Part shown: piece after piece, positions 1-64,000 of the stretch
How positions within the stretch are numbered: the stretch's first letter is position 1
Layout of the letters: each line of letters starts with the position of its first letter
Assembly (NCBI RefSeq): GCF_009002475.1
Contig: NZ_AP019860.1
Coordinates: 744,001-808,000, forward strand
DNA from: Candidatus Uabimicrobium amorphum
Lineage (GTDB): Bacteria; Planctomycetota; Uabimicrobiia; Uabimicrobiales; Uabimicrobiaceae
Length of the DNA stretch: 64,000 bases
Reading direction: 5' to 3'
Notes under the pieces: model-generated
Told to the model about the DNA's origin: nothing
Databases searched by the model: none
What the model saw: only the letters and a program-made list of their open reading frames with translations
Program-made: the position numbers and the translations under genes

Positions 1-819
1 TCGTATTTTCGCGGTATGATTCGCTGTGAAAATTCAACGATTGGAGGAAAGCTGTACTCCCATAAGGCACGTTTTAAAGAAGAGGCCTCGTGGAATGGCC
101 TCAAGTGTCAATCGGCGGACTTGCGTTTTAGTTCGTTTGATGGTGGTTTTACCATGCGTTATGGACGCATTGAAAAAGAATTGAAAATGTACAACACCGA
201 TGTCGACGGTAAGGTCGATTTATTTCGTTGTAAATTTGGCGATATTTCTTTTAACCATATGTTAGTTGACCACTTTTTGATTGATCGCCATTCCATTGGT
301 GACGAACTAAGCTCGGAAAAGAATGGTGAATTTAGCCATGCGGTGACCGAATACGGAATTCTAAAACAATCATTTCATCAAAGAAATGACTATGAGAGTA
401 TGGATTGGGCGTACTATCGATTTTGCCGTTCAAAGCGTAAAATGAAAAAAGCCTCGTGGAAGAGACCAATGCGCAGTATGGGAATTTTCTTTGACTGGTT
501 ATTTCTCGATAAAGGTTTTGGCTACGGAACGCGTCCGATGAATATCGCTTTCGTTGCGCTTTCTTGCGTTTTTGTATTTGCCATATTGTTTTCCTTTGTA
601 CCAAACGGTATTCTTGGCCCAGACGGACCTCTGACAGATATTAGTTTTAGCGATTCCTTTTATTTGAGTATTACCACATTTGCTTCTATGGATTATGGTG
701 ACAGTGGTCCGGTTTTAGATCACTGGCTAAAGCATCTATTTTCTCTAGAAGGAATTTTGGGTATTTTTCTAACAACGCTCTTTGTCGCAACCATTTCACG
801 AAAAATTATCCGCTCATAA
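1..819 (+). CDS. Pentapeptide-like / ion-channel-domain membrane protein (5' truncated)
   Basis: The frame is open to the window edge, so the true start lies outside; the first ATG in view is at 16. Numbering from that ATG, residues 1-80 have the irregular short-strand pattern of a pentapeptide-type beta-solenoid (for example FRCKFGDISF). After a basic helical stretch come a membrane helix at about 175-195, a re-entrant segment at about 214-230 and a second helix at about 245-263. This is the two-helix plus pore-loop layout of the potassium-channel family (Ion_trans_2). The filter-like sequence is TTFASMDYGD: the YGD end is kept, but the canonical TVG before it is changed, so potassium selectivity is doubtful. 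The protein probably sits in the inner membrane with the solenoid as a soluble domain. The gene ends 23 bp before the next one, so co-transcription is possible. Confidence 0.75.
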   Translation, partial: SYFRGMIRCENSTIGGKLYSHKARFKEEASWNGLKCQSADLRFSSFDGGFTMRYGRIEKELKMYNTDVDGKVDLFRCKFGDISFNHMLVDHFLIDRHSIGDELSSEKNGEFSHAVTEYGILKQSFHQRNDYESMDWAYYRFCRSKRKMKKASWKRPMRSMGIFFDWLFLDKGFGYGTRPMNIAFVALSCVFVFAILFSFVPNGILGPDGPLTDISFSDSFYLSITTFASMDYGDSGPVLDHWLKHLFSLEGILGIFLTTLFVATISRKIIRS

Positions 820-842
820 AAATTTGACGATAAGGGAAAATA

Positions 843-1427
843 ATGATTGCCATTGTAATACTCGCTGCGGGAAAGTCTTCGCGGTTAGGACAGAAAAAAC
901 AACTACTATCCTGGCAAAACACGACTTTACTAGAAAAAAGTATTCTCGCAGCACAAGGCAGTGATTATTCTCCCATTGTTGTTGTCATCCCACCTGAAGA
1001 AGACATTCTCCAAGTAGTTCACAACCATGACATCACTATTGCCATAAACCACCATCGAGACCAAGGGGTAAGTAGCTCCATTCGCTTGGGAACACAAAAA
1101 ATTTTAGACGATAGTGATGTAGAGGCGGTGATTTTTATGGTTTGCGATCAGCCATTTATTTCCGCTGATGTACTACGACGTTTGGGAGATAAATATCGCG
1201 AAGGGCATGAAATCGTTACCTGTCAGTATGGCGAAACGTGGGGAATACCTTCGCTGTTTTCACGTAAATACTTTGATGATATTTTGCAACTACAGGGTGA
1301 CCGCGGGGCGAAGAAGTTGTTGTACCGCTACCAAGATAAATGCGTAAGTATACCTTTTTTACAAGGAAATATTGACATTGACACCATGGATGAGTATAAA
1401 AAAATAACAGAGTTGGATAATATGTAG
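843..1427 (+). CDS. MobA-like NTP transferase (MocA-type molybdenum cofactor nucleotidyltransferase)
   Basis: This is a 194-residue single-domain nucleotidyltransferase. The N-terminus carries the signature LAAGKSSRLGQKKQLLSW (residues 7-24), where the glycine-rich loop binds the nucleotide phosphates and the later lysine the substrate. VCDQPF near residue 101 supplies the metal-binding aspartate. Family members of this length include CTP:molybdopterin cytidylyltransferase (MocA), which activates molybdopterin for xanthine-dehydrogenase-type enzymes. No molybdoenzyme gene is in the window, so the exact nucleotide and acceptor are uncertain; other MobA-like sugar or cofactor nucleotidyltransferases remain possible. 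The start is the ATG at 843, just after a purine-rich gggaaaat stretch. It lies 23 bp behind the channel-like gene in the same direction. Confidence 0.8.
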   Translation: MIAIVILAAGKSSRLGQKKQLLSWQNTTLLEKSILAAQGSDYSPIVVVIPPEEDILQVVHNHDITIAINHHRDQGVSSSIRLGTQKILDDSDVEAVIFMVCDQPFISADVLRRLGDKYREGHEIVTCQYGETWGIPSLFSRKYFDDILQLQGDRGAKKLLYRYQDKCVSIPFLQGNIDIDTMDEYKKITELDNM

Positions 1428-1448
1428 AGGTATTTCGTTTTTATATTG

Positions 1449-1571
1449 ATACCCTCACCATCGCAGTTATGGTGATTTATGGATTAGGAATTCTTTTCTG
1501 AAAAATACCTAAATCCACAATGGTGAGGGCACCAATCGGAAAAAGAATCACTTTTCTGAAGAAAACCAAAT
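1449..1571. repeat. Degenerate copy of the 59-bp / GGTGAGGGCACCAA repeat family
   Basis: The intergenic stretch holds ACCCTCACCATCG near 1451 and, in inverse orientation, TGGTGAGGGCACCAATCGGA near 1521, which can pair as a long hairpin. The segment from about 1495 to 1571 is a single degenerate copy, on the opposite strand, of the 59-bp unit repeated four times at 6485-6712; it shares the CCTAAATC, GGTGAGGGCACCAATCGG and CTTTTC blocks. It therefore belongs to a dispersed family in this genome. No reading frame or promoter was recognised here. Confidence 0.75.
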
Positions 1572-1606
1572 ACCAACAAATTTCAATACTAGGGGAGTTA
1601 AATTAA

Positions 1607-2911
1607 ATGCGTAGTTTTTTTCTAATAATTACCATGCTGGCAGCGGTTTATGCGCAGCTAGATGAGAGCTTTAATGGCAAAGGTTTTGTTGTTCATGAGG
1701 ACGCCGCAGGTGTTGGCAATGACTTTGGACAAGCGGTAACCATCGATAAAAAAAACCGTATCGTTGTTGCCGGTTTTAGCTCAAATCGCAATCACGGGCT
1801 CAATATAGACATGACGGTATGGCGCTATCTGGAAACAGGAAAAATTGATACCTCATTCAACAACAAAGGCTTTTTGGTCGACGACAATACCGCCGGTGGA
1901 AATAGTGACGAAGAAGGTAATGCCATTGCGATAGATCATAACAATCGCATTATTGTCGTGGGACGTAGCCGTAATGCGAATCGCAACGACGATATGGTCA
2001 TTTGGTGCGTAAAGGACAATGGTAAACTAGACAAAAGTTTCGGGGAAAATGGCGTCGCTATCCATCACAATGCCGCAGGGGGAAACTTACATGACTATGG
2101 ATACGCCGTGGCGATTGACGCACAGAATCGCATTGTTGTCACCGGAGAAAGTTATGCCGCGGGTTTTCCTCCAAGTTCGCAAATGATCGTGTGGCGTTAT
2201 TTGCCAAATGGGAAACTCGACACCAGTTTTGGCAACGGTGGATGGCTGATCCAGGGCAATGATTGGGATTGGGGCTACGGTGTTGCAACAGTGGGAGACA
2301 AGATCATCGTCACGGGCAAAGGTTTGAATCCTACGGGAATGTATGTTTGGCAATTTCTAAACGATGGGACTCCTGACCCTAATTTTGGCGAAAAAGGTTT
2401 TGTGGTTCACAACATCGTAAAAGCCACAGACTTTGGTGATGAAGCTCGTGGAATTACGATGGATCACAGTGGAAAAATTGTTGTTGCTGGACGCAATTCT
2501 ACCTTTAATGAGGGCCGCAATATGGCGGTGTGGCGTTTCAACGGTACGGGAACGCTTGATGCTTCGTTCAATGACAAGGGCTATGTTTCGCATAGCAACG
2601 CCGCAAAAGGCAATGGGTATGATACAGGACAAAGTGTGGCGATAGACTCTTTTGGCCGCATTGCCGTTGTCGGACGTAGTGATGGACAACACGGTAACCT
2701 TGATGTTGTGGTATGGCGTTATTTGCCCACAGGTAAATTGGACACCTCTTTTGCTGAAAAAGGCTACATCATTCATCACAGCACTGCTGGAGGAAATCAT
2801 CACGACTTGGCACAGGCAGTAGCAATTGATAAACACGACCGCATTATCACGGTTGGGTGGAGTTTTAATAAAGAAGGCAATTATGGAATGACTATTTGGT
2901 GCCATCGCTAA
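1607..2911 (+). CDS. Exported delta-60 repeat protein (probable seven-bladed propeller)
   Basis: A short signal peptide (residues 1-16, ending AVYAQ) is followed by seven tandem units of about 60 residues. Each opens with a phrase such as LDxSFxxKGF and contains an RIVVAG-type strand and a VWRYLxxGKLD strand. This is the delta-60 repeat (TIGR02608), found in secreted or cell-surface proteins. Seven units fill 434 residues almost exactly, which fits a closed seven-bladed propeller, although the fold is inferred. No enzymatic motif is seen, so a binding or surface role is more likely than catalysis. The start is the ATG at 1607, after the purine-rich ggggagtt. The stop is 12 bp before the next gene, which begins the membrane/STAS/sirtuin run. 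Confidence 0.85.
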   Translation: MRSFFLIITMLAAVYAQLDESFNGKGFVVHEDAAGVGNDFGQAVTIDKKNRIVVAGFSSNRNHGLNIDMTVWRYLETGKIDTSFNNKGFLVDDNTAGGNSDEEGNAIAIDHNNRIIVVGRSRNANRNDDMVIWCVKDNGKLDKSFGENGVAIHHNAAGGNLHDYGYAVAIDAQNRIVVTGESYAAGFPPSSQMIVWRYLPNGKLDTSFGNGGWLIQGNDWDWGYGVATVGDKIIVTGKGLNPTGMYVWQFLNDGTPDPNFGEKGFVVHNIVKATDFGDEARGITMDHSGKIVVAGRNSTFNEGRNMAVWRFNGTGTLDASFNDKGYVSHSNAAKGNGYDTGQSVAIDSFGRIAVVGRSDGQHGNLDVVVWRYLPTGKLDTSFAEKGYIIHHSTAGGNHHDLAQAVAIDKHDRIITVGWSFNKEGNYGMTIWCHR

Positions 2912-2923
2912 AGGAAATAGTAA

Positions 2924-3682
2924 ATGAACTGGGAAAACGTTGCGGGAAATCCCGCGCATGTGAAGAGGTTGTTTGTAAAAAGTGGTCTGTTTATTCCGAT
3001 CGCCATTGCACTACCAGCGTTGTTTTTTCAACATGAAGTTTTGTGGATTGTCGGTGGTATACTGGCGGGATTTTCTTTTTTGCTATGCTTTTTTATCGCT
3101 TTTCTTCTCGGAGGTAGTATCCGAAGGTTTGAAGAGGTCGTTGCGCATATTGAAGACGGTGAGTACCTTCAAAAATGGACATATACGCAAAATGAATGGC
3201 GCCCATTTGCTGCCGCAGAGCTGGAGAGACGTCAAAAAAACTACCAAGCAGTGATAAAGTGGTCAACGATTATCTTTGTCGTTTTGTATGTCATCGCTGC
3301 TAGCTTTTTGTACGAGGAAAAAGACTTTTTACTACTTACAGGAATTTTTACCGGGGTATTGGTTTTTTTTGTGACCATTGTGTTTTTTGCTGGACGGTAC
3401 CGCGAAAAATTATGGCAAAAAAACGCCATTGATTATGTCGACAAAGACACATTGATGACTTTTATTGGACCAGGTTTTTTCATACGTGGCAAAGAATACC
3501 AAAGTTTTAACGAAGTAGGTGTTGTGCTCCTCGATGTCTCATTGGAGGATAACAATTTAATTTTTAAAATCGAAATACAGGGCAACCAGCGCGTTCAACA
3601 CGATCATTACGTTTTGGTTCCCCAAGGCGAAACACAACGCGCTGAAGAAATCGTGGAGTATTTTACAAAGAAGAGAGAATAA
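2924..3682 (+). CDS. Four-helix integral membrane protein of unknown function
   Basis: This 252-residue protein is not recognised as a named family. It has two pairs of hydrophobic helices, at about 19-63 and 110-155, separated by a charged helical stretch, and a soluble C-terminal part of about 95 residues (160-252) with predicted beta strands. The arrangement resembles small membrane sensors or scaffold proteins, but no conserved motif supports a function. The start ATG at 2924 follows AAAGGAAATAGTAA, a good ribosome binding site, 12 bp after the delta-60 gene. Its stop codon overlaps the ATG of the STAS gene (TAATG), so the two are probably translationally coupled and may work together at the membrane. 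Confidence 0.7.
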   Translation: MNWENVAGNPAHVKRLFVKSGLFIPIAIALPALFFQHEVLWIVGGILAGFSFLLCFFIAFLLGGSIRRFEEVVAHIEDGEYLQKWTYTQNEWRPFAAAELERRQKNYQAVIKWSTIIFVVLYVIAASFLYEEKDFLLLTGIFTGVLVFFVTIVFFAGRYREKLWQKNAIDYVDKDTLMTFIGPGFFIRGKEYQSFNEVGVVLLDVSLEDNNLIFKIEIQGNQRVQHDHYVLVPQGETQRAEEIVEYFTKKRE

Positions 3683-4983
3683 TGAAGATTAACATCAAGC
3701 ATTTGCAACAAGGAATATATCTCATCGAGGTTGGTGGTTCTACGGATAACATCTCTCCTCTCAAAAGCGCCATCGACGATTTACTACGCGACGGCTACAA
3801 TAAATTTGTTGTCGATATGAATAAATTTGATTTTTTAGGCGCGGAAAATTTAGGGGTTTTGGTTCAACAAATACAAATCGTGCGCAATCGCGGTGGAGAA
3901 ATTCGTTTTATTAATATAAATCAAACGCTTCTTGGTATTTTTCGCTATGCCGGATTTAATGATGAAAGTGTTTTTGCCTCAGGAATCAAGAATGCCACCC
4001 AGGAACTTTTAGCACATTCGCCCGCTGACGAACCAGAATCTTCGCCACGAGAAAATAAAAACGCGTATGAGGCAACGATACAAAAGAGCGGTTTAGATCC
4101 TTACGGATCGACGATTCAGGCGTCGGAATCTCTGCCAGCAAGACAATCAAATATTGAGGACCCTTACGGTTCGACAATTCAAACAAGCTCTGCACAAAAT
4201 AAAAATTTGGACACACTTTATGGGGTCACAATTGTTTCCAAAAATGATCGCGCCAGTTCGCGACGAGAATTGAAAAGCGAAGAGGTGTATAAAGAAACGA
4301 TTCAAGTGGAAGAATCAAAGAAAAAAAACGTGATATCACAACAGCCAGAAATAAAACGCAAATCCACCATTCGTTTCTTCAAAAGAATGTATCCTTTTTG
4401 TATTTTTCCACTCAAGGTGATTTTTTCACAAAAAAAGATACAGGAAGTCGTCAGTGAAAAAATCGAGCAAGTGGCAAGTGAAAAAGATGTTGTGGTTCAG
4501 CGCGAAAAACCTATTGTTGAAGTCGTACCGCATTTTCCAGGATGTCTGATTGTTCCCAGCCGTAAACAAGTGGATATCACTCCAGAGATTGCCGAAGCCA
4601 ATTTTTCGGTGACACCGCTAGCGGAAAGTAAAAAGCAACTAGGCTATGTGGAAATACTATACAACGGTAAAGTGATCGATACGGTTGAAAATTTACGCTA
4701 CAATGTCGAAAAACAGACCATTGCAAAGTGTGCTTTGTACCTCAGTATTATTTCACCCGTAATTTCAACGAGTTTAGATGCGCTTAAGATCGATTTTAAC
4801 GAAGAACTTCCCGCGGCGATCGAATGGCTATCGCAAGCAACACAGTTGTGCGGTGGAAAAACCGGTTTTGGGGCAATACTCGCGGGTGTTTTTCTGTTTA
4901 TCTCACTGGTTTTTTATATCGCAAAGCGACCTAAACAAGCAAATCCAATAGACAATGTCTTACCTGTCGAGGAAAGTGAATGA
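3682..4983 (+). CDS. STAS-domain protein with YxxTIQ repeats and a C-terminal membrane helix
   Basis: Residues 1-110 form a STAS (anti-sigma-factor antagonist) domain; DMNKFDFLGAENLGVL matches the phosphorylatable region, although the usual serine is not at the expected place (LGAENLG instead of a DSSG-type motif). Residues 129-208 form a low-complexity linker with five copies of Y-x-x-T-I-Q/V: YEATIQ, YGSTIQ twice, YGVTIV and YKETIQ. A charged segment and a possibly beta-rich region (about 285-350) follow, with a membrane helix near 394-412. The protein is therefore probably tail-anchored with the STAS domain in the cytosol. STAS proteins act in partner-switching with anti-sigma kinases; the repeated threonines could be phosphorylation sites, which is inference. 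It overlaps its neighbours by 1 and 4 bp. Confidence 0.75.
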   Translation: MKINIKHLQQGIYLIEVGGSTDNISPLKSAIDDLLRDGYNKFVVDMNKFDFLGAENLGVLVQQIQIVRNRGGEIRFININQTLLGIFRYAGFNDESVFASGIKNATQELLAHSPADEPESSPRENKNAYEATIQKSGLDPYGSTIQASESLPARQSNIEDPYGSTIQTSSAQNKNLDTLYGVTIVSKNDRASSRRELKSEEVYKETIQVEESKKKNVISQQPEIKRKSTIRFFKRMYPFCIFPLKVIFSQKKIQEVVSEKIEQVASEKDVVVQREKPIVEVVPHFPGCLIVPSRKQVDITPEIAEANFSVTPLAESKKQLGYVEILYNGKVIDTVENLRYNVEKQTIAKCALYLSIISPVISTSLDALKIDFNEELPAAIEWLSQATQLCGGKTGFGAILAGVFLFISLVFYIAKRPKQANPIDNVLPVEESE

Positions 4984-5807
4984 AAGCGACGTACCAACAA
5001 TGTGCAGAGGTGATCGCTTCGAGTGAAGTAATGTTTATTCACTCAGGAGCAGGTATTGGGGTCGATTCTGGCCTACCAGATTATCGTGGTAACAAGGGGT
5101 TTTGGAATTGTTATCCGATGTACGAAAAACTGGGGATTGACTTTGTCGATGCCGCGAACCCCTATCAATTTGAAAAGGACCCGAGTTTTGCGTGGGGATT
5201 TTACGGACACCGTACGAATTTATATCGCGAAACGCAGCCGCATCGCGGATTTCATTTAATGCAGCAATGGATTGAAAAATATAACCAAGAGTATTTTATC
5301 GTTACCTCGAATGTCGACGGGCATTTTCAAAAAGCCGGGTTTAGCGACGACAAAATTTATGAGATCCACGGTTCGATTAATCACCTGCAATGTCTGACAC
5401 CTTGTCGCGATGACATTTGGGAAAACAACGCCGATTTTGAAATTGATTTCGCGACAATGACCAACAAGCAAAATCCCAGTTGTCCGCACTGTGGAGGAAC
5501 AAGTCGTCCGAATATATTGATGTTTGGCGATTGGAGTTGGATTTCACGACGTTCCAGCGCACAACAAAAGCGATTGTTTGACTTCGACGCGGTCTGCTGC
5601 GATAAGAAGACGGTGGTGATTGAAATTGGCGCAGGTACCGCAATTCCATCGATTCGCAGTGCAAGTTGGAGAAGAGGTTCGTCGGGAAAGGCAACGGTGA
5701 TTCGCATAAATCCACGCGAACCACAAATTTCGGCACCCCATATTTCTGTGGCGTGCGGTGGTTTGGAAGCGTTGGAAGGTATTGATGATGCTTTGCAAAA
5801 GATGTAG
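4980..5807 (+). CDS. Sir2-family NAD-dependent protein deacylase (sirtuin)
   Basis: This 275-residue protein has the length and motifs of a catalytic sirtuin. GAGIGVDSGLPDYRG near residues 20-34 is the NAD-binding loop, TSNVDGHFQKAG is the NAD-ribose and substrate motif, and EIHGSINH supplies the general-base histidine (residue 130). Cysteines in LQCLTPC and CPHCGG fit a zinc ribbon. Sirtuins transfer the acyl group from lysine to the ADP-ribose of NAD, releasing nicotinamide. The ATG overlaps the preceding stop (ATGA), so the STAS protein and sirtuin are likely translated together; acetylation control of the STAS or membrane partner is possible but unproven. It differs from the NADase-like SIR2 gene at 7881-9674 by having the zinc ribbon and the full deacylase motif set. 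Confidence 0.88.
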   Translation: MKATYQQCAEVIASSEVMFIHSGAGIGVDSGLPDYRGNKGFWNCYPMYEKLGIDFVDAANPYQFEKDPSFAWGFYGHRTNLYRETQPHRGFHLMQQWIEKYNQEYFIVTSNVDGHFQKAGFSDDKIYEIHGSINHLQCLTPCRDDIWENNADFEIDFATMTNKQNPSCPHCGGTSRPNILMFGDWSWISRRSSAQQKRLFDFDAVCCDKKTVVIEIGAGTAIPSIRSASWRRGSSGKATVIRINPREPQISAPHISVACGGLEALEGIDDALQKM

Positions 5808-5837
5808 GTAGAGACAAGTGTAGTATTCCTTTATAGA

Positions 5838-5999
5838 CTACGGCTTTACATCCTGCGGTACAAAATAACACAAATGGAAGCAAATCCAGACGTGTTACGC
5901 CTCTCCCTGTGGGAGAGGCATGAGAATTAAGGCTTTTAGCGAAGCTAAAACCTTAAATTCGATGGTGAGGGCACCAACATGGAAGTGAAACACCAACAC
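5838..5999. repeat. Left arm of a 140-bp inverted repeat with nested hairpins
   Basis: This arm runs from CTACGGCT at 5838 through CAAAATAACACAAATGG, the hairpin CCTCTCCCTGTGGGAGAGG, a second hairpin AAGGCTTTTAGCGAAGCT, and TTCGATGGTGAGGGCACCAA. It is nearly identical, in inverse orientation, to 6695-6836. The tail ATGGAAGTGAAACACCAACAC (ending about 5999) recurs in direct orientation at about 6985-7011. Such multi-hairpin intergenic repeats behave as REP- or MITE-like families elsewhere. It sits between the convergent sirtuin gene and the unknown gene at 6012-6458 and could also end transcription. Confidence 0.85.
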
Positions 6000-6011
6000 T
6001 AAAGCGTAGCT

Positions 6012-6458
6012 TTACATTTCCTCTAGCTCTTTTTTCATATTTTTGAGCCCTTCTATGATGCGCTGAGCATGGTTATTACTTTGCCTGTCTGGGCGAAATA
6101 TCAGCCAATGTGGAAAAGCTTCGTTGAGTTTCTCCCAAATGCGTTTGTAGTCTTTTGCATTGTCTTCTACACGCAGAATAATCGCGGATCTATACATTAA
6201 CAAAATACGAAAGACTAAGAGTTCGCACCAAATTTTGTCTCGGTTTTCTGCTTCGGGAGATCGTTCATCTGTCCACAATAACCCACCAGAAAAAAGCTCA
6301 TAATGACACTTCGCGTTTGGATTATAACGTAGACTTTCCATCCCTTCTATGAAGTCGGGATGTAAATCTGCTACGGTAAAATTTTTGGGATCTAACTTTT
6401 TTATTTTTCTTTTTTCTCGCAGTGTGGTCTTCTTGCTTTTCACAAACTTTGGTTTCAT
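6012..6458 (-). CDS. Unknown basic protein enclosed by inverted repeats
   Basis: I do not recognise this protein. From the ATG at 6458 it has 148 residues: a very basic N-terminus (KFVKSKKTTLREKRKIKK), then an apparently folded helical domain with SGGLLWTDERSPEAENRDK and LNEAFPHWLIFRPDR. There is no signal peptide or membrane helix. The frame extends upstream to an ATG at 6533, but those extra 25 codons are read from the first copy of the 59-bp tandem repeat and are unlikely to be original coding sequence; neither start has a convincing ribosome binding site. The gene lies between arms of a 140-bp inverted repeat, which hints at a mobile or recently captured cassette. No transposase motif is visible. 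Confidence 0.5.
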   Translation of the reverse strand: MKPKFVKSKKTTLREKRKIKKLDPKNFTVADLHPDFIEGMESLRYNPNAKCHYELFSGGLLWTDERSPEAENRDKIWCELLVFRILLMYRSAIILRVEDNAKDYKRIWEKLNEAFPHWLIFRPDRQSNNHAQRIIEGLKNMKKELEEM

Positions 6459-6484
6459 TTTGCTTTTCTTTCGTGAGTTGCTCA

Positions 6485-6712
6485 GGTTTTTCTTGGGAAA
6501 AGGGATTCGTTTTCCGATTGGTGCCCTCACCATCGTAGATTTAGGTTTTTCTTAGGAAAAGGGATTCGTTTTCCGATTGGTGCCCTCACCATCGTAGATT
6601 TAGGTTTTTCTTAGGAAAAGGGATTCGTTTTCCGATTGGTGCCCTCACCATCGTAGATTTAGGTTTTTCTTAGGAAAAGGGATTCGTTTTCCGATTGGTG
6701 CCCTCACCATCG
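6485..6712. repeat. 59-bp tandem repeat, about four copies
   Basis: GATTCGTTTTCCGATTGGTG starts at 6504, 6563, 6622 and 6681, an exact 59-bp period. The copies are nearly identical, apart from TCTTGGG instead of TCTTAGG in the first. Each unit contains GGTGCCCTCACCATCG, the core of the dispersed family. There are no unique spacers, so it is not a CRISPR array. The first copy reaches into the extended upstream frame of the 6012 gene, and the last fuses with the right inverted-repeat arm. Confidence 0.95.
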
Positions 6713-6836
6713 AATTTAAGGTTTTAGCTTCGCTAAAAGCCTTAATTCTCATGCCTCTCCCACAGGGAGAGGCGTAACACGTCTGAATTTGTATCCATTT
6801 GTGTTATTTTGTGCCGCCACATGTACAGCCGTAGTA
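6695..6836. repeat. Right arm of the 140-bp inverted repeat
   Basis: This is the reverse complement of 5838-5977 with few mismatches: TTGGTGCCCTCACCATCG, the AGCTTCGCTAAAAGC hairpin, CCTCTCCCACAGGGAGAGG, then CCATTTGTGTTATTTTG and AGCCGTAG. The two arms enclose about 720 bp holding the 6012 gene and the tandem repeat. The following 6837-6910 shows nothing that I can assign. Confidence 0.85.
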
Positions 6837-6910
6837 TTAAAGGTAGTAACGCCATTCCCTTGTTTCGCAACTCAAGCGAATTTAGTTTTTAACACAAGAG
6901 ACTACTGAAA

Positions 6911-7013
6911 CCTCTCCCTGTGGGAGAGGTATGAGAATAGCAGCTTACAGCGCAGCTGTAACTGCTAATTCGATGGTGAGGGCACCAACATGGAAGTGAA
7001 ACACCAACACCAA
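6911..7013. repeat. Third hairpin-repeat copy with a different second stem
   Basis: CCTCTCCCTGTGGGAGAGG is followed by a new stem, GCAGCTTACAGCGCAGCTG, in place of the AAGGCTTTTAGCG stem, and then TTCGATGGTGAGGGCACCAA and the same ATGGAAGTGAAACACCAACAC tail as at 5999. The stem sequence differs but the stem is kept, so the structure rather than the bases seems to be conserved. It lies directly downstream of the minus-strand gene ending at 7022, where it could act in transcription termination or 3' end protection. Confidence 0.8.
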
Positions 7014-7021
7014 CCTATATC

Positions 7022-7855
7022 CTAGCGAAAGCGGAATACCGGTCCTTTAGACAATGACTGGTTGACAGGATAAAGACTCGAAGCTAGGTTCCTTCCCGCT
7101 TTATTACGCAAGCTAATGGTTTTATTCGACACATAAATCGCATGCACATAAAATCCCTGGTCTTTCCATTTGCCCCAGTTGTGTCCCAGGATCATTTTGA
7201 TGCGTTTGCCTTTGCGGTTTATATTGGAGTAAAGCATCGTGGACCATTGTCCGTCAGGGTTGATCCCGGGGATGATGTGTCTTCCCAAAGCATCTTTTCC
7301 CAAGGTATTGATGTAGTAACCGTCGTCACCGTAGTCTTGTAATAAAATACGCGGTAGGTCTTTGGGGTATTTTTTGATGCGATCCATGACCCACTTCTCG
7401 CTTTTACTTCGCGGATTCTTCAACGGTGCCATCTTGGAATAGTTGGTGCTCTTGACAACGTCGATGTCGTGGTGTTTACGCACATAAGCGCTTTTTTGAC
7501 GCGGCTCTTTGTATCCCACAACTTTCGGGTTTGGTTTGGGCGCGTTTTTGGGTTTGGTGTTTACCTTTGGCGTTGACTTGCGCTTGGTGTTGTTTTTGCT
7601 TACCTTGGTTGCTGTGTTGTTGTTTTTACGTTTAGAATTTTTTTGAACCGAGACGTTTTGCAGTGACTTTACGTTGGTACTATTTCTCGCAATATCGTTT
7701 TGCGTTTTCGTGGTCGCGGCAGAGTTTGAATTTTGTTTCTCTTCTGCGGTTTTGGGAAAAATGAGAGATATGATGTAAATGATTCCCAAAACAACAACTA
7801 CGGCAATAAATTGACCAAGAGTGGTGATTTCGTAGTCTGAACTTTTTTTAGTCAT
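7022..7855 (-). CDS. Membrane-anchored Lys/Asn-rich linker protein of unknown function
   Basis: From the ATG at 7855, placed 5 nt after a clear GGAGA, the protein has 277 residues. It has one N-terminal membrane helix (about 13-35), a long basic linker rich in Lys, Asn and Thr (about 45-125), and a folded C-terminal domain from WVMDRIKKYPKDLPR onward. That domain, with KDALGRHIIPGINPDGQW and ILGHNWGKW, is not recognised. The topology suggests a cytosolic N-tail and a periplasmic or cell-wall-reaching domain. A longer upstream frame exists but is read through the end of the SIR2 gene. It starts 26 bp after the macro-SIR2 gene in the same direction, so the two are probably co-transcribed. Confidence 0.65.
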   Translation of the reverse strand: MTKKSSDYEITTLGQFIAVVVVLGIIYIISLIFPKTAEEKQNSNSAATTKTQNDIARNSTNVKSLQNVSVQKNSKRKNNNTATKVSKNNTKRKSTPKVNTKPKNAPKPNPKVVGYKEPRQKSAYVRKHHDIDVVKSTNYSKMAPLKNPRSKSEKWVMDRIKKYPKDLPRILLQDYGDDGYYINTLGKDALGRHIIPGINPDGQWSTMLYSNINRKGKRIKMILGHNWGKWKDQGFYVHAIYVSNKTISLRNKAGRNLASSLYPVNQSLSKGPVFRFR

Positions 7856-7880
7856 TACTTTCTCCATATGTTTACAATTA

Positions 7881-9674
7881 CTACTTATGCCAATTCTTAC
7901 GCATTTCCCATATACGCGCCTCATGGCGATTTTGGCGTTTGCCATCGCTTGAACGAAAAGCGGCAATTTCGGCGACGAGTGCATTGAGTTTTGTGGCTTC
8001 AATTTGTAGATCGCGCTGACGATAGTGATGGGCGATTTTTTCCCACAAAGTGGAGGGAATATTGAGACCATTGTTCATGGCTAAAGTTAACCAGGGAAAT
8101 AAAAAGTCGACAACCGCGTCGGAAAGTTGTTCTTCGTTTTCTAACTTAGCGATGAAATTTCCCAGTGTACTGCGCAAATCGTTTATATTCTCCTGCCATG
8201 CAGTTTCTAAACCCAGTTCATCGGCATCTTGGGCAAGCCAAGTGTTATGTGCTTGAAATGCATTTGATTGTAAACAATTGAGTAACTGCCACAACGAGGT
8301 GCTTTTCTCCTCAATACTTGTGCCAGCAACGCAAATCACCACAACCCCTTGTTGTTTGTAACTGATAATTTCTTCTTCTGTTGCTTCGAATACAATCATG
8401 TAGATGGGGCGCTGTGCTTTTTTGAGTAAGTTACCCACTTCTTGCAAAATAATGTTCAAGTTAGGATCACGTAAACTATAGCCGACAAATAAAAAAGTAC
8501 GATTTAAGAATAGTCCCTTTAACAGTGCGGATAGCGCAGGACGGCGTTGGAAGTAATGATCGTAGTCTTCCTTACTGAGAGTAATTTCGTGTGGCGTGTC
8601 GATATCTCCGTGAATTTTCAATATATTGACTTGGTCCTTCATCGGAGCCCATGCCACATCAAATGCACTATGAATGGTGAACGCTGCTTTTTTTATGCGT
8701 AACAATGATTGCTCTAGAAGAGTATCGAAGTTGGTGGTTACTATTGTTCCCACGGGGAAAGTGGCCAACAAGTAGTGGGTAATGGAAGGTGTGGGATTAT
8801 TTTTTTCGAGGGTGCGTTTGAGTTCTCTCGTAAAATATTTTCCCAATTTTTCACGGCACTGTGCCGCAAGATCTAACATTTCATCAACATTTTGTGCCTG
8901 TTCGTTTATCTGAGCGGCTGTGGCTAGTTGCGCGACTAGGCTTTGCCAGTTAGGGAGTCCTGAGCTTTGTGAAACACCGGCACCTATAAATAAAACTAGG
9001 CGTTCGTTTTGCAATTCGTATTGCAATTCTTTGACGTAGTTATTCATTTTGTATTTTGTGACGAATGCGCGGGTGTTCTGTGGCAAACTGTCATAGATTG
9101 TCAGTGCCATGCGGTATACGATATCACTGTAACTGATGAAAATAGGGTGTATGTGTGGATACTTTTCTCCAAGTTCATACATGGCTTGTAGTTGGGCTGT
9201 CATCACTTCAATACGCTGTGAACGGCCTTTTCCAAGACCGAAAGCAGGAAAAGCAATTCGTGTTGTTGTGTTAGGTTTGCAATTCGCTGCCAAAGTCTCA
9301 CCAATGTTTTCTACTAAATCGCGAATGGAGTGTGCATTGATATGTCCGTGATATTCTCCTCCGACAACAGCCAGAATCATATGCGGAGCTGGTAGCGACT
9401 CGCACAGTTCTGTTGCGGGAATATAGTGTGTAAATCCCTGAGGTAGACCACCCATTTTTTTTATTTGTTCATTGTTAATTTTTTTGTCATTATTGCTTAA
9501 TCTCTTTGGTTTAGAGGTGTTGAATTTACCGCGTAGATATTGGTGAAAATTTTTACCATATCTTTTCTTTAGAGAGGCAGCTAGGTAGCCTGGAGCAAGG
9601 AAACAACCTACCCCGTAAGCTATGACATCTATATGAATGGATGAAATATCGGCGCGAATGACTAATGGTCGCAT
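7881..9674 (-). CDS. Macro-like / SIR2-like (NADase-type) fusion protein
   Basis: Residues 1 to about 195 resemble a macro domain: an initial strand followed by DVIAYGVGCFL and, later, RIAFPAFGLGKG, which match the ADP-ribose-binding loops. From about 215 a SIR2_2-type domain begins: LFIGAGVSQSSGLPNW, then TNFDTLLEQS, KIHGDIDTPHEI (general-base histidine) and LFVGYSLRDPN. The zinc ribbon of deacylase sirtuins is absent, as in SIR2 domains that act as NADases in antiphage systems such as Thoeris ThsA and DSR. The last 150 residues are helical and unassigned. A plausible reading is NAD cleavage or ADP-ribose handling within one chain, possibly in defence; this is inference. The ATG at 9674 follows GAGGATTACCT. 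A membrane-anchored partner lies 26 bp downstream. Confidence 0.78.
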   Translation of the reverse strand: MRPLVIRADISSIHIDVIAYGVGCFLAPGYLAASLKKRYGKNFHQYLRGKFNTSKPKRLSNNDKKINNEQIKKMGGLPQGFTHYIPATELCESLPAPHMILAVVGGEYHGHINAHSIRDLVENIGETLAANCKPNTTTRIAFPAFGLGKGRSQRIEVMTAQLQAMYELGEKYPHIHPIFISYSDIVYRMALTIYDSLPQNTRAFVTKYKMNNYVKELQYELQNERLVLFIGAGVSQSSGLPNWQSLVAQLATAAQINEQAQNVDEMLDLAAQCREKLGKYFTRELKRTLEKNNPTPSITHYLLATFPVGTIVTTNFDTLLEQSLLRIKKAAFTIHSAFDVAWAPMKDQVNILKIHGDIDTPHEITLSKEDYDHYFQRRPALSALLKGLFLNRTFLFVGYSLRDPNLNIILQEVGNLLKKAQRPIYMIVFEATEEEIISYKQQGVVVICVAGTSIEEKSTSLWQLLNCLQSNAFQAHNTWLAQDADELGLETAWQENINDLRSTLGNFIAKLENEEQLSDAVVDFLFPWLTLAMNNGLNIPSTLWEKIAHHYRQRDLQIEATKLNALVAEIAAFRSSDGKRQNRHEARIWEMRKNWHK

Positions 9675-9775
9675 AGGTAATCCTCACAAAAGTTTTCTCT
9701 ACTTTATATTTTATTGAAATTAGTTTATAATAAATTACCTATTTTCGCAAAAAATTTCACTGGTAAGGTAATAAA

Positions 9776-12700
9776 ATGTACAAACGATTTGGTAAGTATG
9801 AAATCATTTCTCTTATTGGACAAGGGGGAATGGGAAAGGTTTATAAAGCTTTTGATACTGAGCTAAAACGTACGGTGGCATTAAAAATTGTTTTGTCACG
9901 TGACTTACAATTTTTACAGCGTTTTATTGTGGAAATGCGAACCGTTGCCAAACTCAATCATCCCAACATCATCAAGATTTTTCAAACAGGTACAGAGAAT
10001 GGAATTCATTTTTTTACCATGGAATACATCGAAGGGTGTGACTTAGCAGATTTTTTGAAGAATCATTCTTTAGATTACAAAGCCAAAGCGGTTATTTTAA
10101 GTAAAGTGGCTTTCGCTTTGCATCACTGTCACACGATGGGAGTTGTACATCGCGACTTAAAACCCTCCAATATCATGATTAGAAATAATAACGCTCAGCC
10201 CGTTCTGATGGATTTTGGCTTGGCGAAAGATCAAGAGAAGATCTCTGCTTTAACAAAAACCGGAGAACTCTTGGGAACGCCATTTTATATGTCTCCTGAA
10301 CAAATTTTAGGTAGGAATAAACTTGTGGATCATCGCAGCGACATATTTGCACTTGGAGTTATGATGTACGAAATGCTCGTTGGACAGATTCCGTATCGAG
10401 CAACTTCTATGTCTGCGTTGTTAGTTGAAGTGACAGAAAAAAAAATACTTCCATGCTGCAAGTTAGATGAATCTATTCCCAGAGATATTTCGCGTATTTG
10501 TGAAAAAGCAATGCACCGCAATATACAAGTACGATATCAAAGTGCCCATGAGTTTGCTGTGGATTTACGCAACTATTCACGAAATAAAAAAGTAAAAGTG
10601 AATCTTGGTAGTTCACTTAAGGTCTATACACAGATGATCATTGTTGTGTTGATTGCGCTAATAGGTTTTGTGGTTTATAAAAAAACAACTCGTAGAGACG
10701 CATTAATCCACACCAAAGAAATTGTACACGTCCAGGACGACTTTCAAGAGGGAAAGTACTTATACCAGCAGAAACTATACGAAGCCAGCTATCAAAAATT
10801 ACAAAAAGCTCTGCGAATAGTAAAGTCTACGGACCGACATTTGGTGTATGAATACCTGATGTGCGTGTGTGTTGAGATGGGAAATTACAGCGCCGCACAG
10901 AAATTTTTTGAGAAAATACCTAAAGAACATCGTGATAAGCAATCTTTGTATCTTGCTCAGGCAAAGATGATGTACGAGAAACGTCGTTATGAAGACTGCG
11001 ATCGTTTTTTGAAAAAAATCACTGAGGATAGTTTACCAGAAACACTCTTATATAGGGGACTCGTAAATTTCCATACCGGAAATTACAAGCGCGCTATCGA
11101 TTTTTTTCGCCGTTGTACACAGCAAAAGACCTCGTCGCTATTTGCTGCCAATGCACGATATGTGTTAGGGAAAGCGTATTTTTTTAGTGGGAATTCTACC
11201 GCGGCAATTGCGGCTTTTGAGGAAAGTTTACCCCTTTTGGAAAGACGCGAAACATATGTATACATTGCCAGATGTTATGTAAAACAGCAACAGTATGAAA
11301 AAGCAAAACAAATACTGGAGAAGGGATGGAAACTCGGTGGACAAAACGGGGAATATTTGACTCTTTACGCGCAAATACTCGAAAAACAAAAGCATATGGT
11401 TTTAGCCCGAGAGACCTACATCCAAGCTCTGCGGTCGGAAGTTGCAAACGTTTATGCTTTGGAAGGTGTGATACGTACATATTTGCACAAAGTTTCCTTG
11501 AGAGACACGAATATCAAATATTTATTCGTGTACTTCAATGCCCTTACCGATAAATCTTCATTAAAAGCAAACATATTTTTCCCTTACTATGAAAGCCTGG
11601 TAAAAAAGTACGCGGCATACCACTTTGAGCGCTTACATTTGCAAAAAAATACGCAGTCTCCGCTATTATTACTAAAAAAATTAGCTTCGCAAAATAAAGC
11701 AATCTACAACACCGCGATGAAAGGATTGATCGCTCTACGTTACCAAAAGGATATTGAGAAAAATATCGAAGCGGCGTTGAGCGACTTTCGCGATAATCCT
11801 CGCGTGTATCGGCTAGTGGAAAATGTATTGCGCCTAATACGCAAAAAGAAGAAACAGGAACAAAAATACATCACCTTTTATTACTTGGCCAAGTGCGAAC
11901 TTGGGGATGTGGCTTCTTATTCTCCTCTACACGATTTTGTTGAAGATGAAGTGTTATTACAAATTTTTGATGACGCCAGCGTCGATGATGTTTTGCGTTA
12001 CCTGTGCGGAAAAAATTTAACAAGAAGACTATATTTCGATGTTTTGGAAAAAGGAAAAACCAGCGACGACTACAACAAAAAATTAATATGCCATATTTTG
12101 CTGCATTATGAAAAAATTCAAAAATATTCACTACAAGCACCTGGAAAAAGTTGTAGTATGTTTCTCGCTGCCAAAATTGCTGGGATATGTCCGTATCCGT
12201 ACAATGTAAAATTATTGAAAAATCCGCATTTAATTGTGCGGGTCAATACAGCTATTTCACTGTTGAAAGATGAGGGCGCGCGTCTTTCAAGAGTAGATAA
12301 AGAGGCATGTATACAAGCGATTGTCGATTGTCTCCAACATGATGATGCGCAATATAGGCGGCACGTTCATTTTTCATTTTGGCGCTCAAAAATGTCGATA
12401 GTAAAAGAGAATTACGTATTCCATTTCATCACCGGTTGTCATGACAAGGACGAAGATGTCATTATTTCCGCACTTAAAAATTATAATGTATTGCACCGCG
12501 AAGAGAAATTTATGGACGCCATACGTGACAACCCGGAATTTATTAAGCGTATGGAATATCTTGTAGAGAAAAAAACCGATTTTACTGTCCGTGTTCTTGC
12601 TGGGTTATGGCTACAACGTTGCGATCCAAACAACGCAGTTCTTCACAAAGTCGCGTCGGATCCGGATGAAATATTTTTTATTCGTTTCATTTTCACGATT

Positions 12701-13696
12701 GGTGCCGATGCTACACAGTTTTCCTTGCAGGGGGCAATGCGCATGGTGCAGCGCGTAAGGTCGCTCACTGATAGTGATGACTCATTGTTACGCGCTGCGG
12801 CCTATCTCCTGGGAGCGGTACTTGGTTCTCCCGTAATTACAAAAATAGATGAAGAAACTGATTCACGTTTAAAGGCTTCGTTGTTAACGAGTTACCGTGT
12901 TAAAAGATTGATTAGTTTTATGGGCGGACAAGATATGAAGAAGTATCTTACTGCCGCGAAGAAATATCGCAACGATGCCGATGAAAACGTGCGCACCGCT
13001 GCGTATGCCGTAGCAATAGCGCTAAGTTCTAAAGAAAAGCGGGAAAAGCTCTACCGCAAAATACTGCGTGGTAATGACACCGAAAAGAAATATGGAGCTG
13101 CCGTAGGTTACTATTCCTTGATTACGCGGGATCTTGGCGAGGTATCGTTAGCGGAAGGGTCGAAAAAGTTTTTGTCGAAAGAAGATGAGTACACGGTTTT
13201 CATTGAAAATTTAGTGAGTAGTAAAAAAAATCCGCGAAAGTGTCGTCGGTATCGCGAGTGGTTTAGCCGTGCACTGTCTCTTGTCGAAGATGACTCTCTC
13301 TACTATGAACGTTCTTTGCTTTACAACGATGACGAAAGTAGCGCCGCATTGGAAGATCTTCAAAAAGCTTTTGCAATCGCACCAAAAAACAGATATTTAT
13401 TTACACAGGCGAAAATTCTTAGTAGTATAAATCCAATAAAAGCACGAGAAATTTTGCAAAAAATTGATTACTCTGGATGTGACTTAGAAGATTTTGCACA
13501 GGCAGCGAAAATCGGTATTTCCATCGCGGACTACGAATATGCAAGAAACATGATCATGAAGTATGCATTTCTCCATCAAGAATGGAAACAAAAAGCACTT
13601 ATCCATTTGTTATTACACAATATACATAAAAGACAACAGCAAGAGTTTCGCGCCAAAAAACATATGTCATATGCGCGTCGTGTGAATAATCAATGA
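9776..13696 (+). CDS. Ser/Thr protein kinase with TPR and HEAT-like repeats
   Basis: Residues 6-270 form a complete Hanks-type kinase: IGQGGMGKVYKA glycine loop, VALKIV lysine, GVVHRDLKPSN catalytic loop, LMDFGLAK metal site and GTPFYMSPEQ. A single membrane helix at about 282-302 separates it from a long outer part: TPR-type repeats at about 320-575, a helical middle, HEAT-like repeats at about 800-1110, and further helices. The kinase is therefore probably cytosolic and the roughly 1000-residue sensor or scaffold periplasmic. It is a clear paralogue of the protein at 25768-29892, with the same domain order and length. It opens a three-kinase run and overlaps the next gene by 4 bp (ATGA). 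No convincing promoter was identified in the 101 bp shared with the divergent macro-SIR2 gene. Confidence 0.9.
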   Translation: MYKRFGKYEIISLIGQGGMGKVYKAFDTELKRTVALKIVLSRDLQFLQRFIVEMRTVAKLNHPNIIKIFQTGTENGIHFFTMEYIEGCDLADFLKNHSLDYKAKAVILSKVAFALHHCHTMGVVHRDLKPSNIMIRNNNAQPVLMDFGLAKDQEKISALTKTGELLGTPFYMSPEQILGRNKLVDHRSDIFALGVMMYEMLVGQIPYRATSMSALLVEVTEKKILPCCKLDESIPRDISRICEKAMHRNIQVRYQSAHEFAVDLRNYSRNKKVKVNLGSSLKVYTQMIIVVLIALIGFVVYKKTTRRDALIHTKEIVHVQDDFQEGKYLYQQKLYEASYQKLQKALRIVKSTDRHLVYEYLMCVCVEMGNYSAAQKFFEKIPKEHRDKQSLYLAQAKMMYEKRRYEDCDRFLKKITEDSLPETLLYRGLVNFHTGNYKRAIDFFRRCTQQKTSSLFAANARYVLGKAYFFSGNSTAAIAAFEESLPLLERRETYVYIARCYVKQQQYEKAKQILEKGWKLGGQNGEYLTLYAQILEKQKHMVLARETYIQALRSEVANVYALEGVIRTYLHKVSLRDTNIKYLFVYFNALTDKSSLKANIFFPYYESLVKKYAAYHFERLHLQKNTQSPLLLLKKLASQNKAIYNTAMKGLIALRYQKDIEKNIEAALSDFRDNPRVYRLVENVLRLIRKKKKQEQKYITFYYLAKCELGDVASYSPLHDFVEDEVLLQIFDDASVDDVLRYLCGKNLTRRLYFDVLEKGKTSDDYNKKLICHILLHYEKIQKYSLQAPGKSCSMFLAAKIAGICPYPYNVKLLKNPHLIVRVNTAISLLKDEGARLSRVDKEACIQAIVDCLQHDDAQYRRHVHFSFWRSKMSIVKENYVFHFITGCHDKDEDVIISALKNYNVLHREEKFMDAIRDNPEFIKRMEYLVEKKTDFTVRVLAGLWLQRCDPNNAVLHKVASDPDEIFFIRFIFTIGADATQFSLQGAMRMVQRVRSLTDSDDSLLRAAAYLLGAVLGSPVITKIDEETDSRLKASLLTSYRVKRLISFMGGQDMKKYLTAAKKYRNDADENVRTAAYAVAIALSSKEKREKLYRKILRGNDTEKKYGAAVGYYSLITRDLGEVSLAEGSKKFLSKEDEYTVFIENLVSSKKNPRKCRRYREWFSRALSLVEDDSLYYERSLLYNDDESSAALEDLQKAFAIAPKNRYLFTQAKILSSINPIKAREILQKIDYSGCDLEDFAQAAKIGISIADYEYARNMIMKYAFLHQEWKQKALIHLLLHNIHKRQQQEFRAKKHMSYARRVNNQ

Positions 13697-16600
13697 ACAA
13701 GAGACATCGAGGAGAAGACTCTGTGGAAATCGGCTCTGGTGAAAGAAGATATAAAATATTACGATCCATTGGCGAAGGTGGTATGGCCAAGGTTTACGAA
13801 GCCAAGGAGTTAAGCACCAACAAGCGTCGCGCCGTCAAACATATACAAGTTCCGGCCAGTTATTCCTTCAAAGAAGGGGTTTCGCGTTTTGAGCGCGAAT
13901 ACCTCATCTTACGCTCCTTAAGCCATTCAAATATTGTCCGAGCATATGATTTTTTTACCGAAGAACCAAATGCTTTTATGGTCTTGCAGTATGTTCAGGG
14001 ACTTTCACTACGTGACTTTATTCGCGACCGCAAAGAAAAGCTGTCGTTTAAAGAACAACTAGCTATTTGTATACAAATCGCCAGAGCGGTGGAGTACATA
14101 AACACCGCTGGCATTTTGCACCGCGATATAAAGCCGGGAAATATTGTATTGAACGAGGTCAAGAAAAAAGCGACTCTGCTCGATTTGGGTATCGCAAAAA
14201 ATTTGGAAACAAACTTAACTAGGCTAACACGTACCGGTGAGATTGTTGGAACGCCGAGCTACCTAAGTCCCGAGCAAGTGGGAGGAGATATCACCGAGAA
14301 TAGTGATGTATTTTCTCTCGCCGTTGTCCTATACCAGTTTCTTGCATGGGAAGATCACTCTCCTTTTCAACGCAACAACTATATCGCAACTCTTACGGCG
14401 ATTTCTACATATAAAGTTCCTTCACTACACCAAGTTTTAGGCAATCGACAATCCAAAAGTGTGAGTGAAATTTTAGACAAGGCTTTGGAAAAAAAGAGCG
14501 AAAAAAGAATACAAACCGCAAAACACTTTGCCGATCTTCTCCAGGAGGTTTATGAAAACTGTGGACAAGAAAAATCACAGTGGAACGTTCCGCAGCCTCT
14601 CAACGCATCGCAGGCCGAAAAGCTACAGTTTATTGGCGAAAAATATGGGCGTGATAGCGTTTTTGCACGTCGCGTAAAACGCATTTCAAAACGACGGCAA
14701 AAAAAACAGCAGTCTTCGACTCTTGTTGCTTTGAGCATTGCTGCCGCGCTGTTTTTGGTACTCGTTGTTGTACATAACCTAATGAGTGTTTCGGTGGTAG
14801 ACCCCGATGTAGACGATTACGAAGAAGATTACCGTAAAGAGCAAGTCGACACAACGTACGATAGGGATAATGAGGAAAAAGATACATACCAGCCACAAAA
14901 GAAAAAACCTGTGGCTACCCAGGAAACACAACAACAAGAGAGTAAATCCAAAGCCATTCAGGAAAAATATCTAAGTATATTACAAAAAATGGAAACAGTT
15001 TCTCCATTTGAAAAGTGGAAGCTTCTAGAAGAGTTTGTAAAAAAATATCGCGATGCAGCGATTGCCGGTGAAGCAAAACGACGTCAAGCTACCGTAGAAA
15101 TAGAGATCTTGACGGTGATGGCGGATTTACAAGAGAAAATCAATAAAGGTTATCCGTCGCGGTGGGCAAAATTAACAGATGAGTTTACAAACCTTAAGGA
15201 AAATTTTTTGCAACTTAAAGTGTCTTTCGGGAAACTACATAAAGCTTTTGGTCTTTTACAAGAAAGTTATGATAAATTTTCCGCTAAAGTGCGAAGTTTT
15301 CGCAAAGACCAAGAAGATAAGATCAATCGTGATATCAAGGATGAGTTTGAAAAAGCTTTGAAAACACGTCAATTTGCTACGGCGATATTTCGTTTAGGCG
15401 TATGGGATGACAATAAATTTGCCAAAGCAAAGATCGAAATTTTATCGCAATTACAGAAATTATTTCGCAAGGTTATTCCTGCATTGAAAAAGAACCAAAG
15501 GCGCGGTCGCAAAGTGAGTATTTCCCTGACAAATGGAAAGTTTATTCGCGGATATGTCACTAAAATAGGCAAAGATAGCTTTTCTCTGAAAGACTACAAA
15601 AATAATGTATACAAGATCGAGTATACCACCATTACCACAAAAACAATTGATAAGTTGGTTTCAAAGTTAGACGATAAAGATTTGTACTACCTTGGTTTGT
15701 TGAGCTTTGTTGCGCGAGATTTACCAGAAGCAAAAATGTTTGTTGCACGCATCAAAAAACCTGACGAAGAAGTGCAAGATTTGGTAAAACAAATCACAGC
15801 AAAAATATCAAAATTAGAAGCGCAAAAACGCAAAGTATCTTTTATTTCTCCCGCAGACTGGTTAGGAAAAAACCGTGTGTCTCTTTCTTCTGATACTCTC
15901 GAAACATTATTTCAAATTGAAGTAACTGGAGGAAAACCTGTCGAAAAAGTTCTGGTCAATGGACAATTGGCAAAATATGACGAAGAAACATCGCAGTATA
16001 CATACCTTGTGAGTTTTCTCGGAAAAGATATTAACGAAATCAAGGTGGAAATTATTAATCGCGATAGCTCATCTCAGGAATATAACTGGATTATTGATCG
16101 AGTGGAGATGGAAAATTTCGCAATGTTTCGTGGATCACCGGAAAGAACAGGTTTTTATCCTACGGGGAAAAATTTTAAACCACGCAATCTAAAGTGGAGT
16201 TTCAAAGCAAAGAAAGCGATACATACGTCTCCTATCGGGGCGTATAACATGGTCTATTTCGGAAGCGATGCTGGAATCGTTTATGCTGTGGATGCACAAA
16301 GTGGCAAGGAAAAATGGCAGCAGGAAATAAAAGGCATTGTTTATGCGACACCTGCCATTGACAAGGGAGTTGTGTACATCGGTAGCTTGAAAAGAAAATT
16401 ATATGCTTTGCATGCGACTACTGGCGAAAAATTGTGGGATTTTCCCGTGCGAGGTGAAATAAAGAGCTCTGCTGTTGTGGTAGATGGAATTGTATTTTTT
16501 GCATCTGTGGATAAGCACGTGTATGCTGTGGATGTAAAAAAACGCAATTTGTTATGGAAATATAAGACAAATGGTGGAATTCTTTCTTCCCCAGTTATCA

Positions 16601-17139
16601 AAAATAATGTATTATATATCGCGAGTAAAGACAAACACATTTATGCTCTTCATTACACCTCGGGAAAACTTTTATGGAAGTATAAGTCCAAGAGAGAATT
16701 TGAGTATTCGACTCCAGCGGTGTATGGGAATTATATACACTTTACAAGTATTGACGGAGCCTTTTATTCTCTGAGCATGAGTGGAAAACAAAAACTGCGT
16801 TATGAAACGTCAGAATCTATTTACGCTTCGCCGTGTTTATTGCAAGGGGTTGCTTACATTGCTAATAAAGATGGTGATTGTTATGGTATTCATTTAAAAT
16901 CAGGAAAAAGAATCTGGGAAGCGGAAGTTAATAATCCTATCTCCACAAGCCCTATTGTCACATCGAAATCTATGTATTTCACGTGTCAGGACGGCTATAT
17001 ATACGAGTTAGATAGAAAAAGTGGCCAAGAAACATGGAGTTATAACATTGGCATTGAAATTACAAAGTCATCGCCAATGATTTACCGCGATACACTCTAT
17101 TTTGGTGGTGATAACGGACACTTATATGCTTTTGATTAA
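13693..17139 (+). CDS. Ser/Thr protein kinase with extracytoplasmic PQQ-type beta-propeller (first of a pair)
   Basis: The kinase domain spans about 17-285: IGEGGMAKVYEA, RAVKHI, GILHRDIKPGN, and GTPSYLSPEQ. The metal-binding motif is DLG (LLDLGIAK) rather than DFG; the catalytic and metal aspartates are kept. A membrane helix lies at about 341-363, then a charged linker and coiled-coil segments (430-590) and a small beta segment (VSISLTNGKFIRGYVTKI). Residues from about 811 to the end are PQQ/WD-like propeller repeats of about 40 residues, each with patterns such as VYIGSLKRKLYALHATTG. No quinoprotein enzyme residues are evident, so a ligand- or partner-binding sensor is more likely. The ATG overlaps the preceding stop. 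It is paralogous in every segment to the next gene. Confidence 0.88.
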   Translation: MNKRHRGEDSVEIGSGERRYKILRSIGEGGMAKVYEAKELSTNKRRAVKHIQVPASYSFKEGVSRFEREYLILRSLSHSNIVRAYDFFTEEPNAFMVLQYVQGLSLRDFIRDRKEKLSFKEQLAICIQIARAVEYINTAGILHRDIKPGNIVLNEVKKKATLLDLGIAKNLETNLTRLTRTGEIVGTPSYLSPEQVGGDITENSDVFSLAVVLYQFLAWEDHSPFQRNNYIATLTAISTYKVPSLHQVLGNRQSKSVSEILDKALEKKSEKRIQTAKHFADLLQEVYENCGQEKSQWNVPQPLNASQAEKLQFIGEKYGRDSVFARRVKRISKRRQKKQQSSTLVALSIAAALFLVLVVVHNLMSVSVVDPDVDDYEEDYRKEQVDTTYDRDNEEKDTYQPQKKKPVATQETQQQESKSKAIQEKYLSILQKMETVSPFEKWKLLEEFVKKYRDAAIAGEAKRRQATVEIEILTVMADLQEKINKGYPSRWAKLTDEFTNLKENFLQLKVSFGKLHKAFGLLQESYDKFSAKVRSFRKDQEDKINRDIKDEFEKALKTRQFATAIFRLGVWDDNKFAKAKIEILSQLQKLFRKVIPALKKNQRRGRKVSISLTNGKFIRGYVTKIGKDSFSLKDYKNNVYKIEYTTITTKTIDKLVSKLDDKDLYYLGLLSFVARDLPEAKMFVARIKKPDEEVQDLVKQITAKISKLEAQKRKVSFISPADWLGKNRVSLSSDTLETLFQIEVTGGKPVEKVLVNGQLAKYDEETSQYTYLVSFLGKDINEIKVEIINRDSSSQEYNWIIDRVEMENFAMFRGSPERTGFYPTGKNFKPRNLKWSFKAKKAIHTSPIGAYNMVYFGSDAGIVYAVDAQSGKEKWQQEIKGIVYATPAIDKGVVYIGSLKRKLYALHATTGEKLWDFPVRGEIKSSAVVVDGIVFFASVDKHVYAVDVKKRNLLWKYKTNGGILSSPVIKNNVLYIASKDKHIYALHYTSGKLLWKYKSKREFEYSTPAVYGNYIHFTSIDGAFYSLSMSGKQKLRYETSESIYASPCLLQGVAYIANKDGDCYGIHLKSGKRIWEAEVNNPISTSPIVTSKSMYFTCQDGYIYELDRKSGQETWSYNIGIEITKSSPMIYRDTLYFGGDNGHLYAFD

Positions 17140-17169
17140 TCTTTCTCGGTATTTACTGAGGACTTGCAA

Positions 17170-20100
17170 ATGGAACTCGACTTAGGAACAAGACTCAACG
17201 GCAGATATTCGATAAAACGTGTTATCGGTCAGGGTAATATGTCTTATGTGTACGAAGCTTTTGATGACTTGTTACAAAGACCCGTTGCGATAAAGCAAAT
17301 GGTTATTCCCCACGGCGCTTGGGATTCAGCATCTTTTATCAAAAGATTTAGGCGTGAATTTCACTTCTTATCTGCTATAGAACATCCCAATGTGATCAAG
17401 GCATATGGCTTTTTTTCGGAAGCAAACACAGCTTTTATGGTTTTAGAAATCGTAAAAGGACCTTCTCTACAGGATTTGATCGTAAAAAGAGCACAAATGC
17501 ATGTTTCTTTATCGATGAATCTAGCCATTGCCATTCAATTGTCACGTGCAATCGAAGTTATTAACACCGCGGGTATTATCCACCGTGATATTAAACCAAC
17601 CAATGTCATCATTAACGATGTGAATAAAAAGTTAAAACTTCTCGACTTAGGTGTCGCTACCACAGTGAAAAGCGAACTTTCGCGTTTGACGAATCACGGT
17701 CACATTGTGGGGACCCCTGATTATTTAAGCCCCGAACAGATAAATGGAGAATATGCCTCGAATAGCGATGTATTCTCTGTGGCAGTTGTTTTATATCAAA
17801 TTTTCGCTGGCGATGACAAATCTCCTTTTCACAACGAAAATCCCATGTCAACGATGATGTCTATTTCGACAAAAGAACTTCCTTCTTTATTAGATATATC
17901 GAATCTTTCCTCTGAGTTGTATCGTCAAACTTATGTAAAAATTTGGGCGGTTTTAGAGAAGGCTCTCATAAAAGAACCCGAAGAACGCATGTCAAGTGCC
18001 ACTGAAATGGCGGACGAGTTTGAGATGATCTATAAAGGATATCGTTTAGCAAAAAGTCGCGTAAAAGAGAAAAAATCACAGGTGGTGAACTGGAACGTCA
18101 TCGAGAAAACCAAACCCGAAGAATTTCAAAAATTAAAAAAATTGGGTGATAAATTTGGCCGCGATGATACTCCGTTGCGTAAACGTAGACGTCGTACCAA
18201 ATCAAAGCGAACTCCTCGCTATCAAGCCGAAAAAAAATCAACGCCCGTTGTTGGATTTTTAGTGATGGCAGTTTTTGTGCTTGCTACGGCGCTGTTTCTG
18301 TTTATACATTTTGCCGAAACAGAAAAAATACCACCGAAAAAAAGTATAGCACAACAAAAAAGCGAGATGTTTGAGCGATTATTATTGCAAATCAAGACAT
18401 TGAAAACACCTGACAAGTGGAGTCGCGTTAACAATTTTAATCTCGAACATTCTTTTGCAAAATCGTTGGCAAAGAAAGAGCAGCTTGAAAGAGATATTTT
18501 CGAAACGCTCATAAATGCCAATGCATTTATGAACAGTAATAACTCTCCCTCTACCAAGCAATTGAAGAAATGGGAAGATATTTATTTTTGGAAGCAGAAT
18601 ATTGCTTTTCTGGAGCTTTACCGAAACGAAAGCAAGATCAAACAACAGTTTGAGTTATTCGAGAAACACTTCTCTGATGTTGAAAAAAATAAAATAAATA
18701 GTTACACCTTGGAAAACAAAATTGGGGTGGAGGTGTATCGAAAGCGCAATTTAAAAAACGTTCGCGAGATTTTGAACGCGATGAGTAACGTCTCCGATTT
18801 GCAGAAAAAAATAATCAAACAGTATCACGAAGAGATCGATACACTGGAAAACGTATTGGTGGCATTCAAAAGAAAAATGCGTTCACTACGCGGTAAAGAT
18901 GTGAAAGTTGTTGTAGGAAAAAAGTGGCTCAAAGTGAAAGTGTTGGAAGTAGAAGACAACTATATTTCCATAAAAAAAGGTTCAAAAACTAGTAAATTTT
19001 ATCTATATAACTTGGACGGTGAAATGCGGCAACTTGACGCGCGAAACTTTGCCTACCACGTACGTCCAAAGTTAGCAAAACAAATATATTGTTATGCTCT
19101 TTTGTTTTACTACGGAAAAAACTACAAGACAGCTTATAAGTATTTGCTTCGATGTGTGAACTATTCGCAAGCTACCTACTTCCTACATCGTACATACCGC
19201 AAAATTTATTCACAACCACTTTTCAAAATGGATGTACTAAAACCACAAAAAATAGAAGACGAAGATGTATTAAATGTAACAACAAACCGTGATACGATTT
19301 CTCTTCGTGGGAAGATTTTAATAAACAAAAATGTAACGACAAAAGCGAAAAAAGATATCATTTCTGGGATAACCATTAATGTCAATGGCAAAAAAGCGCG
19401 ACGTAGAAACAATGAATTTGCATTGTCGTTTCCCGTGGAATATGGTAAAAATTTTATTGATGTAAAACTATCGATTCATAGTGACAAAGAAATTTTGCGC
19501 AAGTCATTTTATGTTGAGCGAGATTTTCCACGTACGCGGAATTTTTCCAACACAAATTTTTTCCCATCGCTCTCTGGAGAATTCCAGGTCCTAAATTGGC
19601 AAAACCATTATGGGAAAAATTTAGGTATACCGGTTGTGCTCAAGCAACACGTGTATGTTAAGGATCACTCCAATATACTTTATAAAACAACAATCAATGG
19701 CGAGATGGTTTGGAAGAAAGACAATGTCAGTGCGCTTACCTATGACGAAATAAAAACAAGCACAAAAAATATATACGAGTATTTTTTGTACATATCTTCT
19801 CCGGATCAACTTGTTTGTTACGATGAGAGTAACATGCAACCTTTGTGGGAAAAATCACTAAGTGATGTGATTTATCCGGGCATTATTTTAAAAAACTACA
19901 TCGTTTTTGCCACCGCGACAACCTTACATGCCATTAATTACAAAACCCAAAAACAGCTTTGGCAAAAAACAATAGCGCCAGCAACAAAGGCGATTCTTGC
20001 CAATAATAGTGCATATTTTGCAATGCAAAATGGAGAAGTAATCTCTTACCGAATAAAAGATGGCAAAAAACGAATAGCACTTGCGACAGGCTCTCCGATT

Positions 20101-20538
20101 TCTTCTGCCCCGACAACATCAGGGCACACCATTTTTGTCGGTAACCACCAGGGAAATTTTTACGCTTTTTTCCAGGGGAAAAAGTTATGGAAATATTCTT
20201 CCAGTGCGTCCATTCGTTATTCTCCCGCCTTTGACGGTGACTATGTTTATTTTGTCAATGATGACAATAAACTATATTGTTGCGATGCACGACTTGGAAA
20301 TTCTCTATGGGTTTACCAAGCACAAGAAAAAATTATATGTCAACCGCTTGTGGCAAAAGACAAAATTTTTCTTTGCACACAACCAGGAAAAATATTATCG
20401 ATAGATCGCAGCACAGGCCAAAAAACCTGGCAGTACGCAACGCAAAATACTATAAGCCACTCTGCACCAACGATAGAAGGAAAAACGATGTACATCGGAG
20501 ATGACGGCGGAAATCTATATTCGTTGAAATTTGATTAG
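17170..20538 (+). CDS. Ser/Thr protein kinase with extracytoplasmic PQQ-type beta-propeller (second of a pair)
   Basis: This has the same design as the preceding gene: kinase at about 10-290 (IGQGNMSYVYEA, VAIKQM, GIIHRDIKPTN, LLDLGVAT, GTPDYLSPEQ), membrane helix at about 357-380, helical linker, a small beta module (VKVVVGKKWLKVKVLEV) and a propeller from about 793 to the end. It shares the DLG variant of the DFG motif with its neighbour, which fits tandem duplication followed by strong divergence. The ATG at 17170 is chosen because GAGGA lies 7 nt upstream; a TTG two codons earlier is in frame but badly spaced. It is the last gene of the three-kinase run, with a strong hairpin terminator about 150 bp downstream. 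Confidence 0.88.
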   Translation: MELDLGTRLNGRYSIKRVIGQGNMSYVYEAFDDLLQRPVAIKQMVIPHGAWDSASFIKRFRREFHFLSAIEHPNVIKAYGFFSEANTAFMVLEIVKGPSLQDLIVKRAQMHVSLSMNLAIAIQLSRAIEVINTAGIIHRDIKPTNVIINDVNKKLKLLDLGVATTVKSELSRLTNHGHIVGTPDYLSPEQINGEYASNSDVFSVAVVLYQIFAGDDKSPFHNENPMSTMMSISTKELPSLLDISNLSSELYRQTYVKIWAVLEKALIKEPEERMSSATEMADEFEMIYKGYRLAKSRVKEKKSQVVNWNVIEKTKPEEFQKLKKLGDKFGRDDTPLRKRRRRTKSKRTPRYQAEKKSTPVVGFLVMAVFVLATALFLFIHFAETEKIPPKKSIAQQKSEMFERLLLQIKTLKTPDKWSRVNNFNLEHSFAKSLAKKEQLERDIFETLINANAFMNSNNSPSTKQLKKWEDIYFWKQNIAFLELYRNESKIKQQFELFEKHFSDVEKNKINSYTLENKIGVEVYRKRNLKNVREILNAMSNVSDLQKKIIKQYHEEIDTLENVLVAFKRKMRSLRGKDVKVVVGKKWLKVKVLEVEDNYISIKKGSKTSKFYLYNLDGEMRQLDARNFAYHVRPKLAKQIYCYALLFYYGKNYKTAYKYLLRCVNYSQATYFLHRTYRKIYSQPLFKMDVLKPQKIEDEDVLNVTTNRDTISLRGKILINKNVTTKAKKDIISGITINVNGKKARRRNNEFALSFPVEYGKNFIDVKLSIHSDKEILRKSFYVERDFPRTRNFSNTNFFPSLSGEFQVLNWQNHYGKNLGIPVVLKQHVYVKDHSNILYKTTINGEMVWKKDNVSALTYDEIKTSTKNIYEYFLYISSPDQLVCYDESNMQPLWEKSLSDVIYPGIILKNYIVFATATTLHAINYKTQKQLWQKTIAPATKAILANNSAYFAMQNGEVISYRIKDGKKRIALATGSPISSAPTTSGHTIFVGNHQGNFYAFFQGKKLWKYSSSASIRYSPAFDGDYVYFVNDDNKLYCCDARLGNSLWVYQAQEKIICQPLVAKDKIFLCTQPGKILSIDRSTGQKTWQYATQNTISHSAPTIEGKTMYIGDDGGNLYSLKFD

Positions 20539-20585
20539 AAACAGAATTGTCGCACAAATACATCTACCAATAACACAGTGCGTTG

Positions 20586-20618
20586 TTGTAGGAGCGGACC
20601 TAGTGTCCGCCCGTTCCC
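20586..20618. repeat. Short REP-like palindrome
   Basis: GTAGGAGCGGACCTAGTGTCCGCCCG contains the inverted arms GCGGAC and GTCCGC around a short loop. It resembles widespread intergenic REP-type palindromes and is much richer in G+C than its surroundings. It lies between the convergent propeller kinase and the DUF3160 gene. Confidence 0.6.
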
Positions 20619-20681
20619 CCATACCGATAGATATTCCTTTCAAAACCTCAACGAGACCACAAATTAAACTTTACACATCCC

Positions 20682-20716
20682 AAAAAAAAAAGCACCCAAA
20701 TTTTGGGTGCTTTTTA
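20682..20716. terminator. Bidirectional intrinsic terminator
   Basis: The hairpin AGCACCCAAA/TTTTGGGTGCT is flanked by an A run on the left and a T run on the right, so it can end transcription on both strands. It serves the convergent kinase gene ending at 20538 and the minus-strand gene ending at 20829. The rest of 20539-20828 shows only the small palindrome and AT-rich sequence. Confidence 0.85.
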
Positions 20717-20828
20717 GAATAAGCATGTAGTTTTCAGTGTAAACAACAAAAGATTACTTACATTGGAAACTTCTACATGAGATATTTACATAACAACAGA
20801 TACAACTTTATAAACAACATGCTCAACT

Positions 20829-23111
20829 TTAATAAGCATACTCACTAATCCATGAGGCCAATCCTGGCCTTGGGGAAAGTTGCTGCCATTTTTCTTGTGA
20901 TACTTTTTTCATACTCTGAAATTCGTGGTAACCAAAGATTCCGCCTCTTGCCAACTGGACTTTGCCATTTACAGGTATCGCAACCCACATTTCGTAGACT
21001 GCACCAACACCAGCATATAGATGATTGTCAAAGTTGGAACTATTGCGATAGTACATCGTTGATATATCTTGAATGGTTGCACTACCGTATTTACCTTGCC
21101 AACCTAAAACAAAGTTGCACAATTTTTTGTAATCTTTGTCACTTAACTCTTTGTTTTCGAGCATTTTCGAAGATATAACCGCTAGCTCTTTTAACATTTT
21201 TTTGTAGTGCACCAGCTCTTTGGCAACACCTGTTTGCAGAGGGTAACCAATGTGATGAAGCACTTCTTCAAAGTGTTCTATTTTCGTAGCCATGCGATTG
21301 AAAAATTCAGGGTATGGTTCTATTGTACCATGAAAATCCGCAGTGCTTTTTCCCGTGAAAACTGGTTGTCCAAAAGAAAGATCAAGTAAGCCACATGCTA
21401 CAGATGTCAATTTTCTCGCCTGCCATTCATCGGAATGGCTGAATATTGGAGCCCCCTTACCCTCCGGTATTTTGAGCGAATTTAACATCCATGCTAGACT
21501 AATAAGTCCTCCTTTGCCCCACGGATAGTTAACCGGTTGTAACTCTTTTTCCAAACGATCTTGGTATTTACGAACAGTAGACTTGTAGCCTTTGTATTCG
21601 TAATAACCTTTGTCTTCTGCTATGTATTTAGCTTTATGCCAACCCATGATTACTGCAATATCGAGTAAACTAGGATCCACACGCGGCAAATGAAGTTCAC
21701 CTACATAGGGATAGGTTAACTGTTGTAATATAAAGTCACAACCGATACTACGTCGCGAAAATATTCTCAGTCCACTTTGTAAACCCAATTCAGAACGAAT
21801 TTTAGGTAAACGTGTGCGAGAAATAGCTTTACAAAACTCAAGTAACTTATCTTTTTGTGAAAGAACATCTAGGGTAATTGTTGGTCCATATACATCTCTA
21901 GCAGTTTTCAAGTAATCCAGCAAATGTGGATCATCTGCTTGGCCGTAAAGAGCCGTCAGTATGTAATGGATTTCTTCCCAGATTGACATACCGTCTGTTG
22001 CGATTGTCGCAATCAACAACAACATTGCACTACGTGTTTCCGAAAGATACTGCTCTGCCACTTTTGAATAATGGTCTGCTGTGCGAAACAAGCATCTTGC
22101 ATACCATTCATGGGCAATTATGTATCTTTCTAGCCGTTTATTTTTTGGTTTGCGTAGCAGCTTGAAACGACTGTAATCCATCGCATAACCAAAAATGGGG
22201 CTATTGACAATTTCTACAGGATAATCATTTCCTCCTGTATAAATTAGCGTTAATTCTTCTTGGACCTGTTTGTTAATCTTCGAAGTAATCTCTTCGGGCC
22301 ATTGTTGTTTTAAATCTAGAAGTATAGAAGCTACGCGAATAAAAGCCAATGCTCTTAGGCTCGCTTTCTCATGTTGTGGCGCAATTTTTTTGTGTAGATT
22401 GATTAGTTTATGACCGATAACTTCGGTAAAGCTTGCCAGCCTACCGTAGAGTGCCTTTTCTTCTACATCAATTCGCAAACGCCCGAGTATATGAGAAAAG
22501 CCTGAGATCGCAGTATCTACCGTCACATACGATGGTATAGAGTTACGCTGATTGTTTTCATATATCTCATTAAAGGAGCCAAATCTATTCTTAGTTACAA
22601 CAAAACCTTTTTGACTTAAAAACTGAATTTCACGTTGGCTAAGATTTGCTTCCTTTAGGTAACGTATATTTATAGGAACTTCATACTTCGGAATACTTGC
22701 ATTTACTTTTACTACTTCATGTTCCACTTCACTTTTTTCTGGGAGACCAATTAAAGGAGTATACTCTAGTGAAAAAGTGTTTGTTGTATAAAAATTGGGC
22801 AAAAATAAGCTGACGGTGACAATAACAAATAGTGCTGCCACAAAAAGAAACTTTTGTACTAGGCTCATACCTGTAGGTTTTTTTTCATCTAACTTTTCCC
22901 ACAAGTCTGTGTTGAAATTATCCCAAGAGCAATCTGTTGGTAATGGGGCAACAAGTGTACTCAATTGCTGTTTGACATTATGTAATTCTTCGACTTTTTG
23001 TCGTAATGTGTCGTTACTATTAATGGCCTCTTCCACGTAGACTTTTTGCTCTTGAGAAAGCTGATTATCGACGTAACCACTAAGTAGAATCTCAAGATTT
23101 TCGCATTTCAT
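20829..23111 (-). CDS. Anti-sigma-like N-terminus fused through a membrane helix to DUF3160
   Basis: Residues 1-55 look like the helical part of a zinc-finger anti-sigma factor (LLSGYVDNQLSQEQKVYVEE), but the H-x3-C-x2-C zinc motif is missing; only Cys3 is present. A membrane helix lies at about 84-103. The rest, about 600 residues from RYLKEANLSQREIQFL and NRFGSFNEIYENNQ onward, matches DUF3160, an extracytoplasmic alpha-helical domain of unknown function. The protein probably spans the inner membrane once, with the anti-sigma part inside and DUF3160 outside. It lies 149 bp downstream of an ECF sigma gene on the same strand, the usual order for a cognate pair. An outside signal felt by DUF3160 could thus release the sigma factor; this is inference. 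Confidence 0.82.
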   Translation of the reverse strand: MKCENLEILLSGYVDNQLSQEQKVYVEEAINSNDTLRQKVEELHNVKQQLSTLVAPLPTDCSWDNFNTDLWEKLDEKKPTGMSLVQKFLFVAALFVIVTVSLFLPNFYTTNTFSLEYTPLIGLPEKSEVEHEVVKVNASIPKYEVPINIRYLKEANLSQREIQFLSQKGFVVTKNRFGSFNEIYENNQRNSIPSYVTVDTAISGFSHILGRLRIDVEEKALYGRLASFTEVIGHKLINLHKKIAPQHEKASLRALAFIRVASILLDLKQQWPEEITSKINKQVQEELTLIYTGGNDYPVEIVNSPIFGYAMDYSRFKLLRKPKNKRLERYIIAHEWYARCLFRTADHYSKVAEQYLSETRSAMLLLIATIATDGMSIWEEIHYILTALYGQADDPHLLDYLKTARDVYGPTITLDVLSQKDKLLEFCKAISRTRLPKIRSELGLQSGLRIFSRRSIGCDFILQQLTYPYVGELHLPRVDPSLLDIAVIMGWHKAKYIAEDKGYYEYKGYKSTVRKYQDRLEKELQPVNYPWGKGGLISLAWMLNSLKIPEGKGAPIFSHSDEWQARKLTSVACGLLDLSFGQPVFTGKSTADFHGTIEPYPEFFNRMATKIEHFEEVLHHIGYPLQTGVAKELVHYKKMLKELAVISSKMLENKELSDKDYKKLCNFVLGWQGKYGSATIQDISTMYYRNSSNFDNHLYAGVGAVYEMWVAIPVNGKVQLARGGIFGYHEFQSMKKVSQEKWQQLSPRPGLASWISEYAY

Positions 23112-23260
23112 GCCATTAACCTCTTCACCATTAAGGAATTAAACAAAATAAAATAACCATTTGATTTATAACAACATTATAAATTAAATTGTTATTACTT
23201 TCGCCGTCATACCAAGGTGTTACTTGTTGTGGCTATGCGCTTTATCAAGAGCTACGAAGA

Positions 23261-23857
23261 CTACTTGGGTACCTTAATAGCATCGCAATTGTAACTTGTT
23301 ATCTGTTTGCGAATATAATCTCTTGCATAGTATATTCGCGACATTACTGTTCCCACATTGCATTCGAGAATTTCAGATATTTCCTTGTAGGAATAACCTT
23401 CGATATCACAAAGAACCAAAGCTGCTTTTTGTTTTGCGGGCAGCTGAGAAATTAGTTTTGTCAACTTCGATTGCAACTCTTTTTTTTCTAAACTTTGCAA
23501 CGGACTTTCTGTTTGTGCTTTATACTCAAGGGCAAGTTTTTCTCGATATTGTTTGTTTTTTTCGTTTTTCTTTAAAAAATTCAATGTAAGGTTAACACCT
23601 ATGCGACTAAGCCAACTGTAAAATGCATTAGGTGAGCGCAGATTGTGAATAGATTTATATGCCTTGATAAGAGTATCTTGTAACAGATCCATCGCATCGT
23701 CTTGATTGTGAACCATATAGTAAAGCAAACTATACAATTTATTTTTGTACTTACCTGCTAACATTCCAAAAGCAGATTTATCTCCAGCCATTGCTTTTTT
23801 TATCAGAAATTCTTCGTGGTTTTGCTGATCACAATTGATATTTTTTCCTGAAGTCAA
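23261..23857 (-). CDS. ECF-type RNA polymerase sigma factor
   Basis: The 198-residue protein has sigma region 2 (KSAFGMLAGKYKNKLYSLLY, then DDAMDLLQDTLIKAY) and region 4 (LPAKQKAALVLCDIEGYSYK, then GTVMSRIYYARDYIRKQI). It lacks regions 1 and 3, as ECF (extracytoplasmic function) sigma factors do. It directs RNA polymerase to a specific promoter set in response to an envelope signal. The ATG at 23857 follows AAAGGAACGCC. The anti-sigma-like/DUF3160 gene downstream is its likely membrane regulator. Self-regulation is common in the class, but I could not identify a matching promoter pair in the upstream AT-rich region. Confidence 0.9.
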   Translation of the reverse strand: MTSGKNINCDQQNHEEFLIKKAMAGDKSAFGMLAGKYKNKLYSLLYYMVHNQDDAMDLLQDTLIKAYKSIHNLRSPNAFYSWLSRIGVNLTLNFLKKNEKNKQYREKLALEYKAQTESPLQSLEKKELQSKLTKLISQLPAKQKAALVLCDIEGYSYKEISEILECNVGTVMSRIYYARDYIRKQITSYNCDAIKVPK

Positions 23858-24091
23858 TGGCGTTCCTTTCGGTTATATACGTTTCTAATAAAAATCATTT
23901 ACTTTTCGCATATATACCCTTTCTTGAATAAAGATGAAAATGGAGGTTACACTGGGGTGCATTTTTAACACCTTACAGAAGATAATGTTTCGAAACATTT
24001 CTGATTAAGACAAACTATTGTATATAATATTCAAAAAAAAATAAATTTTTTTGCAAAAAACTTTTTATCGCGCTATTTTTGTTTTCGGTCA

Positions 24092-24169
24092 CGGTGACGA
24101 TTACGGCTACGGTGACGATTACGGCTACGGTGACGATTACGGCTACGGTGACGATTACGGCTACGGTTT
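24092..24169. repeat. 18-bp tandem repeat (four exact copies)
   Basis: CGGTGACGATTACGGCTA repeats exactly four times (24092, 24110, 24128, 24146), preceded by a partial CGGTCA. It is built from hexamers of the form GGNNAY, as is the looser array at 54515-54620. It lies about 40 bp upstream of the small gene at 24210 and about 230 bp from the divergent sigma gene. The rest of the 352-bp gap (23858-24209) is AT-rich, with runs of A and T and no recognised element. Confidence 0.95.
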
Positions 24170-24209
24170 CTTTGCTATATAATGATGAATCAATTTTAAG
24201 GAAAAGACA

Positions 24210-24524
24210 ATGAGTGATATTTGGGTGGAAGTTGAAACGAACAAAGGGACAAACAATGTAAACTCTTACCGCGGAAAATTATCGAAAAAAAATTTTGAAG
24301 CTATTTTAGCGCAAAGAAGTGGTTGGATTTGTTTACAAGAGACATATTGGGTTGCGGAATACCACGATCACGGTGAAAATAGGATGATGGCCCAAGGCAC
24401 CCTACTCGGGCGTGACGGCATTTTTGCCCATTTTCACGGGGATACGTATCTAAGAGCAGAGCACATTGTTTCTATTTCCCCTGTGGATGGTGAAGAAGAT
24501 CGCAGACAGTTTTTAGGAACGTAG
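24210..24524 (+). CDS. Small unknown protein, 104 residues
   Basis: I do not recognise this protein. It is short, acidic and soluble, without a signal peptide or membrane helix. It looks like a single small beta-rich domain, with strand-like segments SGWICLQETYWVAEYHD and TYLRAEHIVSISPVD. The ATG at 24210 follows AAGGAAAAGACA, a good ribosome binding site. It is the first of three co-oriented genes (LRR protein, then TPR/HEAT kinase) with gaps of 44 and 41 bp, so it may be co-transcribed with them. Codon use looks like that of its neighbours. Confidence 0.6.
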   Translation: MSDIWVEVETNKGTNNVNSYRGKLSKKNFEAILAQRSGWICLQETYWVAEYHDHGENRMMAQGTLLGRDGIFAHFHGDTYLRAEHIVSISPVDGEEDRRQFLGT

Positions 24525-24568
24525 CAAATTGTGTATTTATTGGGAATAAAAGCTAATAAGTTGTATAG

Positions 24569-25726
24569 ATGGAGAAGAAGATCGAAGATATTTTCTGGGA
24601 AAATAATATTTTTGAACAAAGAGTGAAGGGGAAATCGTTACTGCAAATAGAAAGTGATACTTTCTATGAAGGTTGTGCCTTTTATTTAAACGAAGAGGAA
24701 TGTTACTGTATCGAAGATAGCTATTTTTATAATTGTTCTTTTCGCGGGAATGTTCATTTCAGTGGCTTAGAAGGTTGTAAGTTTGATAATTGTAACTTTT
24801 GTGGAACGTTCGCGCTTGATTTTTCGGAAAGTATTTGGCCTGATAAACATTTTTGTAGTTTATACGATCTTACAAAGTTGAATTTACGCGATAGCAATAT
24901 GTGCACTTTGCCTTGGAAATTTCGTTTTTTAGTAAATTTGTGCGAATTAAATTTATCAGACAACGCTATGGGTTATTTTCCACCTGAAATTTTGTTTCTC
25001 GACAAACTATGTTATTTGGATATGTCCGAAAATGGAATTGAATTTATACCGAAAGAAATAGTGCAGTTACAACAACTGTCGGTTCTCAATTTGTCATACA
25101 ATAATTTATATGATGTATTATCTCCAAATCTATGTGAATTGAGGAACTTGGAAGAGTTAAATTTGACGTCGAATTACATTAGGCATTTACCCGAGGAGTT
25201 TGCTAAATTACAAAAAATTTCTATACTAAATCTAGAATACAATACTTTAAGTAGAGTACCTCTCGCGATTACAAAACTGCAAAATCTAAAATTTTTAAAT
25301 TTCTCTTATAACCGCATTCGTAATTTGCCAAAGGAATTTGAACAGTTGCAAAATCTTAGGACATTACGACTTGCTAGAAACCAAATAAGTAGTTTTCCTG
25401 AGGAAATTTTTTTACTTACAAATCTACAAAGTTTAGACTTATCAATAAATTTACTACCTAGTATACCTGAAGAAATAGGGCAACTCGAAAAACTTCGCCA
25501 TTTAAGATTCGTCGATAACCAATTGAAACAAATTCCATTAGAATTGTGTCGGTTGCAAAATCTAGAAACGCTCGATTTAAGTGACAACGATTTAAGACAC
25601 CTACCATCAGAAATACATCGCTTAAAAAGTTTGCGACTTTTATATTTGAAAAATACTGGAATAGGTTGGTGGCAACGACAGAAAATCAAGTCGTGGTTAC
25701 CAAATTGCGAGATACATTGGCAGTGA
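24569..25726 (+). CDS. Leucine-rich-repeat protein with Cys-rich N-terminal cap
   Basis: Residues 1-85 form a Cys- and Phe-rich region (CAFYL, CSFRG, GCKFDNCNFCG) that resembles a short pentapeptide-like solenoid. From about 100 to 365 run about eleven 23-residue leucine-rich repeats of the LxxLxLxxNxLxxLPxEIxxL type, the class also found in eukaryotic-like bacterial LRR proteins. There is no signal peptide, so the protein is probably cytosolic and binds a protein partner. The N-terminal cap is shared with the LRR gene at 35065-36255 (CAFYL; CSFR; KCKFxNCxF), so the two are one family. The ATG at 24569 has no strong ribosome binding site. The kinase gene begins 41 bp downstream. Confidence 0.85.
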   Translation: MEKKIEDIFWENNIFEQRVKGKSLLQIESDTFYEGCAFYLNEEECYCIEDSYFYNCSFRGNVHFSGLEGCKFDNCNFCGTFALDFSESIWPDKHFCSLYDLTKLNLRDSNMCTLPWKFRFLVNLCELNLSDNAMGYFPPEILFLDKLCYLDMSENGIEFIPKEIVQLQQLSVLNLSYNNLYDVLSPNLCELRNLEELNLTSNYIRHLPEEFAKLQKISILNLEYNTLSRVPLAITKLQNLKFLNFSYNRIRNLPKEFEQLQNLRTLRLARNQISSFPEEIFLLTNLQSLDLSINLLPSIPEEIGQLEKLRHLRFVDNQLKQIPLELCRLQNLETLDLSDNDLRHLPSEIHRLKSLRLLYLKNTGIGWWQRQKIKSWLPNCEIHWQ

Positions 25727-25767
25727 AATCATTTTAGGATGAAGAAAGCTTTTATTGGGAAAAAATT

Positions 25768-28700
25768 ATGGATGATTACCAAACAAAAGAATTACCATCG
25801 GATAATACATGGCACGGCTATCAAATTATTAAAGAAATTGGTCGTGGTGGAATGGGTTGTGTCTACAAAGCATTCCAGACGGAACTTAAACGTACGGTAG
25901 CGCTAAAAATTACCTTAACGGCGTCTTCTCAAACAAGTAATCGTCGCTTTGTGCGCGAAATGAAAATTGCGGCGCAGTTGGATCATCCTAATATTTGCAA
26001 AATTTACGATGCGGGAATCATTGACGATAAAAAATATATGGTGATGGATTACATTGAAGGACTTTCTCTCAAAGAATATCTGAAACAGCACGATTTATCT
26101 GTGGAGGAAAAAATTCGTCTGATGATGAAAATTTGTGCAGCTCTTAGTTATGCCCATCAGCGAAAAATAGTTCATCGCGACTTAAAACCCGAAAATATCA
26201 TGATGGATAAAAACAATGAGCCGATTGTGATTGATTTTGGTTTGGCAAGACGTGTCGACTCCTCAGAGTTTGATCTAACGAAAACAGGAGATGTTGTAGG
26301 AACGCCTTACTATATGGCTCCTGAGCAGATTGCTGGCTTGCGAAAAAATATTACGCATCAAGTGGATATTTACGCGATGGGTGTGATTCTTTACGAAGTT
26401 CTGACGGGAAAGCGCATGATGGAAGGGGCCAATGTTTTTGAGGTGATGTGCCGTATCCACGATAGAAATTATGTTCCGCTGCGTGTACAAAACCCCGAAT
26501 TAAGTAGAGATTTACAAACTATTTGGGAGAAAGCAACGTATCCCGAGCGCAAGTATCGCTACGCAAATATCGACTTGCTTAGTTTAGATTTGCAGGCATT
26601 TCTCAACAACAAGCGTGTCAAAAAAAGTCCTCACAAACAAATGCGAATGCTTAGTTATGGTTTGGCGATTTTGTGCATAACCATGATAACATTTTTATTT
26701 ATGCCGCGAAATGATCGTTTACTTGTAAATATTAAATTGAGTCGTGCGGCAAAAGAGCGTTTGCAAGAGCGTTTGCGTTACTTTGAGGCGATTCTTACAC
26801 ATATCGACAAACGCGAATTTGATGTGGCCGAGCACAAATACAAAGCCAGAAGGTTGAGTCCGTCACAGTATATTACATTGGTGAAAGAACTTTACGAAAA
26901 AAACGAATATGACAGGGCTTTTGCTCTATTGTCTGAGGTGGAAGATCGTGTTGTCGCAAAGTACTACAAAGCAATTATCCTATACCATAAACAACAGTAT
27001 AAATTGGCAGAAAAAATCTTACGTAAATTACCCGGATATGCGAATAAAAACTATTACCTTGGGTTATGCCTATATCATATCGCCCGCAAATACAATAAGT
27101 TTGACTTGTTCGGCGAAGTTCTTACCTTACTTGAGAAGAAAAAATATCAGGACGATATCAACGTGTTGGTCGCGCTTGCGGCAATACATCGTTATCGTAA
27201 ATCACAAGTAGCGAAAGAATATTTTCAAAAATGTGTGGCGAAAGAACCATTCGCTGCCAAACATTCTGTGCCATTAGCTAGAATATACATTCAGGAGAAT
27301 AGACACTATGACGCTTTCGTGCTTATTCGTAAAATTCTAGATAGCGATAACACCCTAAATGCATACGAGGTATTGCACGAGATTCCGTACTACGAACCGA
27401 CGTTAAATAGGTTTTGTTACCAGACGGTAGTGAATGGCTTTTTTCGCGATATCCAATTACACACTCCACATTTATTTTTGCAACAGTGCGTGGCTGTTCA
27501 ACAAGGTTATCGCGAAAGGTATACTTCGTGGTTGCGGTTGCAAGTTCCACAACAAAGCTCTTTGGCAACGATTTTTGATAAATTACCAAATGCCTCACTT
27601 GAAGTACAAAAATTGTTGAAAAAAGCGATGATGAATTTGCGTTACAGTCGAAATTTCCACCAACAAATCGAAAACTTCATTGCACAAGACATTACGCCAC
27701 AAATAGAAAATTTTTTGCGTGAAGTGCAAAAACAAGCGCGACGCGAAAAAGATAAAGAAATCATGGCAATGATTTTATATCGATTGGCGCGTATTGAACA
27801 AAACAGGGCATGGTCTCAAAGTGAATGGCGGCACAGTGATATGGATACACTTTTCCACTACGTATTATCCAATGGTACGAGTGTATTTGAAAAATATTTA
27901 TTGGTAAAAGGAATATTACATTTCTATGGTGTAGCACCTCTGATAAAAATACTACATGATGACGGAAAAGATGCCATATTACGTACAATTGTTGCCGCCA
28001 CATTTCGCGAGTATCACTTAGCCGCCAAGATTGATGTATTTTTTCAACTTCCGCAAATGCAGGAACGAATTTCCTCTGCTAGAGAGCAAGAATTTTTTAA
28101 GATTTTAATCGCACGCTCTATGTATGTAACTCATGCTTACAAACATTTAGATACCTTTTATCGTAAAATTAACTACAAAGAAAGACGCACGGAAGTTTCG
28201 CGTAAGGAAAGAGATCTCTTATTGTATCTAATGACAGACTCTTCGTTGAAGGTGCGTGTGATCGCAGCAGGGAGCTTGCATGGGCTTATGGATGAAAGGC
28301 AAGATGCAAAGACAGTTAAAATGAGCCGTGATGTTTTGACAAGATGGGGAATGCGTGCGACGCAAAATGTTGTGCGCGCATACTCTCATTTTATATTTTG
28401 GCAGAAAAAACAAGTTATACAGCCAGAGTATTTACCACTATATCGCGCAGGCTTACAGGACCCAAGTATGGAGGTGAAAAAAACAGTTCTTGGTTTTCAC
28501 TTAAAGGTAGGGAGTTACATTCCAAAAATTTCCAAAGAACTAGAGAAATGTTTAACTTTATCACCCGAAATTAGAAGATTGGCGCTTTTTGCTCTGGTTA
28601 TGAATAAAAGGAGTAAAAAACTAATTTTCGAAGAAAAATTTTATCCAAGTATCGCCAAAGACTTCCTACCGGTAGAGCACAGTATGGTATTTTTAACTAC

Positions 28701-29892
28701 GTTGTACCGCATTATGGATGACTTTAAAAGTACAAACAAAATTGACTTTTCCACAATAAAAAAGCTCATTGATTTTATGAATTACACAAAAACATATATC
28801 CATTCCTTGCCTCCCAGCTCACAGTGTATGATTAGTTATATTTTAACGATGTTCAATGTACACACTGACCATGCGTATTTAGATAAAATTAACGATCCGT
28901 TTTTGTTGTCGTATCTGTTATTTCAACTACAACAGGAAGCTATTTTCTCAAATCAGATGCCAAAGGGTTTTGTAAAGAGTCCAACGTTGAAGGAACGAAA
29001 AGATATTGCCAAAGAATACCTGAAATATCCCCATGCAAAAGTGAAGCAATTTGCCACAACCAGCTACATTTCATTGGGTGACGAAAACGTGGGGAAAAAC
29101 TATGTAAGGATCGCGAAAAAGTGGCCAAAATTAAAACGTTTTGTCGCTTTGGGAATTCGGGGTTTTACCGAGAGACGTTGGTTGAAAAAAGTTAAGGTAG
29201 GCCCTACAGTTGCGATGTGGTCAAGTGCCGAAACTCTCTATGTCAAATCTTTGCGTCAAACGCATCAATTTTTAAATAGCGCAAAAAATAGCCATGAAAA
29301 AAATAAGGCGATGAGATGGTTCGATTTAATGTGTTCGCTGGACCCTAAAGGGGATAAGTATTTTTTTGAAAGAGCATATTTCTTTAACCAAAAAGATGCA
29401 CTTGCTGATGTGAATAAGGCGATGGAAATAAACCAGGACTACCGCGCGGGGTACCTAAAGTTGTATTACTCTTTAGAGGGGTTGACAATTGCCATTCGTC
29501 GTCGGGAAAATACCGATTTGTATTTGCAAAAACTACGCAAGCAATCCTTGCACCCTTCGTTATTTTCTGAGGTGGCAAATGCATATGTCATTGTTGGGAA
29601 GTTGGAGGAAGCGCTTAGTGTGTACGAACGAAATTTTTTCGCTACTCAGGGGAATTTTGAATTGTTTTCGGAAATTTTCACCAGAGATTTGCAGATGGTA
29701 AATATTTACTTAAAGCAAAAGGATCGGAAAACTGCTACAGTGATGTTGGAGTATTTGTATCAAATTTTCCGTCGTGGAAATTACACCACTAACAAGCGTC
29801 AAAAGTTTTTTGTAAAAATGGTAAAAGAAAAATTACCCAATTTCGTACCGTTTATAGATAACTGGTCGCAGGAGCGCGAAGTTTTAGAATAG
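25768..29892 (+). CDS. Ser/Thr protein kinase with TPR and HEAT-like repeats (paralogue of 9776-13696)
   Basis: The kinase domain at about 18-285 has all motifs: IGRGGMGCVYKA, VALKIT, KIVHRDLKPEN, VIDFGLAR and GTPYYMAPEQ. A membrane helix at about 291-312 is followed by TPR-type repeats (about 360-520), a long helical middle, HEAT-like repeats (about 795-1145) and a few final TPR-like units. Order, spacing and length match the kinase at 9776, so both descend from one gene. The long part probably lies in the periplasm and senses or docks a partner; its ligand is unknown. The ATG at 25768 has only a weak upstream purine stretch (GGGAAAAAATT). It ends the gene run that begins at 24210. Confidence 0.9.
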   Translation: MDDYQTKELPSDNTWHGYQIIKEIGRGGMGCVYKAFQTELKRTVALKITLTASSQTSNRRFVREMKIAAQLDHPNICKIYDAGIIDDKKYMVMDYIEGLSLKEYLKQHDLSVEEKIRLMMKICAALSYAHQRKIVHRDLKPENIMMDKNNEPIVIDFGLARRVDSSEFDLTKTGDVVGTPYYMAPEQIAGLRKNITHQVDIYAMGVILYEVLTGKRMMEGANVFEVMCRIHDRNYVPLRVQNPELSRDLQTIWEKATYPERKYRYANIDLLSLDLQAFLNNKRVKKSPHKQMRMLSYGLAILCITMITFLFMPRNDRLLVNIKLSRAAKERLQERLRYFEAILTHIDKREFDVAEHKYKARRLSPSQYITLVKELYEKNEYDRAFALLSEVEDRVVAKYYKAIILYHKQQYKLAEKILRKLPGYANKNYYLGLCLYHIARKYNKFDLFGEVLTLLEKKKYQDDINVLVALAAIHRYRKSQVAKEYFQKCVAKEPFAAKHSVPLARIYIQENRHYDAFVLIRKILDSDNTLNAYEVLHEIPYYEPTLNRFCYQTVVNGFFRDIQLHTPHLFLQQCVAVQQGYRERYTSWLRLQVPQQSSLATIFDKLPNASLEVQKLLKKAMMNLRYSRNFHQQIENFIAQDITPQIENFLREVQKQARREKDKEIMAMILYRLARIEQNRAWSQSEWRHSDMDTLFHYVLSNGTSVFEKYLLVKGILHFYGVAPLIKILHDDGKDAILRTIVAATFREYHLAAKIDVFFQLPQMQERISSAREQEFFKILIARSMYVTHAYKHLDTFYRKINYKERRTEVSRKERDLLLYLMTDSSLKVRVIAAGSLHGLMDERQDAKTVKMSRDVLTRWGMRATQNVVRAYSHFIFWQKKQVIQPEYLPLYRAGLQDPSMEVKKTVLGFHLKVGSYIPKISKELEKCLTLSPEIRRLALFALVMNKRSKKLIFEEKFYPSIAKDFLPVEHSMVFLTTLYRIMDDFKSTNKIDFSTIKKLIDFMNYTKTYIHSLPPSSQCMISYILTMFNVHTDHAYLDKINDPFLLSYLLFQLQQEAIFSNQMPKGFVKSPTLKERKDIAKEYLKYPHAKVKQFATTSYISLGDENVGKNYVRIAKKWPKLKRFVALGIRGFTERRWLKKVKVGPTVAMWSSAETLYVKSLRQTHQFLNSAKNSHEKNKAMRWFDLMCSLDPKGDKYFFERAYFFNQKDALADVNKAMEINQDYRAGYLKLYYSLEGLTIAIRRRENTDLYLQKLRKQSLHPSLFSEVANAYVIVGKLEEALSVYERNFFATQGNFELFSEIFTRDLQMVNIYLKQKDRKTATVMLEYLYQIFRRGNYTTNKRQKFFVKMVKEKLPNFVPFIDNWSQEREVLE

Positions 29893-29911
29893 TTCTTTGT
29901 AAAAACAGCTA

Positions 29912-29945
29912 TAAAAAAGTTTGGCACCTATTCAAGGTGCCAAAC
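29912..29945 (-). terminator. Intrinsic terminator for the cystatin/papain operon
   Basis: Read on the minus strand, an 11-bp perfect stem, GTTTGGCACCT/AGGTGCCAAAC, with a 5-nt loop is followed by a run of six T. It lies about 60 bp after the stop of the minus-strand gene ending at 30004. On the plus strand no T run follows, so it is oriented for the minus strand. Confidence 0.85.
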
Positions 29946-30003
29946 GGGATATCGTGTGAATTAGTTACTAATATCTTGTATGTGAATCTTTACAAAGAAA
30001 CAT

Positions 30004-30957
30004 TTAGTTGCTTTCGATTTTGTATTGTATCTTTTTGCCTTTGGGATCGACAGAGAACAGACAACGTTGTTTTTTTCCTATGAAAACGACATGTGCCTTT
30101 TCATGAGTCCTCGTTGGGCTGTAACTCCCGTCTTCTAACTTACCACCTACCAACAATACATTGCCTTTTTCGTCAAAGCTATATACAACTAAGATTTCTT
30201 CAGGTTTTATTTTTGTGATATGTGAAACAATGTACATCACCTTGCTTGTGTTTACCTTACATGTGTTTTTTGAGCATGCAATTTCGATATACTGCATTTT
30301 TCCAGAAGACATCGCTGTTTCACGTGCTTTTATACATGAATTCTTCATTATTTTTCCCAATGAATCCATGTCGGAAACATGACCTTCTATTTTGGTGATT
30401 GATACATCACCATTGAGCTTTTTGTAAGCATATACTTTGTACGGCAGTTTTAAGCTATGGTAACTCAACTGCATTTCCATACAGTAAACTGTCCCGGCAA
30501 CAATTTGTTTGCCAATCGCATGTGTACTTTCCACAAAATAGCCATGTTTTTCTAGTTTCGAAGTCACTGTGGCAATAATATTTTTTGCCTCAGATGAATC
30601 TTTACTGAGTGCTTCATAGCCACCTAAGACAGACTTGTCTATGGAAATTATTTTTACAATAGACGTTTTGCCATCAAGGGTTTTGTGGGCATACAGCTTT
30701 ACGATTACTTTTTCTTTATTGTGGCGAAACTGCAATGCGAAGTAATAGTTGGTACCCGCTACGATTTGGTATCCTGCCTTTTGTGCTTTTACAAAAACAT
30801 AACCCTCGTGTGTTTTGCAAAATAAATCGCAAACTGTGGGAATCACATCGGCAACATACGCATCGTTTACCGCTACCTGGGTATAGCCGCCTAGAATATC
30901 TTTCTCATCGGCGGCAATGCAAGATAGGCACAACACAAAAATACAAAACTTTTTCAT
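30004..30957 (-). CDS. Exported double-cystatin-domain protein (probable cysteine protease inhibitor)
   Basis: A signal peptide (residues 1-16, ending SCIAA) precedes two cystatin-like domains, about 21-110 and 111-205. Each has the hallmarks of the family: a Gly-Gly pair near the domain start (ILGGYT, VLGGYE), a helix, and the QxVxG loop, here QIVAG twice (QIVAGTNYYFAL and QIVAGTVYCMEM). Cystatins block papain-type proteases by inserting these elements into the active-site cleft. The last 110 residues contain several cysteines and a beta-rich pattern that I do not recognise. The gene starts 10 bp after the stop of a secreted papain-family protease, so it most likely encodes the inhibitor of that enzyme; direct inhibition is inference from motif and context. 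Confidence 0.82.
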   Translation of the reverse strand: MKKFCIFVLCLSCIAADEKDILGGYTQVAVNDAYVADVIPTVCDLFCKTHEGYVFVKAQKAGYQIVAGTNYYFALQFRHNKEKVIVKLYAHKTLDGKTSIVKIISIDKSVLGGYEALSKDSSEAKNIIATVTSKLEKHGYFVESTHAIGKQIVAGTVYCMEMQLSYHSLKLPYKVYAYKKLNGDVSITKIEGHVSDMDSLGKIMKNSCIKARETAMSSGKMQYIEIACSKNTCKVNTSKVMYIVSHITKIKPEEILVVYSFDEKGNVLLVGGKLEDGSYSPTRTHEKAHVVFIGKKQRCLFSVDPKGKKIQYKIESN

Positions 30958-30967
30958 TGCATACTCC

Positions 30968-32419
30968 TTATTTGCGGAAGTATGTCATGGATGGGTTTGG
31001 ACGACCAACAAAGCACATGTGGGTAAATCCATATTTCTTTATCTTTGCATATGCTTCGTATGCTTCGTTTTTCTTTTTCCCAAAACTCATCAACCACGAC
31101 CGACCATCAACAATTTTCCAGTCACCTTTTATGAACTGTACGCGTATTGTTCTTGGGTTAAATCGAATCGCGTCTTCTCCAGGGAAAGCTCCTACAGGAG
31201 ACTTACCATTCACTAGATAATATTCCATGGATGGATTTGGTCTTCCGACAAAGCACATTTTATTTAAACGATAACGTTTCATGATCGCCAAAGCTTTTAC
31301 CGCTTCTGCACGATTTGAACCAAAGTCTTTTAACCATGACCGACCATCAACGATTTTCCAACGTCTCTTAATATTCACAACTTTTATTCTCGCGGGATTG
31401 AATGGAATACAATCTTCTTTTCGTGGTGTAGGCATTTTTTTAGAGAGTACCCATGCCGCCGCATAACCTATGCGCGAACAATTGTAGGAAATGTACATGT
31501 ACCCTTTTTCTCTACCATAACCAGCCGTAGAGCCCCAGCCACTTCCCCAAGAATTTTTAATGATCCACGCGCGTTTGGTGTCATCCCAACCGATCAGTGT
31601 TACACCGTGGTTAACACTTTTGTTCACATTGTGATTGAATACACCACCAGTGTAAGCTTGAAAAGCTGGTGAAACGTGAACAGCTACCGCTAAAGGACCA
31701 TAGCGAAGAAGCGCTCTTTTGATATCGGTAACATTTGGGTTCATCCCCTTTACATATCCCCAGGCAATGGCCTTGTAGTATTTAGGGATAGAGTTATTAC
31801 ATGGTTTGTCGTTTGCTGTGTAAGGATATCTGGCTTCTGAAGCAACGCCTTTGTTGATCAAGAAGTCAAAAGCCCACCAACCACCACGACATGTTCCCTT
31901 ACCACTACAATTTAAAACACACTGTTCCGAAGCATCAATGGAGCGCGAATTTCTAAGTCGATCGTTGCCTTCAAAAGCTCCAATAGTAGCAAAAGCCCAG
32001 CAACTACCACATGCTCTTTGATTGCGCACGGGAGAAACCTTACCTCTTGTGCGCCAATCCCAACGGCGTAAAACAAAAAAACTGTTAAGTTTTTTGATGG
32101 CATCCGGAGTTTGCTTCGGTAGAAGTTGGATCGCCTTCGTTGATTTCGCGTTTTGTAACTGTATAGATTGTCCTAAATTACCAGGCGCTTTTAATCCAGC
32201 CAATTGTGTAAGTGAACGGTCCATTGCTGTGGTATAACCAACATTAAAAGACCACTTTTGAGAAATTTTTTGCGAGCGCAAAGTTTGTATTTTTTGTTTC
32301 AACACAACACTCATTTTATTTTCACGTTGTAGGTAAAATTTATCTATTTTTTGTACCTGTTGCGCAAAAACGATTTGTGCTAGCAAAAAAGATGCTAATA
32401 AATATATAGTTTTTTTCAT
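30968..32419 (-). CDS. Secreted papain-family (C1A) cysteine protease with two C-terminal repeats
   Basis: The signal peptide is residues 1-19 (SFLLAQIVFA). A propeptide-like region of about 95 residues is followed by the mature domain starting near WDWRTRGKVSPVRNQ. The catalytic set is complete: oxyanion glutamine in VRNQRACGSCWAF, Cys140, His271 in VNHGVTLIGW and Asn289 in IIKNSWGSGWG. After residue 330 come two copies of a roughly 65-residue module with the phrases WKIVDGRSWL and CFVGRPNPSM, perhaps for binding a surface or substrate. The enzyme presumably cuts proteins outside the cytoplasm. It is the first gene of a two-gene operon with the cystatin-like protein, which could shield the cell from it. 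Papain-like proteases with their own inhibitor are rare in bacteria. Confidence 0.92.
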   Translation of the reverse strand: MKKTIYLLASFLLAQIVFAQQVQKIDKFYLQRENKMSVVLKQKIQTLRSQKISQKWSFNVGYTTAMDRSLTQLAGLKAPGNLGQSIQLQNAKSTKAIQLLPKQTPDAIKKLNSFFVLRRWDWRTRGKVSPVRNQRACGSCWAFATIGAFEGNDRLRNSRSIDASEQCVLNCSGKGTCRGGWWAFDFLINKGVASEARYPYTANDKPCNNSIPKYYKAIAWGYVKGMNPNVTDIKRALLRYGPLAVAVHVSPAFQAYTGGVFNHNVNKSVNHGVTLIGWDDTKRAWIIKNSWGSGWGSTAGYGREKGYMYISYNCSRIGYAAAWVLSKKMPTPRKEDCIPFNPARIKVVNIKRRWKIVDGRSWLKDFGSNRAEAVKALAIMKRYRLNKMCFVGRPNPSMEYYLVNGKSPVGAFPGEDAIRFNPRTIRVQFIKGDWKIVDGRSWLMSFGKKKNEAYEAYAKIKKYGFTHMCFVGRPNPSMTYFRK

Positions 32420-32714
32420 CGATCAGCACTCCTGAATAATTTTAGATTAACAGTGTTGTTAACATATTTAATCATTTCTTGTATTTAGGAAGCACGTTGT
32501 TAACTTTACAGATCAAAACTCGTTAACAACAACATTCAGTTGTCATTGAGCAATATCTGTGCCGTTTGTTTTGTTTTGTATAATATATTTTACAGAATTG
32601 GCAGGGGAAAAGGGGGCACACGACAGCAACCCTTTTAATTATAAAAATCTAAAGTAGATGTATTTAAGAAATTGCAAGAGAGGTATTTTTTTACGGTAAA
32701 TATACGGTTTTATA

Positions 32715-32742
32715 TTGAGTTATTTTCATTATAAGATATAAT
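32715..32742 (+). promoter_or_regulatory. Candidate sigma-70-type promoter of tnpA
   Basis: TTGAGT (32715-32720) and TATAAT (32737-32742) are separated by 16 nt and lie 40 nt before the tnpA start. The sequence is AT-rich, so chance matches are possible. Confidence 0.4.
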
Positions 32743-32781
32743 AACAAAAATATATAAAAACCCATGTCAGGAGAAAAAATA

Positions 32782-33438
32782 ATGGCATGGATTAGTATCG
32801 GTAAAGTTGCTGCTCTTTTTGGTGTTACAACACAAGCGATCAGGTTGTGGACATATGAAGGAAAGCTATCAGCAAGAAGAACGTTAGGTGGTCACAGAAG
32901 ATATAACCTGGAAGAAATAGAAAAAATACTAGGAATAGAAAGCAAAAACAAGAAAACAGTGTTGTACTCAAGAGTAAGCGCTCACGACCAGAAAGAAGAT
33001 TTGCTAAGACAGAAGAAAGAGTTACGGGATTACATCGAAAAACAAGAACATTGCAACGTAGTGGAAATATCAGAAATAGGTTCAGTGTTGAACTATGCAA
33101 AACGTGGATTGAAAAAGTTACTGAATCTAATACTAAGTGGTGGCGTAAGGCGAATAGTAGTCTCATACAAAGATAGGCTGATGCGCTTTGCAACGCAAAT
33201 ACTGGAACAGGTATGTGCAGCAAAAAATGTCGAAATAGTGATCCTTAACGAAAGACCACAAAAAAAGTTTGAAGAGGCAGTAGTTGAAGATGTTTTATGT
33301 GTGCTAACCGTTTACTGTGCAAAGATCTATGGAAGACGATCGCATGAGCGAAGAAAAAAAAGACAAAATAAAAAATGGTCAGGTACTGGCATATCCCATA
33401 GTGATAGAAGAAAAGAAAGTAGCAGAAAAACTACGTGA
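32782..33438 (+). CDS. tnpA: IS607-family serine recombinase/transposase TnpA
   Basis: The 218-residue protein has an N-terminal MerR-like helix-turn-helix (ISIGKVAALFGVTTQAIRLW, with the typical GGHRRY) and a serine-recombinase domain. The catalytic serine is about residue 66 in LYSRVSAHDQ, and RIVVSYKDRLMRF is the conserved arginine-bearing motif. This enzyme cuts and rejoins the element through a covalent serine-DNA link. The ATG at 32782 is preferred over one six codons upstream because AGGAG lies 8 nt before it. The end overlaps tnpB by about 95 bp in another frame, as is common in this family. All key residues are present, so the gene looks intact. Confidence 0.92.
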   Translation: MAWISIGKVAALFGVTTQAIRLWTYEGKLSARRTLGGHRRYNLEEIEKILGIESKNKKTVLYSRVSAHDQKEDLLRQKKELRDYIEKQEHCNVVEISEIGSVLNYAKRGLKKLLNLILSGGVRRIVVSYKDRLMRFATQILEQVCAAKNVEIVILNERPQKKFEEAVVEDVLCVLTVYCAKIYGRRSHERRKKRQNKKWSGTGISHSDRRKESSRKTT

Positions 33439-34978
33439 AACATTGGAATATGTGCAGCAAAAAAGCAACGAGTACCTGGAGTTTGCTCATGAAAACAGAT
33501 TGTATAATGTGTTTGATAAAAACAAAAGTAAGTACTCTTACAAAGTACTTGAACCAATATTTGTAAAGCTGTACAGGCAAAGTAAACTACCAAGTAGAAT
33601 AAATCGTGGGGTGCTAGAGATTGTCGGACGTACGATGCGCCAGGTGAGAGATCGCAAGCGAGTATTTGACTTGCTGATGAAAAAAACACAAGACCCAAAG
33701 AAGTGGACAAGCAAACTCCTGGTAAAAGATGGTATCTACATAAAAATAGATTACATAAAAAACATCAAAGAGCAGGTGATCAACTACAAACGCAAAAACA
33801 ACAACGAGCTACCACAAGATTTCTATGCCCTACAAAAGCCACCAAAAGTAAAAAAGAAGATACTCACATATGCCCCAGATGATGGTCAGGCAATCAAAAT
33901 AGAAAAGAAAAACAACAAAGTAGTTGTTAGTTTTAAAGTGATTGACAGAAAAAATGGAGCAATCAAGTGGTATTGGCTCAAAACAAACATCAAACTTCCG
34001 TTATTTTTAGAAGACAAACATATCACTTCTCCAGATATTCGTTTTGAATGTGTTAGAGGTAATTACTTACCTGTACTTGATTTCAAGGTAACAATAGAGA
34101 AGCCTCAAAAAATAGAAAGTGGTAACTTCATCACTTTTGACTGGGGAGTTCGCAAGCTCACCACTTTGTGTGTGTTTAACGAAAAAGGACAACAACTTTC
34201 TCAACCACATTTTGTCAATTTCTCAAGAGTGCAGGATAAGTTGCAGCGTATCTACAAAGATATTGACCACTGGAAAAGTAAACGCGACAAACTCGCCCAT
34301 AAAGATTCTTTGTTCAAAAAGTGTAACAGAGAAATTGCTAAAAGATGGAGCAAAATAACAACTCTTAATAAGGAAATTGCTCACACCACTGCAAACATCA
34401 TTGTTTTCTTTGCTCAACACTTCAACTGTTCGAAAATCTACTGCGAAAATCTCAAATCACTTAAGTCACAAAAGAAATCAAAAGATAAAAATCGCGAAAT
34501 CAACACCACTGTTCGTCAGAAAATCATGAGTCTAGTCGACTACAAGGCTCGTTTGTGTGGGATCACTCTGGCAAAGCCTGTTCACCCGGCAGGTACCAGT
34601 TCTCTTTGCCCTCGATGCTCTCACAAAGGACAACACATTAAAGCCTCTGACAATAAACAAAAAATACACAAAACTTTTTCGTGGTTTCACTGTGCAAAAT
34701 GCAAATTTTCTGCAGATCGCGATTATGTTGCCTGCATCAATATTGCTCGCAAAGTTCTCTTCAAAAAGAATCTCAAAAAATGTACAAAAACAGTCGTCTA
34801 TAAGAAGACTCGTTTGCCTGATTCACTGTTTCGTCAGGACGCTGGTGCTAAAACCCATTGCACCAGTCACATTCATTACTTGAAGGGCTGGATACACTCT
34901 GTATCTTTATCTTCCATAGTCGTACAAAAGAGTTTTAATTCTTTTAAAGGTACTATCTTTGGAATCCTTCGTGTATGA
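33344..34978 (+). CDS. tnpB: TnpB, RNA-guided nuclease of the IS607 element
   Basis: From the ATG at 33344 (GGAAG 8 nt upstream; GTG at 33317 and ATG at 33329 are alternatives) the protein has 544 residues. The RuvC-like nuclease motifs are complete: the first aspartate in FDWGVRKLTTL (about 265), the glutamate in CENLKSLKS (about 368) and the last aspartate in ADRDYVACINIA (about 457). A zinc ribbon (CPRC near 422 and CAKC near 450) lies between them. TnpB proteins cut DNA under the guidance of a right-end RNA and help the element persist. At 544 residues it is longer than the usual 370-450, with extra sequence at both ends. It appears intact and overlaps tnpA. Confidence 0.92.
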   Translation: MSEEKKDKIKNGQVLAYPIVIEEKKVAEKLRETLEYVQQKSNEYLEFAHENRLYNVFDKNKSKYSYKVLEPIFVKLYRQSKLPSRINRGVLEIVGRTMRQVRDRKRVFDLLMKKTQDPKKWTSKLLVKDGIYIKIDYIKNIKEQVINYKRKNNNELPQDFYALQKPPKVKKKILTYAPDDGQAIKIEKKNNKVVVSFKVIDRKNGAIKWYWLKTNIKLPLFLEDKHITSPDIRFECVRGNYLPVLDFKVTIEKPQKIESGNFITFDWGVRKLTTLCVFNEKGQQLSQPHFVNFSRVQDKLQRIYKDIDHWKSKRDKLAHKDSLFKKCNREIAKRWSKITTLNKEIAHTTANIIVFFAQHFNCSKIYCENLKSLKSQKKSKDKNREINTTVRQKIMSLVDYKARLCGITLAKPVHPAGTSSLCPRCSHKGQHIKASDNKQKIHKTFSWFHCAKCKFSADRDYVACINIARKVLFKKNLKKCTKTVVYKKTRLPDSLFRQDAGAKTHCTSHIHYLKGWIHSVSLSSIVVQKSFNSFKGTIFGILRV

Positions 34979-35074
34979 GTGTTATACACTACTTTAGATT
35001 TTTTAGTCTAAATAGAAACGGTGTGAATTAGAAAGTCTAAGAGGGAAGGTATTTATACCAGGCTCTAATACCTT
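34979..35074 (+). ncRNA. Candidate right-end guide (omega) RNA region of the TnpB element
   Basis: TnpB guide RNAs are normally made from the 3' end of tnpB and the element right end. Here two hairpins follow the stop codon: one within CTACTTTAGATTTTTTAGTC, and AAGGTAT/ATACCTT at 35046-35074, whose right side overlaps the end of the LRR gene. The position fits, but boundaries and expression cannot be judged from sequence alone. Confidence 0.3.
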
Positions 35075-36255
35075 TGCGAGTAAACTACTCTGCAGTTTGG
35101 CAGTGATTTTTTCATTTCTGAAATTTGGTTTTGTATTAGATCGTTATTAGGTAAATAGAGCGTATTGAGGTTTCGAAATTGTCCTATTCCCTTTGGAATC
35201 TCTGTTAAATCATTTTTATGTAAATAAAGTTCTTTGAGTTTTTGGAGTTGACCGATCTCTTTTGGTAACTTTGTGAATTGATTTTGGGACAATTCCAGGT
35301 GAGTAAGATTTTGGAGTTGACCGATCTCTTTTGGTAAGTCTACTAAATTATTCTGATGCAAATAAAGTTCTTTGAGGTTTTGGAGCAGGCCTAATTCTTT
35401 TGGTAGCACTGTTAATTGATTTTTGGACAAATCTAGGTGAGTGAGGTTTGGGAGCAGGCCTAATTCTTTTGGTAGCACTGTTAATTGATTTTTGGACAAA
35501 TTTAGGCGCGTAAGGTTAGGGAGCAGGCCTAATTCTTTTGGTAGCACTGTTAATTGATTTTTGGACAAATCTAGGTGAGTGAGGTTTGGGAGCAGGCCTA
35601 ATTCTTTTGGTAGCACTGTTAATTGATTTTTGGACAAATTTAGGCGCGTAAGGTTAGGGAGCAGGCCTAATTCTTTTGGTAGCACTGTTAATCGATTACC
35701 GCGCGAAACAAGCCTCTTTAGGTTTTGTAGTTGGAATATTTTTTTTCGTAGTCTCGTTAATTTGTTGCGAGATAAAACGAGATCCCTAAGATTTTGGAGT
35801 TGTGCTATTTCCTTTGGTAGCCCTGTTAATTGGTTTAATTGCAAATGAAGTTCCTGGAGATTTTGCAGTTGTCCTATCTCTTTTGATAACCTTGTTAATT
35901 GGTTGTAGTTCAAATTTAGCTTCTTGAGATTTGGGAGTTGAACGATCTCTTCTGGTATCTCTGTGAATTGATTGGAACCCAAATTTAGGTAAGTAAGATT
36001 TTGTAGTTGCCCGATCTCTTTTGGTAGTGCTGTTAACCTGTTGCGACGCAAATCAAGCAAGAAGCCATTAGAGAATCCACAATTAGAGAACTTACACTTT
36101 TGTATCTTACTGACTTGAAGGTGAGACCTAAAACTACAATCAATGAACAGGCAGTTATTTATAGAATATAGTCTATTCTCCAAGTAAAACGCACAGCATA
36201 TATATTGGGTGTTGTTCTCTATATCTTGTAGTGATTTGTTTTTTATTGTTTTCAT
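35065..36255 (-). CDS. Leucine-rich-repeat protein with homogenised repeats
   Basis: The protein has 396 residues. The first 70 form the same Cys-rich cap as in the LRR gene at 24569 (CAFYL, CSFR, KCKFSNCGF). Then come about thirteen 23-residue leucine-rich repeats. Five central repeats are almost identical (LPKELGLLPNLTRLNLSKNQ and a variant with THLDLS), while the outer ones have diverged normally, which shows recent expansion or gene conversion. There is no signal peptide, so a cytosolic protein-binding role is likely. The stop at 35065 lies at the right edge of the IS607 element, but the C-terminus (SLPNCRVVYSQRY) compares well with the paralogue (WLPNCEIHWQ), so the gene does not seem cut. 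It lies 138 bp downstream of the CNBD kinase gene. Confidence 0.85.
   Translation of the reverse strand: MKTIKNKSLQDIENNTQYICCAFYLENRLYSINNCLFIDCSFRSHLQVSKIQKCKFSNCGFSNGFLLDLRRNRLTALPKEIGQLQNLTYLNLGSNQFTEIPEEIVQLPNLKKLNLNYNQLTRLSKEIGQLQNLQELHLQLNQLTGLPKEIAQLQNLRDLVLSRNKLTRLRKKIFQLQNLKRLVSRGNRLTVLPKELGLLPNLTRLNLSKNQLTVLPKELGLLPNLTHLDLSKNQLTVLPKELGLLPNLTRLNLSKNQLTVLPKELGLLPNLTHLDLSKNQLTVLPKELGLLQNLKELYLHQNNLVDLPKEIGQLQNLTHLELSQNQFTKLPKEIGQLQKLKELYLHKNDLTEIPKGIGQFRNLNTLYLPNNDLIQNQISEMKKSLPNCRVVYSQRY
35383..35727. repeat. 69-bp tandem repeat inside the LRR gene, with 138-bp higher-order unit
   Basis: GAGCAGGCCTAATTCTTTTG starts at 35383, 35452, 35521, 35590 and 35659, exactly 69 bp apart. Alternate copies share variants (GGTGAGTGAGGTTTGGGAGC against GGCGCGTAAGGTTAGGGAGC), so the copy pair of 138 bp has itself been duplicated. 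The unit equals one 23-residue leucine-rich repeat. Confidence 0.95.
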
Positions 36256-36393
36256 TTCTAGCTTTCAAATTTCTACTTCAACAATTTGTACCTGAGTCTG
36301 GCACAAAAAATCTTGCTACTCTGAAACCAAATGCTGTTCGAGTGTACGACGAAGTTGATCTTGTTCACTATGCCAAAAACAATTTCGTTCATC

Positions 36394-38091
36394 TTAAGGC
36401 CGGAGAACGTCGTCCCTCTTGCGACGTAGAGTGAACTTATGCTTAGTAGATAAATAATCGGTGGCTTCTTGTGCGAGTTGTAGTGCTTGAGTTTTGGTCT
36501 CTTCACCGGCTTCTGGTAGTTGTGGTATGGGAAAAGCGATGTCGAGTTTTTTCATCTTATGTACAAAATGCAGGAAGTAGGCAAATAAAGAGAAATCGTT
36601 GATTTTAAAAGTCTCAGAGTTTATTTTTTGGCAGATGCTACTCGTGGCTAAGTATTTGAGGGCGGTTTGTACTTTTTGCTGGCGCATACACAGGTTTGCA
36701 GCAATTTGTTTCGTCAAGGTGTTGATGTTGAATTCTATCTCTTCGGTTTTGATTTGAAAAGCCATTTGCGAAAGAAGAATATAGGTAAATTGGTGGAGTA
36801 CATGGTACAAACTGTCCCCCAGTAGAAGTGGATGTGCGTTTTTGTCTGTGGTTTGTAGGCGGTCGACTAAATTGAAGATAAGTTTTCCTACCCAGGGGGG
36901 TAGTTTTTGTAGGACCTCTTCCATTCTTTGGTGATTGATAATCAGAACTTGGGTGTCTGTGGCGGCGACAACACTTGCCATGCGTACTTGTTCTGAAATG
37001 ACCGCCATTTCTCCGACAATGTTTCCCGCCTCTACTGTTGCAAGAAGATATTCTTGGTCGGCACGTGTTTGAATGACATCGACCTTACCTTTTAATATGA
37101 AGTATGCTTCGGTTCCTTTTTCGTCTTGGCGAATCAGAACTTCGCCTTCTTTGAATATAACAGGCTCGGAAACAATAGATCCTGCGGTAAAGTCATCTAA
37201 ATCTGCGCATAGGTCTTCCACTTTTTGGTAGCGATGTTCTTTTTTGTGGGCAAGAGCTTTCATGGTAATCTTTTGTAATTCGGTGGGGATTTGCTGCATG
37301 GGGTTCATTTTTTGTGGAGGAACAACTCTTCCCAACATACTAGATTCAAGTACTTGCGCCAGCGATTCGCCTTGGTGAGGTGGAGAAAACGTCAGTAGCT
37401 CGTATAAAGTACCCCCTAGAAGGTATATGTCACTTTGGTGGTCGACTTGTGAGGTGTCGTCGTCGAGTTGTTCTGGGGAAATGTACAAAGGGGTACCGAG
37501 AATTTCATCATAACTAGTTTGGCTAAAATCTTGTTTCGAGCGCAAAGATTGTATGCGCCGGGATTCTAGTGGTGTATCGGCATCTGCCTGGGTGTACTTG
37601 GCGATCCCCCAGTCCATCAACAATACTTCTCCATACTCTCCGACCATGATATTATCAGGTTTTATGTCACGATGGATGACATGGCAAGAATGTGCAAAAG
37701 CAACCGCATCACAAACTTTGCGAAAAATAATTAGGCGTTTTACTAGCGGATACTTCTCAATATATTGTTTGTCTCCCTTTTTGAGTTTTTCTATGATGTC
37801 ACACAGTGGCTCGCCATGAACCATTTTCATCGTAAAATAAGGATGACCGTCGTTAAGCATTCCCATATCGTGAACCGGAACGATATTGGGATGTTCTAGC
37901 TGGGCGGTGATCAATGCTTCTTCAAAAAAATAATCGCGGTCGCGCTTGTGTACAGGGACATTTTCTGGCGGGGAGAGTACTTTCATTGCCAAATGTCGAC
38001 GCAAACTTTTTTCGAATATTTCGTAAATGACACCCATTCCCCCACGGGCGAATTCGCATTTTATATGATATCTTCCGCTAGCTTCTTTCAT
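36394..38091 (-). CDS. Ser/Thr protein kinase with cyclic-nucleotide-binding domain and C-terminal HTH-like region
   Basis: Residues 8-280 are a kinase domain: FARGGMGVIYEI, LAMKVL, VIHRDIKPDN, LMDWGIAK (DWG in place of DFG) and GTPLYISPEQ. Residues about 302-420 form a cNMP-binding domain (EGEVLIRQDEKGTEAYFILK, then GNIVGEMAVISEQVRMAS), like that of CRP-type regulators. A helical region follows; TLTKQIAANLCMRQQKVQTA at about 450-470 resembles a Crp-type helix-turn-helix. There is no membrane helix, so unlike the other kinases here it is probably fully cytosolic and may be controlled by a cyclic nucleotide. It lies 32 bp behind the COG0523 GTPase gene, which suggests one transcript with that gene and the M1-like protein. 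Confidence 0.88.
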   Translation of the reverse strand: MKEASGRYHIKCEFARGGMGVIYEIFEKSLRRHLAMKVLSPPENVPVHKRDRDYFFEEALITAQLEHPNIVPVHDMGMLNDGHPYFTMKMVHGEPLCDIIEKLKKGDKQYIEKYPLVKRLIIFRKVCDAVAFAHSCHVIHRDIKPDNIMVGEYGEVLLMDWGIAKYTQADADTPLESRRIQSLRSKQDFSQTSYDEILGTPLYISPEQLDDDTSQVDHQSDIYLLGGTLYELLTFSPPHQGESLAQVLESSMLGRVVPPQKMNPMQQIPTELQKITMKALAHKKEHRYQKVEDLCADLDDFTAGSIVSEPVIFKEGEVLIRQDEKGTEAYFILKGKVDVIQTRADQEYLLATVEAGNIVGEMAVISEQVRMASVVAATDTQVLIINHQRMEEVLQKLPPWVGKLIFNLVDRLQTTDKNAHPLLLGDSLYHVLHQFTYILLSQMAFQIKTEEIEFNINTLTKQIAANLCMRQQKVQTALKYLATSSICQKINSETFKINDFSLFAYFLHFVHKMKKLDIAFPIPQLPEAGEETKTQALQLAQEATDYLSTKHKFTLRRKRDDVLRP

Positions 38092-38123
38092 TTTTTCATT
38101 CCTTACTTGGTAATAAACTCAAA

Positions 38124-39314
38124 TTAGTAAATTTCCCAATTAAAAGGATCTTTGAGCTTTTGCCATTCCTCAATGTTCATTTTGGTGTCTTTTATGACGC
38201 ACTCTTCCAGGCACTCCTCCACCTTCTGTGTGTCGAGTCCCACGCCTATTAATACAAGTTCCTGATGCCTGTCTCCGAAAACCTCATGCCAGCTCTCTTT
38301 GAGTTTTGCTAGCCAATTTTCATCGCGGGGCCAGTCCTCTTTCGGTTGGGCCGCCCACCACGTCGCGATAGGCTGCGCTGCAATCCGTTTTCCTGCTTGG
38401 GATAGTTCTGCAACGATGTCGGGTTGGGTAGCAAGCCAAAAAAATCCCTTAGCGCGTACAATGCCAAGCGACGTGTTTTGTAAAAATGAATATAACTTTT
38501 GCGGATGAAACGGGTATGGTGTACGAAAAACGGTACTTTTTATGTTGTACTTCGCCGTTTCTACTTTGTGGCCTTTTAATTTTTTCTTTTCTTGCATCCA
38601 TAGGGAAAATGTTGCCGCTTCTTCAAAGCTGAATAAACCAGTACCAATGATTTCGTTTATGTCTATCTTTGAGTAGTTGGTGGGGATTATTTTGGCTTTG
38701 GCGTTTAGCATGCGAAGTATCTGCATGGCTTGTTGATGTTGCTCTTCATTAATTTCATCTACTTTGTTGAGAAGGATGATGTTGGCAAATTCAATTTGCT
38801 CGACCATGAGGTCAACGATGGTACGCTGATCTCCGGCGGCAACAGATTTGTCGACGTTTTTTAGCATTTCCACATTATAAAAATTTTCTGCGAGATTGCT
38901 GGCGTCTACCACCGTGACCATGGTGTCTAGCTTCGCTATTTGTTCTAAGCTAAAACCATTTTCATCTTCATAAGCAAAAGTTGCGGCAACGGGGAGTGGT
39001 TCGGAGACCCCCGTAGATTCTATTAGTAGGTAATCAAACTTATTTTGTGCGGATAAATCGCGAACTTGTGCGAGTAAATCGGCACGGACGGAGCAGCAGA
39101 TGCAGCCGTTGGAAATTTCGACAAAACTTTCTTCATTGTTTACCTGAACTTGATTGTTTTTTAGTATTTCAGCGTCGATATTCACTTTGGCGACATCATT
39201 GACAATTACGGCGACTTTTTTTCCTTGTTGGTTGGTCAAAATGTGATTGAGAAGCGTTGTTTTTCCAGCTCCTAAAAAGCCGGAAAGTATAGTCACTGGT
39301 AGTTTTCCTGACAT
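38124..39314 (-). CDS. COG0523/CobW-family GTP-binding metallochaperone
   Basis: The start is set at the ATG at 39314, 6 nt after GAGGA; an upstream frame extension overlaps the preceding gene and is rejected. The 396-residue protein has Walker [17 protein letters not shown] (10-25), the family metal-site motif GCICC (Cys71, Cys73, Cys74), [10 protein letters not shown] and the guanine-specificity motif NKVD. A CobW_C domain lies near the C-terminus. Members deliver zinc, cobalt or nickel to target proteins with GTP hydrolysis; zinc-starvation forms (YciC, ZagA, ZNG1) are closest in layout. Which metal applies here is unknown. It starts 11 bp behind the M1-peptidase-like gene and precedes the CNBD kinase. 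Confidence 0.88.
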
Positions 39315-39325
39315 TTTTTCCTCAT

Positions 39326-41167
39326 TTAGTAATAACGAAAGTAAACACGTTCCACTTCCTCTTCGCTGACGATAAACCACTTGTGGTGCGATTGGGTAAT
39401 TTTTACAGGCATTGTATATGTTTTTTCGCGACAAACAATATAAATTTTTCCCGATAGTACAAAAGGATTTTTTCGCATTTGTTGGTAGATGTCCACGATG
39501 ACTTGTGCTTTACTTTGCGACCAGCTGACAACAAATTGTGGGTAACCTGCGCGCAGAAGCCATTGATCAGTGAATGTTTTGTATTGAGGAAGAGCACGTA
39601 TTAGTTGTGTGTAATTTCGGTATTTTTGGGTGTGGACAATGGTGTGCCACAAACGAAAAAACTTTTTATTTCCTAGATAAACGCGTAGCATATCAAATAC
39701 AACAGGTGCTTTTGTCGCTATTATTTGTGGGTGAGTAATACTTAGTGGATCGGCCAGTGCGTATTCCGTAGGAATATCTATTTTGCGATAGGAGGCCATT
39801 TTTTTATCCAGATGGTGAAAGTACCCTATTTTATTTTTTTTAGACTTTATATAAAGTGCGCTAAGATAACTAGTAACGGCGAGGCGTAAATTAGCAGCTA
39901 AGTGTGGAACAAATAATTTCGCCAGTTGCGAAACAAAGGACAGTTTTTCGACATCGTCTTCTGTGGCTAGGCTGAGAAAATTATCATGTGAAAAATCACT
40001 ATTTACAATGACAATCACATCGGATTTTATGGTTTTTTTCCACAGTTTTTGTAGAAATAAAATTTGTTGGTGTATGCGATCTACTGTTGCCTTGTTACCA
40101 TTGACAACAATGAGGTGATTTGACGAGGAAAGTTTTTTACTCAGGTACTTTTTACCAATAAATAAACAAAATCTTTGTGGAGAATACCGCAAAACTTTTT
40201 GACGAAACTCGATGACTTTGGCCGGCGAAAAGTACTTGCGAGTAATCACCGATAGGTTTTTGCCGGGATATATTTGGTAGTTGTAAGTCGCTTTTGTGGT
40301 GTACGTTGTCGGAAAGCACATGGCGATCCCCTGTGGATTTTTGTAAGGCATTCGCGCTTTTACTTGAAGGTGAAGGCGTTTTTGCGCATCCCATTTGGCA
40401 TTGGTAATGATTAGTTTGCCGAGTCCAGGGTACTTTGAAGCAATGACTTTCCAGTCGCAACGATGGGAACGTCGTGTAAAATGAACTTGAGAAATTTTTC
40501 CTAGCGCTACATACAGGGACAATTTCGCGACGTTTTTTCGCGCTTGCAACACAACTTGATTCTCAATGTCAATGTAGGCGTTTTTTACAAAAATCTTCAC
40601 TTGATGGTGGGTGACAGTAATATTTTTTGGTGTCTGTATTTGTTGTAGTGAAGTGTTTTTTAAATTGCGAAAGAAAACCTGTGGGGTATTTGCACGCAAA
40701 CGTAAAAAAACGTTTTTCCACCCTTGCTGTTGTTGTGGTGTTTGCCACGCCGCCACGTTTGTGGTGAGTTGCACAATCGTATATGCGTGTATTTGTGGAA
40801 TGCCAATTTCAATGACATGAGAGTTGTACAATTTATAAATAAGACGCTGGGCTTTTACATTGTTGATCTCGGTGTCTTGGAGTTGTATTTGTTGGTAATT
40901 GGCAGCGTTTTTTTCGATATCTGTGGCTCGCTGTTGCATATTGGCATACGTTTGTGGAGGAAAAGACATCAAAACAAAACGCGCTTTTTGTTCTATCGAA
41001 GTGTAGATAGCCAGTTGCGACTGCGGAGATTTCTGGTGTAACACGCTCCAGTCATCTCCAGGAAGAATAGTCTGAATGCCCAAAGCTTCGTTGTTAACTA
41101 CATAAGAATTGTCACTATATGCAAATAGTGAAAAGCAAAACAGCAAACAAAAATGAAAAAAACGCAT
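39326..41167 (-). CDS. Exported M1-aminopeptidase-like protein without zinc-binding motif
   Basis: The ATG at 41167 follows GGAAGGATTTTT and starts a signal peptide (residues 1-18, [13 protein letters not shown]). The first 180 residues are a mixed domain. A beta-rich part and a C-terminal half follow whose phrases [19 protein letters not shown] and [11 protein letters not shown] are typical of M1 (gluzincin) aminopeptidases. Where the HExxH zinc motif should stand, near residues 410-436, the sequence is [19 protein letters not shown], without the ligands, so the protein is probably not an active metallopeptidase and may bind peptides or proteins. It heads a likely operon with the COG0523 GTPase (11 bp) and CNBD kinase. 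Assignment to M1 rests on C-terminal pattern matches only. Confidence 0.65.
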
Positions 41168-41420
41168 AAAAATCCTTCCTGGAAAAATTTTTCCGTTTGA
41201 TATACGCCCTATTTGCATTAAAATAAATCGTTATCAATTACAGTTGGCTGCTTGGTGAACATTATTGTCTTTGCCACAATTTGGACAAAATTTGTGATAA
41301 CTTGCAGCATCGTACTACAGTATACGACGTGCACAGCCAAAAATAAACTTATTCTAACGTTTTTTGTGGCACAAGTTTGTTAGAACTAAAATAAACACAA
41401 CTCTTATTTGCAGGTTTGTT

Positions 41421-43433
41421 ATGCCTTACACAGTAAAAGACTTTGAGCAAGATTTACTCTCAAAACCATCTCGCGTCAAACCAGTGTTGTTATTTTGCAA
41501 ACAACTTATGGGAAAAAACATGCAGAAATTTGCTGCGGGTAAAAGTGCAACAGAGTTTGCAAATGTTGTTATTTTAGTTCTGGATACCAACGTTCCGCAG
41601 CAAACGGCGAAGTTTTTGGCATATAACTTGTATCCTCACGTAAAAGGGAATTCGCAACCTATACTAAAAAGTATAGGCAAATGGGAAAAAGAGAAAAATA
41701 CGCGAAAAGTAGTGAAGAGTTTGTGCAGCGTTTTGCAAAAAAGCAGACTGTCTTTGACACAAAAAAATAGCGTTCCAAAGAAAAAGGGTTTTTGGGGAAA
41801 TCGTATTGCGACGATATCTGCAAGTAAAAAAGTAATCGGGAATCGCGTGAAGACTATTATGCAGTCTGGTCCGCGGGCAATGAAAAACTTGTTTCGCGAG
41901 GAAACATTTACGTCGGCGAGTGCCCCGATAAAGAAAAATAAAACTATCTTGGGGACAAATTCTCCGTTAAAGGACAAGGAACTCGAAGATTTACGCGTAG
42001 AAACGCTTGTGTCTTTTAACAAACAAAAGCCTCATGCATGGGTTGCCATTCCCAACGAAAGAGAATTACTACGCGCCAGACCTGTGGACGTCTTCAAAAT
42101 TTTACGCAGTATATCGTTGATGATCAACTTGACCAGAGAGCAAAAAAAATTCGTCAACTTCCTCAAAAATACGCTCATGATTCGCTCAAAATTATTGTGG
42201 GAAGATGAAATCATCATAAACATAATAAACCAGGGAATGAGATCGTATAATCATACTCTTGATCGTTTATCCAAGATTTGTACAAAGAGAAATGTAAATC
42301 GTAAAATACGCGATTATTTGCATTGCTGTACGGAAATACGCCTAAAAAAACACGGTAATTTATTTCGCAAACAATTCGATCGCGTTGCGAACATCCAAAG
42401 CTTGGATAAATTGCTGGATAGTTACACTTTGCAAAGTTCTACGGTGGTTCGCAAATACAAAGATTTGGCCATTATTAGCAATGTCAAAAATCTTTTGAGA
42501 GCGTACAATCGCAACCCGCAAAAGTTAGATGTTTTAATGAACAAGCATCTGGGAAAACACGGTGAAACCAATATCAAAAGTAAATTGCGTACGTTATTGG
42601 TGACAAGTGGCAGCGATATGGAGATTTTTCGCAAAATTCAGCGCGAAAAAAATATCCAAGGTTGTATAAATGTATTGCGCAGGAGTTCAGGAGATGCCAC
42701 CGTTTCCAAACTACTCGGTTTGATAGATTCGTTTATGCGTCCAGAGAACAGAACCACTTTTGGCGGTTTTAAGGCGAGCTTGAATTTTGTTTGCCCCGCA
42801 CTTGCTAGTAGAGTGGAAGCATTGATGAAGTCTCATGTGGTTTTAGAGTTAAATCGAGAGACCAAGACACTGCTCAATTCGAAAGAAGCGGCGATTACGC
42901 GTTTAAATTCTCTGACGAAGCTACTGATGATGCCCAAATACCAACAGGCAAATATTAGCATTTTTGAAACGTCTCCACGATCTGTGGCCGATAAAATTAA
43001 AGTGATTAAGGGAAGTAATTCTCAACAACTCAAAAGAAATATCGAGCATTCTTTTCCTTCTCCAGAGTTTCCAAAGAGTTTGCGAAATTTGGTAACACAA
43101 GCAAAGCAAGATCAGTCTTCGCGGGGCGAGAAAAACGTCGACAATTTCTATCGTGCACTACAAGATATTGAAAATAGAGTGAAGAGACGTGAGTTGACAT
43201 TGATAAAAAATGAGGTAATAAACCTATTTAAATCCTACGGAAATATCAATTTTTCTGGTACAAAATCGCAACAGTTTTTGAATGGTTACGCGATTGCGCG
43301 AGTCATCGAAGACTACTATCGCAATCCCAAAAGAGATAAAATAGATCTTTCCGTGGATATCAATCCACGAGTAAGAAGTAAAGTGAAGGCGATGATTGAT
43401 AGCGAACGACAACGACAGTTGCAAAAACTATAA
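41421..43433 (+). CDS. Large basic helical protein of unknown function, first gene of the 41-52 kb cluster
   Basis: I do not recognise this 670-residue protein. It is strongly basic and predicted almost wholly alpha-helical, with no signal peptide or membrane helix. A Lys/Ser-rich flexible stretch at about 110-190 separates an N-terminal helical domain from a long helical body. The end (NFYRALQDIENRVKRRELTL, then a second region ending RQRQLQKL) is also helical. The ATG at 41421 is chosen over an upstream GTG at 41364 because AGG stands 8 nt before it. It lies 10 bp before the next gene and starts a six-gene co-oriented cluster, so it probably belongs to the same function; its own role is unknown. 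Confidence 0.6.
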   Translation: MPYTVKDFEQDLLSKPSRVKPVLLFCKQLMGKNMQKFAAGKSATEFANVVILVLDTNVPQQTAKFLAYNLYPHVKGNSQPILKSIGKWEKEKNTRKVVKSLCSVLQKSRLSLTQKNSVPKKKGFWGNRIATISASKKVIGNRVKTIMQSGPRAMKNLFREETFTSASAPIKKNKTILGTNSPLKDKELEDLRVETLVSFNKQKPHAWVAIPNERELLRARPVDVFKILRSISLMINLTREQKKFVNFLKNTLMIRSKLLWEDEIIINIINQGMRSYNHTLDRLSKICTKRNVNRKIRDYLHCCTEIRLKKHGNLFRKQFDRVANIQSLDKLLDSYTLQSSTVVRKYKDLAIISNVKNLLRAYNRNPQKLDVLMNKHLGKHGETNIKSKLRTLLVTSGSDMEIFRKIQREKNIQGCINVLRRSSGDATVSKLLGLIDSFMRPENRTTFGGFKASLNFVCPALASRVEALMKSHVVLELNRETKTLLNSKEAAITRLNSLTKLLMMPKYQQANISIFETSPRSVADKIKVIKGSNSQQLKRNIEHSFPSPEFPKSLRNLVTQAKQDQSSRGEKNVDNFYRALQDIENRVKRRELTLIKNEVINLFKSYGNINFSGTKSQQFLNGYAIARVIEDYYRNPKRDKIDLSVDINPRVRSKVKAMIDSERQRQLQKL

Positions 43434-43443
43434 GGAGTGTGTT

Positions 43444-44838
43444 ATGCACCAAGCGCAAGCTTTTATTGCCATGCCTTTTGACCAAAAATTTTATACGGTG
43501 TACAAAACCATTCGCGCCGCATGTGAATCGTTAAATATTAAAGTAATTCGCATAGATGAAGTCTGGGCAAGAGAGGATATTTACAAGCAGATTGAAGAAG
43601 AGATACTCAACTCAGATTTTGTAATTACTGATTTTACCGGAGATCGAATGCTGGAAGTTCCCAATCCCAATGTGGTTCATGAAGCGGCCTTTGCAAGAAC
43701 AAAGAAGAAATATTTGATTTTAATGGCTCAAGATCACAAATGTTTGCCGTTTGATTGGCGTACAAGACCAGCGATTATCTATCAGATGACACCTGAAGGC
43801 CTTAGTTACTTAGAAGAACGGTTGGTTCTTGGTATTAAGGCTTTGATGGAGAAAGATGATTTTGGACGTGATTACGAAGAGGCCGCAGCACACAGCTTTG
43901 TCACGGGGTATCCACCGCAAATGCCTCAATATATGCCGGTAGGTTATGCCCCCACGACAATGAATTATGTTCCTCCAAGTAATAATACGTCACTAAGTGA
44001 GATTGAGGCGCATCTTATCTCAAAGCAAGCGCAACCTGTGGCGGTAAATAGCAATCATAGTTCACGCCTACCAAAAGGCTTTAACAAAAAGAAGGATCGC
44101 TTTGTGTGTCGCATTGATAGTAGCGAAATGATTCATATTCCTGCTACGGAGTTTACCATGGGGTTTGAAGATGAAGAGCCAGAACATCAGGTAGTGCTGT
44201 CGGAATACCTCATCGACAAATATCCGGTGACCAATCAACAATTTGCAAAATTTATGGAGTCGGGAGGATACCAATTCCAAGGATTTTGGAGTGAGGCTGG
44301 TTGGCAGTGGCGAGTAAACAACTCTATCTTACAGCCTGCTTTTTGGAATGATGAGAAATTTAATAGTCCTGATTACCCAGTCGTAGGGGTTTCGTGGTAC
44401 GAAGCAATGGCCTATGCCGCTTGGGCTGGAAAACACCTTCCTACAGAAGCTCAGTGGGAACTCGCCGCCAAGGGGTCCGGAACCAATCAATTTCCGTGGG
44501 GTGACGAAGAACCGTGTAATAAAAAAGCAAATTATCGTTCGCAATTCAAGCAGCTGACACCAGTTCAGCAATTTGAAGATGCACCTTCGGAGTATGGGTG
44601 TATTGATATGGCGGGAAATGCTTGGGAGTGGTGCTATGACTGGTACGATGACGATTATTACGAAAATAGCCCACGAGAAAATCCTCTTGGGCCAGGGTAT
44701 AGCAGTGATGAAGAAAAAGTATGCCGTGGAGGTGCCTGGACCTATGACGTGGATACTCTAAAAGTATATTATCGTTTTTTTGGTATCATTACTTTACGTG
44801 ATAAAAGCTCTGGCTTTCGCTGTGCTAGAATTTTATAG
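43444..44838 (+). CDS. TIR/deoxyribosyltransferase-like domain fused to an FGE-sulfatase-like domain
   Basis: The ATG at 43444 follows AAGGAGTGTGTT. Residues 1-145 match the TIR/nucleoside-deoxyribosyltransferase-like group: AFIAMPFDQKFYTVYKTIRA, IDEVW, SDFVITDFTGDR, and NPNVVHEAAFARTKKKY with an E in the expected active-site region. Such domains cleave N-glycosidic bonds of nucleotides or NAD, or sense nucleotides. After a Pro-rich linker (about 155-220) comes an FGE-sulfatase domain at about 228-464: IPATEFTMGF, YPVTNQQFAKF, GVSWYEAMAYAAWAG, LPTEAQWELAAKG, DMAGNAWEWCYDW and RGGAWTYDVDTLK. The paired copper-binding cysteines of true formylglycine-generating enzymes are absent, so sulfatase activation is unlikely and a binding role is favoured. 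The next gene starts 9 bp downstream. Confidence 0.8.
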   Translation: MHQAQAFIAMPFDQKFYTVYKTIRAACESLNIKVIRIDEVWAREDIYKQIEEEILNSDFVITDFTGDRMLEVPNPNVVHEAAFARTKKKYLILMAQDHKCLPFDWRTRPAIIYQMTPEGLSYLEERLVLGIKALMEKDDFGRDYEEAAAHSFVTGYPPQMPQYMPVGYAPTTMNYVPPSNNTSLSEIEAHLISKQAQPVAVNSNHSSRLPKGFNKKKDRFVCRIDSSEMIHIPATEFTMGFEDEEPEHQVVLSEYLIDKYPVTNQQFAKFMESGGYQFQGFWSEAGWQWRVNNSILQPAFWNDEKFNSPDYPVVGVSWYEAMAYAAWAGKHLPTEAQWELAAKGSGTNQFPWGDEEPCNKKANYRSQFKQLTPVQQFEDAPSEYGCIDMAGNAWEWCYDWYDDDYYENSPRENPLGPGYSSDEEKVCRGGAWTYDVDTLKVYYRFFGIITLRDKSSGFRCARIL

Positions 44839-44847
44839 GAAAAAATA

Positions 44848-47800
44848 ATGGATAACTTCTCGATAGCAAAACAATTTCCTCAATGGAATTTTCATGAGCA
44901 AATCGGCGACAATTATTTATTAACAACATACATCGCCGAGAATTCTAAACATGGAAAGTGTGTTTTGAAGTTATTTTCAAAAACTTTGTTGAGGGATAGC
45001 GAACAGACAAAGACTTTCTTCGAGCAGCTCGATACCACGATTCGTATCAGCCACATCAATTTGGCCAAAGTCCATCAAACGAGTATTTCCGAAGAGGGAA
45101 CGTATTTGTTTCGCGAATTTCTCGAAGGTGAGAGTTTAGAAAGTCAACTGCAAAAAAGAACTTTTACCCCTATTGAAGCAACGCAAATGATTCTCGACAT
45201 CGCTCAGGGAATTTTTTCGGGATATCCATTTGGGATTGTATACAACAACATCAAACCATCAAACATCATTGTGGATGACGCTGGCGTGGCGAAACTTTGT
45301 GACTATTGTCTTCCAGCCATTGAATTGGCCTATCTATCTCCTGAACAGATAAAAAAACAAGAGGTAAGTAGCAAATCTGATGTGTATTCTCTCAATATTA
45401 TATACTACGAAATGGTCAGAAAGCGTTTCCTATTTCACGGCAAGACGATAAAAGATATCATTGAATTACAAAGTAGAACAGCAATTCCTCCGCAGCTGAA
45501 GAATTTTAAAAATTGGCCGAAAGGTCTTCCTACGTCTATACGCGATATTATTTGTAAAAATTTAAATCGCGACCCCCAAGAGCGCGATACGCCTTTCCAC
45601 TTTGTGAAACAGTTAAACGGAATTCTAAAATCGCTAAAAGTTCCACGGCGCAATACCATTAAAATTCAGAAACAAACGGTAACACGCCGTGTCAAAAGAC
45701 CTAGTACGGACAAAAATGTGTGGGGAGAGGTCGGACTAGAAAATAATGTGGAAAGTCAAGTTCTTGCAGACGAATCGGTTACCGATGCCGAAAACATCGT
45801 TTTTTCTGAAGAGAAACTTGAGAAGTACATTCAAGAAGAGATTGACAGCGCTCTAACAAAATTTCGTACCGACAAAAATGAAATACTACCGTGTTTAAAG
45901 TTTTATTTTCCCAAAAAGTATGAAGAAACCATCGTTGGTTATTTACTTGACCTCTTCCATGAAGAGTGTTGGTTGATTAAAGACACGGATAAAATGAGCT
46001 ATCTCGAAATCGAGATTGATTTGGAAAAAGGCTGTATCCAAAAACATTACTACAAGTTTGAAAATATACTAGAAACAGCGATTAGTAAAGCTTATGAAGC
46101 CTATGATGGTAAAGACGAAGACGAAGATGAAGACGAAAACGATAACAACGAAGATAAGAGTCAAGAGAATAACGAACCAACGAAGGGTAACCACGATAAA
46201 ACAATCGATAGTGAAGATTTGTACAAAACAATTGATGTAGATAGCAATGAATTTGTTTTACCAGAAGTGAATGAAGACATAAGTGTTTCTGAAAAGGATG
46301 GGGTCACAAAAATTGTGACAGAAAAAGGCTCGGTGGAAATAGACAGCAAAGACTTGAGCGGCTCGCTGGATGGCTACGATTTAGAAGGTGAACACATTGA
46401 AACACTCAACGACATCACTGTTGATTCGTTGACTTCGGTGAAAAATTCAATAAAATCCTTATCTTTTACACGACAAAGCCTAATGGTAAGTCGCCAACTC
46501 ATTGGCAAAAAAGTACAGATTACCGTTGATTTCGACAATAGACATGAAGCCACTGCATGGGTTAAATTTGTTCGCAAATATAAACTTTACAAAGGAAAGC
46601 AGTTTATTGTTGAAGACGAAGATGTCGATGTAGAGGTTGAACCCGAAACCGAACGCCAAACATTTACGATTTTTATTGATCGCTTGAAAGCGTATGAAAA
46701 AGTAAGTGAACATATTGATCGCATCAAAGAGTTTTTTGAAGGTGACTATGAAATCTCCGAAATGGATCGTGGCGGAATGGGAGCTATTCTAAAACTGATT
46801 AGCAAACACGATAGTACGATTCTTTCCCTGCGCCCCGAAAATTATTGGGCGCGGTATAAATTTGCGGAATATTTAAAGAGTTTACGCAATCTAAAGGGGG
46901 AAGAAGTTTTTTACGCCGAACTACCCAAAGGAACGGAGTTTGTGATCAAAGTAGGATTTGAAGGGTATGAAGAGTCTTTAATCCAAGAAGCGAAGATACT
47001 GACGAGTTTGGCAGAAAATGAAAATATTTGCAATACGATTATTGGGTGTGTACAACAAGGGCGCCTATTTGCGCGAGATGAAAAAGAAGACCAAGAAAAA
47101 ATTGGTTATTACCTCATGCTGGAGTATGCACACCAAGGTAATTTAGAGCAAATATATAAGAGCTGTCCAGACAATCGACTTTCTCCTTCCATTGCCTTTG
47201 CGATTATGTATGGCATGATTCAGTCGTTAAAGATTTTGAGTGATAAAGGCATTATCCATCGCGATATCAAGCCACAAAATATTCTATTAGATAACAACGG
47301 CATTCCGAAGCTTACTGACTTTGGCTTGGCAATTACCACGAACCAGGCAAGTAGTAAGTTAACCGACGATCGCAAGAGACTATTGCGTATTGTCGACGAA
47401 AAATTCTGTAAAATTAGCATTCAGCGCGAACACATGCAAACTATTTTACAGAATCTAATACGTACACAAGAGAATTCGGAAGCCATCGACCTTGTGCTCC
47501 AAGAAAAAATAGAAATTCTTTCCGAAGCGATTGAAAAGTTAAAAAAACAAGAAGAACATCGCGCCGAAGAACTCAAGGAAAGGTATCGTCCCATTAGTGC
47601 GGAAGAAAACGCCTTGAAAGGTCGTTTTGCGGGATCGTTGTACTATGCAGCGCCAGAACAGTTTACAACGGATGTTGTACTAACAACAGCATGTGATATG
47701 TATCAATTGGGTATGGTCATTTTTACCATGTTGACTGGCAAAAAGCCCGTGAGCGGACGCAACACTTTTGATATTATGAGTAAAATTCTCGACCCAAATA

Positions 47801-48117
47801 AACCTCGTGTAAAAGATCACATTGAAAGTAGTCCTATCGTGGACATACTGAGTGAGTTGATCGAAAAAATGATTCAGCATCAACCACAAGATCGCATTGG
47901 CGTAGAAGACGTTCGCAAAACGATGTCAGAGGTTTTATTTGGTTATGCTCTAGAATTAAAGAAAGAGCCCATCTTTACCCCTAAACTAAAATTAAATGAA
48001 AAGCAACAGGAACGTTGGGATAAAAAAGTCGAGTACGCAAAGAAATTGCATAAGACATGCATAGACGCTATTTTTAGTACTGTATTTCAAGACCGTGGTT
48101 TACCCGAACTTCAATAG
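44848..48117 (+). CDS. Tandem pseudokinase-kinase protein with insert in the activation segment
   Basis: Residues 12-255 have a kinase fold with broken motifs: the catalytic loop reads GIVYNNIKPSN (HRD lost) and the metal motif is DYC, so this part is a pseudokinase. An acidic linker follows (about 413-455, a run of D and E), then an unassigned beta-containing domain (about 480-630). A second kinase spans about 634-1034 with intact GIIHRDIKPQN and LTDFGLAI. Between DFG and GSLYYAAPEQ it has about 90 extra residues, helical and coiled-coil-like (833-926). Activation segments are normally 20-35 residues, so this is a striking insert. There is no membrane helix. The pseudokinase may regulate the active kinase. 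It lies 9 bp after the TIR-FGE gene and 11 bp before the Nudix-like gene. Confidence 0.85.
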   Translation: MDNFSIAKQFPQWNFHEQIGDNYLLTTYIAENSKHGKCVLKLFSKTLLRDSEQTKTFFEQLDTTIRISHINLAKVHQTSISEEGTYLFREFLEGESLESQLQKRTFTPIEATQMILDIAQGIFSGYPFGIVYNNIKPSNIIVDDAGVAKLCDYCLPAIELAYLSPEQIKKQEVSSKSDVYSLNIIYYEMVRKRFLFHGKTIKDIIELQSRTAIPPQLKNFKNWPKGLPTSIRDIICKNLNRDPQERDTPFHFVKQLNGILKSLKVPRRNTIKIQKQTVTRRVKRPSTDKNVWGEVGLENNVESQVLADESVTDAENIVFSEEKLEKYIQEEIDSALTKFRTDKNEILPCLKFYFPKKYEETIVGYLLDLFHEECWLIKDTDKMSYLEIEIDLEKGCIQKHYYKFENILETAISKAYEAYDGKDEDEDEDENDNNEDKSQENNEPTKGNHDKTIDSEDLYKTIDVDSNEFVLPEVNEDISVSEKDGVTKIVTEKGSVEIDSKDLSGSLDGYDLEGEHIETLNDITVDSLTSVKNSIKSLSFTRQSLMVSRQLIGKKVQITVDFDNRHEATAWVKFVRKYKLYKGKQFIVEDEDVDVEVEPETERQTFTIFIDRLKAYEKVSEHIDRIKEFFEGDYEISEMDRGGMGAILKLISKHDSTILSLRPENYWARYKFAEYLKSLRNLKGEEVFYAELPKGTEFVIKVGFEGYEESLIQEAKILTSLAENENICNTIIGCVQQGRLFARDEKEDQEKIGYYLMLEYAHQGNLEQIYKSCPDNRLSPSIAFAIMYGMIQSLKILSDKGIIHRDIKPQNILLDNNGIPKLTDFGLAITTNQASSKLTDDRKRLLRIVDEKFCKISIQREHMQTILQNLIRTQENSEAIDLVLQEKIEILSEAIEKLKKQEEHRAEELKERYRPISAEENALKGRFAGSLYYAAPEQFTTDVVLTTACDMYQLGMVIFTMLTGKKPVSGRNTFDIMSKILDPNKPRVKDHIESSPIVDILSELIEKMIQHQPQDRIGVEDVRKTMSEVLFGYALELKKEPIFTPKLKLNEKQQERWDKKVEYAKKLHKTCIDAIFSTVFQDRGLPELQ

Positions 48118-48128
48118 GAGAACAATCA

Positions 48129-48830
48129 ATGCTCGATGAAATCATTCACTATTTCGCTATTTGGAATATCATTGAACCGTGTATCTTTATTTTTGTCATT
48201 TTCATTTTCTTTCGCGACCCCATACGTCGCTGGAATTTTTTTGGTTATCGTCCTACGGCAGTTACCGGAATATTTGACCCTAAATTAGAAAAAGTAATTT
48301 TTTCCAAAGTAAACGGTTTTTGGTCATTCAACCAAGGGGGAATATATGAAGACAATATGTACACAACTGTTGCCGACATTTTAAACCGTGAAGTAGGGCT
48401 TCCACAAACGCGCTTTAAGCTCATTTATTTTACTTCTTTGGGAAAAGTAAGACTGCACAACAAACGTTTACTTACACGTGCACGCATAAGTGCGTTTAGT
48501 ATTCGCAGTAAACTGCGTGGCAAAGGTTACATGGGGTGTTATATTCGCTGTAATCTAGAAGGTATTGAGAGTGTTATTAAAAAAGGTGCTGGTATTGAAG
48601 AAGTTCGCGTAGTGAGTTTTGCAGAGGCCAAAAAACTTACCGATGAAAGATGCGATCACGAAGAGCACCAAGAAAAAAAACGCAATATGATTATTGCGAT
48701 GATTGAAGAAATGGAAGGCTTTGCAAGAGACGAGAAAAAGTGGAGAGAAACGCAAAGTATCGAAGAAAAATCCGAAGAGAAGGCAAGCAAAGAAGCACAG
48801 CCAGAGAATAATGAGGAAAACGGGGAATAA
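48129..48830 (+). CDS. Membrane-anchored Nudix-like protein with degenerate Nudix box
   Basis: The N-terminus has one hydrophobic helix (about 15-32), then a domain at about 45-180 whose pattern resembles the Nudix fold: a strand TGIFDPKLEKVIFSKVNGFW, then GGIYEDNMYTTVADILNREV, then GLPQ and the strand KLIYFTSLG. Compared with the Nudix box GX5EX7REUXEEXGU, the first glycine and the final EVGL are kept, but the central RE pair is replaced by IL, so pyrophosphohydrolase activity is doubtful. The last 50 residues are charged and helical. Because Nudix enzymes act on nucleotide-sugar and ADP-ribose compounds, it may act with the TIR-like protein; this is inference. The stop overlaps the next ATG (TAATG). 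Confidence 0.6.
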   Translation: MLDEIIHYFAIWNIIEPCIFIFVIFIFFRDPIRRWNFFGYRPTAVTGIFDPKLEKVIFSKVNGFWSFNQGGIYEDNMYTTVADILNREVGLPQTRFKLIYFTSLGKVRLHNKRLLTRARISAFSIRSKLRGKGYMGCYIRCNLEGIESVIKKGAGIEEVRVVSFAEAKKLTDERCDHEEHQEKKRNMIIAMIEEMEGFARDEKKWRETQSIEEKSEEKASKEAQPENNEENGE

Positions 48831-49954
48831 TGGACATTGCGTTTTGTTTGTTTAAATATTTTCCCTTTGGTGGTTTACAAAGCGACTTCCTATCCATCGC
48901 CAAAAAATGCCGCGAAAAAGGACACCTCATTGATGTTTACACGCGTAGCTGGCAAGGGGAAATTCCCGATGGATTCTCTGTTCATTTGATGAAGACAAAT
49001 GCCATAACAAATGTCGGCAAAGATGTGGCCTACGCCAAAAAATTACAAAAAAAGTTGTCTACGCAGCAAAAACTAATTGTCGGTTTCAACAAAGTTCCAG
49101 GGCTACATGTCTATTTTGCTTCTGACAGTTGTTACGCGAGAAAAGTGCAGCATAAGTCGTCGTGGAAAAAGAGCTTTCTTCCACGTAATTATCACAAACT
49201 GGACCTCGAAGCAAGTTTATTTCACTCCCCGCAAGCCCATGTAATGTTTATCGCTCCGCAGCAATTAAAAGACTTCCAGGAATTTTACGATGTAAAACCA
49301 CAGTACACACATTTACTTCCTCCGGGAATTAACCCACAACTAAAAGAATATAAACGCGACAACAGTTATCGCGAGAAATTACTTGCCCATTTGCAACTTG
49401 CAAAAGATACGTTTGTGATCTTGATGGTTGGCTCAGGCTTTCATACCAAAGGTGTTGACCGTTCTATTCGTGCAATTCACAGCTTAAAAGACAACAAGGC
49501 ACACTTAATTATCGCTGGAAAAGGCAAAGAAACATACTTTGCGAATATGGCGAAAAAATTAGGTGTGGAGAAACAAGTTACTTTTCTAGGCGCGCGTTCC
49601 GATATTCACGAACTATATTTGGGAAGTGATATGCTTCTACACCCTTCTTATACAGAATCCGCAGGAAAAGTTTTACTCGAAGCAACAATATTGGGGCTAC
49701 CGGTTATTACCACCGCAAATTGCGGCTATGCTTTTTATATAAATAAGGCGAAAAATGGCATTGTCGTTCCCGCACCCTTTCGGCAAGAGAATTTGAATGA
49801 CGCACTCCAAAAAATGAGAACAACATCAAACCTATACCAAGTGTGGGGAGAGAATGGCTGGAACTATGGCCGCGAAAACGATCTTTACAGTCAGCATGAC
49901 CGAGCCGTCGATATCATTGAAGACGTCGGACGTTCTTTAAACTTGAAGATGTAA
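48830..49954 (+). CDS. GT4-family glycosyltransferase, WaaG-like
   Basis: The 374-residue protein is a GT-B fold transferase of family GT4. Its N-terminal domain has FCLFKYFPFGGLQSDFLSIA, the acceptor-side glycine loop typical of WaaG/RfaG (LPS core glucosyltransferase I). The C-terminal domain has MVGSGFHTKGVDRSIRAIHS, IAGKGKE and HPSYTESAGKVLLEAT with the E-x7-E motif that binds the sugar nucleotide. The LPPGIN phrase between domains is standard. It probably adds a hexose to a lipid A-core-like glycan on the inner face of the membrane, which implies an outer membrane. The start overlaps the preceding stop by 1 bp. Such a housekeeping-type gene inside this signalling cluster is odd; it may be recruited to modify another target. 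Confidence 0.85.
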   Translation: MDIAFCLFKYFPFGGLQSDFLSIAKKCREKGHLIDVYTRSWQGEIPDGFSVHLMKTNAITNVGKDVAYAKKLQKKLSTQQKLIVGFNKVPGLHVYFASDSCYARKVQHKSSWKKSFLPRNYHKLDLEASLFHSPQAHVMFIAPQQLKDFQEFYDVKPQYTHLLPPGINPQLKEYKRDNSYREKLLAHLQLAKDTFVILMVGSGFHTKGVDRSIRAIHSLKDNKAHLIIAGKGKETYFANMAKKLGVEKQVTFLGARSDIHELYLGSDMLLHPSYTESAGKVLLEATILGLPVITTANCGYAFYINKAKNGIVVPAPFRQENLNDALQKMRTTSNLYQVWGENGWNYGRENDLYSQHDRAVDIIEDVGRSLNLKM

Positions 49955-49988
49955 CGACACGTAGCTTGTTTATAAAAAGGAATGTGGT

Positions 49989-52172
49989 TTGGACCCTAAT
50001 TTTTTTGACCAATCTAACGATCTCGATCCTAGTTTTTTAAAGGGCATTGGTTCGCAAGACACGGCCCCAACCAAAGAGTTTACCATGCCATCTACGAGCA
50101 AGTTTGATCGCTATATGATTGAAAAAGAGTTGGGGCGCGGAGGTATGGGAGTCGTATACAAAGCCTACGATACAAAATTGCGACGAACTGTTGCACTAAA
50201 GGTGATTCTAAACAGTAACATTGGTGACGTGAAACGCTTCCGTTTAGAATCAGAAGCCATGGCGCAATTACATCATCCGCATATCGTACGCATATACGAT
50301 TTTGGCGAAGCACCGCAGTTGCATTTCACCATGGAATATATCGACGGTGTGACTCTTGCGGATTTAATTGATGAACAGAAAATAAAGCCGTTATTTTTAA
50401 TCAATCTCATGATGAAAATTTGTGATGCCCTGGCCAGTGCACACAAACATAAAATTTTACATCGTGATATCAAACCTTCGAATATTATGATTACGCGAAG
50501 CGGTGAGCCGAAACTGATGGACTTTGGTTTGGCAAAGATTTATGACAACGCGCAACAGAGTTTGTCTAAAAGCAACGATATCATGGGAACGCTTTTGTAT
50601 ATGGCCCCAGAGCAAATGATGGGGAAAGCTACGGAGAAAAGTGACATATATTCGATTGGCGCGACGCTCTATGAGGCATTGACATACCGCAACATTTACG
50701 ACGGGCGTTACTCTCACGAAATTCTTTTGCAAATGGCGACACATCGGCCGACACCACCACGACAAGTCAATCCGCAAATTTCTCCCTACTTAGAAGCTGT
50801 GTGCTTGAAGTGTTTAGAAAAAAAACAAATAAATAGGTATAAAAATTGCCAACAACTTGTTCGCGAGTTCAAGAATTTAAAAAGCAATAAACCGATACTT
50901 GCCAAAAAGTACACCTACCAAGACACGATTAAAAATTTTATTAGCGAACATCGCATACTCGTGGCCAGCACATTGGCGATTATTATTTCGCTTTGTGTTT
51001 CTCTTGCTGTAGTGGTGAAATACTCATTCGATATTAAACGCGAAAAGATACGTGCGGAACAAGGAGAAAATAAAGCACGGCAAGCAACCGCCGCGATAAA
51101 AAAAGAAAAAGAGAGAACCAAATTAGCCCTAAACAAAGTGATGAATATTCTTGAGTACTCGGTAAAGAACCATTCACATGTGTTTCGGCAAGACAAGAAT
51201 TTTGCCAAGCTTGTTTCCGAAGTTTTTGGCTCTGTGGGGAAGTATGGAGAGAACGAAGAATGGGGAGCAATAAAGGGCTTTATTGCGCAGATGAGCGGTA
51301 ATCTACAACAGAGTTTAGAATATTACAACGAGCAAGTTGCCAATGCAACATCTGACCCGATTGTTTACTACAACCGTGGTCGCATATTTGAAGAGTTAAA
51401 AAAATATAAACAAGCCATGGCAGACTACGACACCGCACTACAACTCAGTCCTAAGTATGTGGATGTTTATCACGCTAAAGCGACGATTTATGACATTTGG
51501 CAAAAATATGAGTCAGCGCTACGTGAGTATCGAAAAATTATGGTGATAAACCCCGATTACATGCCTGCCTACTTTAATAGTGCGAGTACTTACGAAAAAT
51601 TGGGGAACATATCTCAGGCATTTGTCAATTACAATAAAGCGCTGCAACTTGCACCAGATCATTCGCAAATTTACTATCAACGCGGAAATTTGTATAGCAA
51701 GTGTAAAAATTACAAATTGGCGTTAGTAGACTATAGCAATGCCGTTCGTACCGGACCTGATAATGCGATTTATTATTACAATCGCGGTAGTATATACGAG
51801 ATTTTGCAAGACGATAAGCACGCAGTTTTGGATTACAACAAGGCACTACAGCTCAATCCTAACTATGTGAATGCGTATTTCAATCGTGGCAATATCCATC
51901 GTAAACACAAAAATCATTTACAGGCACTACGTGACTACAATAAAGTCGTACAATACGCTCCGCAAGATTTCGAAGCGTATTGTAATCGTGGAACCATATA
52001 CTTTGCCTTGCAAAAATATCGCGAGGCCATTAACGATTTTCACAAATCCCTGGCCATTTCCCCGAAGTATTGGCAGGCACACCATAATTTATACTCGTGC
52101 TACAAAGCAGTCAATGAAAATGCAAAAGCACAATATCATCTACAAAAATCTCGCCTATTACGTGTTAAATAA
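49989..52172 (+). CDS. Ser/Thr protein kinase with membrane helix and TPR repeats
   Basis: The start is taken as the TTG at 49989, about 7 nt after AAAAGGAA; an ATG 7 bp earlier opens only a six-codon frame, and the next in-frame ATG is 32 codons inside. The kinase domain spans about 38-300: LGRGGMGVVYKAYD, VALKVI, KILHRDIKPSN, LMDFGLAK and GTLLYMAPEQ, all intact. A membrane helix lies at about 320-345, then a short coiled coil (345-385) and seven TPR units (about 432-715) of the form YNRGxIYxxLxKYxxAxxDYN. The TPR part probably faces the periplasm and binds protein partners. It is the sixth co-oriented gene of the cluster, 34 bp after the WaaG-like gene. A palindromic repeat follows downstream. 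Confidence 0.88.
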   Translation: MDPNFFDQSNDLDPSFLKGIGSQDTAPTKEFTMPSTSKFDRYMIEKELGRGGMGVVYKAYDTKLRRTVALKVILNSNIGDVKRFRLESEAMAQLHHPHIVRIYDFGEAPQLHFTMEYIDGVTLADLIDEQKIKPLFLINLMMKICDALASAHKHKILHRDIKPSNIMITRSGEPKLMDFGLAKIYDNAQQSLSKSNDIMGTLLYMAPEQMMGKATEKSDIYSIGATLYEALTYRNIYDGRYSHEILLQMATHRPTPPRQVNPQISPYLEAVCLKCLEKKQINRYKNCQQLVREFKNLKSNKPILAKKYTYQDTIKNFISEHRILVASTLAIIISLCVSLAVVVKYSFDIKREKIRAEQGENKARQATAAIKKEKERTKLALNKVMNILEYSVKNHSHVFRQDKNFAKLVSEVFGSVGKYGENEEWGAIKGFIAQMSGNLQQSLEYYNEQVANATSDPIVYYNRGRIFEELKKYKQAMADYDTALQLSPKYVDVYHAKATIYDIWQKYESALREYRKIMVINPDYMPAYFNSASTYEKLGNISQAFVNYNKALQLAPDHSQIYYQRGNLYSKCKNYKLALVDYSNAVRTGPDNAIYYYNRGSIYEILQDDKHAVLDYNKALQLNPNYVNAYFNRGNIHRKHKNHLQALRDYNKVVQYAPQDFEAYCNRGTIYFALQKYREAINDFHKSLAISPKYWQAHHNLYSCYKAVNENAKAQYHLQKSRLLRVK

Positions 52173-52181
52173 ACACTCATT

Positions 52182-52318
52182 GTCATCCCTGCGAAAGCAG
52201 GGACCCAGCGTCTACGAGTTAATTTTTCATTGCTGGTTTCCCGCTTACGCGGGAATGACATGGATTTGTGAGTCTTTATTAAAAAAGTTTTTACTCTTAG
52301 CTTACACGGGAATGACAC
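52182..52318. repeat. MITE/REP-like inverted repeat with an extra half-copy
   Basis: GTCATCCCTGCGAAAGCAGG at 52182 pairs imperfectly with CCCGCTTACGCGGGAATGAC ending at 52259, giving a 78-bp element with 28-bp arms. A half-copy, TTAGCTTACACGGGAATGACAC, lies at 52297-52318. Similar GTCATTCCCGCG palindromes are widespread in bacterial genomes. It occupies the gap between convergent genes and could act as a terminator. Confidence 0.8.
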
Positions 52319-52359
52319 ATGTGATAGGTGCTGACATCTTCGCTAAATCAATTTACTTC

Positions 52360-53517
52360 TTACTGATTTAACCACACAGGCTTTTGTGTCACAGGCATGA
52401 AAACAACATCTTCGAGAAAAGACTTCGCATCGGCGATGCACGCTTTGCCTTTGTCTGAAGAAAATACTTTGTACATGGAATCGACGTCTTTCCACCACAA
52501 GTAAGCAATTTCGGTGTCTTCTGTTGCGTAAACCACATATCCTTCACATCCCGAATCAACAAACGCTCCGCGCCCCATTTTTACATGTGCGTGTAGACGT
52601 TGTAAGAAATTTTCGTCGCCTTTCTTGCGTCCAACGTAAAGAACAATATGTGCGTCTGCTGACCAGTCCGGTGTTCCCAAAGAGGCGTTGTATAACACGT
52701 TGTTTTTCATCGGTTCCTTTTCATTCCAGGCTACCAATGGTTTTTTACTAACCTTTTGTTTCGCAAGTGCTTCGATGAAAAGATGTGTCAGTTGATGATC
52801 AGACTTTGGATTTTGGCCAGTGATTAATTCGCGATCGCGAACCGCATGACTTGTCCACGGCTTGGCGTGACTGAGTTTTCCACCCGCTTTTTTTAACGCT
52901 TCTGCAGGAAACTCTTTCATTTTACCGTGTAAAATATTTTCTTCGGCAAATTTCTCTTCGTCGTTAGAAAAAATTGTCATATTGTAATCTTTGTAAATCC
53001 AGCCATTTTCATCTTTCGCGGCTAGTAGAGCAATAGGACCATGACAGATAAGAGCTGTCGGTTTTTGTTGCTTATGAAAATGTCGTAAAACTCTTCCCAC
53101 TTGTGCGTCGCGACATAGATCTTCCATAGGCGCGTGGCCACCAGGAAAAAAGACGCCCACAAATTCATGAAGTTGTTCGTCACTTATGGTGGAAAGCTTA
53201 ACAGGGGCGACAAAGTGCGATAGCTGAATCAACTCTTTCGCTTTTTGGTACTCTTCTTTCGAAGAAAAATGCTGTACATCATCTCCCACCGCGTCCATAA
53301 CCGGTTTGTTACCCTGAGGATTGGCAAAGACAATTTCGTAATTGGCCTTCATTAGCGCCATGACAGGTATGGTTAACTCTGACAGAAAGAAACCTGTTTT
53401 ATGTTTACTATCATCGGCAAGAGTGATGTGATCGGAACTCGAAACAATCACCAATACTTTGTCTCTCTCAGCACAAATGCACGTTAAACACAATAGTACA
53501 GTTAGCAATAACTTCAT
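52360..53517 (-). CDS. Exported DJ-1/PfpI-family protein fused to a second domain
   Basis: A signal peptide (residues 1-16, ending CICA) leads into a DJ-1/Hsp31-like domain at about 20-250. It has the active-site cysteine in ALICHGPIALL, the FFPGGH elbow and TGQNPKSDH at the end. Such proteins act as glyoxalase-III-type enzymes, chaperones or amidase-like proteins; the cysteine is intact. Residues about 265-385 form a second domain (IVLYVGRKKG, FVDSGCEGYVVYATED), perhaps a dimeric alpha-beta barrel, not confidently assigned. Export is unusual for this family, in which most members are cytosolic. The ATG at 53517 follows GGGAGAAGAAT. The divergent LysR gene 98 bp away is a likely regulator. 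Confidence 0.85.
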   Translation of the reverse strand: MKLLLTVLLCLTCICAERDKVLVIVSSSDHITLADDSKHKTGFFLSELTIPVMALMKANYEIVFANPQGNKPVMDAVGDDVQHFSSKEEYQKAKELIQLSHFVAPVKLSTISDEQLHEFVGVFFPGGHAPMEDLCRDAQVGRVLRHFHKQQKPTALICHGPIALLAAKDENGWIYKDYNMTIFSNDEEKFAEENILHGKMKEFPAEALKKAGGKLSHAKPWTSHAVRDRELITGQNPKSDHQLTHLFIEALAKQKVSKKPLVAWNEKEPMKNNVLYNASLGTPDWSADAHIVLYVGRKKGDENFLQRLHAHVKMGRGAFVDSGCEGYVVYATEDTEIAYLWWKDVDSMYKVFSSDKGKACIADAKSFLEDVVFMPVTQKPVWLNQ

Positions 53518-53547
53518 ATTCTTCTCCCAATTAAATTGAATGTATAG

Positions 53548-53565
53548 ATTTATCTTGCCATAAAT
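53548..53565. promoter_or_regulatory. Candidate operator: ATTTAT-N6-ATAAAT palindrome
   Basis: An 18-bp perfect-arm inverted repeat lies in the 98-bp divergent gap between the DJ-1 gene and the LysR gene. LysR-type proteins usually bind such gaps at an inverted T-N11-A site, but here the symmetric spacing is T-N12-A, and the region is very AT-rich. Confidence 0.3.
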
Positions 53566-53615
53566 TTTGATATTAGTAAAATTATATATTGTTATTTAAA
53601 TCATAAAAAAAACTA

Positions 53616-54512
53616 ATGGCGTATTCTATGCAAAATTTTGAACAACTAAATTCCAAATACTTCGAAGCTTTTTGGGTTGCTTGTGAAACGCTCAATTTTA
53701 CAAAAACAGCGAAGATTATTCACATTACGCAATCGGCGGTTACACAACAAATAAAGAAGCTCGAAACACAACTACAAGCACAGCTCTTTGTTCGTGCGCA
53801 AAAGAACTTATATTTAACACCTGCGGGGAAAAAATTACGCGCTTTCATTGCAAATTATCTCGATAATGTGGCCGAACTTGTTAGCGAGATTAAGGAACAA
53901 CAAGCCGCACTATGCGGTAAAGTTCGCTACGCCATGCCCGAAAGTTGTCTAATCTCACCGCATTTTTCGCAACTTCTCCAATACCAACAGCAACATCTAC
54001 CACAAGTGCAATTGCAAGTGGAGGTGAATACCCTTGATGTTATTTACGAAAAAGTGGCACACTACGAAATCGACTTTGGATTTGTCACATCGCGATACAA
54101 TATACAAGCGGTAGAGTTCACTTCTTTTTGTGAAGAAGAATATATATGGATTGCGCACGGTTCTCGTAAATTGTCTGCACAAAAAATTTTACAGCAACCC
54201 ATGATTGCCTATCCTGGGATGGAAGTTCTGTACGAAATATGGTGCAAACAAAAATTACCATCTTATCCAGCATTTTCTCAATTGAAAATTGTAGGTAAGA
54301 TCAATCATCTTCAAGGTGTGATGGATATGGTTTCTTCGGGCATGGGGATTACGTTGATTCCCAAACACTGTTTGCAAAAGTATCACAAAAACTTATCGCA
54401 AATTTGTAGTGGCAAAAAAGTGATGAACACTATCTATATCATCACGTTGGAAAATCTACAACAGACCATACGTGTTCGCGAAATTATCAATGTCTTCCTC
54501 GGCATGCACTAA
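53616..54512 (+). CDS. LysR-family transcriptional regulator
   Basis: The 298-residue protein has the usual length and layout. The N-terminal winged helix-turn-helix at about 12-75 reads FWVACETLNFTKTAKIIHIT, then QSAVTQQIKKLETQLQAQLF. A two-lobe substrate-binding domain spans about 100-295, with GMGITLIPKH near 245. LysR proteins bind a small effector and control a divergent gene. The neighbour is the exported DJ-1-type gene, so a role in stress or carbonyl response is possible. The start could be the ATG at 53616 or the one four codons later; neither has a clear ribosome binding site. The downstream gap with the convergent gene is filled by hexamer repeats. Confidence 0.92.
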   Translation: MAYSMQNFEQLNSKYFEAFWVACETLNFTKTAKIIHITQSAVTQQIKKLETQLQAQLFVRAQKNLYLTPAGKKLRAFIANYLDNVAELVSEIKEQQAALCGKVRYAMPESCLISPHFSQLLQYQQQHLPQVQLQVEVNTLDVIYEKVAHYEIDFGFVTSRYNIQAVEFTSFCEEEYIWIAHGSRKLSAQKILQQPMIAYPGMEVLYEIWCKQKLPSYPAFSQLKIVGKINHLQGVMDMVSSGMGITLIPKHCLQKYHKNLSQICSGKKVMNTIYIITLENLQQTIRVREIINVFLGMH

Positions 54513-54514
54513 AA

Positions 54515-54620
54515 TCGTAATCGTAGCCATAACCGTCCCTGACCGTCACCGTGTCCCTGACCGTCACCGCAATCGTAGCCGTAGCCGTAACCGTAGCCGT
54601 AACCGTAGCCATAACCGTCA
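54515..54620. repeat. Degenerate hexamer repeat array between convergent genes
   Basis: About 105 bp consist of CGTARC/CGTCAC/CGTCCC-like hexamers (for example CCGTAGCCGTAACCGTAGCC). The reverse strand shows the same GGNNAY pattern as the exact 18-bp array at 24092-24169. It lies between the LysR gene and the convergent gene ending at 54630. There is no frame evidence that it is coding, although it would read as a Gly/Tyr/Asp-rich sequence. Confidence 0.9.
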
Positions 54621-54629
54621 CCACGACAA

Positions 54630-55655
54630 CTACTCATGAACAGTTACTTGAACCCCTGTTATTGTAATACGAACACTCGGAGCATTCCAATTCCAAATCT
54701 TTTCATGTAGCAAACATGTTGCATAAAGTGACAACAAGCACTGACCTGGTTTTGTCCAAAAATTGTGATTTTCCGAACGAAATCCCGAAACCATCGAAAA
54801 CGGAATGCGGTGACTTTGTCCTGGCTTTAACATGAAACCTGTTCCACCACGCATTTCGTCAATGTGTGTTTTCGCTGTCATAATCGAGACAAAACCGGCT
54901 CCTTTTCCGGTGACACCGACTTCGCCTTTATCTCCACCAAGTTCGAGTTTGATATCTTTATTTGCATTGTTGGTCAATTCGAGAAACATTCCTAATTTTA
55001 TTGGTTTGGTAAGCGGTGTTCCCCCACCATTTAGGAAAGCTTTTCGGGAAATAGCGCGCATTTCTTTGGCAAACTGTGGCAAAGATTTACCTGCGGAATC
55101 GATTTTATATTCCGTTTTTGTCACCACGAACTTCACCGCAAGCTGATCAAACATTTGTTGTTGGTTTTTTGTGGGGATCTTTTTGTCGTGTGTAATCAAT
55201 GTTTTACCAATGATAATCAAAGGCGTTGCAATATTTTTTTGCGTTGTTGTTTGTTGTTGAACCGACAATACCGCTTGCACAACTCGTTGTGGTTTACTTA
55301 TGTTGTTTTTGACCTGGCAATATAAAATTACGTTGTGTGGGTAGTCGTCAACGGTCAACTTTTGCGATTTTAAACCTCTTGTTTGTGAAGGATTGATTTT
55401 AAATCTATGTTTTTTGCCAGCGATTTGTATATAGGCGCTTACAAGAATAGCTCTTGTGGTCAAAGTTAGGTGTGTCGTGGGAAAAAGATTTGCTTTATTT
55501 ACACTACTTTCGGAATGTGGAGGTTCGTGAAAATCAATCTTTAAAGTAACACCCCCAGTTGTATACGCGCCACTAGAGACTATGTGTGGGGCAGCAAATA
55601 ATGTGTGGGAACATAGAACGAGTAAAGTGTAGATGATGTGTATGTGAACTCTCAT
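54630..55655 (-). CDS. Exported protein of unknown function
   Basis: From the ATG at 55655 (TAGGAGAAATC upstream) the protein has 341 residues; a start ten codons earlier is rejected because it has no ribosome binding site and would bury the signal peptide. Residues 1-21 are a signal peptide (LLVLCSHTLFAAP). The mature part looks beta-rich, with Thr- and Lys-rich segments and two longer strand regions (LGMFLELTNNANKDIKLELG; VRITITGVQVTV at the end). I do not recognise the family; the layout recalls secreted immunoglobulin-like proteins. It lies convergent to the LysR gene and downstream of an aminotransferase remnant. Confidence 0.65.
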   Translation of the reverse strand: MRVHIHIIYTLLVLCSHTLFAAPHIVSSGAYTTGGVTLKIDFHEPPHSESSVNKANLFPTTHLTLTTRAILVSAYIQIAGKKHRFKINPSQTRGLKSQKLTVDDYPHNVILYCQVKNNISKPQRVVQAVLSVQQQTTTQKNIATPLIIIGKTLITHDKKIPTKNQQQMFDQLAVKFVVTKTEYKIDSAGKSLPQFAKEMRAISRKAFLNGGGTPLTKPIKLGMFLELTNNANKDIKLELGGDKGEVGVTGKGAGFVSIMTAKTHIDEMRGGTGFMLKPGQSHRIPFSMVSGFRSENHNFWTKPGQCLLSLYATCLLHEKIWNWNAPSVRITITGVQVTVHE

Positions 55656-55675
55656 GATTTCTCCTATTTTTTGGT

Positions 55676-55840
55676 TCAGAAACACTTGGCCAAGCGTTTG
55701 ATCCCTTGTTCTAGTATGTCTTCCTCGTAAAAAGAAAAGCTTAGGCGTATGAAGTTGGGTAATTTTTTTTGTGTGGAAGGATAACCTTTGCCGAAATGAA
55801 TTGTTTGCATGAATATGTTATTCCCTATTTGCCGGATTTG
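55676..55840 (-). pseudogene. C-terminal remnant of a PLP-dependent aminotransferase
   Basis: On the minus strand an open stretch of about 54 codons without a start ends at a TGA at 55676. It reads NIFMQTIHFGKGYPSTQKK, then LPNFIRLSFSFYEED and ILEQGIKRLAKCF. The phrase NFIRLSFS followed by EEDILEQGIKRLA is typical of the last 25 residues of class I/II and MocR-type aminotransferases. The upstream part of such a gene (about 350 residues) is absent; a stop codon and then an unrelated exported-protein gene lie there. It is best read as the decayed end of a deleted gene, perhaps caused by insertion or recombination. Confidence 0.55.
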
Positions 55841-55857
55841 TCACAAGGCGACAACTG

Positions 55858-56394
55858 TTATTTTGTCTCGCTGCTGTTGATTTTTTTGAAACCTTGGATA
55901 AAAGTATCGAAATTTTCGCCAGTTATCATCGTGAAGTTATTCTCGGTAGTTATTCTCACGGCCAATACATTCTTGATATTCGCGATGTGATCTGTGAATA
56001 CATGGAAAATACCTGTCGATACATTTCCCATATCATCTATGTTTATGTTAGCCGGGGTTAATTCCCAACTTTCGTCTTTGAGAAGAAACTTGACGGACTT
56101 TATGCGTCCCATTTTTTCCGCGTCTTCGGAGCCGGGAAAATAAGCAAGCAGATAGTTATTATTGCCTTTTGTCATGGAAGAAAGAAAAAGAGGAGTGGGG
56201 TTTGTGTAGATGATTATTTGCTTGAGAGCACTGTATTCACCAGGATCTGTGTCTACATTTTTTGGGTAGCCTTTATACCACATGAGACTTACCTTTATTT
56301 CATTGTCTTTTAGTGGTTTATTTTTTTTAGAAGATAAGTGTTTATGGAATACGCACGCACACATAAGCAAACAGAGCAAGCAAATTTTTTTCAT
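55858..56394 (-). CDS. Probable lipoprotein of unknown function
   Basis: The 178-residue protein begins MKKICLLCLLMCACVFHKHL, a short lipoprotein-like signal peptide with candidate lipobox cysteines at 12 and 14. The rest appears to be a single beta-rich domain with no known motif (VKFLLKDESWELTPANINID, then FHVFTDHIANIKNVLAVRIT). It is likely tethered to a membrane and faces the periplasm. The ATG at 56394 follows TGAGGAGACACAG, a strong ribosome binding site. It stands alone on the minus strand, divergent from the alpha-2-macroglobulin gene. I cannot assign a function. Confidence 0.65.
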   Translation of the reverse strand: MKKICLLCLLMCACVFHKHLSSKKNKPLKDNEIKVSLMWYKGYPKNVDTDPGEYSALKQIIIYTNPTPLFLSSMTKGNNNYLLAYFPGSEDAEKMGRIKSVKFLLKDESWELTPANINIDDMGNVSTGIFHVFTDHIANIKNVLAVRITTENNFTMITGENFDTFIQGFKKINSSETK

Positions 56395-56671
56395 CTGTGT
56401 CTCCTCAATAAAATAATAGGTAGCGAATTCTGGTGGTGAATACCTCTATTATTATCTATTTCGTCGGAAACAACAAAAAGAAAAAATTTTGATTTTTTTC
56501 ATAAATTAGGTTTTTAAAACGATGACTGCTTGTTTCCGTTCTTTTACAGGTGCGATTTGTATTTTCCCCAATCACGTGATACTATTGAATCATAGTTATA
56601 TTTTTATACTAAATTTATGCAAACGGACCATCATACCTTATTACGGTCTGTAAATTTTTTAAAGGATTTCT

Positions 56672-59600
56672 ATGAAAACATTTAAAATTACCGGTATTTT
56701 ACTGGGGGTAGTTGTTTTACTACTTACTATCGTTGCCGTACTTCGACCACAAGGGCATAGAGTTACGATTGTTTGCAATAATACTTTCATACAAGGTGAG
56801 CAGGGGAATATCTCCATCTGTGTCACCAATCTTTCCAACTCTATACCTGTTGCTGGAGTAAAGGTGCGTGTTGATATCGACAAGGCGCCACAACTGTTCG
56901 CTGAGAAAATGACTAGTGATCAAGGGTTTGTCAATGTACTTTTTGATACTACGCGCGTCCCGTGCGGAATAGCGACATTGAGTGTAACAGCCACAAAAAA
57001 CGAGGAAACGCTACACAAGTCTTCGTTTGTTATTGAGGTGAAAAGTGCACAAAAATTGGAGATATTTACTGATAAACCTATATATCAGCCGGGACAAACA
57101 ATGCATGTGCGGGTTTTGGCTACAGAGAAGTTGAGCGGACGCCCGGCACCGCAGCAAAAAATTCAGCTAGAAGTACACGATCCAAAAGACAACATTATTT
57201 GTCGGAAACAACTTACTGCTTCTGATTTTGGAATTGCGTGGAAGGCAATTGCTTTCGCAAAGCAAATTATTCCGGGGGAATACGTCATTCATGCCTCGAT
57301 AAACGAAGACTCGGTAACGCGAAAAGTACAAATACAAGAATATCAATTACCACGTTTTACGACAGATATGGATTACACCTTCCGTCATAACCATTCCGGC
57401 TATACTATAAAAGGTGCTTTTAGCGTTTCCCATATCACAGGAAAGAAAATCGCCTCACCTTCGGTGAAGGCACAAATGACTTTCATGCAAGAAGGCATCG
57501 AGAAATCCAAAAGCCTCACCTTAAAGAAAGTAGACGCCAAATATCACTTTACATGTGATGTTTGGCATCGAATCACCTCTTCTAAGTTAATCGTTGAAGT
57601 CGCCGATGGCTCTGGACATATGGAAAAAATTACCCGTAAATTGCACAAGTCCTATGGATTTGGAGGTTATCCCATCACAGTATACGTTGTGCCAGAAAGT
57701 CAGCATTTCGACACTGAGAAACTGAATACATTTTTCGTGTATGCCTTTGATCGCAGCGGTTCTCCTGTACAGTGTAATGTTTATGTTGCCTGCTCAGATG
57801 AGGGAAAACAATGTCGTACAAATGCATTCGGCTTGGCCGAGGTTCAACTGCGCGTAGATCGTCCACGTTATACACAAATATTCATAGAGGCATGGTTTGA
57901 TGGGCAAAATAACTCCGCATTTCTGAGTAAGTTTGTCGTGGGACGTCCTTACTACTCCGGCCATTCTAGTAAACATAATAAATTTCGTCTATCCACAAGA
58001 GTATGTCAATCCGGTGAAACAATTTATGCTTATTTTGACAACTACAACCCGCGTCGCGGAGCATACTGTATTCGTCTACTACACAATAACGTTGCTTTGC
58101 CTACGCAGATCGTAGGAGGCAAAAAAGTTGCGATACCTATTCCCGAGGGGTTGTATGGAACACTAACGTTACAGTCGGTGTTTATCGATCACGAATCGGG
58201 AGAAAATTATCTTAGCGAAGAATTAGTGACTGTTGGGCAGCGACAATTTCTCAACATTAAAACGCAACTTGACCAAGATGAGTATCGCCCAGGTACAACG
58301 GCCAAGCTCTCTATCCAAGTGGAAAATCGCAAAACCAAGGAGCCTGAACAGGTGGCGGTCTCTCTCAACATAATAGACCGTAGTGTGATGGAGATGTTCG
58401 CGCGTATTGTTGCGAACCAAACCATCGCGTTGTCGCCTGCAGATCAGTTGCTGTACAACCTTCAAAAATGTACGGATAAAGAACTGGGCAATTTAGCCGT
58501 TCGTGCACGCCAAGCGTTTATCAAGTATGAACGTCTTCATCAAGAAGATCAACAAGAAAAAACATTGCAAATTATCGATGATGGCGTATATGAAATTTGG
58601 CGTTCCCAAAAGCGCCAAAGTGATTACACTGTGATGATCATCTGGTGTAGTATTTTTATTGTGTTTGCCTATCTGGTTGGTTTGGCGATTGCGAGAAGTC
58701 CAAAATTTGTTGCATTTTTAATAACAATATGCGTAATTGGTTTACTGGCGGCAATGCTTCTGCCTGCTCTCAGCCAAGTATCGGAAAAAGCGTACCAACG
58801 AAAAAATCCACAAAATCAGATAAATGCAAACATCGTACCCAAGCATGTACGACAGCACTTTCCCGAAACGCTATACTTCAATCCACAAATCATTACCGAT
58901 GAAAATGGGCGCGTTGATGTCGAGATACCTATTGCTGATTCCATCACCACTTACAACATCGAGACCCAAGCTATTTCCGCGGAAGGCTTACGCGGAAAGA
59001 ACGATAGCGAACTAAACGTATTTCAACCGTTTTTCATCGCGCTAAATACGCCCTCATCGTTTATGCAAAACGATGAGATGCAAATAGGTGTTGCAATATA
59101 CAATCACCTAAAAGACGAACAAAAGATTATTGTTGGTTTACAGCAGCAGTCGTGGTTTGAGATCGTTGGCAAAACCCAGCGTGAGGTTACTGTAGATAAA
59201 GAAGGCGTTGCGCATTTTACACTGCGGGTTTTGCAGGCAGGCAAACATTCTTTGACTGCTGTGGCACAACTGGCTAATAAATCTTTTGATGACGGCGTTC
59301 GTCGTGTGATCACGGTCGTTCCTGATGGAAAGTTGACCACCAAGGCGTTGAATGGCAAGTTGCAAAAAAACGTATCGCATCGCATTACTGTGCCAGAAGA
59401 TGCTATGCAAAACCAAGTCCTGATAAAATACTATCCCAAGACAACTTCTGTGGTTGTAGAAGGACTAGAGAGTATGTTGCGTACTCCTCACGGCTGTTTT
59501 GAACAAACATCTTCGACGAGTTATCCAAATGTGCTTATTTTGCAGTACCTACGTAAAATAGGTTTCAAAAAAGCACAAGTTCGTGCACACCGACTCGTTG

Positions 59601-60868
59601 GATTGGGCTACCAACGCGTTATTTCTTTTGAGTGTTCTCAAGGTGGTTTTGAGTGGTATGGTCGCAATCCCGGTGTACTATGGCTTACCGCATATGGAAT
59701 TCAACAATTACATGCGACATCTAAAGTACATGTGGTTGATGCCAACATCTTAGAGCGCTGCTATCATTTTATTGAAAAGCAGCAAAAATTTGATGGTTCA
59801 TGGAAAAACCCACAACTGACCGCTTACATAACATGGTCACTTTGTGAAGCAGGTATGTCACAAAGAAAAGCAGTGAAGAAGGCTTTTGTATACTGGCAAA
59901 AACAGCGCGCAAAGGTTAGCGATACATATACGATGGCGTTGCTGGCAAATGCATATGCGTTTGCCAATAAACAATACGAATGTGCTGAAATCCTAAAAGA
60001 GTTGATGCGCCGTAGTCAACGCAAAGGTAAAACAATGTATTGGCAAGGTCAATCTACTTTGACACGCGCTTACGGAAGAGCGGCTAACGTAGAAACGACG
60101 GCTTTGGTGGCATATGCGATTTTGCACGGTAAATTCAAGGCGAACTTGACACCAATACTCGATTACTTGGTAAAGGAGCGCGATGCAAACGGAATATGGG
60201 GCTCCACTCATGCGACAATTTTGGCGTTAAAAACACTTATCGCTAGTGAAGTGGATCGCAAACCAAGTTTCTCTGAAATGGCACTTGACATTGTGGTCAA
60301 TGGTCAAAAAGTCGGCTATTGGGTCGCTTCACTTGAGAATTACGATGTTGTGAAGCAACTGGATGTAAGTAAATGGCTCAAAAACGGTGACAACAAAATT
60401 GAGTTGCGTTGCAGCGCCAACAGCGAGGCATTGTACCAAATTTCGCAAAAATATTATGCACCGTGGGGTAAAGAGAAGTTGCGCAATATTGATTTTTCTC
60501 TTACTTATGACAATCAAAATGTAAAGCTGGGATCGAGTATTGTTGCGACGGCTTCTGTGAAGTATCGCGGCAAAAAAAATGCCGAATCGTTAATGGTTGA
60601 ATTAGGGATCCCTAGCGGTTTCTCTGTTGGCAACGCTGTTTTTGAAAAACTAGTGAAGGAGCAGTTGATCGATCATTACGAATTGCAAGAAAACAAAGTG
60701 GTTTTGTATGTGGGAGAACTTTCTTCTACAAGTCAACTGACTTTCAACTATGAATTGCGTAGCGAGGCACCTTTGAAGGTCAAAACACCGACATCTGTTG
60801 CCTACGAATACTATGAACCTACGATTCGTGCGCAAGTTTCCTCCGTTCAACTTACTGTCACTAAGTAA
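56672..60868 (+). CDS. Alpha-2-macroglobulin family protein with intact thioester motif
   Basis: The 1398-residue protein opens with a membrane anchor (8-24) and immunoglobulin-like macroglobulin domains; IFTDKPIYQPGQTMHVRVLA near 130 is the classic MG-domain signature. The thioester motif GCFEQ (Cys942, with Glu-Gln) can form the reactive Cys-Gln bond that traps proteases. The alpha-helical thioester domain follows (about 930-1190, with GGFEWYGRNPGVLWLTAYGI), then receptor-like beta domains. Two hydrophobic helices at about 653-710 are unusual; ITICVIGLLAAMLLPALSQV resembles a prepilin-type helix. In bacteria such proteins guard the periplasm, often beside penicillin-binding protein 1C, which is not seen here. 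The ATG at 56672 follows AAAGGATTTCT. Confidence 0.9.
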   Translation: MKTFKITGILLGVVVLLLTIVAVLRPQGHRVTIVCNNTFIQGEQGNISICVTNLSNSIPVAGVKVRVDIDKAPQLFAEKMTSDQGFVNVLFDTTRVPCGIATLSVTATKNEETLHKSSFVIEVKSAQKLEIFTDKPIYQPGQTMHVRVLATEKLSGRPAPQQKIQLEVHDPKDNIICRKQLTASDFGIAWKAIAFAKQIIPGEYVIHASINEDSVTRKVQIQEYQLPRFTTDMDYTFRHNHSGYTIKGAFSVSHITGKKIASPSVKAQMTFMQEGIEKSKSLTLKKVDAKYHFTCDVWHRITSSKLIVEVADGSGHMEKITRKLHKSYGFGGYPITVYVVPESQHFDTEKLNTFFVYAFDRSGSPVQCNVYVACSDEGKQCRTNAFGLAEVQLRVDRPRYTQIFIEAWFDGQNNSAFLSKFVVGRPYYSGHSSKHNKFRLSTRVCQSGETIYAYFDNYNPRRGAYCIRLLHNNVALPTQIVGGKKVAIPIPEGLYGTLTLQSVFIDHESGENYLSEELVTVGQRQFLNIKTQLDQDEYRPGTTAKLSIQVENRKTKEPEQVAVSLNIIDRSVMEMFARIVANQTIALSPADQLLYNLQKCTDKELGNLAVRARQAFIKYERLHQEDQQEKTLQIIDDGVYEIWRSQKRQSDYTVMIIWCSIFIVFAYLVGLAIARSPKFVAFLITICVIGLLAAMLLPALSQVSEKAYQRKNPQNQINANIVPKHVRQHFPETLYFNPQIITDENGRVDVEIPIADSITTYNIETQAISAEGLRGKNDSELNVFQPFFIALNTPSSFMQNDEMQIGVAIYNHLKDEQKIIVGLQQQSWFEIVGKTQREVTVDKEGVAHFTLRVLQAGKHSLTAVAQLANKSFDDGVRRVITVVPDGKLTTKALNGKLQKNVSHRITVPEDAMQNQVLIKYYPKTTSVVVEGLESMLRTPHGCFEQTSSTSYPNVLILQYLRKIGFKKAQVRAHRLVGLGYQRVISFECSQGGFEWYGRNPGVLWLTAYGIQQLHATSKVHVVDANILERCYHFIEKQQKFDGSWKNPQLTAYITWSLCEAGMSQRKAVKKAFVYWQKQRAKVSDTYTMALLANAYAFANKQYECAEILKELMRRSQRKGKTMYWQGQSTLTRAYGRAANVETTALVAYAILHGKFKANLTPILDYLVKERDANGIWGSTHATILALKTLIASEVDRKPSFSEMALDIVVNGQKVGYWVASLENYDVVKQLDVSKWLKNGDNKIELRCSANSEALYQISQKYYAPWGKEKLRNIDFSLTYDNQNVKLGSSIVATASVKYRGKKNAESLMVELGIPSGFSVGNAVFEKLVKEQLIDHYELQENKVVLYVGELSSTSQLTFNYELRSEAPLKVKTPTSVAYEYYEPTIRAQVSSVQLTVTK

Positions 60869-60872
60869 ATAA

Positions 60873-60893
60873 AAATCCCCTTCGGGGGATTCG
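60873..60893. terminator. Hairpin after the alpha-2-macroglobulin gene
   Basis: AATCCCCTTCGGGGGATT forms a 7-bp stem with a TTCG loop just after the stop codon. The A run before it would serve as a T run on the minus strand; the plus side lacks one, so it may be mainly an mRNA-end stabiliser. Confidence 0.5.
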
Positions 60894-61003
60894 AGTTTAC
60901 CTGTTCGCATTTTCCATTTTTGTTTAGATATACTGGATGGAGAACATGGTAAGTTTGACTACCTTATTGATACGTGTTATCAGTTGTATAAGCTAAATTT
61001 ATA

Positions 61004-61031
61004 TTGCAATTTTTGCGTAACATGCTATAGT
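61004..61031 (+). promoter_or_regulatory. Candidate promoter ahead of the P450-kinase genes
   Basis: TTGCAA (61004-61009) and TATAGT (61026-61031) are separated by 16 nt. Transcription would start about 20 nt before the terminator hairpin at 61052, so a long transcript would have to read through that structure. Confidence 0.35.
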
Positions 61032-61051
61032 ACGAACTCAATTTTTATCAT

Positions 61052-61082
61052 CCCCGAATATAAAAATTCGGGGTTTTTTTTT
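61052..61082 (+). terminator. Strong intrinsic terminator
   Basis: The 8-bp stem CCCCGAAT/ATTCGGGG is followed by nine T. It lies about 180 bp after the alpha-2-macroglobulin gene and about 100 bp before the P450 gene, so it ends the former or attenuates the latter. Confidence 0.85.
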
Positions 61083-61128
61083 GCCTTACAGCGATGCTGG
61101 TATGTGTTGCAAACATAAGAAAGGGAGA

Positions 61129-61169
61129 GCGAGGGCGTCTATTTTTACTATTCTTGCAAGAATCCTCGC
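61129..61169 (+). promoter_or_regulatory. Hairpin-forming leader just before the P450 start
   Basis: GCGAGG (61129-61134) can pair with CCTCGC (61164-61169), and a separate 14-bp palindrome ATTCTTGCAAGAAT lies between them (61150-61163). The 3' arm ends 9 nt before the ATG, where a ribosome binding site would be. No AGGAG-like sequence is free at this start, so control by RNA structure is possible. Confidence 0.3.
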
Positions 61170-61178
61170 CAAATTACC

Positions 61179-62408
61179 ATGAGATTAAAAGACATTGATT
61201 TAAACAACCTTGATCTTTATGAAAAAGGTTTACCTCACGAGATGTTTGAAGTACTACGTAAAGAGAGTCCAGTCTACTGGCAAGAAGAAGAGGACGGACA
61301 AGGTTATTGGGCTATTACAAAATATGACGATGTTGTGGCGGTAAGTAAAAATACCAAGCTATTCTCCTCGCAAAAAGGAGCGGTGTATCTGGAAGAAATG
61401 AGCCAATCGCAAATGGAAGTACGTCGCTCTATGCTAGAAACCGACCCACCACTACATACAAAACTTCGTGGTCTCCTCAGCAAAGATTTTACCCCGAAAT
61501 CGGTCAAACAATATGAAGAGTTTATTCGCAACTTAGCGAAAAAGCTTCTTGAGGAGGCTTTTTCTCGTGAAAGTTTTAATTTTGTCCACGATGTGGCGGG
61601 AAACTTGACCATGGGAGTTGTTGCAGAGATGATGGGCATTCCTGGCGAAGATATGCCAGAACTCATTCACTGGACAAATCAAATGATTGGTAGTACCGAT
61701 GACGATGAGGAACGACTCGTGGATCGCGATGACCAGAGTTTAAAAGATTTACCGATGCGCAGTCCCACATCACTCAAGGTATATGAATATGCAAAAAAAG
61801 TTGCCGATGAAAAACGCTTGGATCCTCAACAAGATATTATTACCAAGTTAGTGGAAGGGTCTATTGATGGACGTCCATTAACCGAACAAGAGTATCGCAT
61901 GTATTTTATTTTATTACTGATTGCCGGAAACGAGACAAATCGTTCTACGATGTCTCATGGTATCGTGGCGCTAAAAGAGCACCCTCTGGCATTGGAGAAG
62001 CTACAGAACGATTTTAGTCTTCTACCTACTGCGATAGAAGAAATCTTGCGTTGGGCGACACCTGTTTATTATTTTCGCAGAACAACAACAAAAGATACCG
62101 AAATTCGCGGAGTAAAGATCGAAGAAGGTGCCAAGGTGGTGATGTGGTATAATTCTGCAAATTTTGATGAAGAGATTTTTAGTGATCCTTATACATTTAA
62201 CATCGGGCGCGAAAAAAATCGCCATTTAGTTTTTGGTGGTGGCGGACCTCATTTTTGTTTAGGAGCTCCTCTTGCGCGTATGGAAATACGTATACTTTAC
62301 GAAGAACTTCTACCACATTTTGATCGTTTGCATATTGCGCAGCCAATATCTTTAATGCGCTCAAATCACTTTCACAGTCTAAAAGAGCTTATTCTCAGTT
62401 ACAAATGA
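61179..62408 (+). CDS. Cytochrome P450 monooxygenase
   Basis: The 409-residue soluble protein has the usual length of bacterial P450s. The I-helix motif is AGNETNRS (oxygen activation), the K-helix has EEILRW (ExxR pair) and the heme-binding loop is FGGGGPHFCLGAPLAR with Cys360 as the iron ligand. It would insert oxygen into an unknown organic substrate with electrons from a ferredoxin; no ferredoxin or reductase gene lies nearby. The ATG at 61179 lacks a clear ribosome binding site and follows a hairpin-forming leader. A Ser/Thr kinase gene starts 13 bp after its stop, so the two are likely co-transcribed. A biosynthetic or detoxifying role is open. Confidence 0.95.
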   Translation: MRLKDIDLNNLDLYEKGLPHEMFEVLRKESPVYWQEEEDGQGYWAITKYDDVVAVSKNTKLFSSQKGAVYLEEMSQSQMEVRRSMLETDPPLHTKLRGLLSKDFTPKSVKQYEEFIRNLAKKLLEEAFSRESFNFVHDVAGNLTMGVVAEMMGIPGEDMPELIHWTNQMIGSTDDDEERLVDRDDQSLKDLPMRSPTSLKVYEYAKKVADEKRLDPQQDIITKLVEGSIDGRPLTEQEYRMYFILLLIAGNETNRSTMSHGIVALKEHPLALEKLQNDFSLLPTAIEEILRWATPVYYFRRTTTKDTEIRGVKIEEGAKVVMWYNSANFDEEIFSDPYTFNIGREKNRHLVFGGGGPHFCLGAPLARMEIRILYEELLPHFDRLHIAQPISLMRSNHFHSLKELILSYK

Positions 62409-62421
62409 TAGAAAACAGAAT

Positions 62422-63465
62422 ATGAGTGGTCATAAAACGCGAAAGATTAGTAAAAACGACTTGCAGCAAAAAGAAAATGTTTTTTCTCTATCTCAAGATA
62501 TGATAGAGGGTATTTTAAATGTAGCCAATAGTGAGCATTCACAAGAACATGTGCAAGAAAATGAACTTATCGTAAATCGCTACCGCATTATAAAAAAACT
62601 AGGCGAAGGTGGTATGGGTATGGTGTATCAAGTAAAGGATGAGCACCTCGACAATCAAATTGTTGCGATAAAAGTCACGATCGCCGAAGCCGGAGATTCT
62701 CATACAAATACGAGGTTTTCTCGGGAAATAGAAATGATGCGCCAGTTACAACATCCTAACATTATGAAGGTGTACGATGCTGGTAAGCACCATAGCCACT
62801 TGTTTTATACCATGGAGTATATCGAAGGTAAGCCATTTTATGAGTTTTTATGGCAGAATTTTACGATAAACAAGGGCGTGGAAATTATTATTAAGGTAGC
62901 GCAAGCGGTACATTTTGCTCATGAAAATAGTATCGTTCACCGCGATTTAAAACCTGATAATATAATGATTACAAACGATCTTCGTCCAATTCTTATGGAT
63001 TTTGGTATCGCAAAAATAGTGGAATCTCACACGCAATTAACCAAAAGTGGATTTGTGATGGGGACACCTTTTTATATGTCTCCAGAGCAAGCTTTGGGTA
63101 GTGAGGTAGACCATCTAAGTGATGTATACGCTTTAGGGGTGATCCTCTATGAATTTATCACCGGAAGTTTACCTTTTACAGGAAAATCAAATAAGGAAAC
63201 GTTGTCTGCTGTGGTGAATGATCTTCCACAATCTCCTATGGCAATAAATCTGAAGGTGGATGAAAGACTAAATGATATTTGTCTGAAAGCTCTAAGTAAA
63301 AACAAAAAAAATCGCCATGTTTCTGCACGAGAATTTGCCATGGAATTAGAGAAATATTTGCATGATAATGGTACAATAAATAGTGATAAAAGAAAATGGT
63401 TACTATTGACCAATGTCATTATTTTAATTATATTAGCACTACTCGTGTACTATTTTACATTATAA
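62422..63465 (+). CDS. Ser/Thr protein kinase with a C-terminal membrane helix
   Basis: The kinase domain at about 54-315 has all motifs: LGEGGMGMVYQVKD, VAIKVT, SIVHRDLKPDN, LMDFGIAK and GTPFYMSPEQ. The first 50 residues are a charged, possibly disordered tail. A single membrane helix at about 325-346 ends the protein, so it is tail-anchored with no outer domain, unlike the other membrane kinases here. The first ATG at 62422 lies only 13 bp after the P450 stop and has no strong ribosome binding site, so translation coupling is likely. The P450 or a protein made downstream may be its target; this is inference. Confidence 0.9.
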   Translation: MSGHKTRKISKNDLQQKENVFSLSQDMIEGILNVANSEHSQEHVQENELIVNRYRIIKKLGEGGMGMVYQVKDEHLDNQIVAIKVTIAEAGDSHTNTRFSREIEMMRQLQHPNIMKVYDAGKHHSHLFYTMEYIEGKPFYEFLWQNFTINKGVEIIIKVAQAVHFAHENSIVHRDLKPDNIMITNDLRPILMDFGIAKIVESHTQLTKSGFVMGTPFYMSPEQALGSEVDHLSDVYALGVILYEFITGSLPFTGKSNKETLSAVVNDLPQSPMAINLKVDERLNDICLKALSKNKKNRHVSAREFAMELEKYLHDNGTINSDKRKWLLLTNVIILIILALLVYYFTL

Positions 63466-63502
63466 GGGTTGTATTCTTTGGATTTGCATAAGAGGCGTTG
63501 TT

Positions 63503-64000
63503 ATGAATTTTGTATTTATTTCTCCTCATTTTCCACCTAATTATGCGAACTTTTGCTCGCAATTACATAAATTGGGGGTTAACGTTCTTGGAATAGGGGA
63601 TGCTCCATATGAAACACTTAACCAGTCGTTAAAAAAAACCTTAACAGAATATTATTATATACCCAATATGGAAAACTACGATGAAATTTTGCGTGCGTGT
63701 GGTCATTTTACACATCGCTATGGTAAAATTGATCGTATCGAATCTAACAATGAGCATTGGCTAGAAACAGACGCACGTTTACGCGATGACTTTAATGTTT
63801 TTGGTGTGCGTAGTCATGATGTACAACGTATAAAATTCAAATCTCATATGAAAGAAGAATTCCGTAAAGCCGGTGTAAATGTCCCTCGTGGCTATGTGGT
63901 GAACAATATACACGAAGCATATCACCTCATTAAAGAGGTAAAATACCCCGTGGTTGCAAAACCAGATAAGGGGGTGGGGGCTGTCGGAACATATAAAATT
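63503..64000 (+). CDS. ATP-grasp-domain ligase-like protein (3' truncated)
   Basis: The frame runs to the window edge; 166 codons are visible. The first 70 residues form a nucleotide-binding-like alpha/beta domain (MNFVFISPHFPPNYANFCSQ). A linker and then a region that fits the start of an ATP-grasp domain follow: FKSHMKEEFRKAGVNVPRGY, then YPVVAKPDKGVGAVGTYKI, the strand-lysine and glycine-rich loop. Such enzymes ligate a carboxyl group to an amine or another nucleophile using ATP. The ATG at 63503 has AGAGG 8 nt upstream. It follows the P450 and kinase genes by 37 bp, so a small biosynthetic set is possible. The specific product cannot be told from the visible part. Confidence 0.8.
   Translation, partial: MNFVFISPHFPPNYANFCSQLHKLGVNVLGIGDAPYETLNQSLKKTLTEYYYIPNMENYDEILRACGHFTHRYGKIDRIESNNEHWLETDARLRDDFNVFGVRSHDVQRIKFKSHMKEEFRKAGVNVPRGYVVNNIHEAYHLIKEVKYPVVAKPDKGVGAVGTYKI

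Follow-up and report, generated by a model that had tools for sequence, protein, structure and literature searches.

What is a cystatin gene doing directly behind the gene for a papain-type protease in a bacterium? In animals and plants, cystatins restrain papain-type proteases, and the question is raised by two adjacent genes of Candidatus Uabimicrobium amorphum that lie in the window (the whole stretch of 64,000 nucleotides that was analysed, to which the gene coordinates below refer). This planctomycete, with 179 putative peptidases, engulfs prey, which is apparently digested in vacuoles; it also engulfs small eukaryotes, and prey digestion has been described by gene lists and microscopy only (PMC6906331). 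The surrounding DNA encodes many large Ser/Thr kinases that also contain TPR, BamB-like propeller or HEAT-like regions (9776-20538, 25768-29892, 36394-38091 and 44848-48117), in agreement with a published account of kinase expansion in this organism (PMC11032199), alongside LRR proteins (24569-25726 and 35065-36255). The reading favoured here, to which a probability of roughly 0.6 is assigned, is that the pair is an operon for an exported C1A zymogen and an exported tandem-cystatin inhibitor, the latter expected to bind and inhibit the enzyme and so to protect the cell against its own prey-digesting protease.

The first gene (30968-32419, (-) strand) encodes a protein of 483 aa that is, by its sequence, a papain-type (C1A) protease with predicted activity. 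It matches Pfam Peptidase_C1 at E=1.6e-48, with a score of 166.1 bits against a cut-off of 20.7, and plant and cathepsin-type papains top the list of its phmmer matches in the PDB (E~1e-36). A first-pass annotation, made from the sequence alone, had claimed a complete Q/C140/H271/N289 site, and this is borne out: the oxyanion-hole glutamine Q134 and the catalytic C140, H271 and N289 stand in papain context within the catalytic domain (about aa 117-327; 31439-32071 (-)), which is delimited by Pfam, PDB phmmer and sequence. The mature papain start is preceded by a leader that by eye resembles a signal peptide (aa 1-19, MKKTIYLLASFLLAQIVFAQ; 32363-32419 (-)) and by a probable pro-region of ~97 aa (aa 20-116; 32072-32362 (-)), which is probably inhibitory. 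Alignments with a paralog (55% identical), encoded at 5.299 Mb of the genome without an adjoining cystatin, and with the ortholog in the related genome G004 (59%) start at aa 7 and cover the pro-region. Internal alignment of the C-terminal part reveals two repeats of ~64 aa (aa 338-401 and 418-481; 30977-31408 (-)) with the consensus W.IVDGRSWL..FG...EA..A...K.Y....MCFVGRPNPSM.Y; they belong to no named family in Pfam or NCBIfam, and a fold search with a single-sequence model (pLDDT 70) gave no match. The repeat is found in one other genome among 392 planctomycetes, in a large secreted-looking protein (G144), and also in Rhodovulum plasmid proteins whose genes lie two away from a baseplate J gene.

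The second gene (30004-30957 (-), 317 aa) encodes a two-domain cystatin, as identified by Pfam Cystatin, AlphaFold2 (AF2) fold and Foldseek. It begins with a signal-peptide-like leader, again judged by eye (aa 1-16, MKKFCIFVLCLSCIAA; 30910-30957 (-)), in which no lipobox match was found. Domain 1 (aa 19-106; 30640-30903 (-)) is defined by Pfam, profile and AF2, and domain 2 (aa 108-195; 30373-30636 (-)) by the relatives' profile, AF2 and the tree; each has the Gly-Gly and QIVAG that had been read from the sequence at first pass, at GG23-24 and QIVAG64-68 in the former and at GG112-113 and QIVAG151-155 in the latter. Pfam Cystatin scores domain 1 at 26.9 bits (cut-off 22.2) and misses domain 2, which is detected at 111.2 bits by a profile that was built from relatives and itself includes domain 2. 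The two domains are 34% identical and are sisters in the tree (support 99/95); being mutually closest, they are most likely the products of a duplication within this lineage. The cystatin tree is too short, and its support too poor, to be read for a eukaryotic origin by horizontal transfer. AF2, given an alignment of the mature inhibitor and 49 bacterial relatives, modelled both domains with pLDDT block means >90 over most of their length, and in both the order of elements is a strand, a long helix and long antiparallel strands. The top Foldseek matches in the PDB were sesame phytocystatin and potato multicystatin, which are plant multidomain cystatins; single cystatins cover one domain, and potato multicystatin and ricistatin bound to cathepsin V each reached a TM (target) score of 0.75. 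A profile of the order's cystatin domains likewise finds potato multicystatin (9e-21) and human stefin A (2.6e-9). For the first-pass annotation, a predicted structure without the cystatin fold was one of the outcomes that would tell against it; according to the AF2 models and Foldseek, both domains are of that fold, a five-stranded sheet that curls round a single helix.

Does the fold still inhibit? The glycine and the QxVxG loop are invariant across 50 bacterial cystatin sequences. The type-2 Pro-Trp (PW) of the second hairpin is absent from both domains, which have a stefin-like Leu-Asp/Asn-Gly there; this rules out membership of type 2 alone, as stefins also lack PW. It is conceivable that the domains have kept the fold and lost inhibition, as several vertebrate cystatins have, and that the operon serves another role. 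The missing PW would fit such a loss, as would the sequence QIVAGTVY in domain 2 (QVVAGxNY in other bacterial domains) and the unexplained C-terminal tail of the inhibitor, but GG and QxVxG have been retained in both domains although these are 34% identical, and stefins without PW and plant cystatins with QVVAGxLY still inhibit. Loss of inhibition is considered very improbable.

The tail itself (aa 200-317, ~118 aa; 30007-30360 (-)) is modelled by AF2 with low confidence, including the C-terminal 100 residues, and its PDB matches are uninformative, being confined to the last ~30 residues. Its similarity to the C-terminal tail of the cystatin in the related genome G001 is marginal, 15 of 500 shuffles attaining the same score. 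Long extra C-terminal parts on both proteins, alongside their leaders, could be taken to mean that the inhibitor is mainly a regulator or delivery partner, co-secreted in a complex with the protease and delivering it, still inactive, to the prey vacuole, with the inhibitor tail or the protease repeats acting as the address; a role in packaging or deployment has been proposed for a toxin-fused bacterial cystatin-like domain (PMC12419801). Searches of both C-terminal parts, however, returned no homologue whose function is known, and a delivery role is judged quite unlikely.

The layout of the two genes agrees with what had been described at first pass. The cystatin gene lies directly 3' of the protease gene on the same (-) strand, the gap is exactly 10 bp (30958-30967), and no terminator was found within it; the shared intrinsic terminator lies 3' of the cystatin gene (29919-29945 (-)) and has an 11-bp stem, a 5-nt loop and a TTTTTT tail. 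The Shine-Dalgarno sequence of the cystatin gene, AAGGAG (30964-30969 (-), TAAGGAGTATGCAATG), overlaps the stop codon of the protease gene (TAAGGAG). From this layout, a two-gene operon-like arrangement is predicted. The genome (9,503,417 bp, AT-rich, a single contig) contains a single cystatin gene and two clear C1A genes, and the chance that the sole cystatin gene would fall directly 3' of one of the two C1A genes is 2/6659, or about 3e-4, with the gene number of 6659 taken from the genome paper (PMC6906331). Chagasin, as an alternative inhibitor, is absent from this genome and present in one relative. Directly upstream of the operon is an IS607-type element (32764-34978, (+) strand), in which a TnpA with MerR-HTH and serine-resolvase parts overlaps a TnpB with a Cas12f1-like TNB domain.

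The pairing is far less widespread than its parts. The cystatin profile was positive in each of the six order genomes covered and in 0 of 386 other planctomycetes sampled; within the phylum cystatins are not strictly confined to the order, as cystatins of another branch occur at two loci of planctomycete MAGs that lay beyond the sample (L067 and L072). C1 proteases (E<=1e-10) are found in five of the six order genomes and in 25 of the 386 others (Fisher 1e-5), a co-occurrence of cystatin and C1A that is not independent evidence because the order is one clade. Each relative with a cystatin has at least one C1-family gene, the sole one of G005 being divergent. In five order relatives that have both families, all outside the genus, no cystatin gene adjoins a C1 gene; the neighbours of their cystatin genes include recA, neutral ceramidase, TatD DNase and a large membrane protein, and some of these cystatins have lipoprotein-like leaders. 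When 64 cystatin loci of bacteria in many phyla (four of them records of the order relatives) were searched with the C1 profile, with a positive control, no C1 protease was found in flanks of up to 5 kb. Among 25 listed of 119 Pfam families in the immediate neighbours of bacterial cystatins there was no C1 family and there were two S8 subtilases. With no C1 gene near a cystatin in the relatives or at the other loci, the operon pairing is so far known in this genome only, and the conserved adjacency for which the first-pass annotation had proposed a search is absent from the five relatives and from ~60 other bacterial cystatin loci.

Other architectures were met at these loci. Multicystatins with 2-4 tandem domains occur in Lachnospiraceae, other Firmicutes, Fibrobacter and Sphingomonas (L093 2256-3665, L075 3993-5309, L073 5290-5997, L104, L114, L119 and L120) and are apparently commoner in bacteria than the literature suggests. 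In Bacteroidota, a cystatin domain forms the C-terminus of amidohydrolase-like proteins 660-810 aa long (L087, L096 and L108), and Fibrobacter has flavodoxin-like lipoproteins with the cystatin domain at the C-terminus (L106 4377-5246 and L113 4359-5246).

The distribution of the genes bears on a further explanation, in which the cystatin is a general shield of the envelope or vacuole, or a weapon, against the cysteine proteases of others, such as engulfed picoeukaryotes or competitors, and its adjacency to a C1A gene is coincidental or reflects loose co-regulation. The cystatins of the relatives are unlinked to C1 genes, the majority of bacterial cystatins are secreted as single proteins and have no C1 gene nearby, a lipobox being present in several of them, it has been argued that bacterial cystatins target host proteases (Kordis and Turk 2009; PMC2784779), and Ca. 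Uabimicrobium amorphum does take in small eukaryotes (PMC6906331). A chance of about 3e-4 for the adjacency and the operon-like spacing nevertheless speak against coincidence, the predator is free-living and has no host, and the cystatin-bearing relatives all have at least one C1-family gene of their own (in G005 the divergent one only). A shield or weapon is held to be unlikely.

Operons of a papain-fold protease and its inhibitor are established in bacteria, namely SpeB-Spi, staphopain-staphostatin and the Bacteroides C10-Bfi/Bti systems (PMC3462683). The first-pass annotation had called such a pair rarely described in bacteria, which is only partly right given these operons: it appears to hold for a cystatin with a C1A enzyme, and fails for papain-fold protease-inhibitor operons generally, including the C10-Bti operons (PMC3462683). 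SpeB-Spi and staphopain-staphostatin also consist of an exported papain-fold protease and a contiguous inhibitor, co-transcribed in those systems and thought to protect the producer (PMC3462683), but their proteases belong to C10 and C47, not C1A, and their inhibitors are not described as cystatins and are thought to be cytoplasmic, whereas the cystatin encoded here has an export leader. The staphostatin fold is a lipocalin-like beta-barrel and not that of a cystatin (PMC7863939, PMC3462683), and Spi is unrelated to staphostatins in sequence. The Bacteroides systems are similar in that the inhibitor is exported, is predicted to be periplasmic or a lipoprotein, and is encoded 4-14 bp from the protease (PMC3462683); they differ in having staphostatin-like inhibitors of 116-138 aa and C10 proteases. 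Co-directional contiguous genes, a short gap and a shared terminator were all found at the present locus; conserved linkage and an inhibitor of the Spi/staphostatin type were not.

With the cystatin superfamily (MEROPS I25: stefins, multicystatins and kininogens) the inhibitor has in common the fold, the N-terminal GG and the QxVxG loop, and its tandem domains recall potato multicystatin and the kininogens; it differs from I25 cystatins in being bacterial, in having no PW hairpin, in its extra tail of 118 aa and in the position of its gene beside that of its presumed target. Bacterial stefins and cystatins were surveyed by Kordis and Turk (2009), who listed none in Planctomycetes, mentioned no operon and judged endogenous control of bacterial proteases unlikely (PMC2784779); the bacterial cystatin domains of that survey have conserved inhibitory motifs, as this inhibitor does. 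A search of open-licence papers found no bacterial cystatin-C1A operon, and a cystatin version of the papain-fold protease-inhibitor operon with a C1A enzyme appears to be undescribed.

In the favoured reading, self-protection against a protease of the cell's own, both proteins would cross the inner membrane, their leaders being judged by eye. In the periplasm, each cystatin domain would plug the active-site cleft of the mature protease by means of the GG segment at its N-terminus and of its QIVAG loop, and by blocking prematurely activated enzyme the inhibitor would spare the cell's own envelope. The protease may then be set free to digest prey, in the prey vacuole or outside the cell, on dilution, in acid or once the inhibitor is cleaved. 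The inhibitor could also cover the unlinked paralog at 5.299 Mb. As the cystatin genes of the relatives are unlinked to C1 genes, an action in trans on C1A enzymes generally is probable, and linkage in this genome would match the expression of protease and inhibitor. The same estimate of about 0.6 weighs the protein families, the catalytic tetrad, the fold and motifs, the gene layout, the low chance of adjacency, the absence of chagasin and the predatory host in favour of self-protection, against unconserved adjacency, the lack of PW, leaders judged by eye and a protease that has its own probable inhibitory pro-region. The 'digestive or predatory protease' suggested at first pass suits the predatory host and the export leaders seen by eye.

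In the literature searched, the functions given for bacterial cystatins are guesses, with no test among them. A cystatin directly behind a cathepsin-like enzyme in a predator that has no host makes control of an own protease a testable idea, contrary to the earlier judgement (PMC2784779). More tentatively, and at somewhat less than even odds, the cystatin may be a dedicated guard that protects a bacterium with a phagocytosis-like habit against its own cathepsin-like digestive protease, in parallel to the lysosomal cathepsin-cystatin system, with the coupling of inhibitor and C1A enzyme being order-wide and the operon having formed here. If true, this would supply a concrete component of the machinery with which a prey-engulfing bacterium digests, and cathepsin-cystatin control would be shown outside eukaryotes.

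Follow-up and report, generated by a model that had tools for sequence, protein, structure and literature searches.

Conflict systems predicted for multicellular bacteria, among them planctomycetes, repeatedly combine FGE-fold (FGS), TIR/DRHyd and kinase domains (PMC8195603, PMC7159879, PMC10907252), and DUF4062, a related TIR-like family, is a NADase acting in defence (PMC13174449). In planctomycetes the FGE domain is usually periplasmic and carried on a membrane kinase, and in 'Ca. Uabimicrobium amorphum' about 8% of the proteome consists of Ser/Thr kinases (PMC11032199). Outside bacteria, a dead kinase domain placed before a live one in a single chain is found in JAK/TYK2 (JH2-JH1); a term search of a review of bacterial pseudokinase families found no mention of tandem or dual kinases or of planctomycetes (PMC12599244).

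We analysed a stretch of 64,000 nucleotides of 'Ca. Uabimicrobium amorphum' DNA, hereafter the window, which carries a cluster of six genes with a domain vocabulary like that of the FGS/TIR conflict systems, namely TIR or DRHyd, FGS and kinase (PMC8195603, PMC7159879). The original prediction had proposed this cluster as one system, possibly a conflict system, in which a signal passes through nucleotide metabolites and phosphorylation to a glycosyltransferase. The six genes are listed below together with three further genes of the window that are referred to in the text; G001 denotes the one other genome of the same family in the comparison set.

20829..23111, minus strand: DUF3160 protein (ortholog within the conserved block of G001)
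23261..23857, minus strand: ECF-type sigma factor (ortholog within the conserved block of G001)
39326..41218, minus strand: divergent upstream gene, probably for a secreted protein, unmatched in Pfam (in G001 a partial homolog likewise adjoins gene 1)
41421..43433, plus strand: gene 1, 670 aa, predicted all-helical, without known family (Pfam scan, low-confidence model, homologue search)
43444..44838, plus strand: gene 2, 464 aa, TIR/NDT-like domain (residues 1-137), variable linker and FGE-like C-terminal domain (Pfam, structure model, orthologs)
44848..48117, plus strand: gene 3, 1089 aa, N-terminal pseudokinase and C-terminal kinase (Pfam, motifs)
48129..48830, plus strand: gene 4, 233 aa, membrane segment at the N-terminus and putative, degenerate RppH-like Nudix region (NCBIfam, ortholog alignment)
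48830..49954, plus strand: gene 5, 374 aa, WaaG/RfaG-type LPS-core glucosyltransferase of family GT4 (Pfam, structure-database sequence match)
49989..52172, plus strand: gene 6, 727 aa, starting at TTG, Ser/Thr kinase with membrane segment and TPR array (Pfam)

The ORF coordinates bear out the predicted run of six intact, co-directional genes with spacings of 10, 9, 11, -1 and 34 bp, genes 4 and 5 sharing a start-stop overlap. Likewise, the FGE-like domain (PF03781), the two kinase domains of gene 3, the GT4 domain and the kinase with TPR array were all matched in Pfam. With gaps of less than 60 bp this is the longest same-strand run among 50 in the surrounding 144 kb (30 consist of a single gene, 10 of two, 6 of three and 2 of four genes, and there is one each of five and six). 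A sequence scan found no plus-strand terminator-like sites within any intergenic gap of the run, and promoter-like sites, of which there were 34, were not enriched over shuffles (28.2, sd 5.4). Transcription of the six genes on a single transcript is thus plausible. In the window the sigma factor and DUF3160 genes are set apart from genes 1-3 by 15 kb of other genes, which is not the case in the G001 block.

Gene neighbourhoods in related genomes

The comparison set comprised 99 genomes, six of them belonging to the order, with G001 from the same family and four genomes from the neighbouring family. Genes 1-3 retain their order and strand in G001, which represents a second genus (36-57% identity, with 26 and 129 bp between the genes), and conservation with G001 stops sharply between genes 3 and 4. 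A comparison of the 91 ORFs in 144 kb with the 65 ORFs of the G001 contig C149 gave high-coverage reciprocal matches only for genes 1, 2 and 3, the sigma factor and the DUF3160 protein, and these five form one contiguous block in G001, well above background. The G001 orthologs of genes 4 and 5 are located on contigs C166 and C134, and in the other relatives that have such orthologs (G002, G003 and G005) these are unlinked to genes 1-3 as well; their neighbours are unrelated genes. The six-gene run is therefore best read as a conserved trio, genes 1-3, with three separately joined or chance neighbours. The predicted bond between the genes is supported for genes 1-3, whose order is kept in a second genus; the C-terminal domain of gene 1 and the N-terminal domain of gene 2 moreover occur fused to Ser/Thr kinase-like domains. 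For genes 4 and 5 it is not supported, since the lack of linkage in relatives, which the original prediction had named as refuting it, is what their orthologs show.

Linkage of the trio was found in two genomes only. In the neighbouring family at least three of the four genomes carry genes 1, 2 and 3 apart from one another, so the trio need not act together everywhere. This separation, the many unrelated contexts occupied by relatives of genes 1 and 3 (those of gene 3 also lie beside housekeeping genes) and the kinase share of the proteome (PMC11032199) all speak for chance neighbours: in a genome rich in kinases, these genes would run the same way without sharing any function beyond possible co-transcription. 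Two kinases among six genes are indeed unremarkable at about 8% of the proteome and with the HRDxKPxN motif present in 10 of the 87 large ORFs around the window. For genes 4-6 the chance explanation does hold; as an account of the whole run we regard it as unlikely, as it is opposed by the G001 block on C149 that joins genes 1, 2 and 3 with the sigma factor and DUF3160 genes above background.

Domains of the conserved trio

Gene 2 occurs as one full-length ortholog in each of the order's six genomes (46-59% identity). Its N-terminal domain evolves slowly, with a mean identity of about 70-71% across orthologs, and an AF2 model of this domain (pLDDT 91.6) matched the SPARTA TIR-APAZ, the SfSTING TIR, the NDT structures 7o62 and 8pqt and DNPH1 with a Foldseek probability of 1.00 and E-values down to 3.8e-05. 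The domain profile matches the T. brucei NDRT (4.9e-5), and E80, invariant in 12 of 12 members, is the Glu aligned with the NDRT Glu that we take to be the catalytic nucleophile. Within the domain family PF05014 matches 11 of 12 members and TIR_2 (PF13676) 6 of 12; gene 2 itself stays under the Pfam cut-offs (PF05014 15.2 bits vs 28.8, TIR_2 15.1 vs 28), and no Pfam match to DUF4062 was obtained for its N-terminal domain. Judged by the model and the profile matches, the domain has the TIR/NDT (DRHyd) superfamily fold and keeps the conserved Glu, and the earlier designation as TIR-like is right at the level of the fold. By alignment E80 would be the catalytic residue of the putative enzyme domain. 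The fold and the aligned invariant Glu are common to TIR NADases, NDTs and DNPH1 (DRHyd, PMC7159879), whereas the sub-cut-off Pfam scores and a signature of its own, AMPF...RxD...NxNV..E...FDW, distinguish gene 2 from TIR NADases and NDTs. Three relatives of the domain (L090, L091 and L094) are fused to Ser/Thr kinase-like domains and one (L122) to an AbiJ N-terminal domain.

The C-terminal domain of gene 2 belongs to the FGE fold family (C-type-lectin fold; PF03781, 2.9e-57) and sits on the TIR/NDT-like domain, in contrast to the usual planctomycete arrangement. It also differs from the formylglycine-generating enzyme in having no active-site cysteines (GGAWTYDVDTL vs GGSFLCHESYC in the bacterial enzyme). 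Cys is absent at these places in all gene-2 orthologs too; with both catalytic cysteines missing, an active FGE is ruled out. The last 35 residues rank with the best conserved regions of the protein (0.70 identity), and in a search for a DGR template repeat the 3' 199 bp of the gene matched only themselves in the 9.5 Mb genome. The conserved C-terminus and the lack of a template copy rule out a DGR-diversified sensor.

Gene 3 agrees in its motifs with the predicted pseudokinase-kinase: the HRD Asp of the first kinase domain is replaced by Asn in 9 of 9 full-length relatives, and Lys, HRD and DFG of the second are intact in 11 of 11 members. It shares with JAK/TYK2 the dead domain before the live one, but the kinase fold is the only kinship we claim, and the inserts in its C-terminal kinase, one before the conserved Lys and one of roughly 90 aa between DFG and APE, are specific to the order. 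Among the genomes examined, no member of the family turned up outside this order. In the gene-3 tree the kinase of the G001 trio and that of G005 C204 are both candidates for the closer ortholog.

Homologues of gene 1 were detected in 6 of the 99 genomes, all within the order, and Pfam gave nothing above cut-off. Sub-threshold Pfam matches and a PADLOC match to AbiEi (0.0012 over 50 residues) were judged to be chance. An AF2 model built from two sequences is all-alpha with low confidence (pLDDT 52). The C-terminal domain, which spans about residues 216-670, is found again in other ORFs of the order, and 7 of 19 matched ORFs carry it behind a Ser/Thr kinase. Gene 1 belongs to a kinase-associated family, all-helical by the model.

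Proposed role of the trio and the conflict-system alternative

For genes 1-3 we propose, with about equal chances of being right or wrong, a vertically inherited and conserved nucleotide- or ligand-responsive kinase-signalling trio to which three neighbours have been added. The FGE-fold domain of gene 2 would bind a ligand and control the TIR/NDT-like domain, which in turn may cleave NAD+ or a nucleotide N-glycoside or else serve as a docking module. Gene 1 would be a helical adaptor, and the pseudokinase half of gene 3 would restrain the kinase half until the gene 1/gene 2 signal frees it, with phosphorylation as the output. Since all six of the order's genomes retain gene 2, the trio probably has a core function in the lineage rather than one in phage defence.

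As an alternative, the cluster could be a conflict system, anti-phage or self-killing: the FGE-like domain would detect a product of the invader, the TIR-like domain would deplete NAD+ and the kinases would control the response. The co-occurrence of FGS, TIR/DRHyd and active or inactive kinases in predicted conflict systems (PMC8195603, PMC7159879, PMC10907252), the AbiJ N-terminal domain of L122 and the defence NADase activity of the related DUF4062 (PMC13174449) would fit such a role. However, gene 2 is not patchily distributed but present order-wide as a single full-length copy per genome with slowly evolving N-domain and C-terminus, it is not diversified, its 3' end having no second genomic copy, and no defence genes were seen beside it. 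No EAD, STAND NTPase or vWA-MoxR was found in the six genes or the flanking genes scanned, in libraries without models named EAD. The trio thus differs from the described systems and their DGR forms (PMC10907252) in its vertical retention and in having no EAD, NTPase (STAND/AP-ATPase), vWA-MoxR or protease partner and no template repeat. PADLOC gave no specific match on the cluster, only generic kinase models (mad6 and PD-T4-6, rejected as defence calls) and a marginal TIR effector model (0.0082). We therefore consider a conflict role quite improbable.

Returning to the kinase-signalling trio, a bolder version would be an undescribed three-part relay, in which a TIR/NDT enzyme makes or destroys a nucleotide signal as directed by an FGE-fold ligand sensor, and a JAK-like pseudokinase-kinase with helical adaptor converts that signal into protein phosphorylation. 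Such a relay would serve cellular processes of Uabimicrobium-like planctomycetes, perhaps the engulfment of prey; this we regard as a long shot. The Uabimicrobium lineage engulfs other cells and has, to our knowledge, the highest known Ser/Thr kinase fraction among bacterial proteomes. If the trio works as proposed, TIR-type nucleotide chemistry and the gating of a kinase by a pseudokinase, familiar as separate elements of immunity and of cytokine signalling, would be joined in one bacterium, and gene 2 offers an order-wide core gene for probing non-defence roles of TIR/NDT-FGE proteins. Should this reading fail, the six-gene 'defence system' is still corrected to a trio and three bystanders.

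Genes 4 to 6

A true six-gene system that relays a nucleotide signal to LPS modification, for which the tight spacing and the start-stop overlap of genes 4 and 5 might speak, is very improbable and largely refuted by the neighbourhoods, as the relatives that have genes 4 and 5 (G001, G002, G003 and G005) carry them away from genes 1-3, and the Nudix box of gene 4 is dead. This box reads QGGIYEDNMYTTVADILNREVGL, the catalytic Glu residues being gone in all four orthologs, and an active Nudix enzyme is ruled out, as the pattern GX5EX7REUXEEXGU is not matched. Gene 4 shares with RppH the register GYRP...W.F.QGGI...GL and differs from it by the lost Glu residues and an added membrane segment. Only RppH models were recovered for the family in NCBIfam (best 0.0039 among orthologs, below cut-off), Pfam gave no Nudix match for gene 4, and a PDB profile search with the gene-4 orthologs gave chance matches only. 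The description as a degenerate Nudix-like protein is probably right, though weak by sequence. With the catalytic motif of gene 4 lost, the idea of a signal running through nucleotide metabolites can rest on gene 2 alone.

The architecture of gene 6 is present in more than 100 copies in 'Ca. Uabimicrobium amorphum'. Gene 5, described earlier as WaaG-like, was understated: it matches E. coli RfaG/WaaG (2iv7) over residues 2-364, almost its whole length (1.7e-88), with no notable difference. It is an LPS-core type enzyme and not an output peculiar to the cluster. The gene-5 ortholog of G002 adjoins a WaaP-family kinase gene.

The six-gene run and its conservation in relatives

The six ORFs, their strands and the gaps between them match the original prediction, which put them forward as a candidate for an undescribed system. 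They form the longest closely spaced same-strand run in a 144 kb region, no terminator-like sites were found in the gaps between genes 1–6, and promoter-like sites occur at background frequency. G001 denotes the same-family genome, C-numbers denote contigs.

Window features (coordinates, strand, description)
20829-23111, DUF3160 gene; ortholog in the G001 C149 block, with that of the ECF sigma factor
23261-23857, ECF sigma factor; ortholog beyond the divergent-gene homolog on C149
39326-41218, gene divergent to gene 1; a partial homolog adjoins gene 1 on C149 too
41421-43433, plus, gene 1; no family assignment found
43444-44838, plus, gene 2; TIR/NDT-like N-domain and FGE-like C-domain
44848-48117, plus, gene 3; pseudokinase-kinase
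48129-48830, plus, gene 4; RppH-like register
48830-49954, plus, gene 5; WaaG
49989-52172, plus, gene 6; membrane TPR kinase

In G001, the only same-family genome compared, genes 1, 2 and 3 are adjacent on C149, ordered and oriented as in the window and separated by 26 and 129 bp; their identities are 36%, 57% and 36%, respectively. Comparison of 91 window-region ORFs with the 65 ORFs of C149 gave a reciprocal-match block of six contiguous genes, in which coverage is at least 0.78 for five genes and just 0.27 for the divergent gene; gene 4 and everything after it fall outside this block. The gene 4 ortholog of G001 lies on C166, and those of other relatives adjoin transglutaminase and SpoIID genes. 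Gene 5 orthologs are found on C134 of G001 and on C24 of G002, a genome of the neighbouring family, the latter beside a WaaP-family gene. No gene beside the gene 4 or gene 5 orthologs has gene 6 as its best match. Because of this neighbourhood comparison, with gene 4 and 5 orthologs on contigs other than C149, the six genes are not supported as a conserved unit, while genes 1–3 are supported as a trio within one family; the order sample comprises six genomes, mostly MAGs, and adjacency of the trio comes from two genomes, a small sample. In three genomes of the neighbouring family (G002, G004, G005) the gene 2 ortholog adjoins neither gene 1 nor gene 3, and in the fourth (G003) the contig ends on its downstream side.

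Gene 2 and its domains

All six genomes of the order, incomplete MAGs included, carry one full-length gene 2 ortholog each. Mean identity to the orthologs is 71% in the N-domain, 25% in the linker, 51% in the FGE domain and 70% in the last 35 residues. The N-domain matches PF05014 (NDT) weakly (11 of 12 members, best 2.4e-6) and TIR more weakly still (6 of 12, best 2.5e-4), and its profile matches the T. brucei nucleoside 2-deoxyribosyltransferase at 4.9e-5. The predicted structure (pLDDT 91.6) matches SPARTA TIR-APAZ, SfSTING TIR, NDTs, SARM1 and DNPH1, as well as phage CMP/hydroxymethyl-CMP hydrolase and NDT models. Invariant positions include the AMPF motif, R36, D38, D63, N74, N76, E80 and F103-D104. 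A TIR/NDT-like reading has its closest precedent in DUF4062, a family that a 2026 preprint presents as TIR-like NADases that carry a conserved Glu and are distantly similar to NDTs (PMC13174449); Pfam gave no DUF4062 match in the N-domain. The C-domain has an FGE fold lacking the two cysteines and is therefore probably a binding domain, similar in this role to the FGS domains of conflict systems, for which binding has been argued (PMC8195603, PMC7159879).

Among 392 sampled planctomycete genomes, 55 encode relatives of the N-domain, fused to WD40, AbiJ_NTD5, FGE or other domains. The FGE fusion is a gene-2-type protein in G041, a planctomycete outside the order (locus L120, 559-1887). In another planctomycete, AbiJ N-terminal domain 5 is joined to a TIR/NDT-like domain of the gene 2 kind (L122, 1141-1929), possibly an abortive-infection protein. 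Within this order the relatives are fused to kinase-like domains, and in three loci the N-domain is C-terminal to the kinase-like part (L090 3185-4501, L091 4669-5922, L094 3407-4627). At L089 (3721-4737) a TIR/NDT-like domain, with a Pfam match to TIR_2 alone, follows an N-terminal region which, judged by eye, looks like HNH/restriction-type proteins.

The gene 3 kinase family and a possible signalling module

The catalytic Asp of the HRD motif in the first kinase is replaced by Asn in all nine full-length gene 3 family members (YNNIKPSN in gene 3 itself); the metal-binding Asp is retained and the next Gly lost. All 11 aligned members have an intact second kinase, with an insertion before its Lys and a long one between DFG and APE. 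The pseudokinase half is absent from two members. A search of 392 planctomycete genomes for the diagnostic middle region gave six with it, all in this order. In a tree, gene 3 groups with members on G001 C149 and G005 C204 and with the pair G000 329228/G001 C84 (98/97; G000 is the window's own genome), the branching order inside the group not being settled. A second conserved neighbourhood of the family is a further pseudokinase-kinase flanked by heptosyltransferase and IspA-family genes in the window's genome as well as in G001 (L053, 8209-12658; L059, 5601-10951). The catalytic loop of the L090 kinase-like domain reads HQNIHPKS, so this domain looks dead as well.

Gene 1 relatives turned up in 6 of the 99 genomes searched, every one belonging to this order. 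In 7 of 19 ORFs the gene 1 C-terminal domain follows a kinase as a fusion; its structure model is all-alpha but unreliable. All four gene 4 orthologs have lost the Nudix box glutamates. Calls of membrane segments and secretion were made by eye from the sequence.

These parts fit a regulated kinase-signalling module. Gene 2 would provide a ligand or nucleotide input, with a ligand controlling its TIR/NDT domain, gene 1 might serve as adaptor, and gene 3 would be a gated kinase whose pseudokinase half restrains its kinase half; ligand control, adaptor and restraint are suggested by the architecture and by the behaviour of other pseudokinase-kinase pairs. A conflict system is a possible alternative for the trio, since these domains turn up repeatedly in predicted conflict systems; the way in which gene 2 is inherited, however, speaks for a core role.

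The surrounding genome (9.5 Mb, one contig, GC ~40%) is very rich in kinase-like stretches. Ser/Thr kinases make up ~8% of the 'Candidatus Uabimicrobium' proteome, and a count for 'Ca. Uabimicrobium amorphum' gave 115 TPR kinases (PMC11032199). Within the window, three consecutive very large plus-strand genes at 9776-20538 each contain a kinase domain. The translation of an ORF 3' of gene 6 (52172-52371) includes WFPAYAGMT, a string known from short dispersed intergenic repeats of bacteria.
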